This document shows positions 1-64,000 of a stretch of 64,000 nucleotides of DNA, one piece after another. Position 1 is the first letter of the stretch; each line of letters begins with the position of its first letter. Where the stretch lies: contig NZ_JAJNDA010000013.1 of assembly GCF_021026295.1 (NCBI RefSeq), forward strand, positions 62,001-126,000, read 5' to 3'. Source of the stretch: Actinomycetospora soli (GTDB taxonomy: Bacteria; Actinomycetota; Actinomycetes; Mycobacteriales; Pseudonocardiaceae). The position numbers and the translations under genes are program-made. The notes beneath the pieces are model-generated. The model had not been told where the DNA came from and made no database searches. It was given only the letters and a program-made list of their open reading frames with translations.

Positions 1-180
1 CTGACCGCCCAGGAGGCCGCCGTCGTCCGTCTCGTCAGCACCGGGATGTCCAACAAGGACGTCGCGTCGGAGCTGCAGGTCTCGCCGAAGACGATCCAGT
101 ACCACCTGACCCGCATCTACACCAAGGTCGGCGTCCGGTCGCGCACCGAACTGGCCCGCCTGCACCAGGAGGAGGAGTGA
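1..180 (+). CDS. LuxR-type regulator, C-terminal end (partial)
   Basis: Only the last 59 codons are in the window, so the gene enters from the left edge. They form a LuxR/FixJ-type helix-turn-helix: LTAQEAAVVRLVSTGMSNKD followed by VASELQVSPKTIQYHLTRIY, the usual scaffold and recognition helices at the extreme C terminus of response regulators and of large ATP-binding LuxR (LAL) regulators. The missing N terminus decides which kind it is. The stop codon overlaps the next start (GTGA), so the downstream mycothiol-enzyme homologue is probably translationally coupled to this regulator. Confidence 0.85.
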   Translation: MTAQEAAVVRLVSTGMSNKDVASELQVSPKTIQYHLTRIYTKVGVRSRTELARLHQEEE

Positions 181-887
181 CCGACATGGACTCGGTCGCG
201 AGGTCCGCGCGGTCCCTCACCGGGGACCTCGGCGTGCTGGGCCGGGAGGCCGGCATGGCCATGGCGACCATCGCCAGCCTCACCGACCATGAGATCCGGA
301 AGCCGTCGCGCTGCGACGGGTGGACGCGGGCGCACGTGATCGCCCACCTCGCGCACGGCGCGGACGTCCTCACGGATCTCGCGACCGCCGCCGTGACCGG
401 CGACGAGCCCGGGGAGCGCGCGGTCGACCTCGAGGCCACCGTCGCGGACCGGTCCGCCCGGCAGCTCGCCGCGGCGCTCGACGCCGCCGACCGCCGACTG
501 GCCGCGGCGTTGGCGGGGCTGCGCCGCGGGGTGGAGCGGGAGACCGTCCCGACGACCGCCGGGGAGATCGGCGTGTTCGCGCTCCCGGCCCTGCGGACGA
601 CCGAGCTGATCGTGCACCACCACGACCTGGCCACCACGTGGGAGTGGCACGAGGCCGCGACCGACGCGACCGTCGACGGCATCGACGTCGGCGTGCAGCG
701 GCTGCGGGCGGACCCGCGGAGCCCGGGGCTGCACGTCGTCGCCCGCGAGGGCGAGGAGTGGACCGTCGGCGACGGCGCCCACCGGGTCGAGGGCTGGTAC
801 GAGGAGCTGCTGCCCTTCCTCGCGCGCGGCGAGGTCGAGGACGGTCTCCGGTACGACGGGGAGCTGCCCGGACTGCCGGCCTGGTGA
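177..887 (+). CDS. Maleylpyruvate isomerase-family mycothiol-dependent enzyme
   Basis: A 236-residue protein of the TIGR03083/MDMPI-N (DinB-like) family. The region CDGWTRAHVIAHLAHGADVL (about residues 43-62) and a later LIVHHHDLATTW supply the His residues that bind a divalent metal in characterised members. Members use mycothiol as cofactor, for example in maleylpyruvate isomerisation or mycothiol transfer, but most, including this one, have no known substrate. The GTG start overlaps the previous stop by 4 bp; an in-frame ATG at 186 is an alternative. It fits a mycothiol-producing actinobacterium. Family call is firm, function is not. Confidence 0.75.
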   Translation: MTDMDSVARSARSLTGDLGVLGREAGMAMATIASLTDHEIRKPSRCDGWTRAHVIAHLAHGADVLTDLATAAVTGDEPGERAVDLEATVADRSARQLAAALDAADRRLAAALAGLRRGVERETVPTTAGEIGVFALPALRTTELIVHHHDLATTWEWHEAATDATVDGIDVGVQRLRADPRSPGLHVVAREGEEWTVGDGAHRVEGWYEELLPFLARGEVEDGLRYDGELPGLPAW

Positions 888-948
888 GCCGGCGGCCGAC
901 CCCGGCCTCGAGCCCGGCCGCGACGGCGCGGATCGGTGTGAAGATGGC

Positions 949-2539
949 GTGATGTACGACATCACGGGGCTCGCCGTGCTGGTCTTCTGCGGCGTGGCGG
1001 TGGTGCTCGCCGAGATCGTCGCGCGGCGGACCGGGTTCAACGGGCCGGTGCTGCTGATCGTCGGGGGCGTGGCGCTCGGCTTCCTGCCGGTCACCTCGGG
1101 CATCCGGGTGCCGCCCGAGCTCGTGGTGCTCCTGTTCCTGCCGGCGCTGCTGTACTGGGAGGCGCTGACCACCTCGCTGCGGTCGATCCGCAACGACCTG
1201 CGCACGCTCGTGCTGTCGTCGGTGTTCCTCGTCGTCGCGACGGCGGCGGCGGTGGCGGCGACCGCGCACCTCGTCCTCGGGCTGAGCTGGCCGGTCGGGT
1301 TCGTCCTCGGGGCGATCCTCGCGCCGACCGACGCGACCGCGGTGACGGCCGTGGCCCGCGGGCTCCCGCGGCGGCCGCTGACGATGCTGCGGGCGGAGAG
1401 CCTGGTCAACGACGGGACCGCGCTCGTGCTCTTCGGGGTGGCGGTGGGCGTGGCGACCGGCGCGGAGGCGTTCGAGGCCCTGCCCGTGCTCGGCGACTTC
1501 GCGGTCTCCTACCTCGGCGGGATCGCGATCGGGCTCGTCCTGGCGTGGGTGGCGACGGCCGTGCGGCGCCTCGCGCGCGACCCGTTGCTCGAGAGCGTGA
1601 TCAGCGTGCTGACCCCGTTCGTCGCGCTCCTGGCCGCGGAGGAGATCCACGCGTCCGGCGTGCTCGCGGTGGTGGTGTGCGGGCTCGCCCTCGCGCGCGT
1701 CGGACCGCGGACGATCGGGGCCCGCACGCGCGTGCAGGCCCACGCGTTCTGGCGGATCACGACCTTCCTGCTCAACGCGACGCTCTTCCTCCTCGTCGGG
1801 CTGGAGCTCCCGGCCGCGGTGGCCGGGCTGTCGTCGCGCACCCTGGGGTTCGGGGTCCTCGCGGCGCTGGCCGTCTCGGCGGCGGTGATCCTCACCCGCC
1901 TCGCGTGGTTGAACGTGGTGCCCCACCTGATCCGGCTGATCGACCGGCGCGCGAGCCAACGGCCCCGCCGGATGTCGGCCCGGCAGCGGCTGCCGCTCGC
2001 CTGGTCCGGGTTCCGCGGCGCCGTCTCGCTCGCGATCGCCCTCGCCGTCCCGCTCACGACGGTCGACGGGTCGCCGTTCCCCGACCGCGACCTGCTCCTC
2101 GTCATCACCTGCGGGGTCATCCTCGTGACCCTCGTCGTGCAGGGCCTGACCCTGCCCGCCGTCGTGCGCGTCGCCCGCTACGGCCCGGACGTCGCGGCCG
2201 AGGAGGAGATGGCCCTGGCCCACGCCCGCACGCTCGACGGGGCGCTCGCGATCCTGCCCGACGCCGCGGCCCACCACGGCGCCCCGGACGCCCTCGTCGA
2301 GCGGCTCCGCGCCGAGCACGAGGACCGCCGCTCCCGGCAGGGCGCGGTCCGCGACGACGACCGTCGCCGGCTGGACGACGACGTCGAGACGGCGGTCCGG
2401 CGCGCTGGTCCGGGAACGACGCCGGGTGCTGCTGGCGCTGCGCGACGACGGCGTCATCGACGACGAGGTGGTGCTGCGGGTCCAGGCCGAGCTCGACAAC
2501 GAGGAACTCGGCCTGACCGGCGTGCCGGGTCCGGAGTGA
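949..2539 (+). CDS. CPA1-family Na+/H+ antiporter, single-base frameshift near the 3' end
   Basis: Monovalent cation:proton antiporter of the NhaP/CPA1 type, about 530 residues if restored. There are roughly 12 membrane segments up to about residue 400, including FVLGAILAPTDATAVTAVAR and AESLVNDGTALVLF, the family's conserved charged motifs in the membrane. After a cytosolic tail the reading frame changes near 2401: upstream reads in one frame to ...VETAVR, and the typical CPA1 ending ALVRERRRVLLALRDDGVID continues one base later and stops at 2539. One extra base around GTCCGGCGCGCTG explains it. Unshifted, the frame runs on to 2850 through unrelated sequence. Start GTG 949 or ATG 952. Real lesion or sequencing error cannot be told here. 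Confidence 0.75.
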
Positions 2540-2565
2540 GGCCGGGGTCCGTCCGTGACCGGTCG

Positions 2566-2581
2566 TGGACCGTCCGGTCCA
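2566..2581. promoter_or_regulatory. Candidate TetR operator upstream of the regulator gene
   Basis: TGGACCGTCCGGTCCA is a 16-bp palindrome with only the two central bases unpaired, 20-35 bp before the GTG start at 2601. The same motif recurs, inverted with 14 of 16 matches and direct with 12 of 16, in the promoter of the SDR gene at 3228-3243 and 3256-3271. A site shared by the regulator and its neighbour suggests autoregulation by the TetR protein. Binding is inferred. Confidence 0.6.
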
Positions 2582-2600
2582 GAATGCGTACCGTGCCCGT

Positions 2601-3191
2601 GTGCCACGCCCACGCCAGTTCGACGAGCAGCGTGTCCTGTCGTCGGTGCAGGCGGCCTTCTGGGACCGCGGGTACGCCGGGACGTCACTCGAGGACCTCC
2701 TGGCGGCCAGCGGTCTGGGCAAGGGCAGTCTGTACGGGGCCTTCGGCGACAAGCGGAGGCTGTTCCTGCGGGTCCTGCGGGACTACGACGAGGCCAACGA
2801 CCGGATGCTGCGAGCCCGGCTCGAGGAGGCCGACCGCGCGGTCGAGGTGATCCGCGGGTTCGTGACCGGACCGGCGGGTGACCCCGACGGGGTCCAGGCC
2901 CGGCGGGGGTGCCTGCTCGCGAACGCGGCGATGGAGCTGTCCTCGAGCCTGCCCGAAGCGGCCGCCGAGGCCCGGCGCAGCTACGACGCGACCACCGCCC
3001 TGCTGGTGGACGCCATCCGCCGGGCGCAGCGCGAGGGCGACGTCGACCCCGACGTCGACCCCGCGCAGGCCGCCCCCGCCGTCCTCGCCGGCCAGCTCGG
3101 ACTGCTGGTCCTCGGGCGGGTCGGCCAGGACCCGGCCGCCCTGGCGGGGATGGCGGAGACCCTGCTCCGCGGACTGCTGCCCCCGCCCTGA
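2601..3191 (+). CDS. TetR/AcrR family transcriptional regulator
   Basis: A 196-residue TetR-type repressor. The N-terminal helix-turn-helix is seen in VLSSVQAAFWDRGYAGTSLE and LLAASGLGKGSLYGAFGDKR, the layout of the AcrR/YcdC-like subgroup whose targets are often oxidoreductases. The GTG at 2601 is preferred over an in-frame ATG at 2565 because starting at 2565 would put the whole operator palindrome 2566-2581 inside the gene. Identical operator sequence in front of the SDR gene immediately downstream makes that gene its likely target. Ligand unknown. Confidence 0.85.
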   Translation: MPRPRQFDEQRVLSSVQAAFWDRGYAGTSLEDLLAASGLGKGSLYGAFGDKRRLFLRVLRDYDEANDRMLRARLEEADRAVEVIRGFVTGPAGDPDGVQARRGCLLANAAMELSSSLPEAAAEARRSYDATTALLVDAIRRAQREGDVDPDVDPAQAAPAVLAGQLGLLVLGRVGQDPAALAGMAETLLRGLLPPP

Positions 3192-3224
3192 CCTCCCGGC
3201 GGTGTCACGGGACACCGTCCCGAG

Positions 3225-3274
3225 TTCTTGACCGGACAGTCCATATCCGTTGATATGGACCGATCAGTCAAGAA
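3225..3274. promoter_or_regulatory. Double TetR operator in front of the SDR gene
   Basis: A 50-bp inverted repeat: 22-bp arms (3225-3246 and 3253-3274) matching at 18 positions, with a 6-bp AT-rich spacer. Each arm holds one 16-bp half, TTGACCGGACAGTCCA and TGGACCGATCAGTCAA, both versions of the palindrome in front of the regulator at 2566. The site ends 12 bp before the SDR ATG, covering the likely promoter and abutting the ribosome binding site GGGAGG. A smaller hairpin (GGTGTC/GACACC, 3201-3216) just upstream may end the regulator transcript. Confidence 0.65.
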
Positions 3275-3286
3275 CGGGAGGTCGCC

Positions 3287-4021
3287 ATGACGGTGTTGGA
3301 CGGCAGGGTCGCGGTCGTGACCGGAGGGAACGCGGGCATCGGCCTGGCGATCGCGCGGGCCTACGTGGCCGAGGGTGCGCGGGTGTTCGTCGCCGGTCGT
3401 CGTCAGGAGCAGCTCGACGAGGTCGAGGCCGAGCTGGGAGCCGCCGTGACCGGGGTCCGGTGCGACGTGGGGCGGCTCGACGACCTGGACGCGCTTTACG
3501 CGACGGTCGCCGAGCAGGCGGGCCGGATCGACGTCCTGGTGGCCAACGCGGGGATCGGGATCGTGGGGCGGCTCGGGGAGATCACCGAGGAGCAGGTCGA
3601 CGCGATGATCACGACCAACGTCAAGGGCTCGCTGTTCACCGTGCAGAAGGCGCTGCCGCTGCTCTCGCCGGGGGCGTCGATCATCCTCACCGGGTCGACG
3701 GCGGCCTCGCGCCCCGAGCCGTTCCTGCCCGTGTACGGGGCGACCAAGGCGGCCGTCCGCAACCTCGTGCGCGGGTTCGCCCACGGCGCCGGGGAGCGCC
3801 GCTACCGGATCAACCTGCTCTCGCCCGGCTCGACCCGCACGCAGGGCCTGGTCGACCTGGTGCCCGCGGACGACCTCGCCGCCGGTGCGGCCTCGATCCC
3901 GCTCGGTCGGCTCGGCGAGCCCCGGGAGATCGCGGCCGCGGCGGTCTTCCTCGCCTCGGACGCCTCCGCCTACGTCAACGGCTCCGAGCTCGCGGTGGAC
4001 GGCGGGTACGCGCAGGTCTGA
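3287..4021 (+). CDS. Short-chain dehydrogenase/reductase
   Basis: A classical SDR of 244 residues. It has the NAD(P)-binding glycine motif VVTGGNAGIGLAIA at the N terminus, NAGIGI in the following strand, the catalytic Tyr-x-x-x-Lys in VYGATKAAVRN, and a typical C terminus with DASAYVNGSELAVDGG. Such enzymes oxidise or reduce alcohol/carbonyl groups; the substrate cannot be read from sequence. A strong GGGAGG lies 6 bp before the ATG. The double operator upstream indicates repression by the preceding TetR regulator, so the two form an inducible detoxification or catabolic pair. Confidence 0.85.
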   Translation: MTVLDGRVAVVTGGNAGIGLAIARAYVAEGARVFVAGRRQEQLDEVEAELGAAVTGVRCDVGRLDDLDALYATVAEQAGRIDVLVANAGIGIVGRLGEITEEQVDAMITTNVKGSLFTVQKALPLLSPGASIILTGSTAASRPEPFLPVYGATKAAVRNLVRGFAHGAGERRYRINLLSPGSTRTQGLVDLVPADDLAAGAASIPLGRLGEPREIAAAAVFLASDASAYVNGSELAVDGGYAQV

Positions 4022-4055
4022 GACCGGGCCCGGCTCCGGACCCCGACCGCGGGCT

Positions 4056-4071
4056 TCGGTCGATCGACCGA
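4056..4071. repeat. Perfect 16-bp palindrome after the SDR gene
   Basis: TCGGTCGATCGACCGA is fully self-complementary and lies 35 bp after the SDR stop and before the DUF1275 remnant. With no loop and no T run it is a poor terminator, so a protein-binding site is as likely. Nothing ties it to a known regulator. Confidence 0.35.
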
Positions 4072-4106
4072 CGCGGGGGAGCGCCCGGGGCGGCACGCTG
4101 ACGCGC

Positions 4107-4415
4107 ATGGTCGCGAGGGCGGAGTGGGACGGGGCGCTGACCCGCGGGCCGGTGCACGGCCCGCTGCCGACCGTGCTGACGATGACGATCACCGGGCTCG
4201 GCGCCGACGTGCGACGGCAGGGCGCCCGCGTGCTGACCCGTCGGCTGCTGGCGGTCGCCACGATGCTCGTCGGCGCCCTGGTCGGTGCCCTGCTTGTCCT
4301 GACGGTCGGGCCGGCGTGGGCGCTGGTGCCGGTGCTGCTCGCCGGGCTCGTCGTGGTCGGCGTGCTGGGGGTCCACGAGCGCCGTCCGCCCGCGGCGTGG
4401 CAGGCGTCGCGGTGA
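4107..4415 (+). pseudogene. Remnant of a DUF1275 (YoaK-type) membrane protein
   Basis: The 102 codons match only the C-terminal third of DUF1275 membrane proteins: GPLPTVLTMTITGLGADVRR corresponds to the family's conserved last loop, followed by two hydrophobic segments LLAVATMLVGALVGALLVL and ALVPVLLAGLVVVGVLGV. Full-length members have about 220-240 residues and six membrane segments; the first four have no counterpart between the SDR stop at 4021 and this stretch in any frame. A 5'-truncated relic is the simplest reading. It could still be made as a small two-helix protein from the ATG at 4107. Confidence 0.55.
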
Positions 4416-4425
4416 GCGGGCCGCC

Positions 4426-4734
4426 TCAGTCCCGGCGGTTGTCCCCCTGCCCCCGGACGTAGTGCCGGAGGCGGCGGAAGCCGAGCAGCCCCGCCTCCTC
4501 GTCGAGTTCGATCTCGTAGACCCCGATGACGTCCGTGGTCGAGGGCACGCGGCTCGTCTCGACGACGTCGAGGGTCGCGGTCCAGCCGCCCGCGTCGCCG
4601 GTGGTGCGGCGCAGGCCCGCCAGCGTCTCCCACTGCCACCCGAGGTCCTCGGCGAGGTCCTGGACGGCGGCGACGACGTCGGGCACGCCGAGCGCTCCGC
4701 TCGTGCGGTCGGCGTCCTCCCGTGTTGCGGCCAT
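4426..4734 (-). CDS. GvpO-like gas vesicle family protein, orphan
   Basis: A 102-residue protein resembling actinobacterial GvpO. The middle and end read WTATLDVVETSRVPSTTDVI then GVYEIELDEEAGLLGFRR and HYVRGQGD, the family's conserved beta-strand core. GvpO is an accessory gas-vesicle protein, yet no gvpA, gvpF, gvpL or other vesicle gene is nearby. The start chosen (MAATRED) gives a normal length; an upstream in-frame ATG at 4767 is possible. It is probably a stand-alone member with an unrelated or unknown role. Confidence 0.65.
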   Translation of the reverse strand: MAATREDADRTSGALGVPDVVAAVQDLAEDLGWQWETLAGLRRTTGDAGGWTATLDVVETSRVPSTTDVIGVYEIELDEEAGLLGFRRLRHYVRGQGDNRRD

Positions 4735-4791
4735 GGGTCCAGGTGCCCCCACGACCGCCCCCGACAATCCCCGAACCGGGCGGGTCGGCGG

Positions 4792-5073
4792 TCAGACCAG
4801 GATCGCGAGGACCACGGTGGTCGCGCCCACGACCGTCAGCCAGGTCGCGACACCGCGGCGCAGCCACGGCGGCGCCGCCCGCAGCTCCATGAACTCGGCG
4901 CCCACGAACCAGACCTTGACCCAGGCGACGAGCAGGACGACGCCGGCCGCGACCCGCGTCGGCAGGAGGAGGCCGCGGCCGGGACCGAGCCACCAGCTCA
5001 GCGCGGTCGCCGCCACGAGCGCGGCCCAGACGAGGGTCGTGCGGCGTCCGAGGAGCGGGCCCGCGGTCCTCAC
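4792..5073 (-). CDS. Cytochrome c oxidase subunit IV-like membrane protein
   Basis: 93 residues with three hydrophobic helices: TTLVWAALVAATALSWWL, VAAGVVLLVAWVKVWFVGAE and a final helix ending VVGATTVVLAILV. The central WVKVWFVGAEFMELR matches prokaryotic COX4 (CyoD/CtaF-type) proteins. Its GTG start overlaps the stop of the subunit III-like gene by 4 bp, so the two are made together. Subunits of this kind assist assembly or stability of heme-copper oxidases; no catalytic subunit I or copper-binding subunit II is encoded in the neighbourhood. Confidence 0.75.
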   Translation of the reverse strand: MRTAGPLLGRRTTLVWAALVAATALSWWLGPGRGLLLPTRVAAGVVLLVAWVKVWFVGAEFMELRAAPPWLRRGVATWLTVVGATTVVLAILV

Positions 5074-5732
5074 GAGGCCGCCACCAGGTAGAGCAGCCCG
5101 AACAGCACGATCCGGAGGAGGTCGACCATGTGCCAGTAGGACGCGACCCCACGGACCAGTGCCACCCGGCGTCGGGAGGACCGCGACAGCAGGCGCGTCA
5201 GCGCGAGGACGAGGCCCGCCCCGACCACCAGGTGCAGCAGGTGGATGCCCGTCAGGACGAAGTACAGCGTGAAGAACACGGTGGTCGTGGGCTCGAGGCC
5301 CGCGCCGAGGAGGTGGGCGTACTCGCCGACCTTGACCGCGGCGAACACCACGGTGCACGCCAGGACCCCGAGGAGCAGGCGGCGGACGACCGCCGCGCTC
5401 CGCCCGCTCCGGTGGGCCCCGACGGCCGCGACCATGAGCAGCGAACTCGTCAGCAGCACCACGGTGTTCAGGGCGCCGAGCGCCGGCCGGAGGTGTGCGG
5501 CGGACTCTCGGACGACCTCCGGCTCCCGCAGCCGGGAGACCAGTACGCCGACGAAGAAGGCGCCGAAGACCGTCAGGTCGCCGAGCAGGAACACCCAGAG
5601 CCCCGGCTCACCGGGCACCCGCGGATCGGACGGCGGGCGCGGGGCCGGATCGCCGACGTCGCCGAGGTCGTCGACGGCGGCGTGCTCCGGAGGCCCGCCC
5701 AGGAAGTGGGGGAGGTCGGCGTCGGTGGTCAC
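5070..5732 (-). CDS. Heme-copper oxidase subunit III-like protein
   Basis: About 220 residues with five membrane helices, starting with GLWVFLLGDLTVFGAFFVGV and ending SYWHMVDLLRIVLFGLLYLV, where the W-H-x-V-D segment is the hallmark of COX3/CyoC/NorE proteins. The KVGEYAHLLGAGLEPTTTVF region also matches the family. The GTG at 5732 is chosen because it sits just after the upstream gene's stop (5738); the N-terminal 40 residues are polar. It is coupled to the subunit IV-like gene. Without subunits I and II it may serve a distant oxidase, or a NorE-like role with a nitric oxide reductase; the sequence alone cannot decide. Confidence 0.75.
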   Translation of the reverse strand: MTTDADLPHFLGGPPEHAAVDDLGDVGDPAPRPPSDPRVPGEPGLWVFLLGDLTVFGAFFVGVLVSRLREPEVVRESAAHLRPALGALNTVVLLTSSLLMVAAVGAHRSGRSAAVVRRLLLGVLACTVVFAAVKVGEYAHLLGAGLEPTTTVFFTLYFVLTGIHLLHLVVGAGLVLALTRLLSRSSRRRVALVRGVASYWHMVDLLRIVLFGLLYLVAAS

Positions 5733-5737
5733 CGCGG

Positions 5738-6460
5738 TCAGGCCATCGACGGGGAGGCCGTCGCGGTCGGCGCGGGGGCGTACTGCGCGAGGACCGCGCG
5801 CCGGACGCTCAGGCTCATGACGACGAGCCAGGTGCCGTAGCCGACGAAGCCGAGCCAGAACACGAACACGCCCTGCCAGGCGAACGGGCCGGAGCGGAAG
5901 AAGTAGGCCATCAACGCCGGCACGAAGACGAACCCGATCCACAGGTTCGCCCAGCCCACCCAGCGGGGCAGGACCGGCGTCGGGCTCCGGTCGCCGAGGA
6001 CCGCGACGGCGATCACGACGTTCTGCAGCAGGAACGGCATGACCGGCGTGAAGAACAGGATGAAGCCGAGGTCGGTGAGCGCCTGGGTGATCTCCGGGTC
6101 GCGCTCGGGCCGGAACGCGGCCACGTTGAGCACGATGGTCGGCACGACCAGCGCGACGACGGTGACCGCTCCGAGGACCATCTGCGTGAAGGTGAGGATC
6201 GGGGTCCTGCCCTCCATCCGCAGCATCTGCACGGCGATGACGCCGATCAACGGCGCGACGAGCCCGACGCCGACGCTCGCGAGCATGAAGCCGATGCGCG
6301 CCCCCGCCGGGTCGTCGGCGTAGAACCGCACCGTCTGCTCGGCCGAGAGGTCGGCGCCCGGCGGGAACGGCAGCACTCCGGCCACGGTGAAACCGACGAG
6401 CGCGACGACGAGGGCCACCAGCCCGCTCCACGCGCAGGCGAGTTGGACGTGCTTCGTCAT
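5738..6460 (-). CDS. Seven-helix membrane protein of unknown function in an oxidase-subunit operon
   Basis: 240 residues with about seven hydrophobic segments (for example LVALVVALVGFTVAGVLPF, MVLGAVTVVALVVPTIVLNV, FLLQNVVIAVAVL, VFVFWLGFVGYGTWLVVMSL). I do not recognise a named family with confidence. It is the first gene of a three-gene operon, 5 bp before the subunit III-like gene, so it probably works with those proteins. A charged loop DLSAEQTVRFYADDPAGARI lies between helices 1 and 2. The 173 bp upstream are shared with the divergent malate synthase gene and contain relatively AT-rich stretches suitable for promoters. Confidence 0.65.
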   Translation of the reverse strand: MTKHVQLACAWSGLVALVVALVGFTVAGVLPFPPGADLSAEQTVRFYADDPAGARIGFMLASVGVGLVAPLIGVIAVQMLRMEGRTPILTFTQMVLGAVTVVALVVPTIVLNVAAFRPERDPEITQALTDLGFILFFTPVMPFLLQNVVIAVAVLGDRSPTPVLPRWVGWANLWIGFVFVPALMAYFFRSGPFAWQGVFVFWLGFVGYGTWLVVMSLSVRRAVLAQYAPAPTATASPSMA

Positions 6461-6633
6461 CGCTCTCCGAGGGCCGGGCGACCGCGCGCCAGAGGTCGTT
6501 TCGAATCTGGATTAGACGAGGATGCTGGCGAGCGACGTTCCCACTGTCAAGCCCGCGCTCCGGTTGTCGGACGGCTCCAGCGGGGAACAGGGGTCGGGAG
6601 ACGGGTTCAGTAGGCGAGAGAGGCGGTCCTTCA

Positions 6634-8796
6634 GTGTCCGAGATGGTCGAGCGGTCCGGGCTGCAGGTCGACGAGCACCTGCGCGCGTTCGTCGAGGACG
6701 AGCTGCTCGCGCAGGTCGAGATCACCCCCGAGCAGTTCTGGTCGACCCTGGCCGACCTGCAGGAGCGGTTCGCTCCCCGGATCGCGACGGCCCTGGCCGA
6801 GCGCGACGGGCTGCAGGGCAAGATCGACGCCTGGCACGCCGAGCACGGTGCGGGCTCCCGGGACGACTACGAGGCGCTGCTCAGCGAGCTCGGCTACCTC
6901 GAGCCGGAGCCGTCGAGCGTACCGACGATCGACGTCGACCGGGTCGACCCGGAGATCGCCGAGGTCCCCGGCCCGCAGCTCGTGGTGCCCTCGACGAACG
7001 CCCGCTTCGCGCTGAACGCCGCCAACGCCCGCTGGGGGTCGTTGTTCGACGCGTTCTACGGCACCGACGCGCTGCCCCAGGACCACGAGCCGGCGAAGGG
7101 GTACGACGAGCGCCGCGGCGCCCAGGTCATCGAGGCCGCCGACCAGCTGCTCGACGAGCTGTTCCCGCTCGAACGGGGCAGTCACGCCGACGTGACCGCG
7201 TACCGGCCCTCGACCGACGGCCTCACGGCCGAGACCGCGGACGGCACGGTCGGCCTCACGGACCCGTCGTCGTTCGCGGGCTTCAACACCCCGGACGGCG
7301 ACGGGAGGGGCAGCGTCCTGCTCGTCCGGAACGGTCTGCACGTCGACCTCGTGATCGACCCGTCGACGCAGGTCGGCCGGCAGCACCACGCGGACGTCAG
7401 CGACGTCGTGCTGGAGTCGGCGGTCACCACGATCGTCGACCTCGAGGACTCGGTCGCGACCGTCGACGGCGAGGACAAGGCCCTCGCCTACCGCACGTGG
7501 CTCGGACTGATGACCGGCGACCTCGTCGCGGAGTTCAGCAAGGGCGGCGAGACCGTCACCCGCCGGGTGCACCCGGACCGCGAGTACACCGCCGCCGACG
7601 GCTCGGCGCTGACGCTGCCGGGTCGCTCGCTCATGCTCGTCCGCACCTGCGGCCACCACATGACGACGAACGCCGTGCTCACCGCCGACGGCGAGGAGAC
7701 CGCCGAGGGCGTCGTCGACGCGCTCGTGTGCGCCGTCGCCGCCCTGTACGACCTGCGCGGCCTCGGCCCGCACACCAACTCCCGCGCCGGCAGCGTCTAC
7801 ATCGTCAAGCCCAAGCAGCACGGGCCGGCGGAGGTCGCGCTGACCGTCGAGCTGTTCGCGGCGGTCGAGGAGGCCCTGGGCCTCGGGGCGAACACCCTCA
7901 AGATCGGCATCATGGACGAGGAGAAGCGGACGACGGTCAACCTGTCGGCCTGCATCGGCGCCGCCGCGCACCGCGTCATCTTCGTCAACACCGGCTTCCT
8001 CGACCGCACCGGCGACGAGATCCACACCTGCTTCGCCGCCGGGCCGGTGCTGCGCAAGGGCGACATGAAGTCGACGACGTGGTTGCAGACCTACGAGGAC
8101 CGCAACGTCGACGTCGCGCTGGCGGCCGGGTTCTCCCACCACGCCCAGGTCGGCAAGGGCATGTGGGCCAAGCCCGCCGCGATGGCCGAGATGCTCGAGC
8201 AGAAGATCGGCCACCCGAAGGCCGGCGCGAACACGGCGTGGGTGCCCTCGCCGACCGCGGCGACGTTGCACGCGCTGCACTACCTGCGCGTCGACGTGCA
8301 CGCGGTCCAGGACGAGATCGCGCAGCGCCCCGTGGCCGACCGCCGCCACCTGCTCGAGCTGCCGCTCTCCGACCCGAGCACGCTGTCCGAGGAGGACGTG
8401 CGCCGCGAGCTGGAGACCAACGCGCAGTCGATCCTCGGCTACGTCGTGCGCTGGGTCGGCATGGGGATCGGGTGCTCGACGGTGCCCGACCTCGACGGCG
8501 TGGGCCTCATGGAGGACCGCGCCACGCTGCGCATCTCCAGCCAGCTCATCGCGAACTGGCTCGAGCACGGCGTCGTCGACGCCGACACCGTCCGCGAGAC
8601 GTTCGCCCGCATGGCCGCGCTGGTGGACGAGCAGAACTCCGGTCAGGACGGCTACCCGCCCATGGCCCCGGACCTGGACGGCAGCGAGTCCTTCCAGGCC
8701 GCCCTCGAGCTGGTGTTCACCGGCGGCACCGAGCCCAACGGCTACACCGAGCGTCCGCTGACCCAGTGGCGTCGGAAGGCCAAGGCGCACGCGTGA
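6634..8796 (+). CDS. glcB: Malate synthase G
   Basis: 720 residues, the normal length of the monomeric G isoform. The enzyme condenses glyoxylate with acetyl-CoA to malate in the cytosol (glyoxylate bypass). Hallmarks include TTIVDLEDSVATVDGEDKAL, the arginine-containing loop GPHTNSRAGSVYIVKPKQHG, IGIMDEEKRTTVNLSACI with the catalytic Arg and Glu region, GDEIHTCFAAGP, and the C-terminal acid region ending NGYTERPLTQWRRKAKAHA. The GTG start is preceded by GAGAGAGGCGG. No isocitrate lyase of the standard kind is adjacent; the ICL-like lyase at 20 kb belongs to another subfamily. Confidence 0.95.
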   Translation: MSEMVERSGLQVDEHLRAFVEDELLAQVEITPEQFWSTLADLQERFAPRIATALAERDGLQGKIDAWHAEHGAGSRDDYEALLSELGYLEPEPSSVPTIDVDRVDPEIAEVPGPQLVVPSTNARFALNAANARWGSLFDAFYGTDALPQDHEPAKGYDERRGAQVIEAADQLLDELFPLERGSHADVTAYRPSTDGLTAETADGTVGLTDPSSFAGFNTPDGDGRGSVLLVRNGLHVDLVIDPSTQVGRQHHADVSDVVLESAVTTIVDLEDSVATVDGEDKALAYRTWLGLMTGDLVAEFSKGGETVTRRVHPDREYTAADGSALTLPGRSLMLVRTCGHHMTTNAVLTADGEETAEGVVDALVCAVAALYDLRGLGPHTNSRAGSVYIVKPKQHGPAEVALTVELFAAVEEALGLGANTLKIGIMDEEKRTTVNLSACIGAAAHRVIFVNTGFLDRTGDEIHTCFAAGPVLRKGDMKSTTWLQTYEDRNVDVALAAGFSHHAQVGKGMWAKPAAMAEMLEQKIGHPKAGANTAWVPSPTAATLHALHYLRVDVHAVQDEIAQRPVADRRHLLELPLSDPSTLSEEDVRRELETNAQSILGYVVRWVGMGIGCSTVPDLDGVGLMEDRATLRISSQLIANWLEHGVVDADTVRETFARMAALVDEQNSGQDGYPPMAPDLDGSESFQAALELVFTGGTEPNGYTERPLTQWRRKAKAHA

Positions 8797-8812
8797 GGTC
8801 GTGCCCCGGCGG

Positions 8813-10825
8813 TCAGCGGTCGTAGTCGACCGCGACCTCCGGGGTCGTCGGGCGGGACTGGCAGGTGAGGACCCGCCCGGCCGCGATCTCCTCGGTGGAG
8901 AGCGCGTAGTTCTGCTGCATGTGGACGCGCCCGCCGGTCACGGTGGCCACGCACGTGCCGCAGATCCCGCCCGCGCACAGGTACGGCGCGTCGACGCCGG
9001 CGGCGAGGGCGCTCTCGAGCAGCGACGCCGTGCCGGTGCTCACGACCTCCGTGGTCTCGCCGCCGCAGGTCACCGCCACGGTGGCGGGGACGATGTCGCC
9101 GAGGTCGCCCGGCTCGTCGTCGGGCGCGACGAACAGCTCGCGCCGCACGTCGGTGACGTCGTGCTCGGCCAGGACCGGCTCGAGGTCGTCGAGCATGGCG
9201 ACCGGGCCGCACAGGAACCACGCCGCGCCCCGCAGCGCCGGGTCGCCCAGGTGCTCGGCGAGCCGGGCCGCGTCGAGCCGGCCGGGCACGACCCGTCGTC
9301 GGGAAGAGCTCGCGCGGGAGTGGTGGTGGACCACCGTGAGCCGGCCCTCGTAGCGGCGTTCCAGCATCGCGAGCTCGTCGGCGAACATCGTGTGCTCGGC
9401 GTCGCGGTTGGCGTAGAGCAGCGTGGCGCGTGACCGCGGCTCGGCGTCGAGCGTGCTCGTCAGGATCGAGATGACCGGCGTGATGCCGCTGCCCGCCGCG
9501 ATCGCGGCGACGTGGCGGGCGTTCCGCCGGTCGGTGTCGAGCGTGAACGAGCCCGCGGGCGGGGTGACCTCCAGCTCGTCGCCGGCCCGCAGTTCGTCGT
9601 GGGCCCAGGTCGAGAACCGTCCGCCCTCGACCCGGCGCACCGCGATGCGCAGGACGCCGGAGCCGGCCGCGGTGCAGATCGAGTAGTTCCGGCGCACCGG
9701 CTCCCCGTCGATCGTGGCGGCGACGGTGACGTGCTGGCCGGGGCGGAAGCGGAAGGCCTCCCGGAGCTCGTCGGGCACGGCGAACGTGACCGAGACGGCG
9801 TCCGGGGTGAGCCGGCGGACCTCCTCGACGCGCAGCCGGTGGGGGAGTCGCGGGAGGTCGGCGTCGCGGTCGTAGGTCGAGATGATGCTGCGCCAGGCGC
9901 GGTACTCGGAGGCGGAGAGCTCCGTGCCCCACGCGGTGGCGATCGGGACGTCCCGCTCGAGGAAGTCCGACTCGGAACGCCGCCAGACCTGCACGTAGCG
10001 GTAGAACGGGATCGTCGGGTGGATGTGATGGACCAGGTGGTAGTTCTGGTAGAGGAACAGCGGGTTCATCACGCGCTCCCAGCCGACGCGGATGCGGGTG
10101 GCGTGGAAGCGGTCGGACCGCGCGGTCGCCTCGAGGCCGTGGTGCGGGAGCCAGTCGAACCACCAGACGAGGATGCCGACGCCGATCCGCTGGGGGACCA
10201 GGTAGATCATCAGCAGTTCCCAGCCGTGCCCGGTGAGCGCGAGCGTGACGAAGCCGCCGATCACCACGGCGGACACGACGGCCTGCTCGGCGAGCTCCGC
10301 CCGCGGCCGGCTCGGGATGCGCGGCGCGTAGAACCGCAGGTACCAGAGGTCGAGGGTCATCCAGCGCAGCGGCCACTGCCAGCTCGGCCCGGCGGTGGAC
10401 CAGGCGTCGGGGTCGGTGGCGACGTCCTCGTTGGTGTTGCGGTGGTGCTCGATGTGCAGGAAGCGCACGAGCGGGAAGGCCGCCCAGGCGACGACGAACG
10501 GCATCGCGAGGCGCCCGAGGACCTCGTTGACCCGCCGCGACCGCCCGCCCGCGAGGTGGATGGTCTCGTGCAGGACCGTGAACATCGTGAAGGTGACGAT
10601 CGCGTGCACCGGGATCGTCACGGCGTAGCGCCACGGGTCGTCGCCCGCCAGCACCCACCACGTCGCGCCGAGCCAGGCCGCGAGCGACCCGACGAACAGG
10701 GCGAGGGTCGGCAGCGCCACGACGGGCATCGGCACGCGGGGATGCGGGACCCCGCGGCGGATCGCGCGGGACTCCTCCTCGCTGAGCACCCGGCCGTCGT
10801 CGGCAGGCTCCGCGGTCGTCGTCAT
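8813..10825 (-). CDS. Fatty acid desaturase fused to a ferredoxin reductase with a C-terminal 2Fe-2S domain
   Basis: 670 residues carrying a complete desaturase electron chain. Residues 1-310 are a membrane desaturase with the three His boxes HETIH (86-90), HIEHH (124-128) and HLVHHIHP (263-270) that bind the di-iron centre. About 330-560 is a ferredoxin-NADP reductase-type unit: RRNYSI for FAD (378-383) and AAGSGITPVISI for the nicotinamide cofactor. The last ~100 residues are a plant-type ferredoxin with CAGGICGTC and a distal Cys in VLTCQSRP. In mycobacteria the analogous pair, DesA3 and Rv3230c, are separate proteins. Expected product: an unsaturated fatty acyl chain or another hydroxylated/desaturated lipid. 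A divergent TetR gene probably controls it. Confidence 0.88.
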   Translation of the reverse strand: MTTTAEPADDGRVLSEEESRAIRRGVPHPRVPMPVVALPTLALFVGSLAAWLGATWWVLAGDDPWRYAVTIPVHAIVTFTMFTVLHETIHLAGGRSRRVNEVLGRLAMPFVVAWAAFPLVRFLHIEHHRNTNEDVATDPDAWSTAGPSWQWPLRWMTLDLWYLRFYAPRIPSRPRAELAEQAVVSAVVIGGFVTLALTGHGWELLMIYLVPQRIGVGILVWWFDWLPHHGLEATARSDRFHATRIRVGWERVMNPLFLYQNYHLVHHIHPTIPFYRYVQVWRRSESDFLERDVPIATAWGTELSASEYRAWRSIISTYDRDADLPRLPHRLRVEEVRRLTPDAVSVTFAVPDELREAFRFRPGQHVTVAATIDGEPVRRNYSICTAAGSGVLRIAVRRVEGGRFSTWAHDELRAGDELEVTPPAGSFTLDTDRRNARHVAAIAAGSGITPVISILTSTLDAEPRSRATLLYANRDAEHTMFADELAMLERRYEGRLTVVHHHSRASSSRRRVVPGRLDAARLAEHLGDPALRGAAWFLCGPVAMLDDLEPVLAEHDVTDVRRELFVAPDDEPGDLGDIVPATVAVTCGGETTEVVSTGTASLLESALAAGVDAPYLCAGGICGTCVATVTGGRVHMQQNYALSTEEIAAGRVLTCQSRPTTPEVAVDYDR
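9290..9305. repeat. Family C short palindrome, copy 1
   Basis: GACCCGTCGTCGGGAA, reverse orientation, inside the desaturase-reductase gene, in the linker of the reductase domain where the protein reads SSRRRVVP. It is the only copy found in the first 35 kb. Confidence 0.6.
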
Positions 10826-10835
10826 GCCGTCGAAT

Positions 10836-10864
10836 CGTTGACAGCTCTGCCGTGTTTGTCAACG
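10836..10864. promoter_or_regulatory. Operator between desaturase and TetR genes
   Basis: Perfect 8-bp inverted repeat CGTTGACA/TGTCAACG with a 13-bp centre, 11 bp from the desaturase start and 37 bp from the regulator start. A single palindrome in a divergent TetR intergenic region is typical of a site that represses both genes. Fatty-acid-responsive TetR proteins such as DesT/FasR use similar arrangements, but identity of the ligand is inferred. Confidence 0.65.
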
Positions 10865-10901
10865 GCGTTGTCGCCGCGGCCGGTTCTGTAAGGTCGCGTT
10901 C

Positions 10902-11483
10902 ATGACGACGGGTGGCTCGTTCCGCGAGGACACGCGCGCGGAGCTGCTCGCCCGGTTGCTCGACGCGGCCCGGGAGATCACGACCGCACAGGGCTGGTCG
11001 GCACTGACCATGGGCGCGGTGGCGGGCCGGGCGGGGATCAGCCGCCAGCACCTCTACAACGCGATCGGCACCAAGCAGGCGCTCGGCGACGCGCTGGTCG
11101 GACGGGAGACCGACGCGTTCCTCGCCGTGGTCCGCCGCGAGCTGCGGGCCCACGCGGACGACCTCGTGGCGGGGTCGGTCGCCGGGGTCGTGGGCGCGCT
11201 GGAGTTCGGCGCGTCGAACGACCTGCTCAAGGCGATCCTGACGGCGGACGGGGGCGAGAGCCTGCTCCCGGTGGTGACGGCGAGCCCGGAGGTGGTGCTC
11301 GAGCGGGGCGTCGCGGTGATCGCGGCCGAGCTCGCGGCCCTGCACGGCGACGACCCGGACCTGCGCCTGCTGGCCGACGGCCTGGTCCGGCTGGTCATCA
11401 GCCACGCCACCCAGCCCACCGGCCCGGACCTCGCGGCGGTGCAGGCCCGGTGGCTGGCGGAGGGCGTCGCCCGCCGGCGGTGA
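10902..11483 (+). CDS. TetR/AcrR family regulator, divergent from the desaturase fusion
   Basis: 193 residues. The N-terminal DNA-binding region reads LLDAAREITTAQGWSALTMG and VAGRAGISRQHLYNAIGTKQ, a canonical TetR helix-turn-helix. The C-terminal ligand domain (VVGALEFGASNDLLKAILTA onward) resembles the TetR_C family often found beside lipid genes in Actinobacteria. It is transcribed away from the desaturase-reductase gene with a perfect operator palindrome between them, so it most likely represses desaturation until an acyl ligand binds. Confidence 0.85.
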   Translation: MTTGGSFREDTRAELLARLLDAAREITTAQGWSALTMGAVAGRAGISRQHLYNAIGTKQALGDALVGRETDAFLAVVRRELRAHADDLVAGSVAGVVGALEFGASNDLLKAILTADGGESLLPVVTASPEVVLERGVAVIAAELAALHGDDPDLRLLADGLVRLVISHATQPTGPDLAAVQARWLAEGVARRR

Positions 11484-11490
11484 CACCGGC

Positions 11491-11537
11491 GGTGACAGGA
11501 AAGCGTCGTTGCCGGCGTCCAGTGACAGCTTTGCCGC
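11491..11537. repeat. Family B element, copy 1 (intergenic)
   Basis: Begins GGTGACAGGAAAGCGTCGTT and ends AGTGACAGCTTTGCCGC. It aligns with the reverse complement of the right half of the copy inside cobB (38909-38971), with a shortened centre. It starts 8 bp after the TetR stop, so it may also form a hairpin ending that transcript; a related GGTGACACCGG precedes it. Confidence 0.6.
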
Positions 11538-11601
11538 ATCGTCGCAGGTCGTGGGCCCGGACACGGCCGTGATTGTCGGGGGTGGCTGCTAGCTTCCGAA
11601 C

Positions 11602-12894
11602 ATGAGTTCGAACGAGGTGGTGGACCCGGTCAGTGTGGAGCTGACCGCGTTGCTCGCGCGCCTCGCTGAACTCGCCGAGCTGCCCACCGACCCGCTGTCC
11701 GATGGGGGTGCGGCGTGCGTCGACCGGATCGCTGTGCTGGAGAAGCTGCGTTCAGCGGTGGCGGCGGCGCAGCACACTGCGATCGTCGCGTTCGGTCGCG
11801 CTCAGGTCGAAGCCCAGATCGAACTCGTCGCCGAGGGCCGGTTGGACCCCGAGAAGCTCGGCCGGGGGATCGCCGACCAGATCGCGCTGGCCGCGCACGT
11901 CTCCCCGCACGTCGGAGACCGCCGCCTCGGCGTCGCGCGTGCACTCGCCTCGGATCTGCCGTGCACGCGGGCCCTGCTGGTGGCGGGGCGGATCAGCGAA
12001 CAACTCGCCGAACACGTCGTGTCCGTGACCTCGCACCTGGACCCGGAGCTGCGGGCGTTGGTGGACAAGGAGATCGCCGAACTCGGCCTCGAGGGCATGG
12101 GCCGTAAACAGGCGGAGGCGGCGGTGAAGAAACTCGCCTACGAGGCCGACCCGCAAGGCTTCACCGACCGCGCCCGGAAGGCCCGCCAGGACCGGCGGGT
12201 GACGTTGCGACCGGCGCCGGACACCATGAGCGTGCTGTCGGGGCTGTTGCCGGTGGAGCAGGGCGTGGCCTGCCTCGCCGCCCTCCGGAAATACGCCGAC
12301 AGCCTCATCGCGACCGGGGACACCGACGACCGCACCCGCGACCAGATCATCGCCGACACCCTCGTCGAACGACTCACCGGACAAGTGTTGGCCGAGGACG
12401 TCAACGTCGAGGTCGGCATCGTCCTGCCACTCGACGCGATCACCGACCCCGACAGCGCCAGTCCCGGCGAACTCGTCGGGCACGGACCCTTGCCGGCGGG
12501 GATCGTCACCGACCTGCTGCGCCACACCGGCGGGCACCGCTGGTGGCGGCGGCTGTTCGCCCACCCCGCCCACGGCGGCCTGGTCGGCGGCGACCCCCGC
12601 CGCCGCTACTTCGACGGGTTCCTCGCCACCCTGATCGCCCTGCGGGATCACGGGATGTGCCGCGACCCGTTCTGCGGGGCCCCGATCCGGCATACCGACC
12701 ACATCAAAGGCAAGAGAGCCGGTGGCCCGACCAGCCTGGGCAACGGGCGCGGGAACTGCGTGCGCGGCAACCACCTCAAAGAACTGCCCGGGTGGGTCAC
12801 CGAACTGCTCCACGACGGCTTCGGGCCGCATCCCCACACCGTCCGGACCACCACCCCGACCGGCCACACCTACACCAGCCGAGCCGGACCATGA
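11602..12894 (+). CDS. DUF222/13E12-type protein with C-terminal HNH nuclease domain
   Basis: 430 residues. Residues 1-320 are the DUF222 region typical of the actinobacterial 13E12/REP13E12 group, with IEVGIVLP-like core here as NVEVGIVLPLDAITDPDSA. The C-terminal HNH motif reads ALRDHGMCRDPFCGAPIRHT then DHIKGKRAGGPTS, with the zinc Cys pair and the DHI histidine, and ends in NHLKELPGW. These proteins occur in many copies per genome and are sometimes linked to phage or mobile elements; cellular role is not established. A family B repeat lies just upstream. No adjacent integrase or att-like duplication was seen. Confidence 0.85.
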   Translation: MSSNEVVDPVSVELTALLARLAELAELPTDPLSDGGAACVDRIAVLEKLRSAVAAAQHTAIVAFGRAQVEAQIELVAEGRLDPEKLGRGIADQIALAAHVSPHVGDRRLGVARALASDLPCTRALLVAGRISEQLAEHVVSVTSHLDPELRALVDKEIAELGLEGMGRKQAEAAVKKLAYEADPQGFTDRARKARQDRRVTLRPAPDTMSVLSGLLPVEQGVACLAALRKYADSLIATGDTDDRTRDQIIADTLVERLTGQVLAEDVNVEVGIVLPLDAITDPDSASPGELVGHGPLPAGIVTDLLRHTGGHRWWRRLFAHPAHGGLVGGDPRRRYFDGFLATLIALRDHGMCRDPFCGAPIRHTDHIKGKRAGGPTSLGNGRGNCVRGNHLKELPGWVTELLHDGFGPHPHTVRTTTPTGHTYTSRAGP

Positions 12895-12914
12895 CCGGCT
12901 CGGACGGGCGTGGC

Positions 12915-13949
12915 TCAGACCTCCCGCGCGAGCATGTCGCGGATGCCCTGGTCGATGAACGCGGTGTCGTCGGGGTTCTGCCCGCCGCCCGCGAAGTGAC
13001 CCCACACCCCGGGGATGACGCGCACCTCGCCGTCGGCGATGTGCTGCGAGGCCCACTGCTCGTCCTCGGGTGGGAAGTAGAGGTCCTTCTCCGCGGGCAT
13101 CGCGAGGACCGGGCAACGGATGGAGTTCAGCGCGGCGACCGTGTCGCCCCCGAACCCGGGCGTCTGCCCGACGTCGCCGTGGAACCACGTCCAGATCATC
13201 GCCAGCAGGTTGTTCGGGTCCCGCTCGTCGAGGAAGAACGCCTCCCAGAACCCGATCAGGAAGTCCTCGAGCGAGGAGAAGCCGAGCCGGCGCCACTCCT
13301 CCTGCCAGTAGAACGCCTGCGAGAACCCCCAGCCGGCGTAGACCCGGGCGAAGGCGCGCAGCCCGGTCGTCGGCCAGGCGTCGTCGCGGTACCAGCCGCC
13401 CGCGAAGGTGGCGTCGGCGCGCAGGGCGGCAGCGATCGACTCGAGGAAGACCCGGTTGTGCGGGGCGGTGACGCTGGACCCGCAGAACGGGACGGCCCGC
13501 TGGACCATCTCCGGGTGGCTGACGGCCCACTGGTAGGTCTGGCCCGCGCCCATGGACCAGCCCGTCACCAGCGGCAGCGTGGTGATGCCGAAGTGGTCGG
13601 TGACGAGGCGGTACTGGCACTCGACCTGGTCGAAGAAGGTCACGTGGGGGAAGCGGGCCCGGTCGTAGGGGGGCGGGGTGTTGCTCGGCGAGGAGGACAG
13701 CCCGTTGCCGAGCATGTTCGGCACGATGATGAACCACTCGTCGGGGTTCAGCGCCTTGTCGGTGCCGATCAGCCACTCGTTGTCGGTGTGCCGCCCGGAG
13801 TACCAGGTGGGATAGACGATGGCGTTGCTCTTGTCGGCGTTCAGCGTCCCGTAGGTCTGGTACGCCAGCCGGGCGTCCCGCAGCGTCGCGCCGTGCTGCA
13901 GGACGACGTCGCCGAGCTCGAAGACCTCGACGTCGGTCGGGGCGGGCAT
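12915..13949 (-). CDS. Alpha/beta hydrolase of the homoserine acetyltransferase (MetX)-like group
   Basis: 344 residues. The nucleophile elbow is GWSMGAGQ (Ser at about residue 151), with the acid in PAEKDLYFPP and the His in GVWGHFAGGG. The opening AYQTYGTLNADKSNAIVYPT is typical of MetX-fold proteins, but the neighbours are amide-degrading rather than methionine genes, so acetyl transfer to homoserine is unlikely. It follows the formamidase gene by 9 bp and is therefore the last gene of the amide operon. A hydrolase acting on a related ester or amide is the best guess. Confidence 0.75.
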   Translation of the reverse strand: MPAPTDVEVFELGDVVLQHGATLRDARLAYQTYGTLNADKSNAIVYPTWYSGRHTDNEWLIGTDKALNPDEWFIIVPNMLGNGLSSSPSNTPPPYDRARFPHVTFFDQVECQYRLVTDHFGITTLPLVTGWSMGAGQTYQWAVSHPEMVQRAVPFCGSSVTAPHNRVFLESIAAALRADATFAGGWYRDDAWPTTGLRAFARVYAGWGFSQAFYWQEEWRRLGFSSLEDFLIGFWEAFFLDERDPNNLLAMIWTWFHGDVGQTPGFGGDTVAALNSIRCPVLAMPAEKDLYFPPEDEQWASQHIADGEVRVIPGVWGHFAGGGQNPDDTAFIDQGIRDMLAREV

Positions 13950-13958
13950 CGCGTCTCC

Positions 13959-15209
13959 TCAGCTCGCGGTGGCGCACTGGCCGCGGTCGACCCTCGCGGG
14001 ACCGTCGTGGCCGGGACGGATGTCGACGTCGAAGATGCCGGTCGGGACGTAGAGCGAGCAACAGGCGTTCGGGATGTCGACGATGCCGCTGACCCGGCCC
14101 TCGATCGGCGCGGCGCACAGGATCAGGTAGGCCTGCTCGCCGGTGTAGCCGAACTGCGTCAGGTAGTCGATGGCCTGGAGGCACGCGCGGCGGTACGCGA
14201 TGGTCGCGTTCATGTAGTGCTGGTCGCCCGCCTCGTCGACCGAGATGCCGATGAACGAGACGAAGTCGTCGTAGCGCGGCTCGTGCCGACCGGGCTGGAA
14301 GATCGGCATCGTCGCCTTGTACTTCGCGACGCCGTCCTTGATCAGGTCGACGTGCATGTCGACGTAACCCCCCATCTCCACCGCGCCGCAGAAGCTGATC
14401 TCGCCGTCGCCCTGCGCGAAGTGCAGGTCGCCGATCGAGAACTTCGCGCCCGGGACGTAGACGGGGTAGAGCACCCGGGAGCCGATCGAGAGGTTCTTGA
14501 TGTCGACGTTGCCGCCGTGCTCGCGTGGCGGGACGGTGCGGGCGGCCTCCCGGGCCGCGCGCTCCAGGTCGCTGCCCGCCATCGTGCCGAGCAGGGCGTG
14601 CTCGGGCAGCGGCGGCAGGGCGAGCGGCGGCACGCGCTGCGGGTCGGTGTCGATCAGCGCCTGCTCACGCCGGTTCCACTCCGCGAGCAGCTCCGCGGAC
14701 GGCGCGCAGCCCGCGAGGCCGGCGTGGACGTTCGAGGCGATCCGCACCCCGGGCAGATGGCGCGACGTCGCGTACTTGCCCTGGAAGTCCCAGATGGCCT
14801 TGCCGGGGTCGGGGAAGTGGTCGGTGAGGAACCCGCCGCCGTTGCTCTTCGCGAAGATCCCGGTGTAGCCCCAGCCCTGGCCGGCCTCCGGCCCGACGGC
14901 CGGAGCGCCGCCGTGCGCCGGGCCGAGGTCGAGGTAGTCGACGACGAGCAGGTCGCCCGGCTCCGCGCCCTCGATCTCGATCGGCCCGGAGAGCATGTGG
15001 TTGTGGTCGAGGACCATGTCGCGGATGTCGTTCGCGGAGTCGTCGTTGCGGACCTGGCCGTCGGTCCAGTCCTTGCACTCGATTCGGAAGACGTCCCCGC
15101 GCCGCACGGAGTTCGCGGCCGGGATGTCGGGGTGCCAGCGGTTGTGGCCCGGCACCTCCTGCTCCCGCATCGACTTCGACTGGTCCACGCGGAACACGGT
15201 GTCGGGCAC
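13959..15209 (-). CDS. fmdA: Acetamidase/formamidase
   Basis: 416 residues, the length of FmdA/AmdA formamidases, which hydrolyse formamide or acetamide to ammonia and the acid. Typical segments are HNRWHPDIPAANSVRRGDVF, ECKDWTDGQVRNDDSANDIR, EGAEPGDLLVVDYLDLGP, and ISFCGAVEMGGYVDMHVDLI. It is preceded by a sharp palindrome TTCCCATATGGGAA and by the gene for a cytosolic amide-binding protein, a layout that points to amide-induced expression for nitrogen supply. Exact substrate range cannot be read from the sequence; FmdA is the closest name. Confidence 0.88.
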   Translation of the reverse strand: MPDTVFRVDQSKSMREQEVPGHNRWHPDIPAANSVRRGDVFRIECKDWTDGQVRNDDSANDIRDMVLDHNHMLSGPIEIEGAEPGDLLVVDYLDLGPAHGGAPAVGPEAGQGWGYTGIFAKSNGGGFLTDHFPDPGKAIWDFQGKYATSRHLPGVRIASNVHAGLAGCAPSAELLAEWNRREQALIDTDPQRVPPLALPPLPEHALLGTMAGSDLERAAREAARTVPPREHGGNVDIKNLSIGSRVLYPVYVPGAKFSIGDLHFAQGDGEISFCGAVEMGGYVDMHVDLIKDGVAKYKATMPIFQPGRHEPRYDDFVSFIGISVDEAGDQHYMNATIAYRRACLQAIDYLTQFGYTGEQAYLILCAAPIEGRVSGIVDIPNACCSLYVPTGIFDVDIRPGHDGPARVDRGQCATAS

Positions 15210-15242
15210 GGCGGCCTCCCCGGTGACGGTCTCGACGAGTTG

Positions 15243-15256
15243 TTCCCATATGGGAA
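15243..15256. promoter_or_regulatory. Operator palindrome in front of formamidase
   Basis: TTCCCATATGGGAA, a perfect 14-bp palindrome starting 34 bp upstream of the formamidase start. A related sequence, TTCTCACGTGGGAC (9 of 14 positions identical, outer arms conserved), lies between the AmiC-like gene and the MarR gene. Shared sites suggest one MarR-type repressor controls both promoters. Confidence 0.6.
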
Positions 15257-15275
15257 TACCGTCGGGGAGTCCGCG

Positions 15276-16355
15276 TCAAGGGACGACGGCGGGCAGGGCG
15301 GTCAGGACGTCGAAGTCGAGGCCGTCGGCCACGGCCAGGTGCACCGGCTGGCGGGCGCGCCGACCTCGGAACTCGACGGTGCCGCGCGGCCCCTCCCACG
15401 CCGTGCCGTCGACGGCCGCGTCCCAGGCCTCGAGGCGGTCGTCGGCGGCGCGCTCGGCGAGGCTCGCGAGCGTCCGCAGCCCCTCGTAGCAGCTCTCCGC
15501 CGCGCTGCTCAGGGCCGGCGCGCCGGGGCCGTGCGCCCGCAGGTAGTCCGCGAGCAGGTCCAAGGCGCCCGTCGTCGCCAGCGAGCGGAAGTACGACGAG
15601 GCCACGAACAGATTCGCGGTCGCGTCGGCACCGCTGGCGAGGAGCATGTTCTCCTCCATCAGCGGGCTGAAGCGCAGCAGCCGGTCGCCGAGCCCCCGGC
15701 GGGCGAACTCGCGGTTGAACTCCACCGCGTCCTGCCCGACGAGCAGCATCAGCACGCCGTCGCACGGGGTGGCCTCGACCCGGTCCACCAGGTCGCCGAC
15801 GCGGCCCGTCCCGAGCGGCACGAACGACTGCCCGACGACGTCGAGCCCGAGGTGGCGGGCGAAGTCGTGCACCGCCCGGGCCGACACGCGCGGCCACACG
15901 TAGTCGTCGCCCACGACGTACCAGCGCCGCGCGCCGAGCTCGTCGCGCAGCCACCGCAGGGCGGGCGCGATCTGGACGTCCGGGGTCTCCCCGCTGCAGT
16001 ACACGCCCGGCCGGGTCTCCCCGCCCTCGTAGAGCGACGGGTAGGCGTACGGCACGCGGCCGGCGACGACGGGGACCAGGGCGCGGCGGACCGAGGAGAT
16101 GTGCCACCCGCTCACCGCGTCGACGGCGCCGCGGGCGACCCGGTCGCCGACCTCCGCGGCGACGGCGGCGGGGGCGCGACCGCCGTCGATCACCTCGTAC
16201 TCGACCTCGCGGCCCCGGATGCCGCCCCGGCCGTTGATCTCGTCGACGGCGAGTCGGATGACCGCCTCGCAGGACGGCGCGAACAGACCGGCGGGTCCCC
16301 GCAGCGGCAGCACCATGGCGACCCGCCAGGCCGCGCGCCCGGGGTGCTCGTCCAT
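15276..16355 (-). CDS. AmiC-like amide-binding protein, apparently cytosolic
   Basis: 359 residues of the type I periplasmic-binding-protein fold close to AmiC/UrtA/FmdD: VAMVLPLRGPAGLFAPSCEA at the start, NGRGGIRGREVEYEVIDGG, and a PDVQIAPALRWLRDELGARR segment. In transport systems such proteins carry an export signal, but this one begins MDEHPGRAAWRVAMVLPL with no hydrophobic leader. That matches AmiC of Pseudomonas, a cytosolic amide sensor regulating amidase expression. No permease or ATPase genes are nearby. It is the first gene of the amide operon; an AmiR-type partner is missing, while a MarR gene sits divergently. Confidence 0.75.
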   Translation of the reverse strand: MDEHPGRAAWRVAMVLPLRGPAGLFAPSCEAVIRLAVDEINGRGGIRGREVEYEVIDGGRAPAAVAAEVGDRVARGAVDAVSGWHISSVRRALVPVVAGRVPYAYPSLYEGGETRPGVYCSGETPDVQIAPALRWLRDELGARRWYVVGDDYVWPRVSARAVHDFARHLGLDVVGQSFVPLGTGRVGDLVDRVEATPCDGVLMLLVGQDAVEFNREFARRGLGDRLLRFSPLMEENMLLASGADATANLFVASSYFRSLATTGALDLLADYLRAHGPGAPALSSAAESCYEGLRTLASLAERAADDRLEAWDAAVDGTAWEGPRGTVEFRGRRARQPVHLAVADGLDFDVLTALPAVVP

Positions 16356-16404
16356 GGGCCCTCCCGCGGGGCCACGACCGGTCCGCGCGGCCACCGCCGC
16401 GATA

Positions 16405-16418
16405 TTCTCACGTGGGAC
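16405..16418. promoter_or_regulatory. Second amide-operon operator, MarR/AmiC-like intergenic region
   Basis: TTCTCACGTGGGAC, a degenerate version of the palindrome at 15243-15256. It lies 19 bp before the MarR ATG and about 50 bp before the AmiC-like start, the right place for autorepression of both divergent genes. Confidence 0.5.
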
Positions 16419-16436
16419 GAAGCCTGAGGAGGGCCG

Positions 16437-16838
16437 ATGGGCGCGGAGCTCGCCGCGGGATCGCTCGCGGTCACCCTCCACCGGACGATGGCCCGGGTCG
16501 CCGTGCGGGTCGAGGAGATCACGGGCCGCGAGGGCGTGCTCCTGCCCCAGTGGCTCGTGCTCACGTGCCTCGCCGAGGCCGGCGACCTGGCCATGGGGGA
16601 GCTCGTGGCGGGGACGGGGCTCAACGACTCGACGCTGACCCGGGTCGTCGACCGCCTGGCGACGTCGGGTCTGGTCTACCGGGCGGTGGACCCGGAGGAC
16701 CGGCGGCGGGTCCGGGTGTCGCTCGCCGACCGCGGCCGGACGCTGCACGACCGCCTCGCCCCCGACGTCGAGGCCGTCGAGCGCGAACTGGCCGAGGATC
16801 CGACCGCGGTCCACGCGGGTGGCCTGCCGGGGCCGTGA
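16437..16838 (+). CDS. MarR family transcriptional regulator
   Basis: 133 residues with the winged helix-turn-helix of MarR proteins: LPQWLVLTCLAEAGDLAMGE, LVAGTGLNDSTLTRVVDRLA, then the wing DPEDRRRVRVSLADRGRTL with the conserved DxRxxxVxLT-type pattern. A strong GAGGAGGG stands before the ATG. It is divergent from the AmiC-like/formamidase operon and its promoter holds a palindrome related to the one before formamidase, so it is probably the operon's repressor. Slightly short at the C terminus compared with most MarR proteins (about 140-160 residues). Confidence 0.8.
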   Translation: MGAELAAGSLAVTLHRTMARVAVRVEEITGREGVLLPQWLVLTCLAEAGDLAMGELVAGTGLNDSTLTRVVDRLATSGLVYRAVDPEDRRRVRVSLADRGRTLHDRLAPDVEAVERELAEDPTAVHAGGLPGP

Positions 16839-16854
16839 GCCCGCCGTCCGGCGA

Positions 16855-16877
16855 CCGGGGGACAGCACGTCCCCCGG
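16855..16877 (+). terminator. GC-rich hairpin after the MarR gene
   Basis: Perfect 9-bp stem CCGGGGGAC/GTCCCCCGG with a 5-base loop, 17 bp after the stop codon. There is no T run, as is common in GC-rich Actinobacteria. Confidence 0.55.
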
Positions 16878-16978
16878 AGGACCGTGCGTCCGGCGGACAC
16901 CGCCGCGGACGCCACCGGACGACGCTTCTCCTCGACGGCGCGGGGGCAGGCCCCGCCGACGAGCAGAGGGAGACGGTC

Positions 16979-17230
16979 GTGTTCACCGAGGAGACCCCGC
17001 GCATCCACGACGAGGGCGGCACCGCGGACGCGGACGGCTGGATGGTGCTGATCATCGACCCCGTCACCGGGCACGCCGACTGCTACGGCCCCTTCGGCGA
17101 CCGGGCACGGGCCGAGGAGAACGCCCTGTGGCGGTCCTTCGAGTTCGACGTCGCGGATCTCCCGGGTGTCCTCATCGGGGTCGTGCCCTGGCACGCCGAG
17201 GGCGGCCGTCCCGACGTCCCACGCTCATGA
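16979..17230 (+). CDS. Small hypothetical protein
   Basis: 83 residues from a GTG preceded by GAGGGAGAC. The sequence contains DADGWMVLIIDPVTGHADCY and GPFGDRARAEENALWRSFEF, and reads like a compact acidic cytosolic protein with alternating strand and helix. I recognise no family. It ends with a 6-bp overlap with the convergent MBL-fold gene, and codon use (GC-rich third positions) supports coding. Confidence 0.5.
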   Translation: MFTEETPRIHDEGGTADADGWMVLIIDPVTGHADCYGPFGDRARAEENALWRSFEFDVADLPGVLIGVVPWHAEGGRPDVPRS

Positions 17231-17941
17231 CGCCGGGCTCCGGCCGGTCGCGTGCACGAACTCCCGGAACGACCCCACCGCCTCGCCGGTCAGGGGTGCC
17301 CCGTGGGCGAAGCCCACGGCCGCGACGTCGAGGGGCAGGCCCGCGAGCGCGTCGGGCCGGGTGTCCGGGTCGTGGGCGAGGGTCGCCGGCCCGAGTCCGA
17401 GCCCGCGCAGGTGGAAGGCCGCGTCGCCCACGAGCAGGGCGCCCGACGGCTCGTGATGCAGGGCGATGTGCCCCGCCGTGTGGCCGGGGGTGTGGACGAC
17501 CCGCAGCCCGGTGCGCCCGATGACCTCGTCGCCGGTGACCGTCCGGTCGGGTGTCACCGCCGTCCACCGCATGAACGGCAGCCGGTCCAGGGTGCTGCCG
17601 ACGACGCCGCTGCGTCCGCCCGCGGGGACCCGACCGGCCCGCAGCCACGCCGCGTCCGCGTCGTGGATCAGCACCTCCGCGCCGGTCAGCTCACGCATCG
17701 TCGCGAGGCCGCGCACGTGGTCGGGATGCGCGTGGGTCACGACGATGCGCCGCACCGCCGACGGTCGGTGACCCAGCTCCGCCAGCGCGGCCGTGATGAC
17801 GGCGGGCGCGGAGGCCCAGCCGACGTCGACCAGGGTCGGACCGTCGTCGCCCTCGACGACGAACGCGTTCTCGGTGTCCCCGTGTCCGACCCGGATTCGG
17901 TGCACGCCGGGGACGACGACCTCGGCGCTGCTACGCGGCAC
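17225..17941 (-). CDS. MBL-fold metallohydrolase
   Basis: 238 residues of the metallo-beta-lactamase fold. The zinc motif is VVTHAHPDHVRG (HxHxDH), followed by HTPGHTAGHIALHHE (third His) and LLVGDAAFH (bridging Asp). Such proteins hydrolyse thioesters, lactones or other esters; this one resembles glyoxalase II/quorum lactonase-like members. Its GTG start lies 11 bp inside the end of the upstream SDR gene, making it the third gene of the LLM-SDR-MBL operon. A ring-opening or thioester-cleaving step in the same catabolic route is plausible. Confidence 0.82.
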   Translation of the reverse strand: MPRSSAEVVVPGVHRIRVGHGDTENAFVVEGDDGPTLVDVGWASAPAVITAALAELGHRPSAVRRIVVTHAHPDHVRGLATMRELTGAEVLIHDADAAWLRAGRVPAGGRSGVVGSTLDRLPFMRWTAVTPDRTVTGDEVIGRTGLRVVHTPGHTAGHIALHHEPSGALLVGDAAFHLRGLGLGPATLAHDPDTRPDALAGLPLDVAAVGFAHGAPLTGEAVGSFREFVHATGRSPAS

Positions 17942-18692
17942 TCTGGCCTCCGTCGACGCTGAAGACCGCACCGGTGGCGAACGCCGCGCCCGGCGAGCAC
18001 AGGAACAGGATCGGCTCGGCGATCTCCTCGGCGCGGCCGAACCGGCCCACGGGGATGACGCTGCGCAGCGCGGCGAGGATGCCGGGGTCGCCGCCCGTCA
18101 GCCGCTGCGGCATCTCGGTGTCCGTGCTGCCGGGGGCGATGACGTTGACCCGGATGCCGTCCGCCGCGTGCTCGAGGGCGGCGGACCGCGTCATGCCCAC
18201 CAGGGCGTGCTTGACCGAGACGTACGGCGCGGCTCCGGCCGCGCCGACGACGCCGGCGACGGAGGAGACGTTGCAGATCGCCCCGCCGTTCCCGGCCTCG
18301 ACCATCGCGGCGAGCTCGGCGCGCAGACAGTTCCACGTACCGCGGACGTTGATGTCGAGGACGCGGTCGAACTCCTCGGGCGGGTAGCCCAGCAGCGGGC
18401 TGAACACGCCGATGTAGCCGGCGCAGTTGACGGCGACGTCGAGCCGGCCGAACCGGGACACCGCCGTGCGGACCACCTCGTCGACCTCGGCGACCCGCGT
18501 GATGTCGGCGCCGACGAAGACCGCGGTGCCCCCGGCCTCGGTCAGCTCGTGCTCGAGCTTCGTGCCGCGCTCGTCGTCGAGGTCGGTGAGCACGACGGTG
18601 GCACCCTCGCGGACGAACGCCCGCGCGGTCGCCGATCCGATGCCCCCGGACGCCCCGGTGACGACGGCGATCTTGTCCTGCAGCAGTCCCAT
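17931..18692 (-). CDS. Short-chain dehydrogenase/reductase, catabolic operon
   Basis: 253 residues: cofactor motif VVTGASGGIGSATA, acidic VVLTDLDDERG that favours NAD over NADP, NCAGYIG, catalytic Ser in CNVSSVAG and Tyr/Lys in PYVSVKHALVGMT, and terminal ATGAVFSVDGGQSA. It lies 17 bp downstream of the LLM monooxygenase and overlaps the MBL gene, so a dehydrogenation step in the same pathway is likely. Substrate unknown. Confidence 0.85.
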   Translation of the reverse strand: MGLLQDKIAVVTGASGGIGSATARAFVREGATVVLTDLDDERGTKLEHELTEAGGTAVFVGADITRVAEVDEVVRTAVSRFGRLDVAVNCAGYIGVFSPLLGYPPEEFDRVLDINVRGTWNCLRAELAAMVEAGNGGAICNVSSVAGVVGAAGAAPYVSVKHALVGMTRSAALEHAADGIRVNVIAPGSTDTEMPQRLTGGDPGILAALRSVIPVGRFGRAEEIAEPILFLCSPGAAFATGAVFSVDGGQSAA

Positions 18693-18709
18693 GACGTGTC
18701 GTCCTTTCC

Positions 18710-19834
18710 CTAGGAGTGGATGCCGGCGTCGCGCAGCAGCGGCATGACCTGTTCGTCGAACCCGGCCATCTCGTCGAGGTAGTCGAAGAACCCGAGCGCG
18801 AGACCGTCGAAGCCCGCCTTCGAGGCCGCCACCATCTGGTCGGCGATCTGCTCCGGCGTCCCGATCAGCGGGAGCGCGGCCCCGCTGGTGTAGAAGTAGT
18901 CGCGGTAGAGCCGCAGGGTCTCCTCGTAGGACTGGCTCCCGATCCCGAGGAACCGCATGAAGTTGTCGGCGGCCTCCCGGTCGCCGCTCTCGGCGAGCAG
19001 CTCCCGCTTGCGCCACGCCTCGGCCTCGGTGTCCGCGCAGATCACGTGCGCGACGTTGACGACCTGCAGGTCGCGGCCGTACCGCTCCCGCGCGGTGTTC
19101 TTGATGTCGCCCACGAACACGTCCGCGCCCTCGAGCGAGTTCCGGCTGGCGAGCGTGAAGTCGCACTGTCGCGCCGTGAAGTCGACCCCGGCGGCCGAGG
19201 TGCCCGCGTTCATCAGCAGGGGACGGCGGACGGGCTTGGGCTTCGAGAGGGCCGACCACGCGGAGGTCCAGCGGCCGTCGAAGTCGAAGGGCTCGTCCTC
19301 GGTCCACAACCGCTTGAGCAGGGTGACCCACTCGTCCCCGTGCTCGTAGCGGATGTCGTGGTCCGCGGGCGTCAGGCCGAACTGCCCGATCTCGAGCGGG
19401 TACCAGCCCATGACGACGTTGAGGGCGAGCCGCCCGCCGGCGATCGCGTCGACGGTCGCGCCGGCCTTCGCGACGAAGGTCGGGTGGATGACGGGCACGT
19501 GCACCGTGGCCCCGACGGTGATCCGGCTGGTCTGCGCCGCGATCCCGGCCGCCCAGGTCAGCGTCTCGTAGGACTCGCCGTAGAAGTCGGTCTCCCCGCC
19601 GTATCCCCGCCACTTCGCGACCGGCAGGACGAACTCGAAGCCCATCTCCTCCGCGCGCCGAGCGATCGCCGAGGTGTGCTCCCACCCGACGTGGTAGGCC
19701 CGCGGCCGGGTCGTGATGTTGAGACCGCCCGAGGCGTTGAACGAGAACACCCCCAGCTTCAACGCGCTCGTCGAGTCGCGCAGGTTGCCGTGCTGCTTCG
19801 CGGTCGGTCCGGCGTCGGCCGTCGTCGTCGACAT
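18710..19834 (-). CDS. LLM-class flavin-dependent monooxygenase (RutA/SfnG-like)
   Basis: 374 residues of the luciferase-like monooxygenase superfamily, which uses FMNH2 or F420. Group features are LKLGVFSFNASGGLNITTRP, AEEMGFEFVLPVAKWRGYGG, VGATVHVPVIHPTFVAKAGA, LALNVVMGWYPLEIGQFGL and RRPLLMNAGTSAAGVDFTA, closest in style to the RutA/SfnG/alkanesulfonate monooxygenase branch. These split C-S or C-N bonds or open heterocyclic rings. The ATG at 19834 (MSTTTADAG) is used. It leads the minus-strand operon and faces the lyase/hydratase operon across a long palindrome. No flavin reductase is in the window. Confidence 0.85.
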   Translation of the reverse strand: MSTTTADAGPTAKQHGNLRDSTSALKLGVFSFNASGGLNITTRPRAYHVGWEHTSAIARRAEEMGFEFVLPVAKWRGYGGETDFYGESYETLTWAAGIAAQTSRITVGATVHVPVIHPTFVAKAGATVDAIAGGRLALNVVMGWYPLEIGQFGLTPADHDIRYEHGDEWVTLLKRLWTEDEPFDFDGRWTSAWSALSKPKPVRRPLLMNAGTSAAGVDFTARQCDFTLASRNSLEGADVFVGDIKNTARERYGRDLQVVNVAHVICADTEAEAWRKRELLAESGDREAADNFMRFLGIGSQSYEETLRLYRDYFYTSGAALPLIGTPEQIADQMVAASKAGFDGLALGFFDYLDEMAGFDEQVMPLLRDAGIHS

Positions 19835-19905
19835 GTCGCTCCTCTCCCCGTGGTGGCGTCGCTGTGATCGCGGTCCCACCGACGTCAGGACCGTAGCGGC
19901 CACGA

Positions 19906-19937
19906 TTCACCAAATGCAACCAGTTGCATTTGATGAA
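19906..19937. promoter_or_regulatory. 32-bp palindrome in the LLM/lyase divergent promoter
   Basis: 15-bp arms that match at 14 positions around a CA centre; the inner 22 bp are perfect, with arms CAAATGCAAC and GTTGCATTTG. It lies 71 bp from the monooxygenase start and 89 bp from the lyase start and is strikingly AT-rich for this genome. The nearby IclR protein is the obvious candidate to bind it. Confidence 0.65.
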
Positions 19938-20026
19938 GAAGACTGCGAGCGTGGGCCGTCGCGAGGGACGAGAACCGGCCGAGCCGGGGCCGGCACCGCC
20001 CTCGGCGAGGAACCGGAGGTTCGAGG

Positions 20027-20905
20027 GTGAGTACGCGGTCCGCCACCTTCCGTCGACTGCTGCGCGAGCCCGGGTTGCTGCGCGCCCCGGGCGTGTTCGA
20101 CGGCATCAGCGCCCACCTCGCGCGCCGCGCGGGGTTCTCCGCCGCCTACGCCACCGGGGCTGGGGTCGCCGCCTCCGGGTACGGCCTGCCCGACGTCGGG
20201 CTCCTCACGGCGACGGAGATGGTCGAGCGCGTGGCCGTGCTGGCCGCCGCGACCGACCTGCCGCTGCTCGCCGACGCGGACACCGGCTACGGCAATCCCA
20301 TGCACGTCGTCCGCACGGTCCGGGCGTACGAGCAGGCCGGGGTCGCGGCCCTGCACCTGGAGGACCAGGCGTTCCCGAAGCGGTGCGGGCACCTCGCGGA
20401 CAAGGAGATCGTCGACGTCGACGAGTACCTGCCCAAGCTCGCGGCCGCCCTGGAGAATCGCGAGGACGACATCGTGATCGTCGCCCGGACCGACGCCAAC
20501 GGTCCCCTCGGGATCGACGAGGCCATCACGCGGGCCCGCCGCTACGCGGCCGAGGGCGCCGACGCGGTCTTCGTCGAGGCCCCCCGCTCCCGGATCGAGA
20601 TCGAGCGGATCGCCGACGAGGTCGGCCGCTCCACCGGCGTGCCGCTCGTGTTCAACGTCGTGCCCGGGGGCCTCACCCCCGCGCTCGACGACGCCGAGCT
20701 CGCGCGGCTCGGGTTCGCCGCGGCGATCTACCCGGGCGCCCTGCTCGTCCCCGTCGCCGACGCCGCCGCGCACGCACTCGCGGCGATGGGCGGGACGCCG
20801 ACGCCCCGGGTGACCGGGCCCGCCGACCTGTTCGGGCTGGTCGGCCTCACCGGCTGGCTCGCCCTGGACGAGCGCTACCGCGAAGGAGTGCCCACGTGCC
20901 CATGA
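20027..20905 (+). CDS. Isocitrate lyase/PEP mutase-superfamily lyase (dimethylmalate or methylisocitrate lyase-like)
   Basis: 292 residues. The (beta/alpha)8 lyase signature is clear: PLLADADTGYGNPMHVVRTV (metal-binding DADTGYG), ALHLEDQAFPKRCGH (the catalytic-loop motif KxCGH), and IVARTDANGPLGIDEAITRA. Enzymes of this group cleave 2-methylisocitrate, 2,3-dimethylmalate, or decarboxylate oxaloacetate. The next two genes encode an aconitase-type hydratase, the same pairing as DmdA/DmdB with dimethylmalate lyase in Eubacterium barkeri nicotinate breakdown. GTG start after a GAGG; the end overlaps the next gene. Confidence 0.82.
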   Translation: MSTRSATFRRLLREPGLLRAPGVFDGISAHLARRAGFSAAYATGAGVAASGYGLPDVGLLTATEMVERVAVLAAATDLPLLADADTGYGNPMHVVRTVRAYEQAGVAALHLEDQAFPKRCGHLADKEIVDVDEYLPKLAAALENREDDIVIVARTDANGPLGIDEAITRARRYAAEGADAVFVEAPRSRIEIERIADEVGRSTGVPLVFNVVPGGLTPALDDAELARLGFAAAIYPGALLVPVADAAAHALAAMGGTPTPRVTGPADLFGLVGLTGWLALDERYREGVPTCP

Positions 20906-22161
20906 CCATGATCGAGAAGATCCTCGCCCGGAGCGCCGGGCTCGAGGAGGTCCACGCCGGCGACACCGTCGTCGCCGAGGTGGACATGAACGTCCTCATC
21001 GACCTGCAGTTCGCCGGGTGGGTCACGCCGTTGCGGATCGCGGACCCGGAGCGCACGGCGATCGTGCTCGACCACGCCGTCCCGGCGCCGACCGTCCGCG
21101 ACGCGGACGGCGGCCCCCGCGCCCGCCGCTTCGCGCGCGACTTCGGCATCGACCGGTTCTTCGACGTCGGCCGCCACGGCATCTGCCACCAGGTGATCGC
21201 GGAGAACGCCCTGGCCCGCCCCGGGCAGGTGCTGACCTGCACGGACTCGCACACCTGCGCGGCCGGGGCGTACAACACCGCGGCGCGCGGCATCGGGCCG
21301 GCCGAGGTCGTCGGGGTCCTGTGCACCGGTCGGACCTGGTTCACCGTCGCGCCCACGATCCGCTACGAGCTGGTCGGTGAGCTGCCCGTCGGGGTCGGCG
21401 GCAAGGACGTGTTCCTGCACATCGCCGGGACGTGGGGGGACGCCACCAACCACAACCTCGAGTTCGGCGGGGAGGGACTGGCGAGCGTGCCGATGAACGA
21501 GCGTCGCACCATCGCCACCCAGGCGGCCGAGATCTCCGCGGACTTCGCCACCTTCCCCGCCGACGACGTCTGCCGGCGGTTCCTCGCCGAGCACGGCGCG
21601 GGCCCGGGGGAGTACGAGCCCGCGGATCCCGACCCCGGGGCGACCTACGCCGCGGTGCGCACCGTCGACCTCTCGGCGCTGGAGCCCCACGTCGCCCGGC
21701 CCGGGTCGGTCAGCGGCAACGCGGTCCCGATCTCGCAGGTCGAGACCCGCCGTCTGGACCAGTGCTTCATCGGGTCCTGCGCCAACGGCCAGCTCGACGA
21801 CCTGCGGATCGCCGCCGAGATCCTGGCGGGGCGCACCGTCGCCGAGGGCGTCCGCCTGATCGTCACCCCCGCCTCGCAGCAGGTCTACCGCGACGCCCTG
21901 CGCCTCGGCTACCTCGGGACCCTCGCCGACGCCGGGGCGGTGGTCACCAACTCCACCTGCGGTGCCTGCTTCGGCTACCACATGGGCGTGCTCGGGGCCG
22001 GGGAGGTCTGCCTGACCGCCTCGACCCGCAACTTCCGCGGTCGCATGGGCAGCCCCGACGCCGAGATCTACATGGCCTCGAGCGCCACCGTCGCCGCCTC
22101 CGCCGTCGCCGGGCGTCCCGTGGACCCCCGCACCCTCCTCGACCGGGAGCACTCCGCATGA
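20896..22161 (+). CDS. Aconitase-family hydratase, large subunit (LeuC/DmdA-like)
   Basis: 421 residues. The three cluster-binding cysteines are in [13 protein letters not shown] (about residue 115), [12 protein letters not shown] and [14 protein letters not shown], so a 4Fe-4S centre is expected. The length and [20 protein letters not shown] opening fit the LeuC/homoaconitase/dimethylmaleate hydratase branch, not true aconitase. The GTG at 20896 has AAGGAG 7 bp upstream; an ATG at 20902 is an alternative. Coupled to lyase upstream and small subunit downstream. Not a leucine pathway copy, as no leuA or leuB is near. Confidence 0.85.
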
Positions 22162-22673
22162 CCGACCGATGGACGATCACGGGGCGCACCTGGGTCGTCG
22201 GGGACAGCGTCGACACCGACGCCATGTACCCGGGCTACGCCATGAAGCTGGACGTCCCCGAGGCCGCCCGGCACGTCTTCTACGCGCTGCGCCCGAGGTG
22301 GGTCGACGAGGTCGCCCCGGGTGACATCGTGGTGGCCGGCCGGAACTTCGGCATCGGCTCCAGCCGCCCGGTCGCCGCCCTGATGCGCCACCTGGGGGTG
22401 GCCGCCCTGGTCGCCGAGGAGTTCAACTCGCTGTTCCTGCGCAACGCGATCAACAACGGCCTCCCGGCCCTCACCGTGCCCGGGGTCCGCGACCTCGTCA
22501 GCGAGGGCGAGGAGCTCACCGTCGACCTCGAGCACGGGTGGGCCCGGGCCGGTGACCGGCGCGTCGACGTCGCGCCGCAGCCGCCGATGGTGCTCGACAT
22601 CCTCGCCGCGGGGGGCCTGCTGCCCCGGTTGGTGGCCGACGGGTACCTGCCGGCCGAGGGCGCCGCGAGCTGA
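22158..22673 (+). CDS. Aconitase-family hydratase, small subunit (LeuD/DmdB-like)
   Basis: 171 residues, the swivel domain that closes over the cluster of the large subunit. Key stretches are [20 protein letters not shown] at the start, [20 protein letters not shown] (the substrate-binding GSSR loop), and [19 protein letters not shown]. The ATG overlaps the large subunit stop by 4 bp, so the two are made in equal amounts. Together they hydrate or dehydrate a branched dicarboxylic acid that the upstream lyase can split. Confidence 0.85.
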
Positions 22674-22684
22674 TCCCGGGCCCG

Positions 22685-23458
22685 CTACACGCCGAGGAGG
22701 TGGGCCAGCCGAGCGGCGCACTCCCGCAGCTGCTCGGCGTGCTGCACGGCCCGGTCCCGGGTCCAGCGGCTCTCCGGTCCCGACACGGCGAGGCTCAGCT
22801 CGGACCCCGTGCCGTGCCCGCCCGGGACCGCCACGGCGATCCCGAAGACCCCGGGGTGGTTGGCGGCCCGGGACACGGCGTAGCCGTCGGCGAGCGCCTC
22901 GGCGACCCGGCCGCCGAGCGCCGACCGCGTCTCGGATCCGCCGACGTGGTCGAGCACCTCGTCCCGGTCGGAGGCCGGGAGCGACGCGAGGATGGCGAGA
23001 CCGGCGCAGCCCCGGGTCAACGGGGTGGTCTCGCCGACCCGCACGACCTGGCGCAGCACGTGCTGCTCGCTCTCCACGCCGACGCTCAGGACGACGGCGT
23101 CGCCCGCCCGCCGGTGCACGGTGACGGTCTCCGCCGTGCTCTCGGCGAGTTCCTGCAGCACCGGCCGCATCGCCTCCAGGGTGGCGGCGGGCACGGCCGT
23201 CCTGGCCGCCAGCGTCGCCACGGCGCCGCCGAGCCGGTAGCCGCCCTGCGGGAGCCGCTCGCAGTAGCCCTCCTCCTGTAGCACCCGCAGGAGCCGGTAG
23301 GCGGTCGACTTGTTCAACCCGACCAGCGCGGCCACCTCGTCGAGCCCCACGGGCTGGTGGGCCGCCAGCGCCTCGAGCAGCCGCAACGTGCGGCGGGCGG
23401 TCTCCGCGCCCCGGATGCGGCCCTCGGAGCCGTCCTCGGTCTCACCCTGCTGGTTCAC
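22685..23458 (-). CDS. IclR family transcriptional regulator
   Basis: 257 residues. The N-terminal winged helix is RTLRLLEALAAHQPVGLDEV and ALVGLNKSTAYRLLRVLQEE; the C-terminal effector domain includes LTRGCAGLAILASL. IclR proteins control use of aromatic or small organic acids, and this one lies convergent with the lyase/hydratase operon, so it is the likely local regulator. Its GTG start is inside a palindrome TTCACACTGTGAA, indicating autoregulation. The 32-bp palindrome at 19906 could be its main target, though the two sequences share little beyond TTCAC. Confidence 0.85.
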   Translation of the reverse strand: MNQQGETEDGSEGRIRGAETARRTLRLLEALAAHQPVGLDEVAALVGLNKSTAYRLLRVLQEEGYCERLPQGGYRLGGAVATLAARTAVPAATLEAMRPVLQELAESTAETVTVHRRAGDAVVLSVGVESEQHVLRQVVRVGETTPLTRGCAGLAILASLPASDRDEVLDHVGGSETRSALGGRVAEALADGYAVSRAANHPGVFGIAVAVPGGHGTGSELSLAVSGPESRWTRDRAVQHAEQLRECAARLAHLLGV

Positions 23459-23466
23459 ACTGTGAA
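23454..23466. promoter_or_regulatory. Palindrome over the IclR start codon
   Basis: TTCACACTGTGAA, perfect 6-bp arms around one base, covers the GTG start of the IclR gene and lies 50 bp before cobQ. Candidate autoregulatory site. Confidence 0.45.
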
Positions 23467-23515
23467 ACTAGCGTGTCCGGCCGCCGGAGGGATACCGAGG
23501 ACCTAGGCTCGGTCC

Positions 23516-25036
23516 GTGCAGGGCGCCCTCCTCGTCGCGGGGACCACCAGCGACGCGGGGAAGAGCGTCCTCGTCGCCGGCCTGTGCCGCTGGCTGGCCC
23601 GGCAGGGCGTCGACGTCGCGCCGTTCAAGGCGCAGAACATGAGCAACAACTCCGTGGTCACCCTCGACGGCGGCGAGATCGGCCGGGCCCAGGCGCTGCA
23701 GGCGGCGGCCTGCGGGCTCGCGCCGAGCGTGGCGTTCAACCCGGTGCTGCTCAAGCCCGGGAGCGACCGCACCAGCCAGGTCGTCGTCCACGGCCGCGTC
23801 GACGGCACCGTCAGTGCGCTCTCCTACCGCGAGCGCAAGCCCGCGCTGCTCGAGGTCGTGACGGCGGGTCTGGCCCGGCTGCGCGCGGAGCACGACGTCG
23901 TGATCTGCGAGGGCGCCGGCTCGCCCGCCGAGATCAACCTGCGCGCCACCGACATCGCCAACATGGGCCTCGCCCGCGCGGGCGGCCTGCCGACGATCGT
24001 CGTCGGCGACATCGACCGGGGCGGCGTCCTCGCCCACCTCTTCGGCACCCTCGCGGTCCTCGAACCCGCCGACCAGGCCCTGGTCGGCGGGTTCGTCGTC
24101 AACAAGTTCCGGGGCGACCCCGCGCTGCTCGAGCCCGGCCTCGCCCAGCTCGGACGGCTCACCGGTCGACCCACGCTGGGCGTGATCCCGTTCGCGCCCG
24201 ACCTCTGGATCGACGCGGAGGACTCCCTCGGGCACGACGGCGCGGTCGGCCGACCCGCCGCGCCGCTCGGAGCGGACTGGCTGCGGGTCGCCGTGGTGCG
24301 GCTCCCGCGCGTGTCCAACGGGACCGACGTCGACGCGCTCGCCTCCGAGCCCGGCGTCTCGGTCCGGTACGTGACCGCGCCGTCCGAGCTGGTGGGCGTC
24401 GACCTCGTGGTCCTGCCCGGCTCCAAGGCCACCGTGTCCGACCTGGCCTGGCTGCGGGAGACCGGTCTGGCCGACGCGGTGCTCGCCCACGCCCGCGCCG
24501 GCCGCCCGCTGCTCGGCATCTGCGGCGGCTACCAGATGCTCGGCCGGACGATCGACGACCCGCACGGCGTCGAGGCCGCCCCCGGTCGCCACGAGGGACT
24601 CGGCCTCGGCGCCTTCGACGTCGTCTTCGACCGCGACAAGCACCTGGGGACCCCGCACGGGACGGCCCTCGGCGAGGACGTCGCCGGTTACGAGATCCAC
24701 CACGGCCGCGAGGTCCGCGGCGCCGGTGCGCCGCTCGTGACGACGGCCGACGGAGTCCCGGAAGGGCTCGACGTCGGGACGGTGCTCGGCACGCACTGGC
24801 ACGGGTTGCTGGAGAACGACGGGTTCCGACGGCGGGTGCTGACGCGGGTCGCGACGCTCACCGGCCGCGACTTCCGGGTCTCGACGACGACCTCGTTCGC
24901 GGCCACCCGCACCGCACAGCTCGACCTGCTCGCCGACCTCGTGGAGACCCACCTCGACACGGCGGCGCTCACCCGGCTGATCGAGCGGGGTGCGCCGGCC
25001 GGGCTGCGGGTGGTGCCCCCGGCCGGCGCGCCCTGA
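23516..25036 (+). CDS. cobQ: Cobyric acid synthase
   Basis: 506 residues, full length. It amidates four side chains of adenosylcobyrinate a,c-diamide with glutamine and ATP. The N-terminal half is the BioD-like ATPase ([20 protein letters not shown] as P-loop, [28 protein letters not shown]). The C-terminal half is a type-I glutaminase-like domain with [10 protein letters not shown] (Cys near residue 335) and [10 protein letters not shown] (His). The GTG start directly follows the IclR promoter. It stands apart from the other cobalamin genes at 35.8-40.4 kb, so the pathway is split in this genome. No cobalamin riboswitch fits in the 57 bp upstream. Confidence 0.95.
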
Positions 25037-25040
25037 GCAA

Positions 25041-25517
25041 CTACGTCGCGGCGTTCGCGACCTTGTCGATCGAGTCCGAGAGCTGGTCCTCGGACAGCAT
25101 CGGGAAGAAGCCGCGGAAGTTGTCGTCCTGCACACCCGACCAGTCGTAGGTCTGCGTGACCTTCGTGCCGGACCCCGCGGGCTCGAGCTCCCAGGTGTAG
25201 GTGTGGCCGGTCGCCTTCGTGTCGCCGAGCTTGTCGGTGTAGCCGTCGATCGGGTGGATCGTCGGCGCCCAGCCGATCTTGCGGTTCTCCTCGTACGCGG
25301 TGACCGTGTTCTTCATCTGGTAGTCGCCCAGGGCGTCGTTGTTCATGTTCATGATGAACTCGTCGCCCGTCCCGGAGACCCGCTCGCCGCCGGGCTCCAC
25401 GCCGCGGAGCATCCCCGCGCCGTCGAACTCGGTGTGCCGGGACGGCTGGGAGAGCAGGGCGAACATCTGCTCCGGGCTGGCGTCCACGGTCTTGGTGACC
25501 TGAAGCTGGTCGCTCAC
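25041..25517 (-). CDS. SRPBCC (START/polyketide cyclase-like) family protein
   Basis: 158 residues with the SRPBCC layout: VTKTVDASPEQMFALLSQPS at the N terminus, GDEFIMNMNNDALGDYQMKN, GHTYTWELEPAGSGTKVTQT and a final amphipathic helix. The fold makes a deep hydrophobic pocket; members bind lipids or serve as cyclases, and no active-site signature identifies this one. The GTG at 25517 gives a standard length. It is convergent with cobQ, 4 bp apart. Confidence 0.75.
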   Translation of the reverse strand: MSDQLQVTKTVDASPEQMFALLSQPSRHTEFDGAGMLRGVEPGGERVSGTGDEFIMNMNNDALGDYQMKNTVTAYEENRKIGWAPTIHPIDGYTDKLGDTKATGHTYTWELEPAGSGTKVTQTYDWSGVQDDNFRGFFPMLSEDQLSDSIDKVANAAT

Positions 25518-25610
25518 GATCGTCCTTCCGGTGTCGCGTCGATGGGACGGACCGGGCCGTGCGGCACACGACCGGCCGACACGGGGCAGCGTGCCCCGAT
25601 CGTGCACGTC

Positions 25611-26486
25611 TCAATCGCGGGCGCTGGGTCGGACGGCCCAGGCGGGACGCGACGTCCGGACCACCAGGTCGTCGCGCCGCAGGACGCTGCCCGGGTCGTC
25701 CGGGTCGACGAGCCGGTCGAGGGCCGCGCGGTCCGGCGCCGAGAGGTCGCCGGCGATCCCGTCACGCAGCCGGCTCAGCCCCGCGAGCGCGTAGCGGCCC
25801 ACGGCCGCCGACCGGGCTCCCTCGACCTCCACGGTGTCCGCCCGCTGCGCCTCGATCCGGAACCCCGTCGCCCCGAACAGCGGGGCGAAGTCCGCTCCCC
25901 GGTGCGGCATGTGCTCGGCGGCCCGGCGGTCGGCGACCGCGCGCGCCCGCACCTCCAGGCCCGGGCTGTCCTCCGGGGCGTCGTCGGGCAGGAACCGCGG
26001 GAAGCCGTCGATCTCGACGACCACCAGCAGGCCGCCCGGTGCGAGCGCGTCGTGCAGCCGGCGCAGCATCCGCTCCGGGTCCGCCAGGTGGTGCAGCGAC
26101 GCCGAGGCCCACACCAGGTCCGGCGTCCCGAGCGGCACCTGCTCGCCGTCGAGGTCGCAGGGCAGCACGTCCACCTGCCCGGCCCACCCGGCGGCGTCGG
26201 CCTTCTCCTGCAGCCGCCGCAGGTGCGCGGAGGAGGAGTCGAGGGCGGTCACGTGCGCGTCGGGGAACCGGTCGAGCAGGGCGAACGTGCCGACGCCGGT
26301 CCCGGCCCCGAGGTCGACGATCTCCCGCGGGGCCTCCCGTACCGGGAGCCAGGAGACGAGGTCGGCGAGGTGATCGCCAAACACGACGGCGTCGAGGTCG
26401 AGGACCTCCGCCATGTCCGCTCCGCCCGCGTCCCCGTGTCCGTGCCCGTGCCCGTGTCCGTGTCCGTGCCCGTGGTCCTCGCTCAT
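25611..26486 (-). CDS. SAM-dependent methyltransferase with an N-terminal His-Gly repeat
   Basis: 291 residues. After residue 40 it is a class I methyltransferase: EIVDLGAGTGVGTFALLD (SAM-binding motif I), VTALDSSSAHLRRLQE, PDLVWASASLHHLADPERML, and LAPGGLLVVVEIDG. Residues 5-18 are alternating His and Gly, encoded by a tandem hexamer of the CCGTGT/CCGTGC type (about 26436-26470 on the plus strand). Such a stretch can bind nickel, zinc or copper, as in some metallochaperones, or be a neutral slippage product. Substrate unknown. An XRE-cupin regulator gene precedes it on the same strand. Confidence 0.8.
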   Translation of the reverse strand: MSEDHGHGHGHGHGHGHGDAGGADMAEVLDLDAVVFGDHLADLVSWLPVREAPREIVDLGAGTGVGTFALLDRFPDAHVTALDSSSAHLRRLQEKADAAGWAGQVDVLPCDLDGEQVPLGTPDLVWASASLHHLADPERMLRRLHDALAPGGLLVVVEIDGFPRFLPDDAPEDSPGLEVRARAVADRRAAEHMPHRGADFAPLFGATGFRIEAQRADTVEVEGARSAAVGRYALAGLSRLRDGIAGDLSAPDRAALDRLVDPDDPGSVLRRDDLVVRTSRPAWAVRPSARD

Positions 26487-26525
26487 GGGATCACCGTAGC
26501 CAGACGATGCGCGAGGAGCGCGACA

Positions 26526-26544
26526 TCTTGCGCGATGAGCAAGA
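26526..26544. promoter_or_regulatory. Inverted repeat upstream of the methyltransferase
   Basis: TCTTGC/GCAAGA, 6-bp arms with a 7-bp centre, flanked by GACATC on both sides, in the 80 bp between the regulator and methyltransferase genes and 40 bp before the latter's start. It could be the site for the XRE-cupin protein. Confidence 0.4.
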
Positions 26545-26566
26545 CATCGGCACCTGACGATGCGTG

Positions 26567-27130
26567 CTACGCCTGGTCGTCGCGGTGTCCGCGCCGGGCC
26601 TCGCGGTCGAAGAAGCCCAGCATGTCGCACGGCCCCCCGGCGCTCCCGACGGCGTGCGGCAGCATCGTCGGGAACTCCGCGGCCTGGTCGGCCTCGACGC
26701 GGATGCGCCGGTCGCCGAGGAGCAGGATCGCGGTTCCGGACAGGACCACGAACCACTCCCGTCCCGGGTGCGCCCGCAGCGTCGCGGGGCCCGGCGGCGG
26801 ATCGGTCAGCCGGCGCCGGACGATCGACATGCCCGGGTCGGCGCGCACCGACCAGCGGCGCGAGCCGTGGGGACCGTCGATCGTCGGGTTCGACACGACG
26901 TCCTCCGTGTCCGTCTCGACGAGCTGGTCCAGGGAGGTGTCGAGGGCGCGGGCCAGCGTGACGAGCTGGTCGAGGGCCAGGCGTCGTTGCCCGTTCTCGA
27001 TGCGACTCAGGGAGGACTGACTGAGGTTCGCCCGCCGCGCGAGCTCGTCGAGCGACCACCCCTGCGCGACCCGCAGGGCACGCAGCCGGTGGCGCACGAG
27101 GCCGTCCAACCCGCCGTCGTCGTGCGTCAT
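26567..27130 (-). CDS. XRE-family regulator with C-terminal cupin domain
   Basis: 187 residues. The N-terminal HTH is LRALRVAQGWSLDELARRAN followed by LSQSSLSRIENGQRRLALDQ. The C-terminal half is a cupin barrel: HPGREWFVVLSGTAILLLGD and AEFPTMLPHAVGS. This two-domain plan (SutR/PuuR-like) senses a small ligand in the cupin pocket. The next gene on the strand is the His-rich methyltransferase 80 bp away, its most likely target. Confidence 0.85.
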   Translation of the reverse strand: MTHDDGGLDGLVRHRLRALRVAQGWSLDELARRANLSQSSLSRIENGQRRLALDQLVTLARALDTSLDQLVETDTEDVVSNPTIDGPHGSRRWSVRADPGMSIVRRRLTDPPPGPATLRAHPGREWFVVLSGTAILLLGDRRIRVEADQAAEFPTMLPHAVGSAGGPCDMLGFFDREARRGHRDDQA

Positions 27131-27207
27131 GGGCAAGAACCTATGACCGACGGGCATGAGCGCGGTAGACCTGCCGTCGACGAGGGTGGCCCCGCGACGA
27201 CGGTCGG

Positions 27208-28434
27208 TCAGGAGGCGCGGGCGGCCTCGTAGACGTGCCCGGCCGTGCGCAGGCGCTCGACCAGGGCCGGCCCCATCGCGGTGGCGGGCGTCAGCGAGCC
27301 GCTGCGCGCGGGGAGCCGGTCGCCGTCGAGGGCGAGGCAGAGCACCGACTCGCCGAGCATGACCGCGGTCGCGGCGTACCCGGGGTCGCCCGAGCCGGAG
27401 ACGCGGCCGGTGTAGTGGGCACCCGTCGTCGTGACGGCGTCGAGGTCGTGGCGGAACCAGCCCTTGCGGCGGGTCTCCTCCGACGGGCCCTCGCCGGGCT
27501 TGGGCAGGACGCGGTCGAGCACCTGGCGGGCCCCCGGCGTCGCGAACCCGGCGAGCATCGCGCCGAGACCGGCGGTGACCGCCCCGGCCGTGACGGCCCC
27601 GACCGGACCCGAGCCGGCGGCCATCACCTCGCCGTAGCGCAGGCCCTTGCCGTAGGAGTAGCCGGCGACGGCGTTGGAACGGCGCACGATGCGCGTGTTG
27701 TACGACGCCATGACGAACGGCGCCGCCCACGTGCCGTCGGGCAGCCGGTGCGGAGCCGGGTTGTCGCTGGGCTGGCGGGTGTCCGGCTCGCTGTCGCGCT
27801 CGGGGGAGAGGCCGTACGGGTCGCGCAGCAGCCGCGCCGTCGACCGGTCGGCCTTCACGGTGTCGGCGATGCCGCGCATCGAGTCGACGGTGCCGCCGGA
27901 CACGCCGCCGCGGACCCGGGCGACGGCCGTGACGTCGGTCAGCTCGCCCTCGCCGTCGGCCTGCACCTGGGCGTGCAGGAGCAGGACGCCGAGGTCGGAC
28001 GGCACGGAGTCGTAGCCGCACGAGTGCACGATCCGCGCGCCCGTCCGCTGCGCGACCGCGTCGGTCGCGTCGATGGCCGCGCGGGCGAAGGTGATCTCAC
28101 CGGTCAGGTCCGCGTAGTGCGTCCCGGCCGCCGCGGCCGCCTCGACCAGCGGCAGCCCGAACTTCGCGTACGGGCCGACGGTGGTCGCGACCGCCGTCGT
28201 CGACGCCACCATCGCGTCGAGGGCCGCACGGTCGGTGGAGTCGGCCACGATCAGCGGCCAGTCGGAGCCGGGCGCCGGGAGCTCGGAGCGCACCTTCTCC
28301 AGCTTCTCCCGCGACCGTCCGGCCAGCGCGATGCGCGTACCGGTCGGGGCGTGCCGCGCGAGGTAGTCCGCGGTCAGTGCTCCCACGAAGCTGGTGGCCC
28401 CGTAGAGGACGACGTCGTGCTCGCGCTCGCTCAT
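27208..28434 (-). CDS. Saccharopine dehydrogenase-like / trans-acting enoyl reductase-family protein
   Basis: 408 residues. The Rossmann start DVVLYGATSFVGALTADYLA, a middle HYADLTGEITFARAAIDATD and SCGYDSVPSDLGVLLLHAQV are the signature of the mycobacterial Rv2449c/Rv2953 group. Rv2953 is a trans-acting enoyl reductase in phthiocerol/phenolglycolipid synthesis; other members are uncharacterised. No polyketide synthase lies in the window. Ten bases separate it from the DUF385 gene on the same strand, so the two form an operon controlled by the divergent TetR gene. Confidence 0.82.
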   Translation of the reverse strand: MSEREHDVVLYGATSFVGALTADYLARHAPTGTRIALAGRSREKLEKVRSELPAPGSDWPLIVADSTDRAALDAMVASTTAVATTVGPYAKFGLPLVEAAAAAGTHYADLTGEITFARAAIDATDAVAQRTGARIVHSCGYDSVPSDLGVLLLHAQVQADGEGELTDVTAVARVRGGVSGGTVDSMRGIADTVKADRSTARLLRDPYGLSPERDSEPDTRQPSDNPAPHRLPDGTWAAPFVMASYNTRIVRRSNAVAGYSYGKGLRYGEVMAAGSGPVGAVTAGAVTAGLGAMLAGFATPGARQVLDRVLPKPGEGPSEETRRKGWFRHDLDAVTTTGAHYTGRVSGSGDPGYAATAVMLGESVLCLALDGDRLPARSGSLTPATAMGPALVERLRTAGHVYEAARAS

Positions 28435-28443
28435 CCCCGCACG

Positions 28444-28911
28444 CTATCGGCGGGAGGCGGGCTCTGCCGATGTGACGACGAAGACGGGGTGGCGCGAGGC
28501 GGCCGCGGCCAGGTCGGCGTCGGAGGAGTCGGCGGACACCCCGTCGAAGAACGCGCCGACCTCCCACGCCCAGACCCTCAGATACGCCCGCAGGACCGGC
28601 ACGATCTCGGTCGGCTCCGTCAGCTCGCGGACGGTGATCCGCTCGGTCCGGCGCCCGACGGTCAGCTCGCCCTCGCCGGCGACCCGGATGTTGCGGACCC
28701 ACTGCGTCCGCCCGCGCGCGGCGACCAGGTAGCGGCGTCCGTCGAGCGGCAGCGGGTTCACCGGCGTCGTCCGCAGCTCGCCGCTGACCCGGCCGCGTAC
28801 GCCCAGGACGGCCGACCCGGCGAGGGAGAGGCCGCGCCGGGTGAGGAAGCTGACCAGCGGGTTCATGACGCGACGGGTCAGGACGCCGGGCTGCTGGGAG
28901 TGGACGGTCAT
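28444..28911 (-). CDS. DUF385/nitroreductase-family deazaflavin-dependent protein
   Basis: 155 residues with the split-barrel core of F420-binding Ddn-like proteins: VLGVRGRVSGELRTTPVNPL, RRYLVAARGRTQWVRNIRVA and ERITVRELTEPTEIVPVLRA. The G-R-x-S-G-x-x-R-x-T-P stretch is the conserved cofactor-facing loop. Members reduce nitro compounds or quinones with F420H2, or only bind fatty acids. First gene of the operon with the Rv2449c-like reductase; three operator-like repeats lie just upstream. Confidence 0.8.
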   Translation of the reverse strand: MTVHSQQPGVLTRRVMNPLVSFLTRRGLSLAGSAVLGVRGRVSGELRTTPVNPLPLDGRRYLVAARGRTQWVRNIRVAGEGELTVGRRTERITVRELTEPTEIVPVLRAYLRVWAWEVGAFFDGVSADSSDADLAAAASRHPVFVVTSAEPASRR

Positions 28912-28929
28912 GGCCGGACCTCTCGCTGT

Positions 28930-28999
28930 GAGCGCTGCTCTCGAATTCGACGAGAGCAATGCTCTCTCCGTGCGCGAGAGGTGTCAAGAGCAGTGCTCT
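28930..28999. promoter_or_regulatory. Three tandem operator half-sites/palindromes between DUF385 and TetR genes
   Basis: GAGAGCAATGCTCTC (28952-28966, perfect) and AGAGCAGTGCTCT (28987-28999, perfect) are spaced by 20 bp, with a weaker third copy GTGAGCGCTGCTCTC (about 28929-28943). The region also contains GAATTC-rich AT sequence for promoters. Multiple copies suggest cooperative TetR binding. Confidence 0.65.
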
Positions 29000-29016
29000 C
29001 TGACATGCTGGGTCGC

Positions 29017-29658
29017 ATGCCGACCCGCCAGGAGCACCGCGCCGAGACGACCGAGCGGATCCTCGCGGCGGCCCGTGCGGAGCTCGCCCGCGTCGGCGCG
29101 GCGGCGCTGTCGCTGCGGGCGGTCACCCGCGAGGTCGGCATGGTGTCCTCGGCGGTCTACCGCTACTTCCCGAGCCGCGACGAGCTGCTCACCGCCCTGA
29201 TCATCGAGGCCTACGACGCGGTCGGGGAGGCGGCCGAGTCCGCCGACCACGACGGGCCGGCGCTCGAGCGCTGGGTGTCGGTGTGGCGGGCCGTCCGGCG
29301 GTGGGCCGGCGAGCACCCGGCCCAGTACGCCCTGATCTACGGCTCCCCGGTGCCGGGCTACGCGGCGCCGCCGGACACGCTGCCCGCCGCCGGGCGGGTC
29401 GGCGCCGTGCTGGTGCGCATCGCCGCCGGGCACGGCACCGTGCCGGACCCCGGACCCGTCGTCCGGAACGCCCTGGCCGTCGACCTGCTCCCGGACCTGA
29501 CCGCGGAGCTCGCCCCGGCCGCGATCGCGGCCTGGACGCAGCTCTTCGGGACGGTCGGCTTCGAGCTGTTCGGGCAGTACGACAACGTGGTCCTCGACCG
29601 CGACGCGTTCTTCGACCACGTGGCCCGGACGACCGGGGCCGCCTGCGGGATCGGCTAG
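29017..29658 (+). CDS. TetR/AcrR family regulator
   Basis: 213 residues. N-terminal DNA-binding segment: TTERILAAARAELARVGAAA and LSLRAVTREVGMVSSAVYRY followed by FPSRDELL. The C-terminal part (WRAVRRWAGEHPAQYALIYG, AAIAAWTQLFGTVGFELFGQ) is the TetR_C_13/WHG-like domain common in Actinobacteria. ATG 29017 is chosen over ATG 29005 because it is adjacent to the start of the homologous region. Divergent from the DUF385/enoyl-reductase-like operon with three matching operators between them. Confidence 0.85.
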   Translation: MPTRQEHRAETTERILAAARAELARVGAAALSLRAVTREVGMVSSAVYRYFPSRDELLTALIIEAYDAVGEAAESADHDGPALERWVSVWRAVRRWAGEHPAQYALIYGSPVPGYAAPPDTLPAAGRVGAVLVRIAAGHGTVPDPGPVVRNALAVDLLPDLTAELAPAAIAAWTQLFGTVGFELFGQYDNVVLDRDAFFDHVARTTGAACGIG

Positions 29659-30116
29659 GGGCGGGGCTGCGGCGGCCGGTCGAGCTTCGCGGAGTCCGGG
29701 ACCTCGCCGCCCATGACGAGGGCGCCGGTGAGCCCGCGGCCCTCGTCGTTGCCGGTGGTGGAGCCGTAGTAGTAGGCGCCGGGGCCGTCGAGGTCGAGGC
29801 GGGCCACGCCCTTCGAGTGGTTCACCAGCCAGATCAGCTTCGGGTCGCCGTTGCACGGCAGCAGCGCGCAGTGCGTGTTCTTGTCGTCGTTGATCAGGGT
29901 CAGCTCGACGGTGCCCCCGTGCGGGAAGACGAGGATCGCCGGCTCCCAGACCAGCTCGTCCTCGGGGATGCGCACGGTGGCGCGCATGACGCCGTCCGCG
30001 CCCTCCTCGGCGTGACCGATGCTCCCGGTCCCGAGCATCCGCCCCAGGGTGGTCCGGTTCTGCCCGTCCAGCCCCGCCTCGCGCAGCACGGTGTCGCGGT
30101 CGTCCGTCGTGGTCAT
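29655..30116 (-). CDS. Cupredoxin-like small protein
   Basis: 153 residues, without a signal peptide. The middle part WEPAILVFPHGGTVELTLIN and DDKNTHCALLPCNGDPKLIW reads as a beta-sandwich of the cupredoxin kind; His and Cys residues in THCALLPC and in LVNHSKGV could be copper ligands but do not match the plain blue-copper pattern. The ending GPGAYYYGSTTGNDEGRGLT is also cupredoxin-like. Similar proteins occur beside PQQ-dependent alcohol dehydrogenases in mycobacteria; none is encoded here. It is convergent with the TetR gene (4-bp overlap). Fold likely, role uncertain. Confidence 0.6.
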   Translation of the reverse strand: MTTTDDRDTVLREAGLDGQNRTTLGRMLGTGSIGHAEEGADGVMRATVRIPEDELVWEPAILVFPHGGTVELTLINDDKNTHCALLPCNGDPKLIWLVNHSKGVARLDLDGPGAYYYGSTTGNDEGRGLTGALVMGGEVPDSAKLDRPPQPRP

Positions 30117-30280
30117 CGTGCGCTCCTCGCCTCGGGAGCCTCGCATGATCCAGGTCACACGGGCCCGGATCCAGTGGTCCCCGAGTCGGTGGCGGACAAC
30201 GGGGTGACTCCGGTTTCGACGGCGGCCCGTGGTGGTCATCCGCCGCGGTCGTCGACGACGTGGAGACCGGGAGGTAGTCG

Positions 30281-30784
30281 GTGGACGAGGCCAGGGATCG
30301 GGCGCCCGACGAGGAGCCCGGGGATCTCGCCCAGGAGATCAGCGAGGGGGCGAGCCGGGACGGGCGGCGGATCGCCGTGGTGGAGTCGCTGACCGGCGGG
30401 CTCGTGTCGAGCGACCTCGCGGCCGCCTCCGGGTCGAGCGAGTGGTTCCGCGGGGGCGTCGTCGCCTACGACCGGACCACCAAGCACGGCGTGCTGAAGG
30501 TGCCCGACGGTCCCGTCGTCGCCGAGCCCGCCGTCCGCGCGATGGCCGAGAACGCCGCCGAGATGTTCGGCGCGGACGTGGTCGTCGCGGTCTCCGGCGC
30601 CGGCGGCCCCGACCCGCAGGACGACCAGCCCCCGGGCACGGTCTGGTTCGCGGTCAGCGACCACGGGCGCACCGATGCCTGGGTCAAGCGGTTCCCCGGC
30701 GACCCGCCGGACGTGCTGAAGGCGACCCGGATCGAGGCGCTGCACGCCCTGCGCGAGCACACCGCGGCGGCGCACGCCGACTAG
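30281..30784 (+). CDS. CinA-family nicotinamide-nucleotide amidase-like protein
   Basis: 167 residues, a stand-alone CinA C-terminal domain. Characteristic stretches are RRIAVVESLTGGLVSSDLAA, WFRGGVVAYDRTTKHGVLKV and VVVAVSGAGGPDPQDDQPPG, which line the NMN deamidase active site. Bacterial enzymes of this kind recycle NMN to nicotinate mononucleotide. The stretch before residue 25 is acidic and poorly conserved. GTG start with GGGAGG 6 bp upstream. Its stop overlaps that of the convergent TetR gene. Confidence 0.82.
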   Translation: MDEARDRAPDEEPGDLAQEISEGASRDGRRIAVVESLTGGLVSSDLAAASGSSEWFRGGVVAYDRTTKHGVLKVPDGPVVAEPAVRAMAENAAEMFGADVVVAVSGAGGPDPQDDQPPGTVWFAVSDHGRTDAWVKRFPGDPPDVLKATRIEALHALREHTAAAHAD

Positions 30785-31374
30785 GGGGCGAGCACGGCGC
30801 GCCAGTGCTCGCGCAGGGCCCGCCCCGCGGCGGCCGTGTCGACCGAGTCCGGCGCGACGAGGTACTGCAGCGCCAGTCCGCGCAGCTCCGCCAGGACGAT
30901 CGCCGCGACGACCGCGGGGTCGACGTCGGCGCGGACCGCGCCGGCCGCACGGCCGGCCTCGACGTCCGCGGCGATGTCGGCGCGGAAGAGGGCGTCGCGC
31001 TCGCGGAACACCGGCCCCAGGTCGGGCGAGGCCACCGACTCGGCCCACAGCACGAGGAACGCCCGCGAGAGCGACCCGATCCCGTCGACCGCGCCGAGGT
31101 AGCCCTCCACCAGGGCGAGCAGCCGGTCCGGACCCGGGTCGATGTCGTCGAGCCCCGGCACGAAGCCGGCCTGGCTCGCCGTCACCAGGGCCTCGACGAG
31201 AGCCTGCTTCGAGCCGAAGTGGTGGGTGACGATGCCGCGGCTGTAGCCCGCCCGGCGCCCGACCTCGGCGAGCGTCACCGACGACAGCCCGGACTCCACG
31301 ACGAGGTCGGCGGTCGCGGTCAGCAACGCCCGCTCGGTCGTCTCCCGCCGCTCCTGCTGGGTTCTGCGTTCCAC
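30781..31374 (-). CDS. TetR/AcrR family regulator
   Basis: 197 residues. Helix-turn-helix in ATADLVVESGLSSVTLAEVG and RRAGYSRGIVTHHFGSKQAL; the H-H-F-x-S-K pattern is typical of TetR proteins. C-terminal TetR_C_6-like helices follow. GTG start. It is divergent from the alpha/beta hydrolase gene, its probable target, across 56 bp that carry a weak inverted repeat. Confidence 0.85.
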   Translation of the reverse strand: MERRTQQERRETTERALLTATADLVVESGLSSVTLAEVGRRAGYSRGIVTHHFGSKQALVEALVTASQAGFVPGLDDIDPGPDRLLALVEGYLGAVDGIGSLSRAFLVLWAESVASPDLGPVFRERDALFRADIAADVEAGRAAGAVRADVDPAVVAAIVLAELRGLALQYLVAPDSVDTAAAGRALREHWRAVLAP

Positions 31375-31394
31375 GGCCGGAGCATATCGTGCTA

Positions 31395-31416
31395 ACTTGC
31401 GTGTCAGCCGACAAGT
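31395..31416. promoter_or_regulatory. Possible TetR operator before the alpha/beta hydrolase
   Basis: Inverted repeat ACTTG/CAAGT with a 12-bp centre between divergent genes, in an AT-richer stretch. Only the outer 5 bp pair well, so this is a weak candidate. Confidence 0.35.
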
Positions 31417-31430
31417 AAGTGAGGGACGAG

Positions 31431-32330
31431 ATGACGACGGTGTTCGTGCACGGCAACCCCATGACGACGGCGGTGTGGGAGGGGCTGCTCGCCGAGCTCG
31501 GGTGCGAGGACGTGCGGCTGCTCTCCCCGCCCGGCTTCGGCGCGCCGCTGCCCGCCGGGTTCGACGTCTCCCCGGCCGGCTACCGCGACTGGCTGGTGGG
31601 CGAGCTGGAGCGCCTCGACGGCCCGGTCGACCTCGTGGGGCACGACTGGGGCGGGGCCCACGTCGTGCGCGTGGCGATGGACCGCCCCGACCTGCTCCGC
31701 AGCTGGGTGAGCGACGCGCTCGGCGTCTACCACCCCGATCACGCCTGGCACGAGCTCGCGGTCACCTGGCAGACCCCCGGCGCGGGGGAGGAGCAGGTCG
31801 CCACGCTGGCGGACCGGGCGGCCTGGGCCGCGCGCCTGGCCGCCCGGGGCATGCCGCTCGCCGTCGCCGAGCGCGTCGTCGACGGGTACGACCCATCGCT
31901 CGCGCCGGCGATCCTCGGCCTCTACCGGTCGGCGGCCCAGCCGGTCATGGCCGAGGCCGGGCGACGGCTGGAGCGGGCCGCGGCCCGGCCGGGGCTGGCC
32001 GTCCTGGCCACGGGGGACCCGGTCGCCGGGCCGCTGCGGCAGCGCCGGGAGGCCGCGGCCCGCGCCGGCGCGCAGGTCGGGGTCCTCGAGGGCGTCGGGC
32101 ACTGGTGGCCCGCCCGCTACCCCGTCCGGGCGGCCCAGCTCCTGCGACGGTTCTGGGCCTCGCTCGACACCGTCACGACGACAGTGGGAGCCCCAGCAGT
32201 GCGTTCTCGATCAGTTCGGGCAGTGCCGGGTGGATCCAGTACTGCCCGGTGGCGACCTCCTGTGCGGTCTGGCCGAACACCATGGCCTGCACGAGTACCT
32301 GGATCAGCGAGGACGCCTGTGGCCCCATGA
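31431..32330 (+). CDS. Alpha/beta-fold hydrolase with an over-long C terminus
   Basis: 299 residues if the first stop is used. Hydrolase landmarks: TTVFVHGNPMTTAVWEG (oxyanion HGNP), nucleophile region DLVGHDWGGAHV where Asp replaces Ser as in haloalkane dehalogenase/epoxide hydrolase-like members, ATGDPVAG and VGHWWPARYP (His). The family normally ends near RRFWASLD (about residue 247). Here the frame stays open for 50 Arg/Pro-rich codons that lie antisense over the end of the mycothione reductase gene, suggesting loss of the original stop. ATG 31431 follows GAGGGACGAG. Confidence 0.7.
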   Translation: MTTVFVHGNPMTTAVWEGLLAELGCEDVRLLSPPGFGAPLPAGFDVSPAGYRDWLVGELERLDGPVDLVGHDWGGAHVVRVAMDRPDLLRSWVSDALGVYHPDHAWHELAVTWQTPGAGEEQVATLADRAAWAARLAARGMPLAVAERVVDGYDPSLAPAILGLYRSAAQPVMAEAGRRLERAAARPGLAVLATGDPVAGPLRQRREAAARAGAQVGVLEGVGHWWPARYPVRAAQLLRRFWASLDTVTTTVGAPAVRSRSVRAVPGGSSTARWRPPVRSGRTPWPARVPGSARTPVAP

Positions 32331-33555
32331 GGTGGGCGCCGAGCAGCTCGCCGGACGGCGAGGCGAGCACCTTCGCGAACCCGGTCCCGTCCTCCATCGC
32401 CCAGCCGAAGGCGACGTCGCCGTAGGCCTGCACCTTCGAGACGTAGGCCGTCCCCGCGTCGCGCAGGTCCTGTTCCCGGGCGCCGACCGCGGCGACCTGC
32501 GGGTCGGTGAACACGGCCGAGGGCACGAACCGGTGGCTCGTGGCGCGCGGGGCGTCGGGGTGCAGCAGGTTGTGCTGCACGACCTTGGCCTCGTGGTTCG
32601 CGACGTGCTTGAGCTGGAACGGCGAGCTGACGTCCCCGAGGGCGTAGATGCCGTCGACCGGCGTGCGCTGGTACCCGTCGACCTCGATCCGCCCGTCGGT
32701 GGTCAGCTGCAGGCCGGTCTTCTCGACGTCGAGCCGGTCGCCGTTGGGCTTGCGGCCGGTGGCCACGAGGAGGGCGTCGCCCTCGATCCGGCCGCCGTCG
32801 GGGCAGGTCAGCACGATCGTGCCGTCGGCGCGCTGCTCGGCCCCGGTGGGCTCGGCGTCCAGGTGGACGTTCCAGCGCTCCTGCGCGAGGCGCGTGAAGC
32901 GTTCGGAGACCAGCTCGTCCTGCTCCCGCAGCAGCGCCGGGCCGCGCGTGACGACGGTGACCTCGGTGCCGAGCGCCGAGAACACGTGCGCGAACTCGCA
33001 CGCGATGTAGCCGCCGCCGACGATCGTCAGGCGGCGCGGGAGCTCCGGCAGGCGCATGACGTCGTCGGAGGTGTGGAAGGGCACGCCCGACTCCGCGATC
33101 ACCGGCGGCACGGTGGGGCGCGAGCCGGCGGCGATGACGATGCGGTCGGCGGTGACGGTCTCGCCCTCGCCACCCGCCGTCGGGGTGATCGAGAGCTCGC
33201 GCTCGCCGGTGAACACCGCGTGTCCCTGGTACACGGTGACGTTCGAGCACTCCTGGTCGCGGTAGCGCAGACCGCCCGCGGAGATCGGGTCGATCCGGCC
33301 GAAGACGCGGTCGCGGATGTCCGGCCAGCGGACCCGGTCGATGCTCGCGTCGACGCCGTAGGTGCTCGCGCGCCGGATCGTCTCGGCGACGTCGGAGGCG
33401 TAGACGTACATCTTCGTCGGGATGCACCCGACGTTGAGGCAGGTCCCGCCGAACACGCCGTGCTCGACGATCGCCACGTCGAGGTCGTCGAAGCGGGAGT
33501 CGAGGATCGAGTTGCCCGATCCCGAGCCGATGATCACGAGGTCGTGGTGGGGCAC
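32173..33555 (-). CDS. mtr: Mycothione reductase
   Basis: 460 residues. It reduces mycothiol disulfide with NADPH, keeping the low-molecular-weight thiol pool reduced. FAD motif DLVIIGSGSGNSILD, redox-active disulfide GGTCLNVGCIPTKM (Cys pair in C-L-N-V-G-C), NADP Rossmann region TIVGGGYIACEFAHVFSALG, and the C-terminal dimer interface with IHPALPELIENALLGL (catalytic His). The GTG at 33555 removes a 47-residue N-terminal stretch that does not look like the family. Its 3' end is overlapped antisense by the extended hydrolase frame. Confidence 0.93.
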   Translation of the reverse strand: MPHHDLVIIGSGSGNSILDSRFDDLDVAIVEHGVFGGTCLNVGCIPTKMYVYASDVAETIRRASTYGVDASIDRVRWPDIRDRVFGRIDPISAGGLRYRDQECSNVTVYQGHAVFTGERELSITPTAGGEGETVTADRIVIAAGSRPTVPPVIAESGVPFHTSDDVMRLPELPRRLTIVGGGYIACEFAHVFSALGTEVTVVTRGPALLREQDELVSERFTRLAQERWNVHLDAEPTGAEQRADGTIVLTCPDGGRIEGDALLVATGRKPNGDRLDVEKTGLQLTTDGRIEVDGYQRTPVDGIYALGDVSSPFQLKHVANHEAKVVQHNLLHPDAPRATSHRFVPSAVFTDPQVAAVGAREQDLRDAGTAYVSKVQAYGDVAFGWAMEDGTGFAKVLASPSGELLGAHLMGPQASSLIQVLVQAMVFGQTAQEVATGQYWIHPALPELIENALLGLPLSS

Positions 33556-33893
33556 GCGCCCCACTGTATTGAGCCCTGTCGTCCGGGGCTCGTCCGTCGG
33601 ACGGTCGGTCGTGTCTCGTGCGTCTCGGCAACGCTGCGTAGTTGTCACCACTCGCCGCCGCTCGTCGCCGGTGAGCGGCTCCCGACGACCGTTCATCGCG
33701 GAGTTCTCACTCGGCGGGGTCGTTTGTCGCCAAAAATCGACCGTTCGTCGTCGCTCGGCGGGGCGAACTCGCCCCCGTCGACTTGTTGGCGCCCGCCGAT
33801 CTCTGGTGATGTCTGCTCCGACGGACGGTGAGCGGTACGCCGGACGGTCCCCGAGAGGGGGCGGCGGAACAGCGGTGCGTGAGCGGAGGCGGG
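33556..33893. other. 338-bp divergent intergenic region, mtr / serine protease
   Basis: No gene is visible on either strand. It should hold the promoters of mtr and of the protease. It contains a GAGCCC/GGGCTC hairpin close to mtr (33571-33591), a direct repeat CTCGGCGGGG (two copies near 33712 and 33757), and an unusually AT-rich spot, TCGCCAAAAATCGACC (33729-33744). I could not assign any of these to a known regulator. Confidence 0.5.
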
Positions 33894-34802
33894 ATGCGGG
33901 AACGAACGCACGGACGGCACCGTGCCGAGGTGGCCCGGCGTCCGGGGGCGGGCGCGGGCCCGGTCGTGCGGTGGGCGTCGCTGGTCACCTCGACCGCGGT
34001 GCTGGTGCTCGCGGTCGTGGCGGTGGGGCTGGTCGGGTTCGGGGGGCGCAGCTCGGCGGTGACGACGGGGAGCACGGGCGACGACCCGGGCGGCAGCGGC
34101 GGGGACGGGGTGGCGCAGGCCCGCATCGTGGGCGGGGAGCGGACGACGACCGCCGACGAGCCGTGGGTCGTCTACCTGACCGACGCCTCGGGCTTCCAGT
34201 TCTGCGGCGGCACGCTCGTGGCGCCGACCAAGGTGGTCACGGCCGCGCACTGCACCGCGTCGGCGCCCGACCGGAAGATCTTCGCGGTCGTCGGGCGGGA
34301 CGACAAGGACTCGAAGAGCGGCCGGTCGGTGTCGGTGACGAAGACCTGGGTCAGTCCCTCGTTCAGCGCCGTGGGCAACGGGCTCGACGTCTCCGTGCTC
34401 ACCCTCGCCGAGGCGGTGTCCACCCCGACGCTCCCGTTGGCCACGAGCGCCGACTCCGCGCTCTACGGTCCCGGCACCGCGGCCCGCATCTACGGCTGGG
34501 GTGCCACCTCGGAGAACGGCTCGCCGTCGCGGTACCTGCTCGGGGCGACCGTGCCGATCCGCGACGACTCCTACTGCCGGTCCTCCGCCTCCTCCTACGA
34601 CCCGAAGCTGCTCACCTGCGCGGGCTTCGACTCCGGCGGCGTGGACACCTGCCAGGGCGACTCGGGCGGCCCGCTGGTCGCCGGCGGCAAGCTCATCGGT
34701 ATCACCAGCTTCGGCGACGGGTGCGCCCGGGCGGGCAAGCCCGGCTACTACACCCGCGTCGGCGCGAACACGGCGCTGATCGAGAAGCAGATCGCCTCGT
34801 AG
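33894..34802 (+). CDS. Trypsin-like serine protease, membrane-anchored or secreted
   Basis: 302 residues. A charged N terminus is followed by one hydrophobic segment (VVRWASLVTSTAVLVLAVVA, about residues 24-43) and a Gly/Thr linker, then a complete S1 (chymotrypsin) domain beginning ARIVGGERTTTADEPWVVYL. The triad is visible: His in VVTAAHCTAS, Asp in GLDVSVLTL, Ser in CQGDSGGPLVAGG. The mature N terminus IVGG implies activation by cleavage. Cysteine pairs (FCGG/AHC, CRSS/LTCAGF, TCQGD/GCA) fit three disulfides, so it acts outside the membrane. GGAGGCGGG stands before the ATG. Confidence 0.85.
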   Translation: MRERTHGRHRAEVARRPGAGAGPVVRWASLVTSTAVLVLAVVAVGLVGFGGRSSAVTTGSTGDDPGGSGGDGVAQARIVGGERTTTADEPWVVYLTDASGFQFCGGTLVAPTKVVTAAHCTASAPDRKIFAVVGRDDKDSKSGRSVSVTKTWVSPSFSAVGNGLDVSVLTLAEAVSTPTLPLATSADSALYGPGTAARIYGWGATSENGSPSRYLLGATVPIRDDSYCRSSASSYDPKLLTCAGFDSGGVDTCQGDSGGPLVAGGKLIGITSFGDGCARAGKPGYYTRVGANTALIEKQIAS

Positions 34803-34863
34803 CCGGGAGGTCGTGGCGATCGCAGGACATCCCGGGTCGGAGGGCAGACCGGACGGGGGGAGC

Positions 34864-34897
34864 GAGGGCGGATCGGCGGGCAGGCCGGTCCGCCCTC
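34864..34897 (+). terminator. Terminator hairpin after the serine protease gene
   Basis: 14-bp arms (GAGGGCGGATCGGC and GCCGGTCCGCCCTC, 13 of 14 paired) with a 6-base loop, 60 bp after the protease stop, followed by CGTTCCCCCT. Confidence 0.6.
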
Positions 34898-34925
34898 GGT
34901 CGTTCCCCCTGCGGAGGCGCTGAAG

Positions 34926-34944
34926 TAAGGTGAGCCTCACCTAA
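34926..34944. promoter_or_regulatory. IdeR/DmdR-type iron box
   Basis: TAAGGTGAGCCTCACCTAA, 19 bp, close to the actinobacterial iron box TTAGGTTAGGCTAACCTAA and almost perfectly palindromic. It ends 16 bp before the siderophore reductase start, where a bound iron-loaded repressor would block transcription. Confidence 0.85.
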
Positions 34945-34960
34945 ACGAGAGGGTGAGGGC

Positions 34961-35758
34961 ATGGCGAAGGGCGGACCGGGACACCGGCTCGAGGTGCTCC
35001 GCAGCGAGCAGTTGACCCCGCACCTGCGGCGGGTCGTGCTCGGCGGGCCCGGGCTCGCGGGGATCGAGGACAACGGCTTCACCGACCGGTACGTGAAGCT
35101 CGCCTTCCGGCGGCCGGGCGTGGCCTACGACGAGCCGCTCGACGTCGGGGCGGTGCGCGCGGAGCGCCCGCGCGACGAGTGGCCCATCTCGCGGACCTAC
35201 ACGGTGCGCGCGCTCGACCACGCCGCCGGCGAGATGACGATCGACTTCGTGGTGCACGGCGACACCGGTGTGGCGGGCCCGTGGGCGCTCGCGGCGCGGC
35301 CGGGCGACGAGCTGATCCTGCTCGGACCCGGCGGGGCGTACGCGCCCGCGGCCGACGTCGACGCCCACGTGCTGATCGGGGACGAGGCGGCGCTGCCGGC
35401 GATCGCGGCCGCTTGCGAGCGGATCGCGGCGGGCACGCCGGTGCACGTGTACCTCGAGGTCGACGGCCCGGCCGACGAGCTCCCGCTGGCCTGCGACGGC
35501 GACCTCACGGTGCGCTGGGTGCACCGGGAGGCGGGGGAGACGCTGGTCGACGTGGTGCGCGCCGCGGCGTGGCCGGCGGGACGGGTGCAGGCGTTCGTGC
35601 ACGGCGAGACCGGGTCCATGAAGGCGCTGCGCGGACTCCTGCGGGACGAGTTGGGCGTGCCGAAGGAGCTGCTCTCGATCTCCGGCTACTGGCGCCGCGG
35701 GATGGACGAGGAGGGTTTCCAGGCCGACAAGCGCGCCGGGAACGGGGTCGCCGCGTAG
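34961..35758 (+). CDS. Siderophore-interacting protein (ferric-siderophore reductase)
   Basis: 265 residues of the ViuB/SIP family, which frees iron from imported siderophores using FAD and NAD(P)H in the cytosol. The FAD-binding R-x-Y-[ST] is SRTYTVRAL, followed by MTIDFVVHGDTGVAGPWALA and LGPGGAYAP; the nicotinamide-side motifs are VLIGDEAALPAIAAACERI and the family ending SISGYWRRGMDEEGFQADK. The iron box immediately upstream shows expression only under iron limitation. No siderophore synthase or uptake gene is adjacent. Confidence 0.9.
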   Translation: MAKGGPGHRLEVLRSEQLTPHLRRVVLGGPGLAGIEDNGFTDRYVKLAFRRPGVAYDEPLDVGAVRAERPRDEWPISRTYTVRALDHAAGEMTIDFVVHGDTGVAGPWALAARPGDELILLGPGGAYAPAADVDAHVLIGDEAALPAIAAACERIAAGTPVHVYLEVDGPADELPLACDGDLTVRWVHREAGETLVDVVRAAAWPAGRVQAFVHGETGSMKALRGLLRDELGVPKELLSISGYWRRGMDEEGFQADKRAGNGVAA

Positions 35759-35768
35759 CGGAGGCGCA

Positions 35769-35790
35769 CATCTCAGCGGTGGCTGAGATG
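35769..35790. promoter_or_regulatory. Perfect hairpin upstream of the cobalamin operon
   Basis: CATCTCAGC and GCTGAGATG, 9-bp perfect arms around GGTG, between the siderophore reductase stop and the chelatase start. It could end the upstream transcript or act as an operator or attenuator for the cobalamin genes. There is too little room for a cobalamin riboswitch. Confidence 0.55.
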
Positions 35791-35793
35791 AGA

Positions 35794-35809
35794 CTCCCGA
35801 CGCCGGGTT
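35794..35809. repeat. Family C short palindrome, copy 2
   Basis: CTCCCGACGCCGGGTT, a variant with both end bases changed, lies 14 bp before the chelatase GTG and right after the hairpin at 35769-35790. Confidence 0.5.
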
Positions 35810-35822
35810 AGGGTCGCGTCCC

Positions 35823-37964
35823 GTGGCGTTCCCCTTCTCGGCCGTCGTCGGCCATCCCGACCTGCGGCTCGCGCTGCTGCTCTCCGCCGTCGACCCGGGG
35901 ATCGGCGGGGTGCTGGTGCGCGGGGAGAAGGGCACCGCCAAGTCGACGATCGTCCGGGCGCTCGCGACGCTCCTGCCCGAGGTCGAGGTGCGGGCCGGCG
36001 ACCGGTTCGGCGTCGACGTGGAGGCCGGCGAGGAGAGCCCGGACGGCCCGTTCGGACCCGACGCCCCCGTCGAGCGACGGCCCGCCCGGCTGGTCGAACT
36101 GCCGGTCGGCGCGTCCGAGGACCGGCTGATCGGCTCGCTGGACCTGCAGGAGGTCCTCGCCCACGGCCGCGGCTCGGTGCAGCCCGGCCTGCTCGCGCTC
36201 GCGCACCGCGGCGTGCTCTACGTCGACGAGGTCAACCTCCTGCACGACCACCTCGTCGACCTCCTGCTCGACGCCGCCGCCTCCGGCCGCTCGCACGTCG
36301 AGCGCGACGGCGTCTCGTTCACCCACCCCGCGCGGTTCCTCCTGGTCGGCACGATGAACCCGGAGGAGGGGGAGCTGCGCCCGCAGCTGCTCGACCGCTT
36401 CGGGCTCACGGTCCGGGTCGAGGCCTCGCGGGCGGTCGCCGAGCGCACCGAGGTGGTCCGCCGTCGGCTCGCCCACGACGCCGACCCGACCGGCTTCGCA
36501 GCGCGCTTCGCCCCCGACGAGGACGCCCTGCGCGCGCAGCTCGCCGACGCGCGGGCGCGGCTCGGGTCGGTCGCGCTGACCGACCGCGAACTGGTCCGCA
36601 TCTCCGCGGTCTGCGCGTTCGTCGAGGTCGACGGCATGCGCGCGGACGTCGTGGTGGCGCGGACCGCCGTGGCGCACGCGGCCTGGCGTGGGGCGGCCGC
36701 GGTCGACGTCGACGACGTCCGCGCCGCCGCCCGCCTCGCCCTCCCGCACCGGCGCCGTCGCGACCCGTTCGACGAGCCGCACCTCTCCGACGAGGAGCTG
36801 GAGAAGGCGCTCGAGGCGGCCGAGCAGGCGGTGCAGGACCTCGACGACGAGGACACCACCGACGAGGACACGGACGAGGGCCCCGACGACGATCCCGACG
36901 ACGGGCCGGGCGGCGCGGGTCCCGACGGGCCCGAGGAGCCGCAGGGTCCGGACGACGGGTCCGGGGCGGCGGCCCCCGGGACCGGTGAGGGGAGCGCCGA
37001 GGGACCACGGGGCGGTGGCGCATCCGGGTCGGGGCGACCCGGTCCGGCCGAGGCGCCGGCGCCCCCGACCCGCCCCGACCCGGCGTCGGGAACGGGCGAC
37101 GACACCCCGGCGGGCGCCGAGGCGCCGATGACCCCGGTCGGTGCCCCGCAGCGCGTGCGGCTGAAGAGCCGCCGGTTCGAGGTGCACGGCGTCGGCGAGG
37201 GCGTGCCCGGTCGGCGCTCGCGGGCGCGCGGCCGACGCGGCCGGACGGTGCGCGCGGTCGCGGAGGCCCCGGAGTCGGGCCCGGCACCGCACGTGCCGGC
37301 CACGGTGATCGCGAGCGTGCGCTCCGGTCGGCGTGGTCGGCCGGGGCCGGACGACCTCCGGCACGCCCACCGCGAGGGCCGCGAGGGCAACCTCGTGCTG
37401 TTCTGCGTCGACGCGTCCGGCTCGATGGCGGCACGCACGCGGATGACGGCGGTGACGGGCGCGGTCGACGCGCTGCTGCGGGACGCGTACCAACGGCGGG
37501 ACAAGGTCGGGGTCGTGACCTTCAACGGCACCGGCGCGGCCGTCGCCCTGCCGCCGACCTCGAGCGTCCACACCGCGCACGCCCGCCTCGCCGACCTGCG
37601 CACCGGCGGCCGGACCCCGCTCGCCGAGGGGCTGCGCACCGCCCGCCGGGTCCTGCGCGCCGAGCGGGTGCGCGACCCGCGGCGGCGCGGGCTGCTGATC
37701 GTGCTGACCGACGGCCGCGCGACCGTCGGCGGACCGCGACCCCTCGACGCCGCCCTCGACGCGGCCCGCGGCCTGGCCCGCGAGGCCGGACCGGGGCGCG
37801 GCGGCGCGGCCATGAGCACGGTGGTCGTCGACTGCGAGTCCGGGCACGTCCGCCTCGGCCTCGCCGGCCGGATCGCCGGCGCGGCCGCCGGTGCGATCGT
37901 GACCCTCGACGAACTGACCGGTGACAGCGTCGCCGCGGTGGCCCGGACCGCCGTCGGCGTCTAG
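35823..37964 (+). CDS. Magnesium/cobalt chelatase, fused ChlI-ChlD type subunit
   Basis: 713 residues. N-terminal AAA+ part: Walker A GEKGTAKSTIVRAL (33-46), GVLYVDEVNLLHDHLVDLLL (Walker B) and VGTMNPEEGELRPQLLDRFG. An acidic, Pro/Gly-rich linker spans about 330-430. The C-terminal von Willebrand A domain has the MIDAS motif FCVDASGSMAARTRM (about 526-540) and LTDGRATVGG. In Actinobacteria such fused I/D subunits work with CobN in inserting cobalt into hydrogenobyrinate. The next genes, cobO and cobB, support a cobalamin role; a cobN gene is not in the window. GTG start. Confidence 0.88.
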   Translation: MAFPFSAVVGHPDLRLALLLSAVDPGIGGVLVRGEKGTAKSTIVRALATLLPEVEVRAGDRFGVDVEAGEESPDGPFGPDAPVERRPARLVELPVGASEDRLIGSLDLQEVLAHGRGSVQPGLLALAHRGVLYVDEVNLLHDHLVDLLLDAAASGRSHVERDGVSFTHPARFLLVGTMNPEEGELRPQLLDRFGLTVRVEASRAVAERTEVVRRRLAHDADPTGFAARFAPDEDALRAQLADARARLGSVALTDRELVRISAVCAFVEVDGMRADVVVARTAVAHAAWRGAAAVDVDDVRAAARLALPHRRRRDPFDEPHLSDEELEKALEAAEQAVQDLDDEDTTDEDTDEGPDDDPDDGPGGAGPDGPEEPQGPDDGSGAAAPGTGEGSAEGPRGGGASGSGRPGPAEAPAPPTRPDPASGTGDDTPAGAEAPMTPVGAPQRVRLKSRRFEVHGVGEGVPGRRSRARGRRGRTVRAVAEAPESGPAPHVPATVIASVRSGRRGRPGPDDLRHAHREGREGNLVLFCVDASGSMAARTRMTAVTGAVDALLRDAYQRRDKVGVVTFNGTGAAVALPPTSSVHTAHARLADLRTGGRTPLAEGLRTARRVLRAERVRDPRRRGLLIVLTDGRATVGGPRPLDAALDAARGLAREAGPGRGGAAMSTVVVDCESGHVRLGLAGRIAGAAAGAIVTLDELTGDSVAAVARTAVGV

Positions 37965-37984
37965 TCGGATCACCAGGAGGAAAC

Positions 37985-38599
37985 GTGCCCCAGGGCGTCC
38001 CCACCACCGTTCCCGCGGACGGGCTCACCACCCGCCAGCGCCGCCGGCGCCCCCTGCTCGTGGTGCACACGGGCGTCAACAAGGGCAAGTCGACCGCGGC
38101 CTTCGGCCTGGCGCTGCGGCAGTGGACGGCGGGCAACTCGGTCGCCGTGTTCCAGTTCGTGAAGTCGGCGAAGTGGCGCGTCGGCGAGGAGACCGCCCTC
38201 AAGGCCCTCGGCGAGCTGCACACCTCGACCGGCCAGGGCGGCCCGGTGGAGTGGCACAAGATGGGCGAGGGCTGGTCGTGGAGCCGGAAGGCGGGCTCCG
38301 AGGAGGACCACGCCGAGGCCGCCCGCGAGGGCTGGGCGGAGATCCGGCGCCGGCTCGAGGGCGCCGCGCACGACTTCTACGTCCTCGACGAGTTCACCTA
38401 CCCGCTGAAGTGGGGCTGGATCGACACGGACGAGGTCGTCGAGGTGGTCCGGAACCGGCCGGGGTTCCAGCACGTCGTGATCACCGGTCGGGACGCACCG
38501 CCGGCCCTGGTCGAGGCGGCCGACCTCGTCACCGAGATGTCCAAGATCAAGCACCCGATGGACGCGGGCCAGAAGGGCCAGAAGGGCATCGAGTGGTAG
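37985..38599 (+). CDS. cobO: Cob(I)yrinic acid a,c-diamide adenosyltransferase
   Basis: 204 residues. Transfers the adenosyl group of ATP to Co(I) corrinoids. The P-loop reads VVHTGVNKGKSTAAFGLALR, followed by VFQFVKSAKWRVGEE, DFYVLDEFTYPLKWGW and VITGRDAPPALVEAADLVTE, all standard for CobO/BtuR/CobA. The ending MDAGQKGQKGIEW is also conserved. GTG start with a near-ideal AGGAGG 6 bp before it. The last codons overlap the cobB start. Confidence 0.94.
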   Translation: MPQGVPTTVPADGLTTRQRRRRPLLVVHTGVNKGKSTAAFGLALRQWTAGNSVAVFQFVKSAKWRVGEETALKALGELHTSTGQGGPVEWHKMGEGWSWSRKAGSEEDHAEAAREGWAEIRRRLEGAAHDFYVLDEFTYPLKWGWIDTDEVVEVVRNRPGFQHVVITGRDAPPALVEAADLVTEMSKIKHPMDAGQKGQKGIEW

Positions 38600-40032
38600 T
38601 CCTGCCCCCGCGGGTCGTCATCGCGGCCCCGTCGTCGGGCAGCGGGAAGACGACGATCACGACGGGGCTGCTGGGTGCGCTGGCGGCCCGCGGCACGGTG
38701 CCGGCGCCGTTCAAGATCGGTCCCGACTACGTCGACCCCGGCTACCACGCGCTCGCCGCCGGCCGTCCCGGGCGCAACCTCGACCCGGTGCTCTGCGGCG
38801 TCGACCGGCTCGCGCCGCTCGTGGCGCACGGGGCGACGGGGGCGGCGCTCGCGGTCGTCGAGGGCGTGATGGGCCTGTTCGACGGTCGGCTCGCCCCGGG
38901 TGGCTGGTCCGGTGACAGCAAAGCGTCACTGCTTGCACCCAGTGACAGCAACGACGCTTTCCTGCCACCGGAGCGGAGCCGGCCCGACGACGGCTCCACC
39001 GCCCACGTCGCGCGCGTGCTCGAAGCCCCCGTGGTGCTCGTGGTCGACGCGCGCGGCCAGCACCGGTCGATCGCGGCGCTGCTGCACGGGTTCCGCACGT
39101 TCGACCCGGCCGTCGCGCCGGCCGGCGTCATCCTCAACCGGGTCGGCACCGAGCGGCACGCGGACGCGCTCCGGGCGGCGTGCGCGGAGGTCGGGGTGCC
39201 GGTGCTGGGCGTGGTGCCGCGGCGCGCCGAGCTCGCCGTGCCCTCGCGCCACCTCGGTTTGATCACCGCCGCCGAGCACGGCGCCGACGCCCGCGCGGCC
39301 GTCGACGCGATGACCGCGCTCGTCGCCGCCCACGTCGACCTCGACGCCGTCGAACGGCTCGCTCGCAGCGCGCCCGCCACGCCCGTCGAGGCGTGGGACC
39401 CGGTGCTCGAGGTCGGCCCGACCGACCGGCGTGCGCGCCGTGTCGTCGCGGTCGCGGGCGGTCCCGCGTTCACCTTCGGCTACCCCGAGCACGCCGAGCT
39501 CCTGCAGGCCGCCGGGGGAGAGGTCGTCGTCGTGGACCCCCTGCGCGACGAGGCGCTGCCCGAGCGCACGGCCGGCCTCGTCCTGCCCGGCGGGTTCCCC
39601 GAGGAGCACCTCGAGGACCTCTCGGCGAACGTCGCGCTGCGCTCCGCGGTCGAGGCCTTCGCGACGGCGGGTGGGGCGGTCCACGCGGAGTGCGGCGGTC
39701 TGCTGTACCTGGGCCGTTCGCTGGACGGGTCGCCGATGTGCGGGGTGCTCGACGCCGACGCCGCGATGGGCCCGCGCCTGACGCTCGGCTACCGGACGGC
39801 GACGGCCGTCGCGGACTCGCCGGTCGCGGCGGCGGGCGAGACCGTGACCGGGCACGAGTTCCACCGCACCGTCACCACCCCGCGGGCCGGGTCGACGCCC
39901 GCCTGGTCGTGGGACGACACCACCGAGGGCTTCGTGCAGGGCTCCGTCCACGCCTCCTACCTGCACACGCACCCCGCCGGCCGTCCGGAGGCGGTGCGGC
40001 GGTTCGTGGCCGGGTTGGTCGGGCCGCCGTGA
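38593..40032 (+). CDS. cobB: Cobyrinic acid a,c-diamide synthase carrying a repeat-encoded insertion
   Basis: 479 residues. ATP- and glutamine-dependent amidation of the a and c side chains. P-loop VVIAAPSSGSGKTTITTGLL, GPDYVDPGYHALAAGRPGRN, EGVMGLFDGR (90-99), then in the C-terminal glutaminase-like half LPGGFPEEHLEDLSANVALR and HAECGGLLYLG (Cys nucleophile) with TGHEFHRT. Between FDGR and STAHVARVLEAPVVLV, residues about 106-126 (SGDSKASLLAPSDSNDAFLP) are not part of the family and are encoded by a 63-bp family B repeat. The loop is on the surface of the N-terminal domain, so activity may survive. GTG start inside the cobO end. Confidence 0.92.
   Translation: MVVLPPRVVIAAPSSGSGKTTITTGLLGALAARGTVPAPFKIGPDYVDPGYHALAAGRPGRNLDPVLCGVDRLAPLVAHGATGAALAVVEGVMGLFDGRLAPGGWSGDSKASLLAPSDSNDAFLPPERSRPDDGSTAHVARVLEAPVVLVVDARGQHRSIAALLHGFRTFDPAVAPAGVILNRVGTERHADALRAACAEVGVPVLGVVPRRAELAVPSRHLGLITAAEHGADARAAVDAMTALVAAHVDLDAVERLARSAPATPVEAWDPVLEVGPTDRRARRVVAVAGGPAFTFGYPEHAELLQAAGGEVVVVDPLRDEALPERTAGLVLPGGFPEEHLEDLSANVALRSAVEAFATAGGAVHAECGGLLYLGRSLDGSPMCGVLDADAAMGPRLTLGYRTATAVADSPVAAAGETVTGHEFHRTVTTPRAGSTPAWSWDDTTEGFVQGSVHASYLHTHPAGRPEAVRRFVAGLVGPP
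38909..38971. repeat. Family B element, copy 2, inserted in cobB
   Basis: 63 bp, exactly 21 codons. Ends are 19-bp inverted repeats matching at 17 positions (CCGGTGACAGCAAAGCGTC and GACGCTTTCCTGCCACCGG). The centre has a second inverted repeat GTCACTG/CAGTGAC. The in-frame length and the location between conserved CobB segments show insertion into an existing gene. Confidence 0.75.
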
Positions 40033-40370
40033 TCGTGCTGGGCGTGGGGGTGGAACCGGGGACGCCGGTCGAGTACCTCGTCGAGGCGGTCGGCTCCCTG
40101 TCCTACGACGTCGTCGCCACGATCGACCGGCGCCTCGGCGAGCCCGCGATCGACGCCGTGGCCGCCGGCCGGAAGCTCCTCACCTACACGACGGCCGAGC
40201 TGGACGCCGTCGACGTCCCCCACCCGTCGGCCGTCGTCCGGCGCCTCACCGGGACCGGCTCCGTCGCCGAGGCGGCCGCGATCCTGGCCGCGCGCGAGCT
40301 GGGCGGCGCGGGGGAGCTCGTCGTCGAGAAGCAGCGGGGCCGGATGGTGACGGTGGCGCTGGCGCGGTGA
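40029..40370 (+). CDS. CobE/CbiG C-terminal-domain protein
   Basis: 113 residues. IVLGVGVEPGTPVEYLVEAV at the start, LGEPAIDAVAAGRKLLTYTT, and VAEAAAILAARELGGAGELV match the small CobE/CbiG-C domain, which helps the ring-contraction and deacylation part of corrin synthesis. GTG start overlaps the cobB stop by 4 bp. The N-terminal CbiG domain is absent, as in aerobic-route CobE. Last gene of the cobalamin operon. Confidence 0.8.
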   Translation: MIVLGVGVEPGTPVEYLVEAVGSLSYDVVATIDRRLGEPAIDAVAAGRKLLTYTTAELDAVDVPHPSAVVRRLTGTGSVAEAAAILAARELGGAGELVVEKQRGRMVTVALAR

Positions 40371-40383
40371 TCCGGCGGCTCCG

Positions 40384-41778
40384 TCAGCACGCGGTCTCCG
40401 GCGGCAACGTCCCGTCGACGAGGAACCGCGCGACCGCGGAGTCCACGCACGGGTTCCGCTGCGAGGCGAACAGGCCGTGCGAGCGCGCGTCGGGGTCGAG
40501 CACCATCGGCGAGCCGGGGAAGCGCCCCTGCATGCGGCGGGCGCCGGCGAGCGGGGTCGTCGGGTCGAGGCCGGCCTGCGTGAACAGCACGCGGGCGGAC
40601 GACCCGAACCGCACCGGTTCGCGGGGCGGTGACCACGAGGGGCACGGCAGGGTCTCGAGCCCGGTGAGCACCGGGGGCGGCCAGGCCGTGAGCAGGTCCG
40701 CGACGTCCGCCCCGACCCGGGACGCGGACGGCAGGGGCGAGTCCGCGCACACGGTCGCCCGGTTCGCGGCCTGCCGGGACCGCTCCGACCCGTCGTCGGG
40801 AACCCGGAGCGCGTCGAGCGGCGCGGGGTCGCCGGCCCGCAGGGCCGCCAGGGCGTCCGCGAACGGCGCCCAGCGCTCGGTGCGCGAGAGCGTCCGGTAC
40901 ACGACCGCGTCGAACTCGGCCGGGCCCAGCGCCCCCACGGGCAACGACCCCCGCGCCGCCGCGTAGGCCGTGACCACCGCGCCCGCGTCGACGCCCCACC
41001 GGCCGGCCGTGAACGAGAACCAGGCGTCGCGTGCCGCCAGCATCGCCCGTGCCTGCTCGTGGCCGAAGGCCGTCCAGTCCTCGGGCCCGACGGTGGAGTC
41101 CAGCACCATCCGACCGACGTGCGCCGGGAAGAGCGTCGCGTACGAGGCCCCCAGCCACGTGCCGTAGGAGACGCCGAGGAACGACAGGCGGGGCTCGCCC
41201 AGCGCGGACCGGAGCAGGTCCATGTCCCGCGCGGTCGCCGCGGTGCCCAGGTCGGCCCGCGCCGGACCGACCGCCGCCGCGCAGTCGGCCGCCAGCGCCG
41301 CACCCCGCGCCGTCAGTCCCGCCGGTCCGAGCGCGACCGGGTCGGGCGCCGGGTGGTCGAACAGTCCACCCGCGGGACCGCATCCGATGCCCGCGCTGCG
41401 CCCGGTACCGCGTGGGTCGAAGCCGACGACGTCGTACGCGGCGGTCACCGCGTCCGGCATCTTCGCCGCCTTCTCGACGCCGTAGTCCAGCCCCGCCGAG
41501 CCGGGCCCGCCCGGGTTCACCACCAGCGCGCCGCGTCGGACGCCGGTCGCGGGCAGGACGGACACGGCGACGTCGAGCGTCGGACCGTCGGGGGAGGCGT
41601 GGTCGTGGGGCACGCGCAGCACCCCGCACCGCGCCTGGTCACCGCGCGGACCGGCCTCGACGACGTCGGCGGGACACGGCCCCCAGGCGACGGACGGTGA
41701 CGACGGCGGAGTCTCGTTCGAGCATCCCGCGACGAGCAGTCCGCCGAGCACGAGCGCGAGACATCGTCCGACCTGCAT
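40384..41778 (-). CDS. Secreted alpha/beta hydrolase lipoprotein, tripeptidyl aminopeptidase-like
   Basis: 464 residues. Lipoprotein signal: MQVGRCLALVLGGLLVAGCS with lipobox VAGC at about residue 19. The hydrolase follows the actinobacterial TAP/SlpD pattern: VVNPGGPGSAGLDYG (oxyanion), VVGFDPRGTGRSAG, nucleophile FLGVSYGTWLGASYA, and a C-terminal TAP domain with LFTQAGLDPTTPLAGARR (Asp) and RSHGLFASQRNPCVDSAV (His). It probably trims peptides at the cell surface. It is divergent from the ten-gene operon and shares a promoter region with a Zur-like sequence. Confidence 0.85.
   Translation of the reverse strand: MQVGRCLALVLGGLLVAGCSNETPPSSPSVAWGPCPADVVEAGPRGDQARCGVLRVPHDHASPDGPTLDVAVSVLPATGVRRGALVVNPGGPGSAGLDYGVEKAAKMPDAVTAAYDVVGFDPRGTGRSAGIGCGPAGGLFDHPAPDPVALGPAGLTARGAALAADCAAAVGPARADLGTAATARDMDLLRSALGEPRLSFLGVSYGTWLGASYATLFPAHVGRMVLDSTVGPEDWTAFGHEQARAMLAARDAWFSFTAGRWGVDAGAVVTAYAAARGSLPVGALGPAEFDAVVYRTLSRTERWAPFADALAALRAGDPAPLDALRVPDDGSERSRQAANRATVCADSPLPSASRVGADVADLLTAWPPPVLTGLETLPCPSWSPPREPVRFGSSARVLFTQAGLDPTTPLAGARRMQGRFPGSPMVLDPDARSHGLFASQRNPCVDSAVARFLVDGTLPPETAC
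40787..40802. repeat. Family C short palindrome, copy 3
   Basis: GACCCGTCGTCGGGAA within the TAP-like lipoprotein gene, where the protein reads VPDDGSER; the site sits in the variable cap region rather than in a catalytic motif. Confidence 0.6.
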
Positions 41779-41813
41779 CTGTGAGCAGTACCCCCGACCC
41801 CTTGCCGAATTAT

Positions 41814-41828
41814 TGAACATGATTACCG
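41814..41828. promoter_or_regulatory. Zur-like sequence before the ATP-grasp operon
   Basis: TGAACATGATTACCG matches 11 of 15 positions of the Streptomyces Zur box as I recall it (TGAAAATGATTTTCA), with the left half nearly perfect. It lies in a strikingly AT-rich spot, 46 bp before the ATP-grasp start and 36 bp before the TAP-like start. The right half is weak, so zinc regulation is a hypothesis. Confidence 0.35.
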
Positions 41829-41873
41829 TTCCCTGACCATAGCGGACAGTGACGTCGGGGAACGGGAGCACAC

Positions 41874-43129
41874 GTGGGTCACCTGGTCGTGATCGAGAGC
41901 TGGGTCGGGGCGATGAGCCGGTTGCTGCCCCGGGCGATCCGGGAGGCGGGGCACCGCTTCACGTTCGTCACCCGGGACCTGCACCACTACCTGCGCAGCG
42001 CCCCGGCCGGGTCGACCCACCCGCTGCTCACCGCGGACCACGTCCTGACCCTCGACACGAACGACGCGCCGCGGCTCGTCGAGGAGCTCGCCGCCCTGGC
42101 GCCCCGGCTCGGGTTCGACGGCGTGCTCTCGTCCTGCGACTACTACCTGGAGACCGTCGCCCTCGTCGCCGATCGCCTCGGCCTGCCCGGCGCCCCTCCG
42201 GAGGCCATGCGCGCCGCGTGCCGCAAGGACGAGACCCGCCGCGTCCTGCGGGACCTCCCCGGACCCCGCTGGGCGATCGCCCGGGACCGGACGGATCTCC
42301 TCGACGCCGCGCGGGACGTCGGCTTCCCGCTCGTGGTCAAGCCCGTCGACCTCTGCGCGGGGATGTTCGTCCGCCGCGTCGACGACGAGGCCGCCCTGCT
42401 CGCCGCCGCCGACGCCGCCGCGGCCTTCCCCGTCAACGCCCGGGGCCAGCAGCGCGCCCCGCAGCTGCTGTGCGAGGAGCTGCTGGTCGGGCCCGAGGTC
42501 AGCGTCGAGACCGCCACCGCGGGCGGCGTCACGACGGTCGTCGGGGTCACCGACAAGGTCCTGACCGGGGCGCCGTGGTTCGTCGAGGTCGGCCACCAGT
42601 TCCCGGCCGCGCTCGACGCCGCCACCGCGCGGGCCGCGGCCGAGCTCGCCCGGGCGGCCGTCGACGGCCTCGGGCTCGACCACACGGTCGCCCACACCGA
42701 GGTCAAGCTGACCGCGGACGGCCCGAAGCTCGTCGAGGTCAACCCGCGCCCGGCCGGCAACCGCATCACCGAGCTGGTCCGCCGCGTCACCGGCGTCGAC
42801 CTCGCCCGGGCGCACGCCGAGGTGGCGCTGGGCCGCACGCCGGACCTCACCCCGGTCGCCACCGGCACCGCCAGCGCCGCGGTGCGCTTCCTCGTCCCGG
42901 AGCGGGAGGGCGAGCTGGTCGCGGTCGAGGGCACCGAGGGCCTCGCCGACCGGGAGGGGTCGTCGAGGCGGAGTTCCCGACGGCGGGTCGGCGGGCCGGC
43001 GACGGCCGCAGCAACAACCACTACCTCGGCCACGTCATGACCGTCGCCGCCGGTCCCGACGCCGCGGCGGACGCGACGGCGGTGCTCGACGAGGTCGTCC
43101 TGCGCTACGGCGCCCCGGTGTCGGTGTGA
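41874..43129 (+). CDS. ATP-grasp ligase with a single-base frameshift
   Basis: About 418 residues when restored. ATP-grasp ligases join a carboxylate to an amine via an acyl phosphate. Visible features: [20 protein letters not shown] (ATP lysine), [38 protein letters not shown] (metal-binding Glu/Asn) and GNRITELV. After EGLADREG the frame breaks near 42957: the continuation [20 protein letters not shown] and [10 protein letters not shown] to 43129 lies one base back, and adding one G to the run GGGG would mend it. The uncorrected frame stops at 43040. GTG start. It leads the ten-gene operon; resemblance is to carnosine-synthase/PurK-like dipeptide ligases. Confidence 0.75.
42974..42989. repeat. 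Family C short palindrome, copy 4
   Basis: TTCCCGACGGCGGGTC in the ATP-grasp gene, read as FPTAG, 15 bp downstream of the frameshift point. Confidence 0.6.
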
Positions 43130-43926
43130 GCGCCCCCGCCACGACCGCCCTCGCGCGCGTCACCGCCGCCGCGCCCGACCCCGGCGACGCCCGCGTCTCC
43201 ACGGCCTTCGTCACGCGCCAGGGCGTGCGGCACGACGGCCGCCGCGGCGGCTACCGCAACGAGGTGCTCTCGGTCCGCGTCGGCGCGGCCGTCGGCTCCT
43301 GCGCGGTGCCACCCGGCAGCCTCGCGGGCGCGGCGGGCGACGCCGTGCTCGACCGCGTCGTCGGCGGTCCCGTCGCCGACCTCCTCGGCGACCCCGACCC
43401 CGCCGTGCGCACCGCCGTGCTCGACGCCCACCTCGCCGACCGGCGCGCCCTCGGCGACGGCGACGGCGGGTGGCCCGTCGAGCTGCCGGCCGGGAGCTCG
43501 GTGACCAAGTCGACCGCGCGCGCCGCCGCGGTCGCCGACCTCGTCCCGCTGCGGACGGGCCGCGTCCTCGTCGTCGGCGTCGTGAACTCCCTGCTCGCGG
43601 CCCTGCGCGACCGCGGGCTCGACCCCGTCCCGTGCGACCGGCTCGGCGGCACCACCGAGTGGGGCGAGCCGATCCGCACCGGGTTCGGCGACGACTGGGA
43701 CGCCGCGCTCGTCACCGGCATGACCCTGCCCGACGGCGGGTTCGACGACCTGCTCGCGACGGCCGCGGGCCGCCCGCTGGCGGTGTTCGCCCAGACCGGC
43801 GCGGCCGTGTTCCGGGCGCTCGTCGCGGAGGGGGCCGTCTGCGCGCTCTCGGCCGAGCCCTACCCCTTCTTCTGGCTCGACGGCGGCCCGACCCGGCTGC
43901 ACGTCTACCGGGGGTGGACGACGTGA
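43126..43926 (+). CDS. DUF364-like (putative heavy-metal chelation, Rossmann-like) protein
   Basis: 266 residues resembling the DUF4213/DUF364 family: an N-terminal half around [20 protein letters not shown] and a C-terminal Rossmann-like half with [55 protein letters not shown] and [15 protein letters not shown]. Structure work on a Desulfitobacterium member led to the suggestion that the family handles metals or metal-binding substrates; function is unproven. GTGA overlap on both sides places it firmly in the operon. It could be an enzyme of the pathway rather than a metal carrier. Confidence 0.65.
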
Positions 43927-44972
43927 GCGCGCCCGCCCTGCTCGACCTGCTCACCCCGACCCCGGTGCTGCGCATCGGCACCCCGACGCGCGGCTGGTGG
44001 GCCAAGCTGGAGGGTCACGGCGCCGGCGGGATGAAGGTCCGCGCGGCGCTGTCCATGCTGCGCGGCGCGCGGGCCCGCGGGGACCTCGCGCCCGGCGGCA
44101 CCGTCGTGGAGTCCACGAGCGGCACGCTCGGGATCGGCCTGCTCTACGCCGCCCGCGCGCTCGGCCACGACGTCGTCCTCGTCGTCGACGCCGACCTCGA
44201 GCCGTCGATGCGCGCCCTGCTCACCGCGCACGGCGCGCGCCTCGAGGTCGTCGCCCGTCCCCATCCCGACGGCGGGTGGCAGCAGGCCCGGCTCGACCGC
44301 GTGCACCGGGTCCTGGCCGGCCTGCCCGACGCCTGGTGGCCCGACCAGTACGACAACCCCGACAACCCCGCCGGCTACGTCGCCCTCGCCGACGAGCTCG
44401 ACCACCAGCTGCCCGACCCGCCGGACGTGCTCGTCTGCAGCGTCGGCACCGGTGGGCACAGCGCCGGGATCGGGCGGCGTCTCCGGGAGCGGCACCCCGA
44501 CCTGCGGGTGATCGGCGTGGACACCGTCGGCTCGACGATCTTCGGCCAGCCCGCGCGGCCGCAGCTGATGCGCGGGCTCGGCAGCAGCATCCACCCGCGC
44601 AACGTCGACCACGACGTGTTCGACGAGGTGCACTGGGTCGGCCCGGCCGAGGCGGTCGACTCGTGCCGCCGGCTCGCCCGCACCACGTTCGTCACCGGCG
44701 GGTGGAGCACCGGCGCGGTGGCCCGCGTCGCCGACTGGGTCGCGCGCCGCGAGCCGGGCGCGGTCGTCGCGACCGTCTTCCCCGACGGACCGCACCGCTA
44801 CCTGCACACGATCTTCGACGACGCCTGGTGCGGCGAGCACCTCCCCGGTCCGCCCACGCGGCTGCCCGTCGAGATCCCGCACCCCGAGGCGGTCGAGGTC
44901 GTCGGCGGCTGGGCCCGCTGCCGCCACGTCGTCGTGCCCCGGGGCGCCCGGCAGCTCGAGGCCACCGCATGA
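43923..44972 (+). CDS. PLP-dependent cysteine synthase-family enzyme (SbnA-like)
   Basis: 349 residues of fold-type II PLP enzymes. [20 protein letters not shown] holds the Schiff-base Lys (normally G-S-x-K-D-R; here G-M-K-V-R), [20 protein letters not shown] binds substrate, [20 protein letters not shown] is the phosphate-binding glycine loop. In staphyloferrin B synthesis SbnA, of this family, builds 2,3-diaminopropionate precursors from O-phosphoserine. The variant Lys motif and the C-terminal [12 protein letters not shown] region suggest a non-standard substrate. Neighbouring genes give no sign of sulfur assimilation. Confidence 0.8.
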
Positions 44973-46081
44973 GGCTCACCCACGAGACCGTCACGCTGCG
45001 CCTCGCCGAGCCGTTCCGCATCTCGCGGTCGGTCACCACCGCGCGCGAGGCGGTCGTCGTCACCGTTCACGACGACGGGTCGCGCGGCTCCGGCGAGGTC
45101 GTCACCAGCGTCCGGCGGGCGCTCGACGCGTCGACGATCCGCGCTGCCGTGGACGCCCTGGACGGACGGTTCGGGTCGGTGGAGGACCTCGTCGCGGGCC
45201 TGCCGACGCTGCTCGCCGAGGGCGTCCCGACCGGGGTCGTCGACGCGCTCGACGCCGCGGCACTGGACCACACCGGCCGTCGGGACGGGCTCCCGGCGCA
45301 CGCGCTGCTGGACGCGCCGGCCTGGTCGGGCACGCCCACCGCCGCGACCATCGGGCTCGTCGACGCGGAGACGGCCCTCGCGCGCACGGACGCCCTGGTC
45401 GGCCGGGGCTTCGACCTGCTGAAGATCAAGGCGGGCGCGCCCGACCCGGGTGACGACCTCGCGCGGGTCGCCGCCGTGCGCGCCGCCGCACCGGGCGCGC
45501 GGCTGCTCGTCGACCCCAACGGCGGGTGGGCGCCCGCGCTCGCCGTCGAGCTGCTCGAGGGCCTGGCGGGGCTGCTGGTCGAGGCGGTCGAGCAGCCGAC
45601 CGCGCCCGGCCGTCCCGCCGACCTGGGCTGGGTCGCGGAGCGGGTGCCGATGCCGGTGATCGCGGACGAGGACGCCGCGACGGTCGCCGACCTGGACGTG
45701 CTGCCGCCCGGGCTCGCCGTCAACGTCAAGCTCGCCGAGTGCGGGGGCGCCCGGGCCGCCCGGGCCATGATCGCCCGCGCCCACGCCGAGGGCCGCGACG
45801 TGATGCTCGGCTGCCTGGCCGCGAGCTCGCTGGGCCTCGCGCCCGCGACCGCCCTCGCCGGACTGGCCCGCTGGGTCGACCTCGACGGCCACCTCCTGCT
45901 CGCCGACGACCCGTGGACCGGGCTCGGCGGCGAGGACGGTCGCCTGGTGCCGGGGGAGCCGGTCGGGCTGGGGGTGCGGCGGGCCGGGCAGGTCGGTGGT
46001 CGCCCGGGCGTCAGCGGTGGCACACGGCGCACGTCCAGCGTCAGCGGTGGGCCACGGCTGACACCGGGGGCCGACCGATGA
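44969..46081 (+). CDS. Enolase-superfamily dipeptide epimerase-like enzyme
   Basis: 370 residues. The barrel has the superfamily landmarks: [20 protein letters not shown] (K-x-K catalytic lysine), [14 protein letters not shown] (first metal Asp), [13 protein letters not shown] (Glu), [14 protein letters not shown] (third metal acid), and [13 protein letters not shown] (second catalytic Lys). Dipeptide epimerases invert the second residue of Ala-Glu-like dipeptides; the same fold also gives NSAR and o-succinylbenzoate synthases. The last ~23 residues ([20 protein letters not shown]) are encoded by a family A repeat and not part of the enzyme. ATGA overlap with the MFS gene. Confidence 0.8.
46008..46067. 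repeat. Family A element, copy 1
   Basis: 60 bp at the 3' end of the epimerase gene. Two copies of TCAGCGGTGG[GC][AC]CACGG joined by CGCACGTCCAGCG, ending CTGACACCGG. It matches the copy at 52119-52187 over its whole length with few changes and keeps the reading frame open, adding a peptide tail. Confidence 0.75.
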
Positions 46082-47295
46082 TCGCCACCCTCCGCTCGGT
46101 GCGCAGCTTCCCGCGCGCCGTGCAGGTCCTGCTGCTCAACCAGCTCGGGGTGAACACCGGCTTCTACCTGCTCGTGCCGTACCTGTCGGGCTACCTGGGC
46201 GGGGAGCTCGGGTTGTCGGCGGCCCTGGTCGGCGTGGTGCTCGGCGTCCGGAACCTGTCCCAGCAGGGGCTGTTCCTCGTGGGCGGGTCGGCCGCGGACC
46301 GACTGGGTGCACGCGGGGTCATCATCGCCGGCTGCGCGCTGCGGACGGTGGGGTTCGGGCTGTTCGCGCTCGGCGAGTCGGTGCCGATCCTGTTCGCGGC
46401 GGCGATCCTGTCCGGGCTCGCGGGCGCCCTGTTCAACCCCGCCGTGCGGGCCTACCTGTCGCAGGAGGCGGGGGAGCGCAAGGCCGAGGCGTTCGCGCTG
46501 TTCAACGTCTTCGCCAACACCGGCGCGCTGCTCGGGCCGCTGCTCGGCGGGGTGCTGCTGCTGGTCGGGTTCCGGCTCTCCGCGATCGTCGCCGCGGTCC
46601 TGTTCGCGCTGCTGACGATCTGGCAGCTCGCCGTGCTGCCGGTCCGCCGGATCGAGCCGAGCGGGACGACGGTCGGCGGCGACTGGCGGGAGGTCCTCAC
46701 CTGCCGGCCGTTCCTCGCCTTCACGCTCGCGATGGTCGGCATGTTCGCCCTGCAGAACCAGCTCTACCTGCTGCTGCCCCTGCAGGCCGCGGAGCTCACG
46801 GGGTCGGCGAGCCCGGTCGCCGTGATCTTCGCGGTGGTCACGCTGCTCAACCTCGGGCTGCAGGTGCGCCTGACCCGCCGGCTCGACGCGGCCCCGCGGG
46901 CGACGACGATCGCGGCGGGGCTCGCCGTCATGGGGCTGGCGTTCCTGCTGCCGGCCCTCCTCGCGCCGCTGGTCCCGCCGGGGCTCGTCGGGCTCGTCCC
47001 GGTCCTGCTCGCGGCCGCGGTGTTCTCGGTCGGGCTGATGATCGCCCAGCCGTTCGTCAACGCGCTGATCGGCTCGTTCACCCGGCCCGGCCTGTCCGGC
47101 ACCTGCTTCGGCGTCTTCTACCTGGCGTCGGGGATCACCGCGGCCGCGGCGAACGCGCTCATCGGCTGGGCCGTCGACGCGGCCGGTTCGCCCGTCGCGT
47201 GGCTGCCCGCCGTCGTCTGTGCGGCCTTCGGGTTCGGGTCCGCCCTCGCCGCGCGCCTGCTCGCCACGCGCCTGCCCCAGGAGGTCCCCACATGA
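46078..47295 (+). CDS. MFS transporter, likely exporter of the operon product
   Basis: 405 residues with 12 predicted helices. The loop between helices 2 and 3 reads GGSAADRLGARGVIIAGCAL, the MFS signature (G-x-x-x-D-R-x-G-x-R), and AGALFNPAVRAYLSQEAGER is the helix 4-5 region of drug-efflux (DHA1) members. Helix 11-12 lies at SGITAAAANALIGWAVDAAG. In staphylopine-type systems an MFS protein exports the metallophore; the position between biosynthetic genes and an importer fits that role. No binding determinants can be read. Confidence 0.82.
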   Translation: MIATLRSVRSFPRAVQVLLLNQLGVNTGFYLLVPYLSGYLGGELGLSAALVGVVLGVRNLSQQGLFLVGGSAADRLGARGVIIAGCALRTVGFGLFALGESVPILFAAAILSGLAGALFNPAVRAYLSQEAGERKAEAFALFNVFANTGALLGPLLGGVLLLVGFRLSAIVAAVLFALLTIWQLAVLPVRRIEPSGTTVGGDWREVLTCRPFLAFTLAMVGMFALQNQLYLLLPLQAAELTGSASPVAVIFAVVTLLNLGLQVRLTRRLDAAPRATTIAAGLAVMGLAFLLPALLAPLVPPGLVGLVPVLLAAAVFSVGLMIAQPFVNALIGSFTRPGLSGTCFGVFYLASGITAAAANALIGWAVDAAGSPVAWLPAVVCAAFGFGSALAARLLATRLPQEVPT

Positions 47296-48089
47296 GCACG
47301 CTGCTGCTCGACCGCCCCGAGCTCTACGAGGCGTGGTTCCCCGACCCGGACGCCACGGCGGCGCGCTTCGTCGCCGACGTGGCCGTGCGCTTCGGTGCCC
47401 CCGGGGAGCGCCTGCTCGACGCCGGGTGCGGCACCGGCCGCGACGCCGCCGCGCTCGCCGCGCGGGGCTGGACGGCGAGCGCCCTCGACCTCGCGCCGGC
47501 GATGGTCGAGCACGTCCGGCGGCACCACCGGGCGGTCGACGCGCACCAGGGTGACCTGCGCACGCTCGACCTCGGTCGGGCCTTCGACGTCGTCTCCTGC
47601 CTCGACTCGACGCTGCTCGCCCTGCACGACACCGCCGACCTGCTCGCCGCGCTGCGCCGGGTCGCCGCGCACCTCGTGCCCGGCGGGCTGTTCGTCGCCG
47701 AGATGCGCAACGGCGCCTTCCTGCTCACCGCCGCCGCGCACCGCGACCTGCTCGGCGGCGAGACCGAGCGGGTCCGCACCCACGACGGCGTCGCCTACAC
47801 CGCCCGCACGTTGCTCGCGGTCGACCACGCGGCCCAACTGCTCCGGCGTCGGAGGACCTGGACGTGGCCCGGCGGCGAGCACACCGAGCACACCGCGTGG
47901 CGCCTGCTGTTCCCCCGGGAGCTCACCGACCTGCTCGACCGCGCCGGGTTCGACGTGCTCGCCCTCTTCGACACCCCCGGCCCCCGCACCGACGAGCCCT
48001 GGCACCCCGACGCCGCGCTCGGCACCGCCCTGACCCGCGACCGGCTGCACGTCGTGGCCCGCCGTCGAGACCTGGAGGAGACCTCGTGA
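47292..48089 (+). CDS. Class I SAM-dependent methyltransferase
   Basis: 265 residues. YEAWFPDPDATAARFVADVA, motif I RLLDAGCGTGRDAAALAARG, LDLAPAMVEHVRRHHR, DVVSCLDSTLLALHDTADLL, LVPGGLFVAEMRNGAFLL. The C-terminal half has the WPGGEHTEHTAWRLLFPREL region of small-molecule O- or N-methyltransferases. Translationally coupled by 4-bp overlaps to the MFS and binding-protein genes, so it probably decorates the operon's product. Substrate unknown. Confidence 0.85.
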   Translation: MSTLLLDRPELYEAWFPDPDATAARFVADVAVRFGAPGERLLDAGCGTGRDAAALAARGWTASALDLAPAMVEHVRRHHRAVDAHQGDLRTLDLGRAFDVVSCLDSTLLALHDTADLLAALRRVAAHLVPGGLFVAEMRNGAFLLTAAAHRDLLGGETERVRTHDGVAYTARTLLAVDHAAQLLRRRRTWTWPGGEHTEHTAWRLLFPRELTDLLDRAGFDVLALFDTPGPRTDEPWHPDAALGTALTRDRLHVVARRRDLEETS

Positions 48090-49699
48090 CGAGCCGTCGA
48101 GGACACGAGCGTGGCGCGCCGCTGACGTCAGGTGTCAGCCGTGTGCCACCGCTGACACCGGCGGGCGGCACTACCCGCCGCCGCTTCCTGCAGGTCGGTG
48201 CCGTCCTCGCGGGCGGGGCGGCCCTCGCGGCCTGCAGCTCCGGCCCGGCCGCACCCGCCGTCGGGAACCCTCGCCCGGGCGGGACGCTGCGCGCCGCCTT
48301 CGCCGGCTCCGGCGCCACCGAGACCCTCGACCCGCACAAGCAGAACCTCTACGCCGAGCTCGCGCGGGCGAAGATGCTCTACGACAAGCTCGCGGAGTAC
48401 GGGTCGGACCTGTCGGTCGTGCCGCGGCTCGCCGAGCGGTTCGAGCCGAGCCCCGACCAGACGCGCTGGCGGGTGACGCTGCGCGCCGCCCGGTTCCACG
48501 ACGGACGCCCCGTCCGCGCCGCCGACGTCCTCGCGAGCTACGCCCGCATCCTCGGCCCGACGTCGGGCATGCGCGGCCGCTCCGGGCTCGCCACGCTCGA
48601 CCTGCCGAACTGCCGCGCGGTCGACGACCGCACCGTCGAGTTCGCGCTGACGGCCCCCTACGCGGAGTTCCCCAACGCCACCGCCGCGCTCGGCACCGCG
48701 ATCGTCCCCGAGGGGGCGACCGACTTCGACCGCGCACCCGTCGGCAGCGGCCCCTTCCGCTTCGAGTCCTTCGAACCGGGACGCCGGTTCCGGGTCGTGC
48801 GCAACCCCGACTACTGGGAGGGCGCGCCGCTGCTCGACGCCGTCGAGCTGCTCGTCTCCAACGACGAGGCCGCCCGCGTCAACGCGCTGCTCGGCCGCCA
48901 GGTCGAGTACGCCCACGACCTGTCGCCGACCACCGCCGCGGGCTACGCCGACCGCGTCGTCGTGACCCGGTTGCCCCGCAGCTCGATGCAGTCGCTCGCG
49001 ATGAAGGTCGACCGCCCGCCGTTCGACCGGCCCGAGGCGCGGCAGGCGATGTACGCGATGGTCGACCGCGAGGAGATGGTGCGGACGCTGCTGGCCGGGT
49101 CGGGCACCGTCGGGAACGACCTCTACGGCAAGGGCTACCGGTACTACGCCGACGACATCCCGCAGCGCACCTACGACCCCGACCGGGCCCGGGCCCTCGT
49201 CCGCGCCGCCGGGCTCGAGGGAGTGCGGATCCCCCTGGACACGGCCGCGGCCGGCTCCGGGATGGTCGAGGCCGCGTCGGTGCTGCGCGACCAGGCGGCA
49301 CGGGTCGGGCTCACCCTGGACGTCGTCACCGGCAACGCGTCGACCTACTACAGCGACGTCCGCGAGCGGGGCGTCCTCGCGGTCTACCGGTCGGGCGCGC
49401 TGCCGATCGAGTCGCACATCGCGCAGCGGCTGCTGTCGACCTCGGCCACCAACTTCACGCAGTGGCGCCGCCCCGGGTTCGACGCGCTCTACGCGCAGGC
49501 CCAGGCCACCGGCGACGACGCCGCCCGCACCGGCTTCTACCGGCAGATGCAGCAGCAGCTCCACGACGACGGCGGGTTCCTCGTCTGGGGGTTCTCCGAC
49601 TTCCTCGTCGGCTCCGACCCCCGCGTCGGCGGGATCGACCCGGGCGCCCCGGCGAACACCCTCGACTGGGCGCGGTTCGACAAGGTCTGGCTCACGTGA
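48086..49699 (+). CDS. ABC transporter substrate-binding lipoprotein (peptide/nickel type)
   Basis: 537 residues. The N terminus is odd: the first ~30 residues (with TSGVSRVPPLTPAGG) come from a family A repeat, and only then comes a Tat-type lipoprotein leader TTRRRFLQVGAVLAGGAALA ending in lipobox LAAC. The mature part is a DppA/NikA/OppA protein: FEPSPDQTRWRVTLRAARFH, GSGPFRFESFEPGRRFRVVR, VDRPPFDRPEARQAMYAMVD. Cntype metallophore importers and nickel importers use this family. No good start codon exists between repeat and leader, so the repeat is translated. Confidence 0.85.
   Translation: MTSRRGHERGAPLTSGVSRVPPLTPAGGTTRRRFLQVGAVLAGGAALAACSSGPAAPAVGNPRPGGTLRAAFAGSGATETLDPHKQNLYAELARAKMLYDKLAEYGSDLSVVPRLAERFEPSPDQTRWRVTLRAARFHDGRPVRAADVLASYARILGPTSGMRGRSGLATLDLPNCRAVDDRTVEFALTAPYAEFPNATAALGTAIVPEGATDFDRAPVGSGPFRFESFEPGRRFRVVRNPDYWEGAPLLDAVELLVSNDEAARVNALLGRQVEYAHDLSPTTAAGYADRVVVTRLPRSSMQSLAMKVDRPPFDRPEARQAMYAMVDREEMVRTLLAGSGTVGNDLYGKGYRYYADDIPQRTYDPDRARALVRAAGLEGVRIPLDTAAAGSGMVEAASVLRDQAARVGLTLDVVTGNASTYYSDVRERGVLAVYRSGALPIESHIAQRLLSTSATNFTQWRRPGFDALYAQAQATGDDAARTGFYRQMQQQLHDDGGFLVWGFSDFLVGSDPRVGGIDPGAPANTLDWARFDKVWLT
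48131..48159. repeat. Family A element, copy 2 (short)
   Basis: 29-bp hairpin: GGTGTCAGC and GCTGACACC, perfect 9-bp arms, with inner GTGTGCCACC. It corresponds to one unit, in reverse orientation, of the two-unit copies at 46008 and 52119. It lies just before the Tat leader of the binding protein. Confidence 0.7.
48252..48267. repeat. Family C short palindrome, copy 5
   Basis: CACCCGCCGTCGGGAA, one base off at the end, just after the lipobox of the binding protein, read as APAVGN in the flexible tether. Confidence 0.5.
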
Positions 49700-50670
49700 C
49701 GGCGGTCCTCGCCCGTTCCCGACGGCGGGTCCTGCCGCTCCCGGGTTCGCTCGGCGCGTACGCCGTGCGGCGGCTCGGCCTCGGTGTGGCGCAGATCCTG
49801 GTGGTCGCGGTCGTGGTGTTCCTGCTGACCGACCGGCTCTCCGGCGACGCCGCCGTCGTCATCGCGGGCGACGACCCGGACCCGGCGGTGATCGCGGCGC
49901 TGCGCACGGAGCTGGGGCTGGACCGGCCGGTGTGGGAACGCCTCGGCGCGTGGCTCGGCGGCGCCCTGACCGGGGACCTCGGGACCTCGCTGATCACCGG
50001 GCGGGCGGTGACCGCCGTGATCGCCGACGGGCTGCCGGTGACGCTGCTGCTGGCGGCCCTCACGCTCGTCGTCCTGGTCCCGCTGTCCCTGGCGCTCGGG
50101 ATGCTCGCCGCGCGCCGGGAGGGCGGGACGGCCGACCGCGTCGTCACCGCGACGACGATCGGGCTGTACTCGCTGCCGGAGTTCGCGCTCGGCGTCGTGC
50201 TCGTGACCGTGTTCGCCGTGCAGCTGGGCTGGCTGCCGCCGACCGGGATCGGGGTCGCGGAGCCCGCGGTGTTCGTGCTGCCGATCGTCGTGCTGCTCGC
50301 CCGGCCGGTGTGCTCGCTGTCCCGGCTCGTGCGGGCCGGCCTGGTCGACGCGCTCGCCGCCGACCACGTCGCCCACGCCCGCCGGCTCGGCTTCTCCCCG
50401 CGCGCGGTGCTCTGGCGCCACGCCCTGCCCGGCGCCGTGACCCCGGCGGTCCAGCAGCTCGCGCGGACCACCGACTGGCTGATCGGCGGTGTCGTCGTGG
50501 TCGAGGCCGTGTTCGTCCTGCCCGGGCTCGGCACCGCACTCGTCGACACCATCACCGCCCGCGACGTCCCGGTGGTCGCCGGGCTCGCGCTCGTGCTCGC
50601 GACCGGCACCGTCCTGCTCAACCTGGGCGCCGACCTGCTCGCGCGGGTGCTGACGCCGGTGGCGTCGTGA
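49696..50670 (+). CDS. ABC transporter permease (DppB/NikB type)
   Basis: 324 residues, six helices. The N-terminal helix (LGLGVAQILVVAVVVFLLTD) is followed by the long outer loop with LRTELGLDRPVWERLGAWLG, typical of DppB/NikB. The EAA loop that docks on the ATPase is DHVAHARRLGFSPRAVLWRH ending ALPG. Short R-rich N terminus SRRRVLPLPG is encoded partly by a family C palindrome. GTGA overlap with the binding-protein gene. Confidence 0.88.
   Translation: MTAVLARSRRRVLPLPGSLGAYAVRRLGLGVAQILVVAVVVFLLTDRLSGDAAVVIAGDDPDPAVIAALRTELGLDRPVWERLGAWLGGALTGDLGTSLITGRAVTAVIADGLPVTLLLAALTLVVLVPLSLALGMLAARREGGTADRVVTATTIGLYSLPEFALGVVLVTVFAVQLGWLPPTGIGVAEPAVFVLPIVVLLARPVCSLSRLVRAGLVDALAADHVAHARRLGFSPRAVLWRHALPGAVTPAVQQLARTTDWLIGGVVVVEAVFVLPGLGTALVDTITARDVPVVAGLALVLATGTVLLNLGADLLARVLTPVAS
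49716..49731. repeat. Family C short palindrome, copy 6
   Basis: TTCCCGACGGCGGGTC, 20 bp inside the first permease gene, read RSRRRV in its cytosolic N terminus. Confidence 0.6.
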
Positions 50671-51437
50671 GGGGCCGGCTGCTGCCCGGGCTCGTGCTGC
50701 TCGCGGTCCCGCTGCTGGTGACGGTCGTGGGTCCGCTCGTGGCGCCGGCGTTCTCCGGCCGCGGCGTGGCGTTCGGGAGCACCGGGGTGTTCGGCGGCGA
50801 CTTCGTCGGCCGCGACGTGCTGGGCCAGGTGCTGCGCGGGGGAGCGTCGGTGGTCGGGGTCGCGGTGCTCGCGACGCTCGTGACCTACGCGGTCGCCGTG
50901 CCCCTGGCGCTGCTCGCGGCGACCACGGCGCGCCGCGCGGTGGACGAGGCCGTGATGCGCCCGCTCGACGTCGTCGTCGCGATGCCCTCGATGCTGCTGG
51001 TGCTGCTGCTCGTCCCGATCGTCCCGGGATCCGCGCTGGTCGTGGCCGCGGTCGTGGCCCTGATCAACCTGCCCGACGTCGTCCGGATCGTGCGGGCGAC
51101 CGCGCTCGCGGTGGCCGCCGGGACGACGGTGGAGGCGCTGCGGATGCAGGGCGAGGGCCGCGTCCGGGTCGGCGCCTACGTGCTGCGCTCGGTGCGCCGG
51201 GTGGTGCTCACCGACGTCGGCACGCGGTTCACCGGCGCGCTGTACCTGGTGGCGTCGGCGGCCTTCCTCGGCGTGGGGCTGTCGGCGGACGACCCGAACT
51301 GGGCCGTGATGGTCGACGCCAACCGCGACGGGCTGTTCGTCAACCCGGCGGCGACCGTCGTGCCGGCGCTGCTGATCATCGCGCTGTCGGTCGGGGCGAA
51401 CCTGACCTCCGACCGGCTGCTGGGAGGCGCCCGGTGA
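50667..51437 (+). CDS. ABC transporter permease (DppC/NikC type)
   Basis: 256 residues, shorter than the usual 280-300, mainly by a reduced N terminus. FGSTGVFGGDFVGRDVLGQV is the periplasmic D-x-x-G-R-D-x-x loop typical of DppC, and the docking EAA loop is TTVEALRMQGEGRVRVGAYV. Six helices are recognisable, including LLLVPIVPGSALVVAAVVAL and TVVPALLIIALSVGANLTSD. Four-base overlaps on both sides. Confidence 0.85.
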   Translation: MRGRLLPGLVLLAVPLLVTVVGPLVAPAFSGRGVAFGSTGVFGGDFVGRDVLGQVLRGGASVVGVAVLATLVTYAVAVPLALLAATTARRAVDEAVMRPLDVVVAMPSMLLVLLLVPIVPGSALVVAAVVALINLPDVVRIVRATALAVAAGTTVEALRMQGEGRVRVGAYVLRSVRRVVLTDVGTRFTGALYLVASAAFLGVGLSADDPNWAVMVDANRDGLFVNPAATVVPALLIIALSVGANLTSDRLLGGAR

Positions 51438-52939
51438 TCTCCGTGGAAGGGCTCCGGATCACGGCCGGGGCGTCCGTCCTGGTGAACGACCTGTCGTTCG
51501 CCGTCCGGGCCGGTCGCGTGCTCGCGCTGGTGGGGGAGTCGGGCAGCGGCAAGACCTCGACGGCCCTGGCGCTGCTGGGCGAGGCCCGGGCGGGGACGTC
51601 CGTGTCGGGCGCGGTCGCGGTGGACGGGTCCGTCGGCTACGTCCCCCAGCACCCGGGCGCGGTGCTGCACCCGGTGCGGCGGGTCGGGTCGGTGCTGCGG
51701 GAGATCGCGCGACATCACGGCCGGCCGCGCGCGGCCGTGCACGAGGCGCTGCGCCGGGCCCAGGTGGCCGATCCCGACGAACTCCTCGGCCGGCACCGCC
51801 ACCAGCTCTCGGGCGGGCAGCAGCAGCGGGTCGTGCTCGCCCAGGCGCTGCTCGGCGGCGCGCAGGTGATCGTGGCCGACGAGCCGACCACCGGGCAGGA
51901 CACCCCGACCCGCCGTCGGGTGGCGGAGGAGCTGGCGGCGGTCGTCGCGGACGGCGTGACGCTCGTGCTCTGCAGCCACGACCTGGCGCTCGTGCGGGCC
52001 CTGGCCGACGACGTGGTGGTGCTGCGCGACGGCGTGGCGGTGGAGCAGGGCCCGGCCGCCGAGGTGCTGGGCGCGCCGCGGCACGCGTACACGCGGGCAC
52101 TCGTGGGGGCCGACGGCACCTCCGGTGTCAGCGGTGGCCCACGGTGCGCGCCCAGTGTCAGCGGTGGGCCACGGCTGACACCGGAGGCACCCCTGCTCGC
52201 GGCCACCGACGTCACCGCCGACCACCGGGCGCGCGGCCGGTCCCGGCGCGCGCTGCACGGGGTGTCGCTGGAGCTGGGACCCGGCGCCCGGGTCGCGCTG
52301 GTCGGCCGGTCGGGCAGCGGCAAGACGACCCTCGCGCGCGTGCTCGCCGGCCTGCACGCCCCGTCGTCGGGACGGGTGGAGCTGCGCGGCGAGCCGCTCG
52401 CGCCGCGCCTGACCCGGCGTCGTCGGGAGCAGGTCGCGGCCGTCCAGTACGTCTTCCAGGACGCGCGGGCCTCGTTCGACGAGCACCGTCCCGTCCTCGC
52501 CCAGGTCGCCCGGACCGCCCTGCTGCTGCGCGGCCACGACGACGCCGAGGCGCGGGCGCGCGCAATGCTGGCCCGGGTGGGGCTGGACGAGGCGGTCGTG
52601 ACGCGGCCGCCCCGGTCGCTCTCCGGCGGTGAACTGGCCCGCGCGGCCCTCGCGCGGGCCCTGCTCGCGGAACCGGACGTGCTCGTCTGCGACGAGGTGA
52701 CCGCCGGGCTGGACACGCTCACCCGCGCCGGGATCCTCGACCTGCTCGACGGGATCGGGGCGGCGCTGCTCGTGGTGACCCACGACCCGGCGGTGGTCAC
52801 CCGGCTCGCGGACGAGGTGGTCGTGCTCGACGACGGGCGGGTGGTCGAGCGGGGACCGGCGGCGCAGGTGCTCGCCGATCCCCGCGAGGACCTCACCCGC
52901 GCGCTGCTGGGCTCCCCGGTGCCGACCCCGACGCGGTGA
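51434..52939 (+). CDS. Fused ABC ATPase (DppD-DppF in one protein) with a repeat-encoded linker
   Basis: 501 residues with two nucleotide-binding domains. Domain 1 (1-225): Walker A GESGSGKTSTALALLG, signature LSGGQQQRVVLAQALL, Walker B VIVADEPTTGQDTP. Domain 2 (255-501): GRSGSGKTTLARVLAG, signature SLSGGELARAALARALL, VLVCDEVTAGLD. Residues about 229-250 ([20 protein letters not shown]) derive from a 69-bp family A repeat placed exactly between the domains. Most Dpp/Nik importers use two separate ATPases, so this fused form needs no partner and completes the importer. Confidence 0.88.
   Translation: MISVEGLRITAGASVLVNDLSFAVRAGRVLALVGESGSGKTSTALALLGEARAGTSVSGAVAVDGSVGYVPQHPGAVLHPVRRVGSVLREIARHHGRPRAAVHEALRRAQVADPDELLGRHRHQLSGGQQQRVVLAQALLGGAQVIVADEPTTGQDTPTRRRVAEELAAVVADGVTLVLCSHDLALVRALADDVVVLRDGVAVEQGPAAEVLGAPRHAYTRALVGADGTSGVSGGPRCAPSVSGGPRLTPEAPLLAATDVTADHRARGRSRRALHGVSLELGPGARVALVGRSGSGKTTLARVLAGLHAPSSGRVELRGEPLAPRLTRRRREQVAAVQYVFQDARASFDEHRPVLAQVARTALLLRGHDDAEARARAMLARVGLDEAVVTRPPRSLSGGELARAALARALLAEPDVLVCDEVTAGLDTLTRAGILDLLDGIGAALLVVTHDPAVVTRLADEVVVLDDGRVVERGPAAQVLADPREDLTRALLGSPVPTPTR
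52119..52187. repeat. Family A element, copy 3
   Basis: 69 bp, 23 codons, with perfect 14-bp terminal inverted repeats CCTCCGGTGTCAGC and GCTGACACCGGAGG. Inside are two TCAGCGGTGG units joined by GCGCGCCCAGTG. The best preserved copy of the family. Confidence 0.8.
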
Positions 52940-53486
52940 GCGCGGGGACGTCGATCTCGAAGTGCACGACGCTCGTGCCGTCCGCGCGACCGTCGTGCAC
53001 CTCGCGGGCCAGGCCGCGCCAGAACGCCTCCGCGCCCGGCACGGAGACGTTCGAGTGCAGGTAGATCGTGTCGTAGCCGCCGTCGGCCGCCACCGCGTCG
53101 ACGGCGGCCGCGACCAGCTCGCGGGCGAGCCCCCGGCGCCGGTGCGCGGCCCGGACGTACACGCGGAAGATCTGCGCGACCGTCGGCCCGGAGTAGCGCT
53201 CGACCAGCCACGGCGCGTGCGGCGGGTGGTTCGGCCCCTGGTTGCGCACGGCCGTCGTCCCGACCACCTCGCCGCCGGGCGCGAGGGCGACGACGAGGTG
53301 CTGGCGCGGGGTGTCCAGGTAGGTGCCCTCGAGGTCGACGACGTCGCGGTGCCACCGCGGCACGTACCCCGTGCCGAGCTCGCCGTAGAAGGTGTCGAGC
53401 ATGACCGACCGGGCGCCGTCGAGCACCGGTCCGCCGCGGTCGGCGTCGTCGACGGGACGGACGAGGTAGCCGTCGGTGCGGATCAT
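52893..53486 (-). CDS. GNAT-family N-acetyltransferase
   Basis: 197 residues. Acetyl-CoA binding site: [20 protein letters not shown] (the V-x-x-x-x-R-x-x-G-x-A pattern), followed by AAAVDAVAADGGYDTIYLHS; N-terminal half has VVALAPGGEVVGTTAVRNQG. Substrate unknown. It is convergent with the ABC ATPase gene and overlaps its 3' end by 47 bp, so it is not part of that operon's transcript. Confidence 0.78.
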   Translation of the reverse strand: MIRTDGYLVRPVDDADRGGPVLDGARSVMLDTFYGELGTGYVPRWHRDVVDLEGTYLDTPRQHLVVALAPGGEVVGTTAVRNQGPNHPPHAPWLVERYSGPTVAQIFRVYVRAAHRRRGLARELVAAAVDAVAADGGYDTIYLHSNVSVPGAEAFWRGLAREVHDGRADGTSVVHFEIDVPALTASGSAPGSPAARG

Positions 53487-53520
53487 GTCGCGACCCTATG
53501 GCAACTGCAGAGCGCGGCAG

Positions 53521-53536
53521 GACCCGCCGTCGGGAA
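53521..53536. repeat. Family C short palindrome, copy 7
   Basis: GACCCGCCGTCGGGAA in the gap between the acetyltransferase and the small secreted protein, 6 bp beyond the latter's stop. Confidence 0.6.
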
Positions 53537-53541
53537 CGGGG

Positions 53542-53808
53542 TCAGAGGTCGAACAGGCCGCTCGTGATCGGGGCGCCGGTGTGCGGGAACGGCCCCGCGC
53601 CCGGGACGGAGGCGGTGCCGCGGGCGCGGGCGGTGCTCGTGCCGGTGGTGCCCGCGGCGAGCAGCCCGGACGTCGTGCTCTCGGCGACCACGACGTGCCG
53701 CACCGCGGTCGACCCGGCGGACGGGGCGACGGCGGCGAGCGTGCCGGCCCCGCCGAGCGCGGCGATCCCGGCGAGGGCGGCGGTCAGTCCGAAGCGGTTC
53801 CCGGTCAT
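53542..53808 (-). CDS. Small secreted hypothetical protein
   Basis: 88 residues. Signal peptide MTGNRFGLTAALAGIAALGG then AGTLAAVAP with likely cleavage near residue 28. The mature part is Ala/Ser/Thr-rich (HVVVAESTTSGLLAAGTTGT) and ends GPFPHTGAPITSGLFDL. No family recognised. It is probably a small exported cell-wall-associated protein. Confidence 0.55.
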   Translation of the reverse strand: MTGNRFGLTAALAGIAALGGAGTLAAVAPSAGSTAVRHVVVAESTTSGLLAAGTTGTSTARARGTASVPGAGPFPHTGAPITSGLFDL

Positions 53809-53979
53809 GACGACGAGCCTGGGTCCCGGCGGTGGGGCCGAGCTCGGAGATCGATGTGGACCGGCTGTGCGCCCGGGCCGGGTGCGACCGGCTCGCGGAC
53901 GTCCTCGGTCCGGTGCTCCGCGGCCTCCTCCCGGACGTGTCGGTTCCCGGTGAGGCGGACGAGACGCCAGGATGAGCGC

Positions 53980-54417
53980 ATGACCGAGAAGGACGCGGCA
54001 GCGACTCCCGACCTGACCGCGCCGTCCCCCGCCGACGGACCCACCGTCGAGCAGAAGACCGTCGCCCGCCGGGACACCCCGCCGCCCGCGGAGCGCGAGA
54101 CCGAGCGCATCCCCGGCGGCACGGCCGGGGCGCCGACCCGCACCCACGCGACCCCGAAGAAGTCCGGTCCCGGCCTCACCCGCATCGGCGGCGCATGGGT
54201 CGGGCTGATCCTGGGTGCGGTCGTCCTGGTCTTCCTCCTGATCTTCATCCTGCAGAACCTCGACCCGGCGCGGGTGCAGTTCCTCGGCCTGCAGGCGGAG
54301 CTGCCGCTCGGCATCTGGATGCTGTTCTCGGCGATCGCGGGCGTGCTGCTCCTGGCCATCCCCGGGCTCGGGCGGATGATCCAGTGGCGGCGCGCCGCGC
54401 GGGGGCCGAAGCGCTAG
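53980..54417 (+). CDS. LapA-domain membrane protein
   Basis: 145 residues. Residues 1-70 are polar, Pro/Thr/Glu-rich. Then come two helices: WVGLILGAVVLVFLLIFILQ with NLDPARVQFLGLQAELPLG, and WMLFSAIAGVLLLAIPGLGR. The Q-N-L-x-x-x-x-V-x-F pattern between them is the LapA (lipopolysaccharide assembly protein A) domain, also common in Actinobacteria that lack LPS, where its role is unknown. It ends in a basic tail MIQWRRAARGPKR. Confidence 0.8.
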   Translation: MTEKDAAATPDLTAPSPADGPTVEQKTVARRDTPPPAERETERIPGGTAGAPTRTHATPKKSGPGLTRIGGAWVGLILGAVVLVFLLIFILQNLDPARVQFLGLQAELPLGIWMLFSAIAGVLLLAIPGLGRMIQWRRAARGPKR

Positions 54418-54467
54418 ACGGAATACGAGGGTCGAGCTCTGCTCCGCTGCGTCTCCCGCGGGGCAGG

Positions 54468-55556
54468 ATGGCGGGCGTGACCTCGCGCCTCGCCCTCGCC
54501 GGAGAACCGCTCCCGACGGTCGGGCACGCCCGTGCCTACGTCTGCGGCATCACCCCGTACGACACGACCCACCTCGGGCACGCCGCCACCTTCGTCTGGG
54601 CCGACGTCGCCTCCCGCGTGCTGCGCCGGGTCGGCGTGACCGTCGAGGTCTGCCGCAACGTCACCGACGTCGACGACGTGCTCGACGCCGCCGCCGAACG
54701 GGCCGGCAGCCGGTTCGACAGCTTCGCCGCCGTCGGCCAGTTCCGTTTCGACCGGGACATGGCCGCCCTGAACGTGCGCCCGCCGGCCCACGAGCCCCGG
54801 GCGCACAACCACGTCGACGACGTCGTCCGCCTCGCCGCCGGTCTCCTCGAGCGCGGCGTCGCCTACGAGCGGGACGGGGAGGTGCTGCTGCGCGCCGCCG
54901 CCGTCGGGATCACGGCGCTTCCCGACGACGGGTCCTCGCAGGTCCCGCCCTCGGCCCGCGCCGACGACCCGGCCGACCCCACGGTCTGGCGCCCCGCCCT
55001 GCCGGGAGAGGCGGCGTGGCCCAGCCCGTGGGGCGACGGCCGCCCCGGCTGGCACGCGGAGTGCGCGGCGATGGCGCTGTCGGTGCTCGGCCCGGCGGTC
55101 GACCTGCACGTCGGCGGCGCGGACCTGCGCCACCCGCACCACACCGCCATGGGCGCGATGGCCGAGGCGATGACCGGGGTGCGCCCCTTCGCCCGGGCGC
55201 GCCTGCACGTCGGGACGGTGCAGGTCGATGGCGCCAAGATGGCGAAGTCGGCGGGCAACCTCGTGCTCGTGTCCGACCTGCTCGAGTCCTGGCCCGCCGC
55301 CGCGGTGCGCCTCCTCGTGCTCGACCGGCCGTGGGCGCAGGCGTGGGACGTCCGGCCCGACGACGTCGCCGCGGCCGCCGACCGGCTCGAGCGCCTCTTC
55401 TCGGCCGCCGGGCGGCACGTCGACGGTGCGGGCGCCACCGACGCGGTCGTCGGGGCGCTGCTCGACGACCTCGACGTCCCCGCCGCGCTCGCCGTCGCGG
55501 AGGCCGAGGGCGGGGAGGCCGCGCGGGTGGCGCTCTCCGTGTTGGGGCTGACCTGA
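54468..55556 (+). CDS. MshC/CysS-like ligase, short form
   Basis: 362 residues of the class I cysteinyl-tRNA synthetase superfamily. YVCGITPYDTTHLGHAATFV carries the zinc Cys and the HIGH motif (HLGH), GWHAECAAM and GGADLRHPHH supply the other zinc ligands, and GAKMAKSAGN is the KMSKS motif. It lacks the tRNA-anticodon-binding end of CysS. MshC, which adds cysteine to glucosaminyl-inositol in mycothiol synthesis, opens the same way (YVCGITPYD) but has about 410 residues and a longer N terminus. It may be MshC or a paralogue that activates cysteine for another purpose. ATG 54468; a family C repeat lies inside. Confidence 0.75.
   Translation: MAGVTSRLALAGEPLPTVGHARAYVCGITPYDTTHLGHAATFVWADVASRVLRRVGVTVEVCRNVTDVDDVLDAAAERAGSRFDSFAAVGQFRFDRDMAALNVRPPAHEPRAHNHVDDVVRLAAGLLERGVAYERDGEVLLRAAAVGITALPDDGSSQVPPSARADDPADPTVWRPALPGEAAWPSPWGDGRPGWHAECAAMALSVLGPAVDLHVGGADLRHPHHTAMGAMAEAMTGVRPFARARLHVGTVQVDGAKMAKSAGNLVLVSDLLESWPAAAVRLLVLDRPWAQAWDVRPDDVAAAADRLERLFSAAGRHVDGAGATDAVVGALLDDLDVPAALAVAEAEGGEAARVALSVLGLT
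54919..54934. repeat. Family C short palindrome, copy 8
   Basis: TTCCCGACGACGGGTC in the MshC/CysS-like gene, read LPDDGS near residue 152, in a loop not conserved in the family. Confidence 0.6.
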
Positions 55557-55573
55557 TCACCGCGCCCGGTGAT
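55556..55573 (+). terminator. Small hairpin at the ligase stop codon
   Basis: ATCACCG/CGGTGAT, 7-bp stem, loop CGCC, overlapping the last base of the stop and followed by GCTTCTGT. A weak terminator candidate. Confidence 0.4.
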
Positions 55574-55683
55574 GCTTCTGTGACACGCGGGACGGATGTG
55601 CCGCGAAACGGGGGTCCGCTGCCTACGGTGTGACGTCGGGTCACGACGCTCGAGTCGTCCCGGGGGGTGCGGAGGAGGGCGTG

Positions 55684-58410
55684 ATGCGCTGGGGCGGTCC
55701 CGACGAGGTGACGCTGAAGCCGACCGAGCCACCCGCGCCGCGGACGTCGCCCGAGAACGACGACCCGGCGGCGCCGGTCGACGAGCCGACCTCCCGGTCC
55801 TCGTGGCGGTCCCGGCGGCGCGACAAGGACGCCGGTCGGAGCTCCGGAGCGCCCCGGACGCCCGACGTCGACCGCCCCGCACCCGAGGCCGAGCCAGGAG
55901 CCACCACGTCGGTGGAGCCGGCCGAGTCGGAGGCGTCGGAGGCGTCGGAGGGGGCGGACACGCCCGTCGCGTCGAAGCCGGCCGGTCCCGACATCGCGCA
56001 CGACGTGGTCGCCCCGCCGACGAGCGAGCCGACCCCGACCTCCGACGAGCGCCCCGACTCCGGGCGTGACGAGTCCGGCCCGCCGACCCGACCGGACGGT
56101 GCGCCGACCGACGCCGCGGCTCCGTCGTCCGCGCAGGCTCCGTCGTCCGCGCAGGCTCCGTCGTCCGCGCAGGCTCCGTCGTCCGCGCCTGCGCCGCGCC
56201 CGTCGCTGTGGAACCGCGTCCGCTCGACGACGACCTCCGCCCCGGCCTCGCCCGCCCCCTGGAAGCGCCCGACCGCTCCACCCGACGCCCCGACGCGCGA
56301 CGCCGACCCCGATGACGAGGCCGACTCCGACACCGGGAACGAGGCGGCCGCCGGGGCCGACACCGTCGTCCCTCCGCGCACCCCACCGTGGCGCACGCCC
56401 GGCCTCACGCCGTCGCCCGACGACGCCCCGGCCACGCCGCGCGAGCAGGACACCGTCCCGTCGGGCCGCGCCGCGACGTCGCGCGGCACCACGGAGCGAT
56501 CCCGCCCGCGCCCCACCGAGCCCGACACGGTACGGACCACCGGCTCCGCCCCGGCCCGTCCCGAGCAGCGTGGTGCCTCGACGCCCCCCACGACGCCGAA
56601 GGCCGACACCGCGCAGGCCCGGTCGCCGCGTGGCGGACCGGGTGGAGCCGCGGCGGCCGCCGGGACCGCCGCTGCCGCGGGAGTCGCAGGCGCAGCCGCC
56701 GCCTCGGCGGGCGCCGGGGAGCGCGGCACGAAGGCCGACGCCGCGCCCGAGTCGTCGCGACGCGGTCCGGCCGCTGCCGCTCGGCCCGCGGCCACCGACG
56801 AACGTGGCACCGAGGTCATCGACCGGGTCGACACCGCGCCGACCGAGTCGCCGCGACGCGGTGCGGCCGGAACGGGTTCGCCTGCGGCCGCCGACGAGCG
56901 CGGGACCGAGGTCATCGACCGGGTCGACACCGCGCCGACCGAGTCGCCGCGACGCGGTCCGGGCAAGGGCGGCGCCGTCCTCGGGGCCGCTGCGGCCGGT
57001 GTCGGTGCGGTCGCGGGCGCCATCGCCGGCCGCTACCACCGCCGCGACGACCGCGGCCGGACCACGACGGCGCAGACCGCCACACCGGCCGCCCCGGCTG
57101 AAGCGACACCGGCTCCCTCCACGGACCGGCCGCGCGAGGAGATCGACACCGACCGCCCGTCGACGTCGACCGCCCCCAGCGCCGACACCGAGAACACCGA
57201 GAACACCGGGGAGCCCTCCGCGCGGATCGCGGAGGCGCCGACGACGCCGAGCCGACCCGCCGTCGGGAAGGCCGACCTCGCGGCGGCCCCGGTCGCGGCG
57301 AAGGCGACCACCCCGGCCACCGCCGAGCCGGAGTCGGCGTCCGAGCGCACCGAGATCACGCCGTCCGAGCGGACCGACGTGATCTCGCCGGTCGAGGAGC
57401 CGCGCCCCACGACCGAGCCGCGACCCGGACTCGTGCGGGACCGGCGTCGTCGTCGACGGGTGCTGTTCGCCTTCGTGCTCGCCGCGCTCGTGCTCGCGGC
57501 CTTCCTGGGGCTCGTCGCGCTGATCACCGATCACGCCGGCGGCTCGACGCCGCCGCGCGCGGCGGTGGGGGAGCCCGCGCTGACGGTGCCCGCCGACACC
57601 GCGGCCCCGCCCGCGCCGCCACCCGTGCCCCAGCTCCCGCGCGGCGGCACGACGTTCTTCCCGCAGCACCGGGTCGTCGCCTACTACGGCACGGCGGGGA
57701 CCGACGCGCTCGGCGTCCTCGGCGAGGGCTCGCCCGCCGAGGCGGCGACCCGGCTCGAGGCCGCGGCGGCGCCGTTCGCGACCCCGGGGAAGACGGTGCT
57801 CCCCGCGATGGAGCTGATCGTCTCGATCGCCAACAGCACGCCCGGGCCCGACGGGACGTACCACAGCGACATCGACCAGGCCGAGGCCCGGCAGTACCTC
57901 GAGGCGGCCCGCGCGAAGCAGCAGGTCATGATCATCGACATCCAGCCCGGGCGGGCGGACTTCATGACCGCCGTCAGGCCGTGGGAGGCCCTCCTGCGCG
58001 AGCCGGACGTCGGCCTCGCGCTCGATCCGGAGTGGCGCATGCCGCCCGGTCAGGTGCCCGGGAAGACCATCGGGACGGTCAGTGCGGACGAGGTCAACCA
58101 GGTGTCGTCCTGGCTGGCGAACCTCGTCACGACGAACAACCTGCCGCAGAAGCTGTTCGTCCTGCACCAGTTCACGCCGAACATGATCACGAACCCGGAG
58201 CGGCTGCAGACGCCGCCGCAGCTCGCCGTCGTGCAGCACATCGACGGCTTCGGGGCGCCGCCGAACAAGATCGGCAAGTACCAGGAACTGCAGCGCCCGC
58301 AGCAGCTCCACCTCGGGTTCAAGCTGTTCATCGACGAGGACACCCCGACCCTCACCCCGCAGCAGGCGCTCGCCCTGACGCCGCCGCCGGACCTGGTCAC
58401 CTACCAGTAG
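55684..58410 (+). CDS. Large single-pass envelope protein with disordered, repeat-rich cytosolic half and conserved outer domain
   Basis: 908 residues. Residues 1-590 are Ala/Pro/Thr/Arg-rich and low complexity. They include a hexapeptide repeat A-P-S-S-A-Q (18-bp units, about 56124-56195) and a 22-residue unit E-R-G-T-E-V-I-D-R-V-D-T-A-P-T-E-S-P-R-R-G repeated twice (about 56800-56960). One helix, VLFAFVLAALVLAAFLGLVA, is near 595-615. The outer 290 residues are regular: RVVAYYGTAGTDALGVLGEG, VMIIDIQPGRADFMTAVRPW, LFVLHQFTPNMITNPERL. This part resembles hypothetical actinobacterial cell-surface domains; no catalytic motif is certain. GGAGGAGG precedes GTG 55681/ATG 55684. Confidence 0.78.
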   Translation: MRWGGPDEVTLKPTEPPAPRTSPENDDPAAPVDEPTSRSSWRSRRRDKDAGRSSGAPRTPDVDRPAPEAEPGATTSVEPAESEASEASEGADTPVASKPAGPDIAHDVVAPPTSEPTPTSDERPDSGRDESGPPTRPDGAPTDAAAPSSAQAPSSAQAPSSAQAPSSAPAPRPSLWNRVRSTTTSAPASPAPWKRPTAPPDAPTRDADPDDEADSDTGNEAAAGADTVVPPRTPPWRTPGLTPSPDDAPATPREQDTVPSGRAATSRGTTERSRPRPTEPDTVRTTGSAPARPEQRGASTPPTTPKADTAQARSPRGGPGGAAAAAGTAAAAGVAGAAAASAGAGERGTKADAAPESSRRGPAAAARPAATDERGTEVIDRVDTAPTESPRRGAAGTGSPAAADERGTEVIDRVDTAPTESPRRGPGKGGAVLGAAAAGVGAVAGAIAGRYHRRDDRGRTTTAQTATPAAPAEATPAPSTDRPREEIDTDRPSTSTAPSADTENTENTGEPSARIAEAPTTPSRPAVGKADLAAAPVAAKATTPATAEPESASERTEITPSERTDVISPVEEPRPTTEPRPGLVRDRRRRRRVLFAFVLAALVLAAFLGLVALITDHAGGSTPPRAAVGEPALTVPADTAAPPAPPPVPQLPRGGTTFFPQHRVVAYYGTAGTDALGVLGEGSPAEAATRLEAAAAPFATPGKTVLPAMELIVSIANSTPGPDGTYHSDIDQAEARQYLEAARAKQQVMIIDIQPGRADFMTAVRPWEALLREPDVGLALDPEWRMPPGQVPGKTIGTVSADEVNQVSSWLANLVTTNNLPQKLFVLHQFTPNMITNPERLQTPPQLAVVQHIDGFGAPPNKIGKYQELQRPQQLHLGFKLFIDEDTPTLTPQQALALTPPPDLVTYQ
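57254..57269. repeat. Family C short palindrome, copy 9
   Basis: GACCCGCCGTCGGGAA within the disordered part of the envelope protein gene, read SRPAVGKA. Confidence 0.6.
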
Positions 58411-58411
58411 G

Positions 58412-59563
58412 TCACCGCAGTCCCACCACGACCGACCGGGTCGACCGGTTCGCGACGACGACCGCGCCCGGTGCGGGCACGAGCACCGGGTCCTCGGGCA
58501 CCCGGTCCGGTCGGCCGAGCGGACGCCCGTCGTCGGGCGCGAGCTCGCCGAGGTCGAGCGGCGGTCGGCCGTCGACGACCACGGGGTCGCCCAGCCCGTC
58601 CGGGTCGTTGCCGCACGCCTGCACGGTCGACCCGGCCAGTGCGAGCAGGCTCGGCTGCGCGCACGGTGCGGGTGGTGCGGGCACCGCCGTCCCGGTGGCG
58701 GGGTCGAGCCGCGCGACGGCGGGCACGATGCGGTTGAGCAGCTCCACCCGCGGCTCCCCGTCGCCGAGCAGCGGCGACCCCGCGGTCCGCGGCACCCGGG
58801 CCCGCACGGCGCCGGTCCGCGGGTCGACGAGCAGCCGCGGCTCCGGGCCCGTCACGACGACGAGGCTCCCGTCGGTCGCGGAGGCCAGGCCGGCTCCGCC
58901 CGCGCTCCCGGCGGGCCCCGCGTCGAGCCGCCACCGCTCCACGCCGGTGCGCTCGTCCAGCCCGCGCAGCACGGTGCGGCCCGCGCACCACTCCGCGACC
59001 GGGACCACCCCGGCCGACCACTGCGGTGCGACGGTGCGCTGCTCGCAGCCCGGGCCGGTCGAGCGTGTCCAGAGCTCATCGCCGGTGCGCAGGTCGCGGG
59101 CCACCTGCTCGGCGCCCGCCCCGCGGGTGCGGACCAGGACGACGACGGCGTCCGTGAGGGTCGGGACCGGCTCGCCGTCGACCTCGTCGGTCCACCGCTC
59201 GACGCCGGTGACCGCGTCGAGCGCCGTCACCGACCCGTCGTCGTGCCCGAGGACCAGCGACCCGCCGTCGGGCGTGGCCTGCGCGAGCGTGAGCAGCCGC
59301 CCGGGCCGGGCGGACCGCCAGCGCTCGGTGCCGGTGACCCCGTCGAGGGCGGTCACCCCGTCGTCGCCGGCCACCACCACCCCGGCGCCCGCCCGGACGA
59401 CGGCGTGCAGCGGGGTCGGCGCGGTCCACCGCCAGGCGACGGCGGTCGGCGTCGTGGGGACCGGGGCGGGCGCGACCGGCGCGGCGGTCGTCGCGACCGT
59501 CGGGGCCCCACCACAGCTCGCGAGGAGCAGGACGGCCACCGCCACGACCACGAGCCGCACCAT
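58412..59563 (-). CDS. PQQ-like beta-propeller lipoprotein
   Basis: 383 residues. Lipoprotein leader MVRLVVVAVAVLLLASCGG with lipobox LASC. The rest has repeated propeller blades: VTALDGVTGTERWRS, VTALDAVTGVERWTDEV, ARDLRTGDELWTRST, LRGLDERTGVERWRL, LVDPRTGAVRARVP, the A-L-D-x-x-T-G-x-x-x-W signature of PQQ-binding-like (BamB-type) repeats. Such proteins scaffold other envelope proteins; real PQQ binding is unlikely. It is convergent with the large envelope protein gene, 1 bp apart, and divergent from proS. Confidence 0.82.
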   Translation of the reverse strand: MVRLVVVAVAVLLLASCGGAPTVATTAAPVAPAPVPTTPTAVAWRWTAPTPLHAVVRAGAGVVVAGDDGVTALDGVTGTERWRSARPGRLLTLAQATPDGGSLVLGHDDGSVTALDAVTGVERWTDEVDGEPVPTLTDAVVVLVRTRGAGAEQVARDLRTGDELWTRSTGPGCEQRTVAPQWSAGVVPVAEWCAGRTVLRGLDERTGVERWRLDAGPAGSAGGAGLASATDGSLVVVTGPEPRLLVDPRTGAVRARVPRTAGSPLLGDGEPRVELLNRIVPAVARLDPATGTAVPAPPAPCAQPSLLALAGSTVQACGNDPDGLGDPVVVDGRPPLDLGELAPDDGRPLGRPDRVPEDPVLVPAPGAVVVANRSTRSVVVGLR

Positions 59564-59622
59564 GACGAGCAGTCTGACCCCGCTGGCGAATCCCGGTGGC
59601 GGGCCGTCAGTAGGCTCCGGGC

Positions 59623-61374
59623 ATGGCACGAGGCGTCACCCGCATGTCCGAGTTGTTCCTGCGCACCCTGCGCGAGGACCCGGCCGACGCCGAGGTGACC
59701 AGCCACAAGCTGCTCGTGCGCGCGGGGTACGTGCGCCGGGTCGCGCCCGGCATCTACTCCTGGCTGCCGCTGGGCGTGCGCGTGCTGCGCAACGTCGAGC
59801 GCATCGTGCGCGAGGAGATGGACGCGATCGGCGCGCAGGAGGTCCACTTCCCCGCGCTGCTGCCCCGTGAGCCCTACGAGGCGACCGGCCGCTGGACCGA
59901 GTACGGCGACACGCTCTTCCGGCTCAAGGACCGCAAGCAGGCCGACTACCTCCTCGGGCCGACCCACGAGGAGCTCTTCACGCTGATGGTGAAGGGGGAG
60001 ACGTCGTCGTACCGGGACTTCCCGGTGACGCTCTACCAGATCCAGACGAAGTACCGGGACGAGGAGCGTCCCCGAGCGGGCATCCTGCGCGGCCGCGAGT
60101 TCACGATGAAGGACTCCTACTCCTTCGACCTCACCGACGAGGGACTCGCCGAGTCCTACGCCGCCCACCGGCTGGCCTACCAGAAGCTCTTCGACCGGCT
60201 CGGGCTGGAGATCCAGATCGTGTCGGCGATGTCGGGCGCGATGGGCGGGTCGGCCTCCGAGGAGTTCCTCGCGCCCTGCGAGGCGGGCGAGGACACCTAC
60301 GTGCGGTGCCTCGAGTCGGGGTACGCCGCGAACGTCGAAGCGGTGACGACGACGCCGCCTCCGGAGCAGTCGATCGACGACAAGCCCGAGGCGGTCGTCC
60401 ACGACACCCCCGACACCCCGACGATCGAGTCGCTCGTCGCCGTCGCGCGGGAGATCGCCCCGGACCGCGACTACACCGCGGCGGACACGCTGAAGAACGT
60501 CATGGTCAAGACGCGGCTGCCCGGGTCGGACGAGTGGCAGCTGCTCGGCGTCGGCGTCCCCGGCGACCGCGAGGTCGACATGAAGCGGCTCGAGGCGGCG
60601 GTCTCGCCCGCCGAGGTCGCGCTGCTCGAGGACGCGGACTTCGCCCGCAACCGGTTCCTGACCAAGGGCTACATCGGCCCGGTCGGCCTGCAGAAGAACG
60701 GCGTGCGCTTCCTCGTGGACCCGCGCATCGTCACCGGCACCGCCTGGGTCACCGGCGCCGACGAGCCCGGGCGGCACGTCTTCGACCTGGTCTGCGGCCG
60801 CGACTTCACCCCCGACGGCACGATCGAGGCGGCCGAGGTCCGCGAGGGCGACCCGTCGCCCGACGGGGCGGGCACCCTCGTCGCCGCCCGCGGCATCGAG
60901 ATGGGCCACATCTTCCAGCTCGGCCGCAAGTACGCGCAGGCGCTCGGGCTCGAGGCGCTCGGCGCCGACGGCAAGCGGACGACGGTGACGATGGGCTCCT
61001 ACGGCGTCGGGGTCTCCCGTGCGGTCGCCGCGATCACCGAGCAGCACGCCGACGCCAAGGGCCTGGTGTGGCCCCGCGAGGTCGCGCCCTTCGACGTGCA
61101 CCTGGTGATCGCCGGGAAGGACGACGCCCAGCGCGCCGCCGCCGAGACGATCGCCGCCGGCCTCGCCGAGGCGGGCCTCGAGGTGCTCCTCGACGACCGC
61201 AAGGCCTCCCCGGGCGTCAAGTTCGCCGACGCCGAGCTGCTCGGGATGCCGACCTCGATCACGGTCGGGCGCGGGTTGGCGAACGGCGTCGTCGAGGTGA
61301 CCGAGCGCCGGTCGGGCGAGCGGCGCGAGGTGCCGGTCGACGACGTGGTGTCGGCGCTGACCGGCGGCGCCTGA
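59623..61374 (+). CDS. proS: Proline--tRNA ligase
   Basis: 583 residues, full-length bacterial ProRS with the editing domain. Class II motifs: [20 protein letters not shown] (motif 1 region), [20 protein letters not shown] and [12 protein letters not shown] (motif 2), and [20 protein letters not shown] (motif 3). The INS editing domain lies around residues 230-390 ([20 protein letters not shown]). The anticodon-binding domain follows with [23 protein letters not shown] 59623 is used; a second ATG at 59644 (MSELFLRTL) is possible. A family B repeat follows the stop. Confidence 0.95.
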
Positions 61375-61383
61375 GCCGCTCGC

Positions 61384-61436
61384 CCGGTGCCGGCAGTGCG
61401 TCACTGCGTGCACCCAGTGACAGGAACGGCGGCACC
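61384..61436. repeat. Family B element, copy 3
   Basis: CCGGTGCCGGCAGTGCGTCA ... CCCAGTGACAGGAACG ... GGCACCG, 53 bp, 9 bp after the proS stop. Core GCGTCACTGC and CACCCAGTGACAG are as in the cobB copy. It forms a long hairpin and may act as terminator between convergent genes. Confidence 0.65.
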
Positions 61437-61454
61437 GTCGGGCGGGGCGCGGGC

Positions 61455-62132
61455 TCAGCCGACGCCCACGCACACCCCGGCGACGACCTTCGCGCAGACC
61501 TTCAGTCCGCCACCGGAGGAGCCACCGGAGCCGGAGGAGCCGCCCGACGAACCGCTGCCGGAGGACCCGGATCCGCCCGTCGGCTTCGGGCTGCCCGACG
61601 ATCCACCCGTTCCCGACGACGCCGTCGACCCGGACGACCCGCCGCCGGACGACGAGCCCCCGGACGACCCCGACGCCGAGCCCCCCGACGCCGAGCCCCC
61701 GGACGCCGAGCCCCCGGACGACGAGCCCCGGACCCGCGACGACGCCGCTGCGCCGCCGGACGCCGCGCCCGGCGCGGACTCCGGCGCCGCGGCACTCCAG
61801 GACGCCCCCGGCGGCACGACCGCCGACCCGGCCACCGGCGCCACGACCGGCGGTGCACCCGGGTCGCCCGGCACCGGCAGCGTCGTCGTCACCGCCGCGA
61901 CGGCCGGCCCGGGCGGGGTCGCGCCCTCGGGCACGGCCGGGCGCACCGCGCCGGTCGGGTCGGTGGCGGTCCCGAGGATGAGCACCGTCGCGACCCCGGC
62001 CACCCCGAGCACCGCGCCCGCCGCCACGACCGCGGCCAGGAGCATCCCGGCCGCGCGCGACCGGCGCCGCCGGTGACGCGGTCGGTACCGCGTCCGTGGG
62101 GGAGCCGGGTTCCTGCGCACCACCACTCGCAC
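61455..62132 (-). CDS. Membrane-anchored Ser/Gly-rich protein with a short Cys-containing C terminus
   Basis: 225 residues. Arg-rich N terminus, one helix (AAGMLLAAVVAAGAVLGVAG then VATVLILG), a Pro/Val-rich outer part, then about 85 residues almost only Ser and Gly (SGGSASGGSASGGSASGSSG and similar), ending GGGLKVCAKVVAGVCVGVG. The conserved-looking tail with two Cys looks like a tiny folded or disulfide-closed module on a flexible stalk. No family recognised. GTG start at 62132 is the best of several; family C repeats lie just upstream. Confidence 0.6.
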   Translation of the reverse strand: MRVVVRRNPAPPRTRYRPRHRRRRSRAAGMLLAAVVAAGAVLGVAGVATVLILGTATDPTGAVRPAVPEGATPPGPAVAAVTTTLPVPGDPGAPPVVAPVAGSAVVPPGASWSAAAPESAPGAASGGAAASSRVRGSSSGGSASGGSASGGSASGSSGGSSSGGGSSGSTASSGTGGSSGSPKPTGGSGSSGSGSSGGSSGSGGSSGGGLKVCAKVVAGVCVGVG

Positions 62133-62142
62133 CGCTCGCTCC

Positions 62143-62158
62143 TTCCCGACGCCGGGTC
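62143..62158. repeat. Family C short palindrome, copy 10
   Basis: TTCCCGACGCCGGGTC, 11 bp upstream of the Ser/Gly-rich gene start, in its promoter or leader. Confidence 0.6.
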
Positions 62159-62220
62159 GGGGCGCGACGCGTGCCCCCGATCTCCCGGCCGGGAAGTGTC
62201 GGCGCAGGTCGGAGCCGTGT

Positions 62221-62236
62221 GACCCGTCGTCGGGAA
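62221..62236. repeat. Family C short palindrome, copy 11
   Basis: GACCCGTCGTCGGGAA in the same 235-bp intergenic region, opposite orientation to the copy 62 bp away; a degenerate third version (CTGACGCCGGGTC) is at about 62334-62346. Confidence 0.6.
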
Positions 62237-62345
62237 GGCCCACCCGCCAGGAGCACCAGGACCGCTCCGACGGACGATCACGGGCTCGCGGAGAGGGACG
62301 ACGGCCCGGGGGAGGACACCCGGACGACCCCGCCTGACGCCGGGT

Positions 62346-62364
62346 CGGGCGGGGTATCCGCCCG
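62346..62364 (-). terminator. Hairpin after the MFS transporter gene
   Basis: CGGGCGG/CCGCCCG, 7-bp stem with loop GGTAT, 3 bp beyond the MFS stop on the minus strand. Confidence 0.5.
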
Positions 62365-62367
62365 GCT

Positions 62368-63567
62368 TCAGGCCCGGCGCTCGAGGGCCACGCTGACGCC
62401 GAACACGACCAGTCCGAGCAGCGGCAGCACCGCGCCGACGAGGGCGGGGGCGTCGTAGCCGAGGCCCGCGGCGAGCACCGCCCCGCCGAGGGCGGCGCCG
62501 ATCGCGTTGGCGACGTTGAACGCCGAGTGGAAGCTGGCCGCGGCGAGCGAGGGGCCGTCGGCGGCGAAGTCCATGAGCCGGCCCATGAGCGCCGGACCGG
62601 CCGACATCCCGACGAAGCCCAGCAGGAACAGCCCGACGGTCGCCGTCAGCGCCTGGTGGGCGGCGAACACGAACGCCACGAGGACCAGCGTGTAGATCCC
62701 GAGCGCGCCCGCGATGGTGGCGCGCGGCGCCCGCTCGGCGAGCCGGCCGCCGACGACGTTGCCCACCGTCATCCCGACGCCCAACGCCCCGAGCAGCAGC
62801 GGGACCGTTCCCGCGTCGACGCCGGCCTGGTTCGTCAGGATCGGGTTGATGTAGCTGTACACCGCGAACAGGCCGCCGAAGCCCGCGCTGATCGCGCCGA
62901 GCGTGAGCCACACCTGCGGGCGGGTGAGCGCGGTGAGCTCGCCGCGGACGCTGCCGCCCTGGGCGGACGCGGCATCGGGCACGAGGAACGTCACCGCGAG
63001 GACGGTGATCACCGCGATGACCGTGACCGCGAGGTACGCCGACCGCCAGCCGAACGTCTCGCCGAGCCAGGTCGCGGCGGGGACGCCGACGATGTTGGCG
63101 ATGGTCAGGCCCAGCATCACCGCGGCCAGGGCGCGGGCCCGCCGGGCGGGTTCGACCAGCGCGGCCCCCAGCACCGCGGCCGTGCCGAAGTAGGCGCCGT
63201 GCGGCAGCCCGGCGAGGAAGCGCAGCGCCACGAACGGCAGGAACGCGGGCGCGAGCGCGGACAGCGCGTTGAACACCACCAACGCGGTCGCGAGGGCCAC
63301 GATCAGCTTCTTGCGGGCCCACCGGGCGCCGGCGATCGCGATCAGCGGGGCGCCGACGACGACGCCGAGCGCGTAGGCGCTGATGGCCACACCCGCCGTC
63401 GGGACGGAGACCCCGAGATCGGCGGCGAAGCCGGGCAGCACGCCCATGCTGGCGAACTCGGTGGTACCGATGGCGAGCCCGCCGAGGCTCAGCGCGGCGA
63501 GGCTCACGCCGGTGGGGACGGAACGACGGCGGGTGTCGCCGGTCGTGTGCTCGAGGACGGCGCTCAT
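62368..63567 (-). CDS. MFS transporter (DHA1, AraJ/Cmx-like efflux)
   Basis: 399 residues, 12 helices. SLGGLAIGTTEFASMGVLPG opens helix 1 as in AraJ/NepI/YdhP-type members, followed by GAPLIAIAGARWARKKLIVA (motif A region) and ALRFLAGLPHGAYFGTAAVL (helix 4). C-terminal half has GFVGMSAGPALMGRLMDFAA and ASFHSAFNVANAIGAALGGA, typical of the group. These export sugars, nucleosides or drugs such as chloramphenicol. The ATG overlaps the HAD gene stop by 4 bp. Confidence 0.85.
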   Translation of the reverse strand: MSAVLEHTTGDTRRRSVPTGVSLAALSLGGLAIGTTEFASMGVLPGFAADLGVSVPTAGVAISAYALGVVVGAPLIAIAGARWARKKLIVALATALVVFNALSALAPAFLPFVALRFLAGLPHGAYFGTAAVLGAALVEPARRARALAAVMLGLTIANIVGVPAATWLGETFGWRSAYLAVTVIAVITVLAVTFLVPDAASAQGGSVRGELTALTRPQVWLTLGAISAGFGGLFAVYSYINPILTNQAGVDAGTVPLLLGALGVGMTVGNVVGGRLAERAPRATIAGALGIYTLVLVAFVFAAHQALTATVGLFLLGFVGMSAGPALMGRLMDFAADGPSLAAASFHSAFNVANAIGAALGGAVLAAGLGYDAPALVGAVLPLLGLVVFGVSVALERRA

Positions 63568-64000
63568 CGCGTCAGCTCCAACAGGTCGGTGAGGCTGGGG
63601 AGGGGGAGATCCGCGTCGATCCCCTTGAGTCCGGCGACCCGCGCGCCGGCGGCCTTCCCGGCGGCGGCGCCGGTGGCGGTGTCCTCGACGACGAGGCAGC
63701 GGGTCGGGTCGACGCCGAGCAGCTCGGCGGCCCGCAGGTAGCCCTCGGGGTGGGGCTTGCCGTGGGTGAGCAGGTCGCGGGTGACGAGCAGGGGCGGGGT
63801 GATGCCCGCGGCGCCGAGGCGGAGCTCGGCGAGCCGGGTGTCGGCGCTGGTCACGACCGCCCAGGGCACCTCGGCCCGCGCGAGCGCGACGAGCAGCTCG
63901 TGGGCGCCGGGGGCGGCGACGACGCCGTCGAGGTCGACGTACTCACGCTCGAGCTGGGCGCGGCCGTGCGCCTCGGCGTCCAGGTCGGGGCGCAGCGCAC
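63564..64000 (-). CDS. HAD-family phosphatase, partial at the right edge
   Basis: The N terminus lies beyond the window. The visible 145 codons read VVAAPGAHELLVALARAEVP, WAVVTSADTRLAELRLGAAG (HAD motif II Ser/Thr in T-S-A), LLTHGKPHPEGYLRAAELLG (motif III Lys in G-K-P) and CLVVEDTATGAAAGKAAGAR (motif IV E-D). The motif I Asp is missing only because of the edge. It resembles sugar-phosphate or phosphoglycolate phosphatases (GPP/YfbT group). It precedes the MFS gene in one operon, a pairing that hints at sugar-phosphate detoxification and efflux. Confidence 0.85.
   Translation of the reverse strand, partial: ALRPDLDAEAHGRAQLEREYVDLDGVVAAPGAHELLVALARAEVPWAVVTSADTRLAELRLGAAGITPPLLVTRDLLTHGKPHPEGYLRAAELLGVDPTRCLVVEDTATGAAAGKAAGARVAGLKGIDADLPLPSLTDLLELTR

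What the first reader, a model, noticed from the sequence alone, without database searches (positions are those of the whole stretch)
41874..52939. Ten-gene operon that looks like a new small-molecule (metallophore-like) make-export-reimport system
Seen: ten genes overlap by about 4 bp each: ATP-grasp ligase, DUF364-like protein, SbnA/cysteine-synthase-like PLP enzyme, enolase-superfamily epimerase, MFS transporter, methyltransferase, peptide/nickel-type binding protein, two permeases and a fused double ATPase. Known: staphylopine and staphyloferrin B loci pair amino-acid-condensing enzymes, MFS export and nickel/peptide-type or other import. Inferred: the enzymes build a small amino-acid or dipeptide chelator, possibly with a 2,3-diaminopropionate unit and one methyl group. 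The set lacks the opine dehydrogenase or NRPS of described metallophores, so it may be an undescribed class.
Basis: partly seen in the sequence, partly recalled or inferred. Interest (0 to 1): 0.8.

Follow-up and report, generated by a model that had tools for sequence, protein, structure and literature searches.

The report
Zinc-switched metal-scavenger operon with cobalt cousins
A ten-gene cluster shared by many actinobacteria appears to make, release and take back a small zinc-grabbing molecule by an enzyme set unlike known scavenger pathways, and a shorter sister cluster under a vitamin-B12 RNA switch may do the same for cobalt.

Summary
Ten co-directional genes (41874-52939) meet at nine 4-nt overlaps: ATP-grasp, DUF364, SbnA-like PLP enzyme, dipeptide-epimerase-like enolase, MFS, methyltransferase, Nik/Opp-type binding protein, two permeases, double ATPase. 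One correction: the ATP-grasp frame is broken near 42950 in this draft genome, the only short one of 121 rows (111 distinct places). The metallophore reading gains strong support. A Zur-type box lies about 45 bp upstream. All ten genes are colinear in 60 of 80 named loci. The box (score >=18) precedes 53 of 62 operons outside the family used to build the matrix and 26 of 26 operons not used to build it inside that family. In the window's genome the motif also lies by znuA and by a zinc-regulon-type ribosomal-protein gene set. A shorter sister locus (DUF364 + PLP + MFS, importer in 5 of 9) lacks the box and has a cobalamin riboswitch in 23 of 24 distinct loci. Best reading: a zinc metallophore class without NRPS, NIS synthetase or opine dehydrogenase, with a probable cobalt sister. 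Regulation sites and conservation are shown; product, metal binding and chemistry are inferred. New variant of a known kind.

The parts
40384..41871 (-). divergent alpha/beta hydrolase with TAP-like C-terminus, lipoprotein-like N-terminus by eye (start codon uncertain)
   Evidence: Pfam PF00561, PF08386; adjacent and divergent in 29 of 89 T1 rows, 28 of 83 distinct places
41813..41829 (.). Zur-type box TTGAACATGATTACCGT
   Evidence: score 30.1, next best in 64 kb 12.1 (this site was one of the 15 training sites)
41874..43129 (+). ATP-grasp ligase; reading frame broken at about 42940-42980 (open frame 41874-43040)
   Evidence: PF13535, PF18130; only short copy of 121 rows; sister comparison
43126..43926 (+). 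DUF364 protein (enolase-N-like plus Rossmann-like domains)
   Evidence: PF04016 in 40 of 41 family members, not in the window protein alone; model matches 3l5o, 3npg
43923..44972 (+). SbnA / cysteine-synthase-like PLP enzyme, TSGT subfamily
   Evidence: PF00291, TIGR03945 244.7 bits, SbnA 5d87 best PDB hit, motifs
44969..46081 (+). dipeptide-epimerase-like enolase-superfamily enzyme
   Evidence: PF13378, DgcA 197.9 bits, below its cut-off of 400, 4gfi, catalytic residues and DLDG kept in at least 95% of 112 T1 rows plus window
46078..47295 (+). MFS transporter, presumed exporter
   Evidence: PF07690
47292..48089 (+). SAM-dependent methyltransferase
   Evidence: PF13489, PF13649
48086..49699 (+). 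SBP_bac_5 binding protein with twin-arginine/lipobox-like N-terminus by eye (real start may be downstream)
   Evidence: PF00496; NikA-type model best in NCBIfam, AgaA best in PDB; N-terminus read
49696..50670 (+). Nik/Opp-type permease 1
   Evidence: PF00528, PF19300; Opp2B 222 bits
50667..51437 (+). Nik/Opp-type permease 2
   Evidence: PF00528; Opp2C
51434..52939 (+). fused double ABC ATPase
   Evidence: PF00005 in 2 stretches; NikD/CntF/CntD best

Best explanation
The operon is a Zur-repressed zinc-metallophore system. In zinc shortage Zur leaves the box at 41813-41829 and the ten genes are transcribed together. Inferred chemistry: the SbnA-like enzyme joins an activated serine to the amino group of another amino acid, giving an aminopolycarboxylate core; the DUF364 enzyme completes or modifies that core; the ATP-grasp enzyme adds an amino acid through an amide bond; the enolase-family enzyme epimerises that dipeptide-like unit; the methyltransferase caps it. 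The MFS protein exports the ligand, and the Nik/Opp-type ABC importer brings back the zinc complex. DUF364 + PLP + MFS is the reusable core: one sister clade carries it without the ATP-grasp, epimerase and methyltransferase genes, under a cobalamin riboswitch, and probably scavenges cobalt. Shown: gene content, order, conservation, Zur-type boxes, riboswitch matches. Inferred: enzyme steps, product, metal, direction of transport.
For: Colinearity of all ten genes in 60 of 80 named loci in several orders. Zur-type box: score >=18 in 65 of 74 T1 promoters against 1 of 1418 random 360-mers of the same loci; 53 of 62 outside the training family; 26 of 26 further T1 promoters of that family, none a training site, at >=23.9 near position -55, against at most 2.6 in 14 of 14 T2 promoters (three of the 26 places were also among the 74). 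In the window's genome the motif is found also between a CobW-type GTPase/L31 pair and an L33-S18-L28-S14 gene set and, weaker, by znuA; S. coelicolor Zur regulates the same kinds of gene (PMC6103462, PMC5472717, passages). Cobalamin riboswitch in 23 of 24 distinct T2 loci, 0 of 26 T1 loci. T1, T2, T3 are each one side of a branch in the DUF364 tree. Aspergillomarasmine A, an aminopolycarboxylate that needs a single synthase, is reported limited to Zn, Co and Ni (PMC8319579, passages).
Against: No product, metal binding or expression was measured. The PLP enzyme falls below the SbnA cut-off and has TSGT where SbnA has TSGN, so its substrates may differ. The DUF364 reaction is unknown. Nine of 62 T1 promoters outside the training family score below 18 (11.1 to 17.8, the lowest a Nocardia). 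The MFS could import and the ABC system could serve another substrate; the binding protein's best solved relative is AgaA, not CntA. The window's own ATP-grasp gene is broken in the assembly, so this strain may not make the full product. Only 2 of 18 listed genomes of the window's genus have the DUF364 gene. Four of nine T2 loci lack the ABC importer. Three plasmid loci with PLP + MFS alone show neither switch.
Confidence: 0.8

Rival explanations
1. A Dap-containing dipeptide antibiotic (dapdiamide/bacilysin style): SbnA-like enzyme plus ATP-grasp ligase make a dipeptide, the MFS protein exports it, and zinc only times its production.
For: SbnA homologues occur in dapdiamide, viomycin and zwittermicin clusters (PMC3179956, passage); the ATP-grasp hits the bacilysin ligase BacD model weakly (43.6 bits); nearest MFS model is a multidrug pump.
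Against: A conserved ABC importer in the same operon, Zur-type boxes in most T1 operons tested, sister loci under a B12 riboswitch; no SbnB-type gene among the ten.
Confidence: 0.1
2. The metal served is nickel or a broad set of divalent ions rather than zinc, with Zur as a borrowed switch.
For: Importer is closest to Nik/Cnt-type models; aspergillomarasmine A binds Zn, Co and Ni (PMC8319579, passages).
Against: The box matches the zinc sensor's motif and is shared, in the window's genome, with a zinc-regulon-type ribosomal-protein set and, weaker, znuA.
Confidence: 0.25
3. A zinc-dependent nutrient route: the ABC system takes up peptides or opine-like compounds and the enzymes process them for growth.
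For: Solved relatives of the binding protein include opine and peptide binders; dipeptide epimerases can act in peptide catabolism (recalled); divergent TAP-like hydrolase in about a third of loci.
Against: ATP-grasp and SbnA-like enzymes are biosynthetic types; no catabolic aminotransferase or dehydrogenase among the ten; some T2 and plasmid loci keep PLP + MFS without an importer.
Confidence: 0.07

Closest known systems
Staphylopine/pseudopaline/bacillopaline (cnt) opine-like zincophores
   Same: Make-export-reimport logic; Nik/Opp-type ABC importer with CntD/CntF-like ATPases; zinc
   Different: No nicotianamine synthase or opine dehydrogenase among the ten; ATP-grasp, SbnA-like, DUF364 and epimerase enzymes instead
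EDDS (aes) of Amycolatopsis japonicum
   Same: Actinobacterial, Zur-controlled metallophore (PMC6103462, passage); SbnA-like first enzyme (recalled)
   Different: No ornithine-cyclodeaminase-like or argininosuccinate-lyase-like gene among the ten; different exporter and importer types (recalled)
Staphyloferrin B (sbn)
   Same: SbnA-family PLP enzyme
   Different: No SbnB or NIS synthetase among the ten; zinc-type rather than iron-type control (inferred from the box)
Coelibactin
   Same: Zur-controlled metallophore cluster of Streptomyces (PMC6103462, passage)
   Different: Non-ribosomal peptide pathway (PMC3430247, abstract start in a listing)
Aspergillomarasmine A (fungal)
   Same: Proposed chemistry: aminopolycarboxylate from a single synthase, limited to Zn/Co/Ni (PMC8319579, passages)
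   Different: Fungal; no DUF364, ATP-grasp, epimerase or reuptake known to me (recalled)
DUF364 proteins (3l5o, 3npg)
   Same: Fold; [quoted passage not shown]
   Different: That paper guessed flavin, pterin or other siderophore-like products; no operon of this make-up in the passages read

Membership tests
Opine-like zincophore (cnt) | nicotianamine-synthase-like CntL and opine dehydrogenase CntM side by side | tested here: not met
   none of the ten genes matches such a Pfam or NCBIfam family at E 0.001; definition from PMC7438024 (passages)
Opine-like zincophore (cnt) | exporter and importer genes nearby | tested here: met
   MFS plus Nik/Opp ABC genes
EDDS / aminopolycarboxylic-acid cluster | cysteine-synthase-like enzyme with ornithine-cyclodeaminase-like partner and lyase (gene set partly recalled) | tested here: not met
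   PALP present, no ornithine-cyclodeaminase or lyase domain among the ten; the ATP-grasp matches only the ATP-grasp part of a fused ATP-grasp/argininosuccinate-lyase model
EDDS | Zur-type box in the promoter | tested here: met
   motif only; binding not tested
SbnA equivalog (TIGR03945) | score above 349.95 bits | tested here: not met
   244.7 bits; TSGT for TSGN
DUF364 (PF04016) | profile match and fold | tested here: met
Dipeptide epimerase-type enolase | KxK, three acidic metal ligands, opposite Lys, DxD motif (recalled) | tested here: met
   motifs kept in at least 95% of 112 T1 rows plus window; all NCBIfam scores below cut-off
Metallophore system | secreted product that binds metal and is taken up again | not testable with these tools
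   needs chemistry and mutants
Zur regulon member | Zur binding and zinc-dependent expression | not testable with these tools
   motif only; same motif by a ribosomal-protein set and znuA

The most novel reading that the evidence does not exclude
DUF364 plus an SbnA-like PLP enzyme form a modular metallophore-building core whose switch names the metal: Zur (zinc) on the ten-gene T1 operons and near most T3 loci, and a cobalamin riboswitch (cobalt) on T2. The T2 loci would be a dedicated, biosynthesised cobalt-scavenging system ('cobaltophore'), perhaps the first, and six genomes examined carry a T1 and a T2 locus each.
Probability: 0.55. Interest if true: 0.88.

Novelty: new variant of a known kind. 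Interest (0 to 1): 0.77.

Why it matters
It would add a small-gene-set route to metallophores, without NRPS, NIS or opine enzymes, that cluster finders built on those enzymes would be expected to overlook. It would give the unexplained DUF364 family a testable role. The riboswitch-controlled sister loci turn a hardly asked question, whether bacteria make a ligand for cobalt, into a direct experiment. Aminopolycarboxylates that strip zinc also matter as metallo-beta-lactamase inhibitors (PMC8319579, passages).

Tried and rejected
Nickel- or iron-responsive control as first idea: the T1 promoters show a Zur-type box; no DtxR/IdeR or NikR model was run. 'DUF364 is a misreading': the window protein has no DUF364 Pfam hit and no PDB sequence hit, but relatives and the fold settled it. 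'Frame break is common': not so, 1 of 121 rows (the test looks at where the best-matching frame stops, so an early break could be missed). Cobalamin genes next door (CobB, CbiG C-terminal part) as part of the system: among 122 loci searched they were found only in the sister L031 (there my CobB query was in the wrong frame, repeated correctly with the same outcome), so treated as chance neighbours. T2 loci outside the window's family: a phylum sample of 396 genomes gave ten matches, the window's genome included; three strong ones proved to be T1, two are T3-like by identity, four were weak. A structure of the binding protein or of a complex was not attempted. Plasmid records: 5 of 69 matching records were opened.

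Literature: ten searches of the open-licence PMC library. Among the rows listed (at most 20 each; for instance 20 of 408, 20 of 117) I saw no paper on this gene set; the search for at least two of cobaltophore, cobalophore, cobalamin riboswitch and metallophore found 0 papers. Subscription papers and preprints outside that library were not searched.
Full report

CORRECTIONS TO THE OBSERVATION. The ATP-grasp frame is broken between about 42940 and 42980: its open frame ends at 43040, while the conserved C-terminus continues in another frame to 43129. The closest relative, in the same genus, is open there, and the window is the only short copy of 121 T1 rows, 111 distinct places. This may be an assembly error or a recent mutation.

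CONSERVATION. DUF364-like proteins occur in 156 of 390 genomes of the family, but in the window's own genus only in 2 of the 18 genomes listed. Of 40 loci first fetched, 16 are T1 (ATP-grasp first; one, L042, keeps only the first four genes), 9 are T2 (DUF364, PLP, MFS and in 5 the ABC genes; no ATP-grasp, enolase or methyltransferase) and 15 are T3 (distant DUF364 and PLP). A scan of species genomes found 461 stretches, 434 encoding a relative; the best 80 were kept. All ten genes are colinear in 60 of these 80; the rest lack some genes, partly because contigs end. By type 75 are T1 and 5 T2: T1 comprises 51 Streptomycetaceae, 12 Pseudonocardiaceae, 6 Micromonosporaceae, 2 Nocardiaceae, 2 Streptosporangiaceae, 1 Frankiaceae and 1 unplaced. 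The kept 80 are the closest ones, so this is not a survey of all relatives. Several unnamed family genomes are the same places as named Pseudonocardiaceae records, so the window's family is taken to be that one. Public annotation of a Streptomyces angustmyceticus plasmid shows the set with the generic names ATP-grasp, DUF364, cysteine synthase, dipeptide epimerase; a Rhodococcus plasmid also carries it.

ZINC SWITCH. Upstream of the ATP-grasp gene, T1 loci share a Fur-family-type palindrome. A weight matrix from 15 sites, the window's own among them, gives the window site (41813-41829) 30.1; the next best in 64 kb is 12.1. Tested on 74 named T1 promoters, 65 score 18 or more, against 1 of 1418 random 360-base stretches from the same loci (a 75th T1 locus had too little upstream sequence). 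Twelve of the 74 belong to the training family; without them it is 53 of 62 (counted). The nine misses score 11.1 to 17.8. In 40 further loci of the window's family, none a training locus, all 26 T1 promoters score at least 23.9 at -52 to -61, and all 14 T2 promoters at most 2.6; three of these 26 are places already among the 74. The control stretches are mostly coding, so the T2 promoters are the better control. The motif fits the Streptomyces coelicolor Zur box tGaNNatSatNNtCa, the window's site with two departures at weakly conserved positions (PMC5472717, passage). In the window's own genome a pattern scan with two mismatches gave 7 hits (6 places, one counted on both strands) against 1 for the reversed pattern. 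One hit lies between a CobW-type GTPase with ribosomal protein L31 and a set resembling L33, S18, L28 and S14 (names from sequence by eye), the gene kinds listed for the S. coelicolor Zur regulon (PMC6103462, passage). The other hits, apart from the window's and the C33 site, look like chance sites beside or inside unrelated genes. A weaker matrix site (17.9) lies near the start of znuA, whose start codon is not settled. A Fur-family gene beside an ArsR-type gene is a candidate Zur (pairing recalled from mycobacteria).

COBALT SWITCH ON THE SISTER LOCI. T2 loci have no such box before DUF364; instead Rfam finds a cobalamin riboswitch (RF00174, 85-103 bits) upstream of DUF364: 6 of 7 T2 loci, 4 of 4, 14 of 14. 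One place was examined twice (L147, L173), so 23 of 24 distinct loci; the miss is L050, a long-branched row. Some of the 24 are close relatives, so they are not 24 independent cases. None of the 26 T1 loci has one; of three T1 loci one (L068) has one about 2.8 kb upstream on the other strand. The window has no Rfam match, and two T3 loci have no riboswitch. Six genomes carry both a T1 and a T2 locus (handles G346, G349, G366, G367, G370, G373). In the DUF364 tree T1, T2 and T3 are each one side of a branch (support 77, 93, 100). In the PLP tree T2 and T3 are supported (98, 100) and T1 needs two changes; in a smaller tree with plasmid copies the T1 and T2 supports are low, 30 and 27.

OTHER FORMS. 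T3 loci combine DUF364 and a distant PLP enzyme, in most with siderophore-type FecCD/ATPase/Peripla_BP_2 transport genes and MFS and, in 6 of 15, a GHMP kinase; 12 of 15 have a Zur-type site of 18 or more somewhere in the fetched stretch, against 1 of 9 T2 stretches, there far from the locus. Three plasmids (Pseudonocardia autotrophica, Mycolicibacterium gilvum, Streptomyces longwoodensis) carry only PLP + MFS; copper- or other metal-related genes lie near in the last two, and no Zur-type site above 16 or riboswitch was found in the three. All three keep the TSGT motif of T1 and T2.

HOW IT MOST LIKELY WORKS. SbnA and SbnB together serve L-Dap synthesis for staphyloferrin B (PMC3179956, passages). 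Here SbnB is absent among the ten, and the PLP enzyme has TSGT where SbnA has TSGN. The simplest reading is that the condensation product itself is kept as an aminopolycarboxylate. Aspergillomarasmine A shows that such a compound can come from a single synthase and be limited to Zn, Co and Ni, its action not being blocked by Fe, Mn, Mg or Ca (PMC8319579, passages), which fits a ligand family used under zinc and under B12 control. The enolase-family enzyme keeps its catalytic residues and a DxD motif in at least 95% of 112 T1 rows plus the window; the role of that motif in holding a dipeptide is recalled. It fits an ATP-grasp-made amide. DUF364 was earlier linked by gene context to heavy-metal chelation and to a condensation or hydrolysis step (PMC2954201, passages). 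All these enzyme steps are inference.

COMPARISON AND NOVELTY. In logic it works like the cnt systems, but it fails their defining enzymes (PMC7438024, passages). Like EDDS and coelibactin it appears Zur-controlled in actinobacteria (PMC6103462, passage), but with other enzymes. Ten searches of an open-licence library listed no description of it among the rows seen; that does not cover subscription papers. I rate it a new variant of a known kind. The riboswitch-controlled sister is the boldest part: no paper in that library holds two of the terms cobaltophore, cobalophore, cobalamin riboswitch and metallophore.

Noticed in passing
L171, L173, L182, L183, L186, L189, L193, L195, L198, L203-L206, L210 and L039, L043, L046, L065, L066, L104, L132, L134, L147, L164: T2 loci (DUF364 + SbnA-like PLP + MFS, some with Nik/Opp-type ABC) begin with a cobalamin riboswitch and lack a Zur box: candidate cobalt metallophore loci.
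   Followed up: yes
L051-L064, L070: T3 loci: distant DUF364 and PLP, in some a GHMP kinase or methyltransferase gene, mostly FecCD-type ABC and MFS, 12 of 15 with a Zur-type site in the stretch; perhaps another zinc metallophore.
   Followed up: partly
L222, L223, L224: Plasmids with only the PLP enzyme and an MFS gene; copper or other metal genes lie near in L223 and L224. A minimal make-and-export pair?
   Followed up: partly
window 46007-46071, 48101-48165, 52124-52188: Palindromic repeat (GTGTCAGC-GTGG...) at gene junctions of the operon and, in frame, in the linker between the two ATPase halves.
   Followed up: partly
window 42974, 48253, 49716, 53522, 57255: Second short repeat with TTCCCGACGGCGGGT core; one copy lies at the place where the ATP-grasp frame breaks.
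   Followed up: partly
window 38608-40032: CobB-like gene upstream: its match in the sister L031 is 27 codons shorter, in keeping with an extra stretch seen by eye near the middle of the window's protein.
   Followed up: partly
L078 5178 (own genome, contig 33): Strong Zur-type palindrome (25.3) before an AMP-ligase-like gene and beyond a small membrane-protein gene; possible further zinc-regulated gene.
   Followed up: no
L225 17990: Rhodococcus plasmid: second Zur-type site (22.5) just at the end of the operon, before a hypothetical protein (no Pfam match) and a DUF1490 gene.
   Followed up: no
window 56101-56196: Tandem repeat of 18 nt (four overlapping registers) inside a long low-complexity reading frame.
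   Followed up: no
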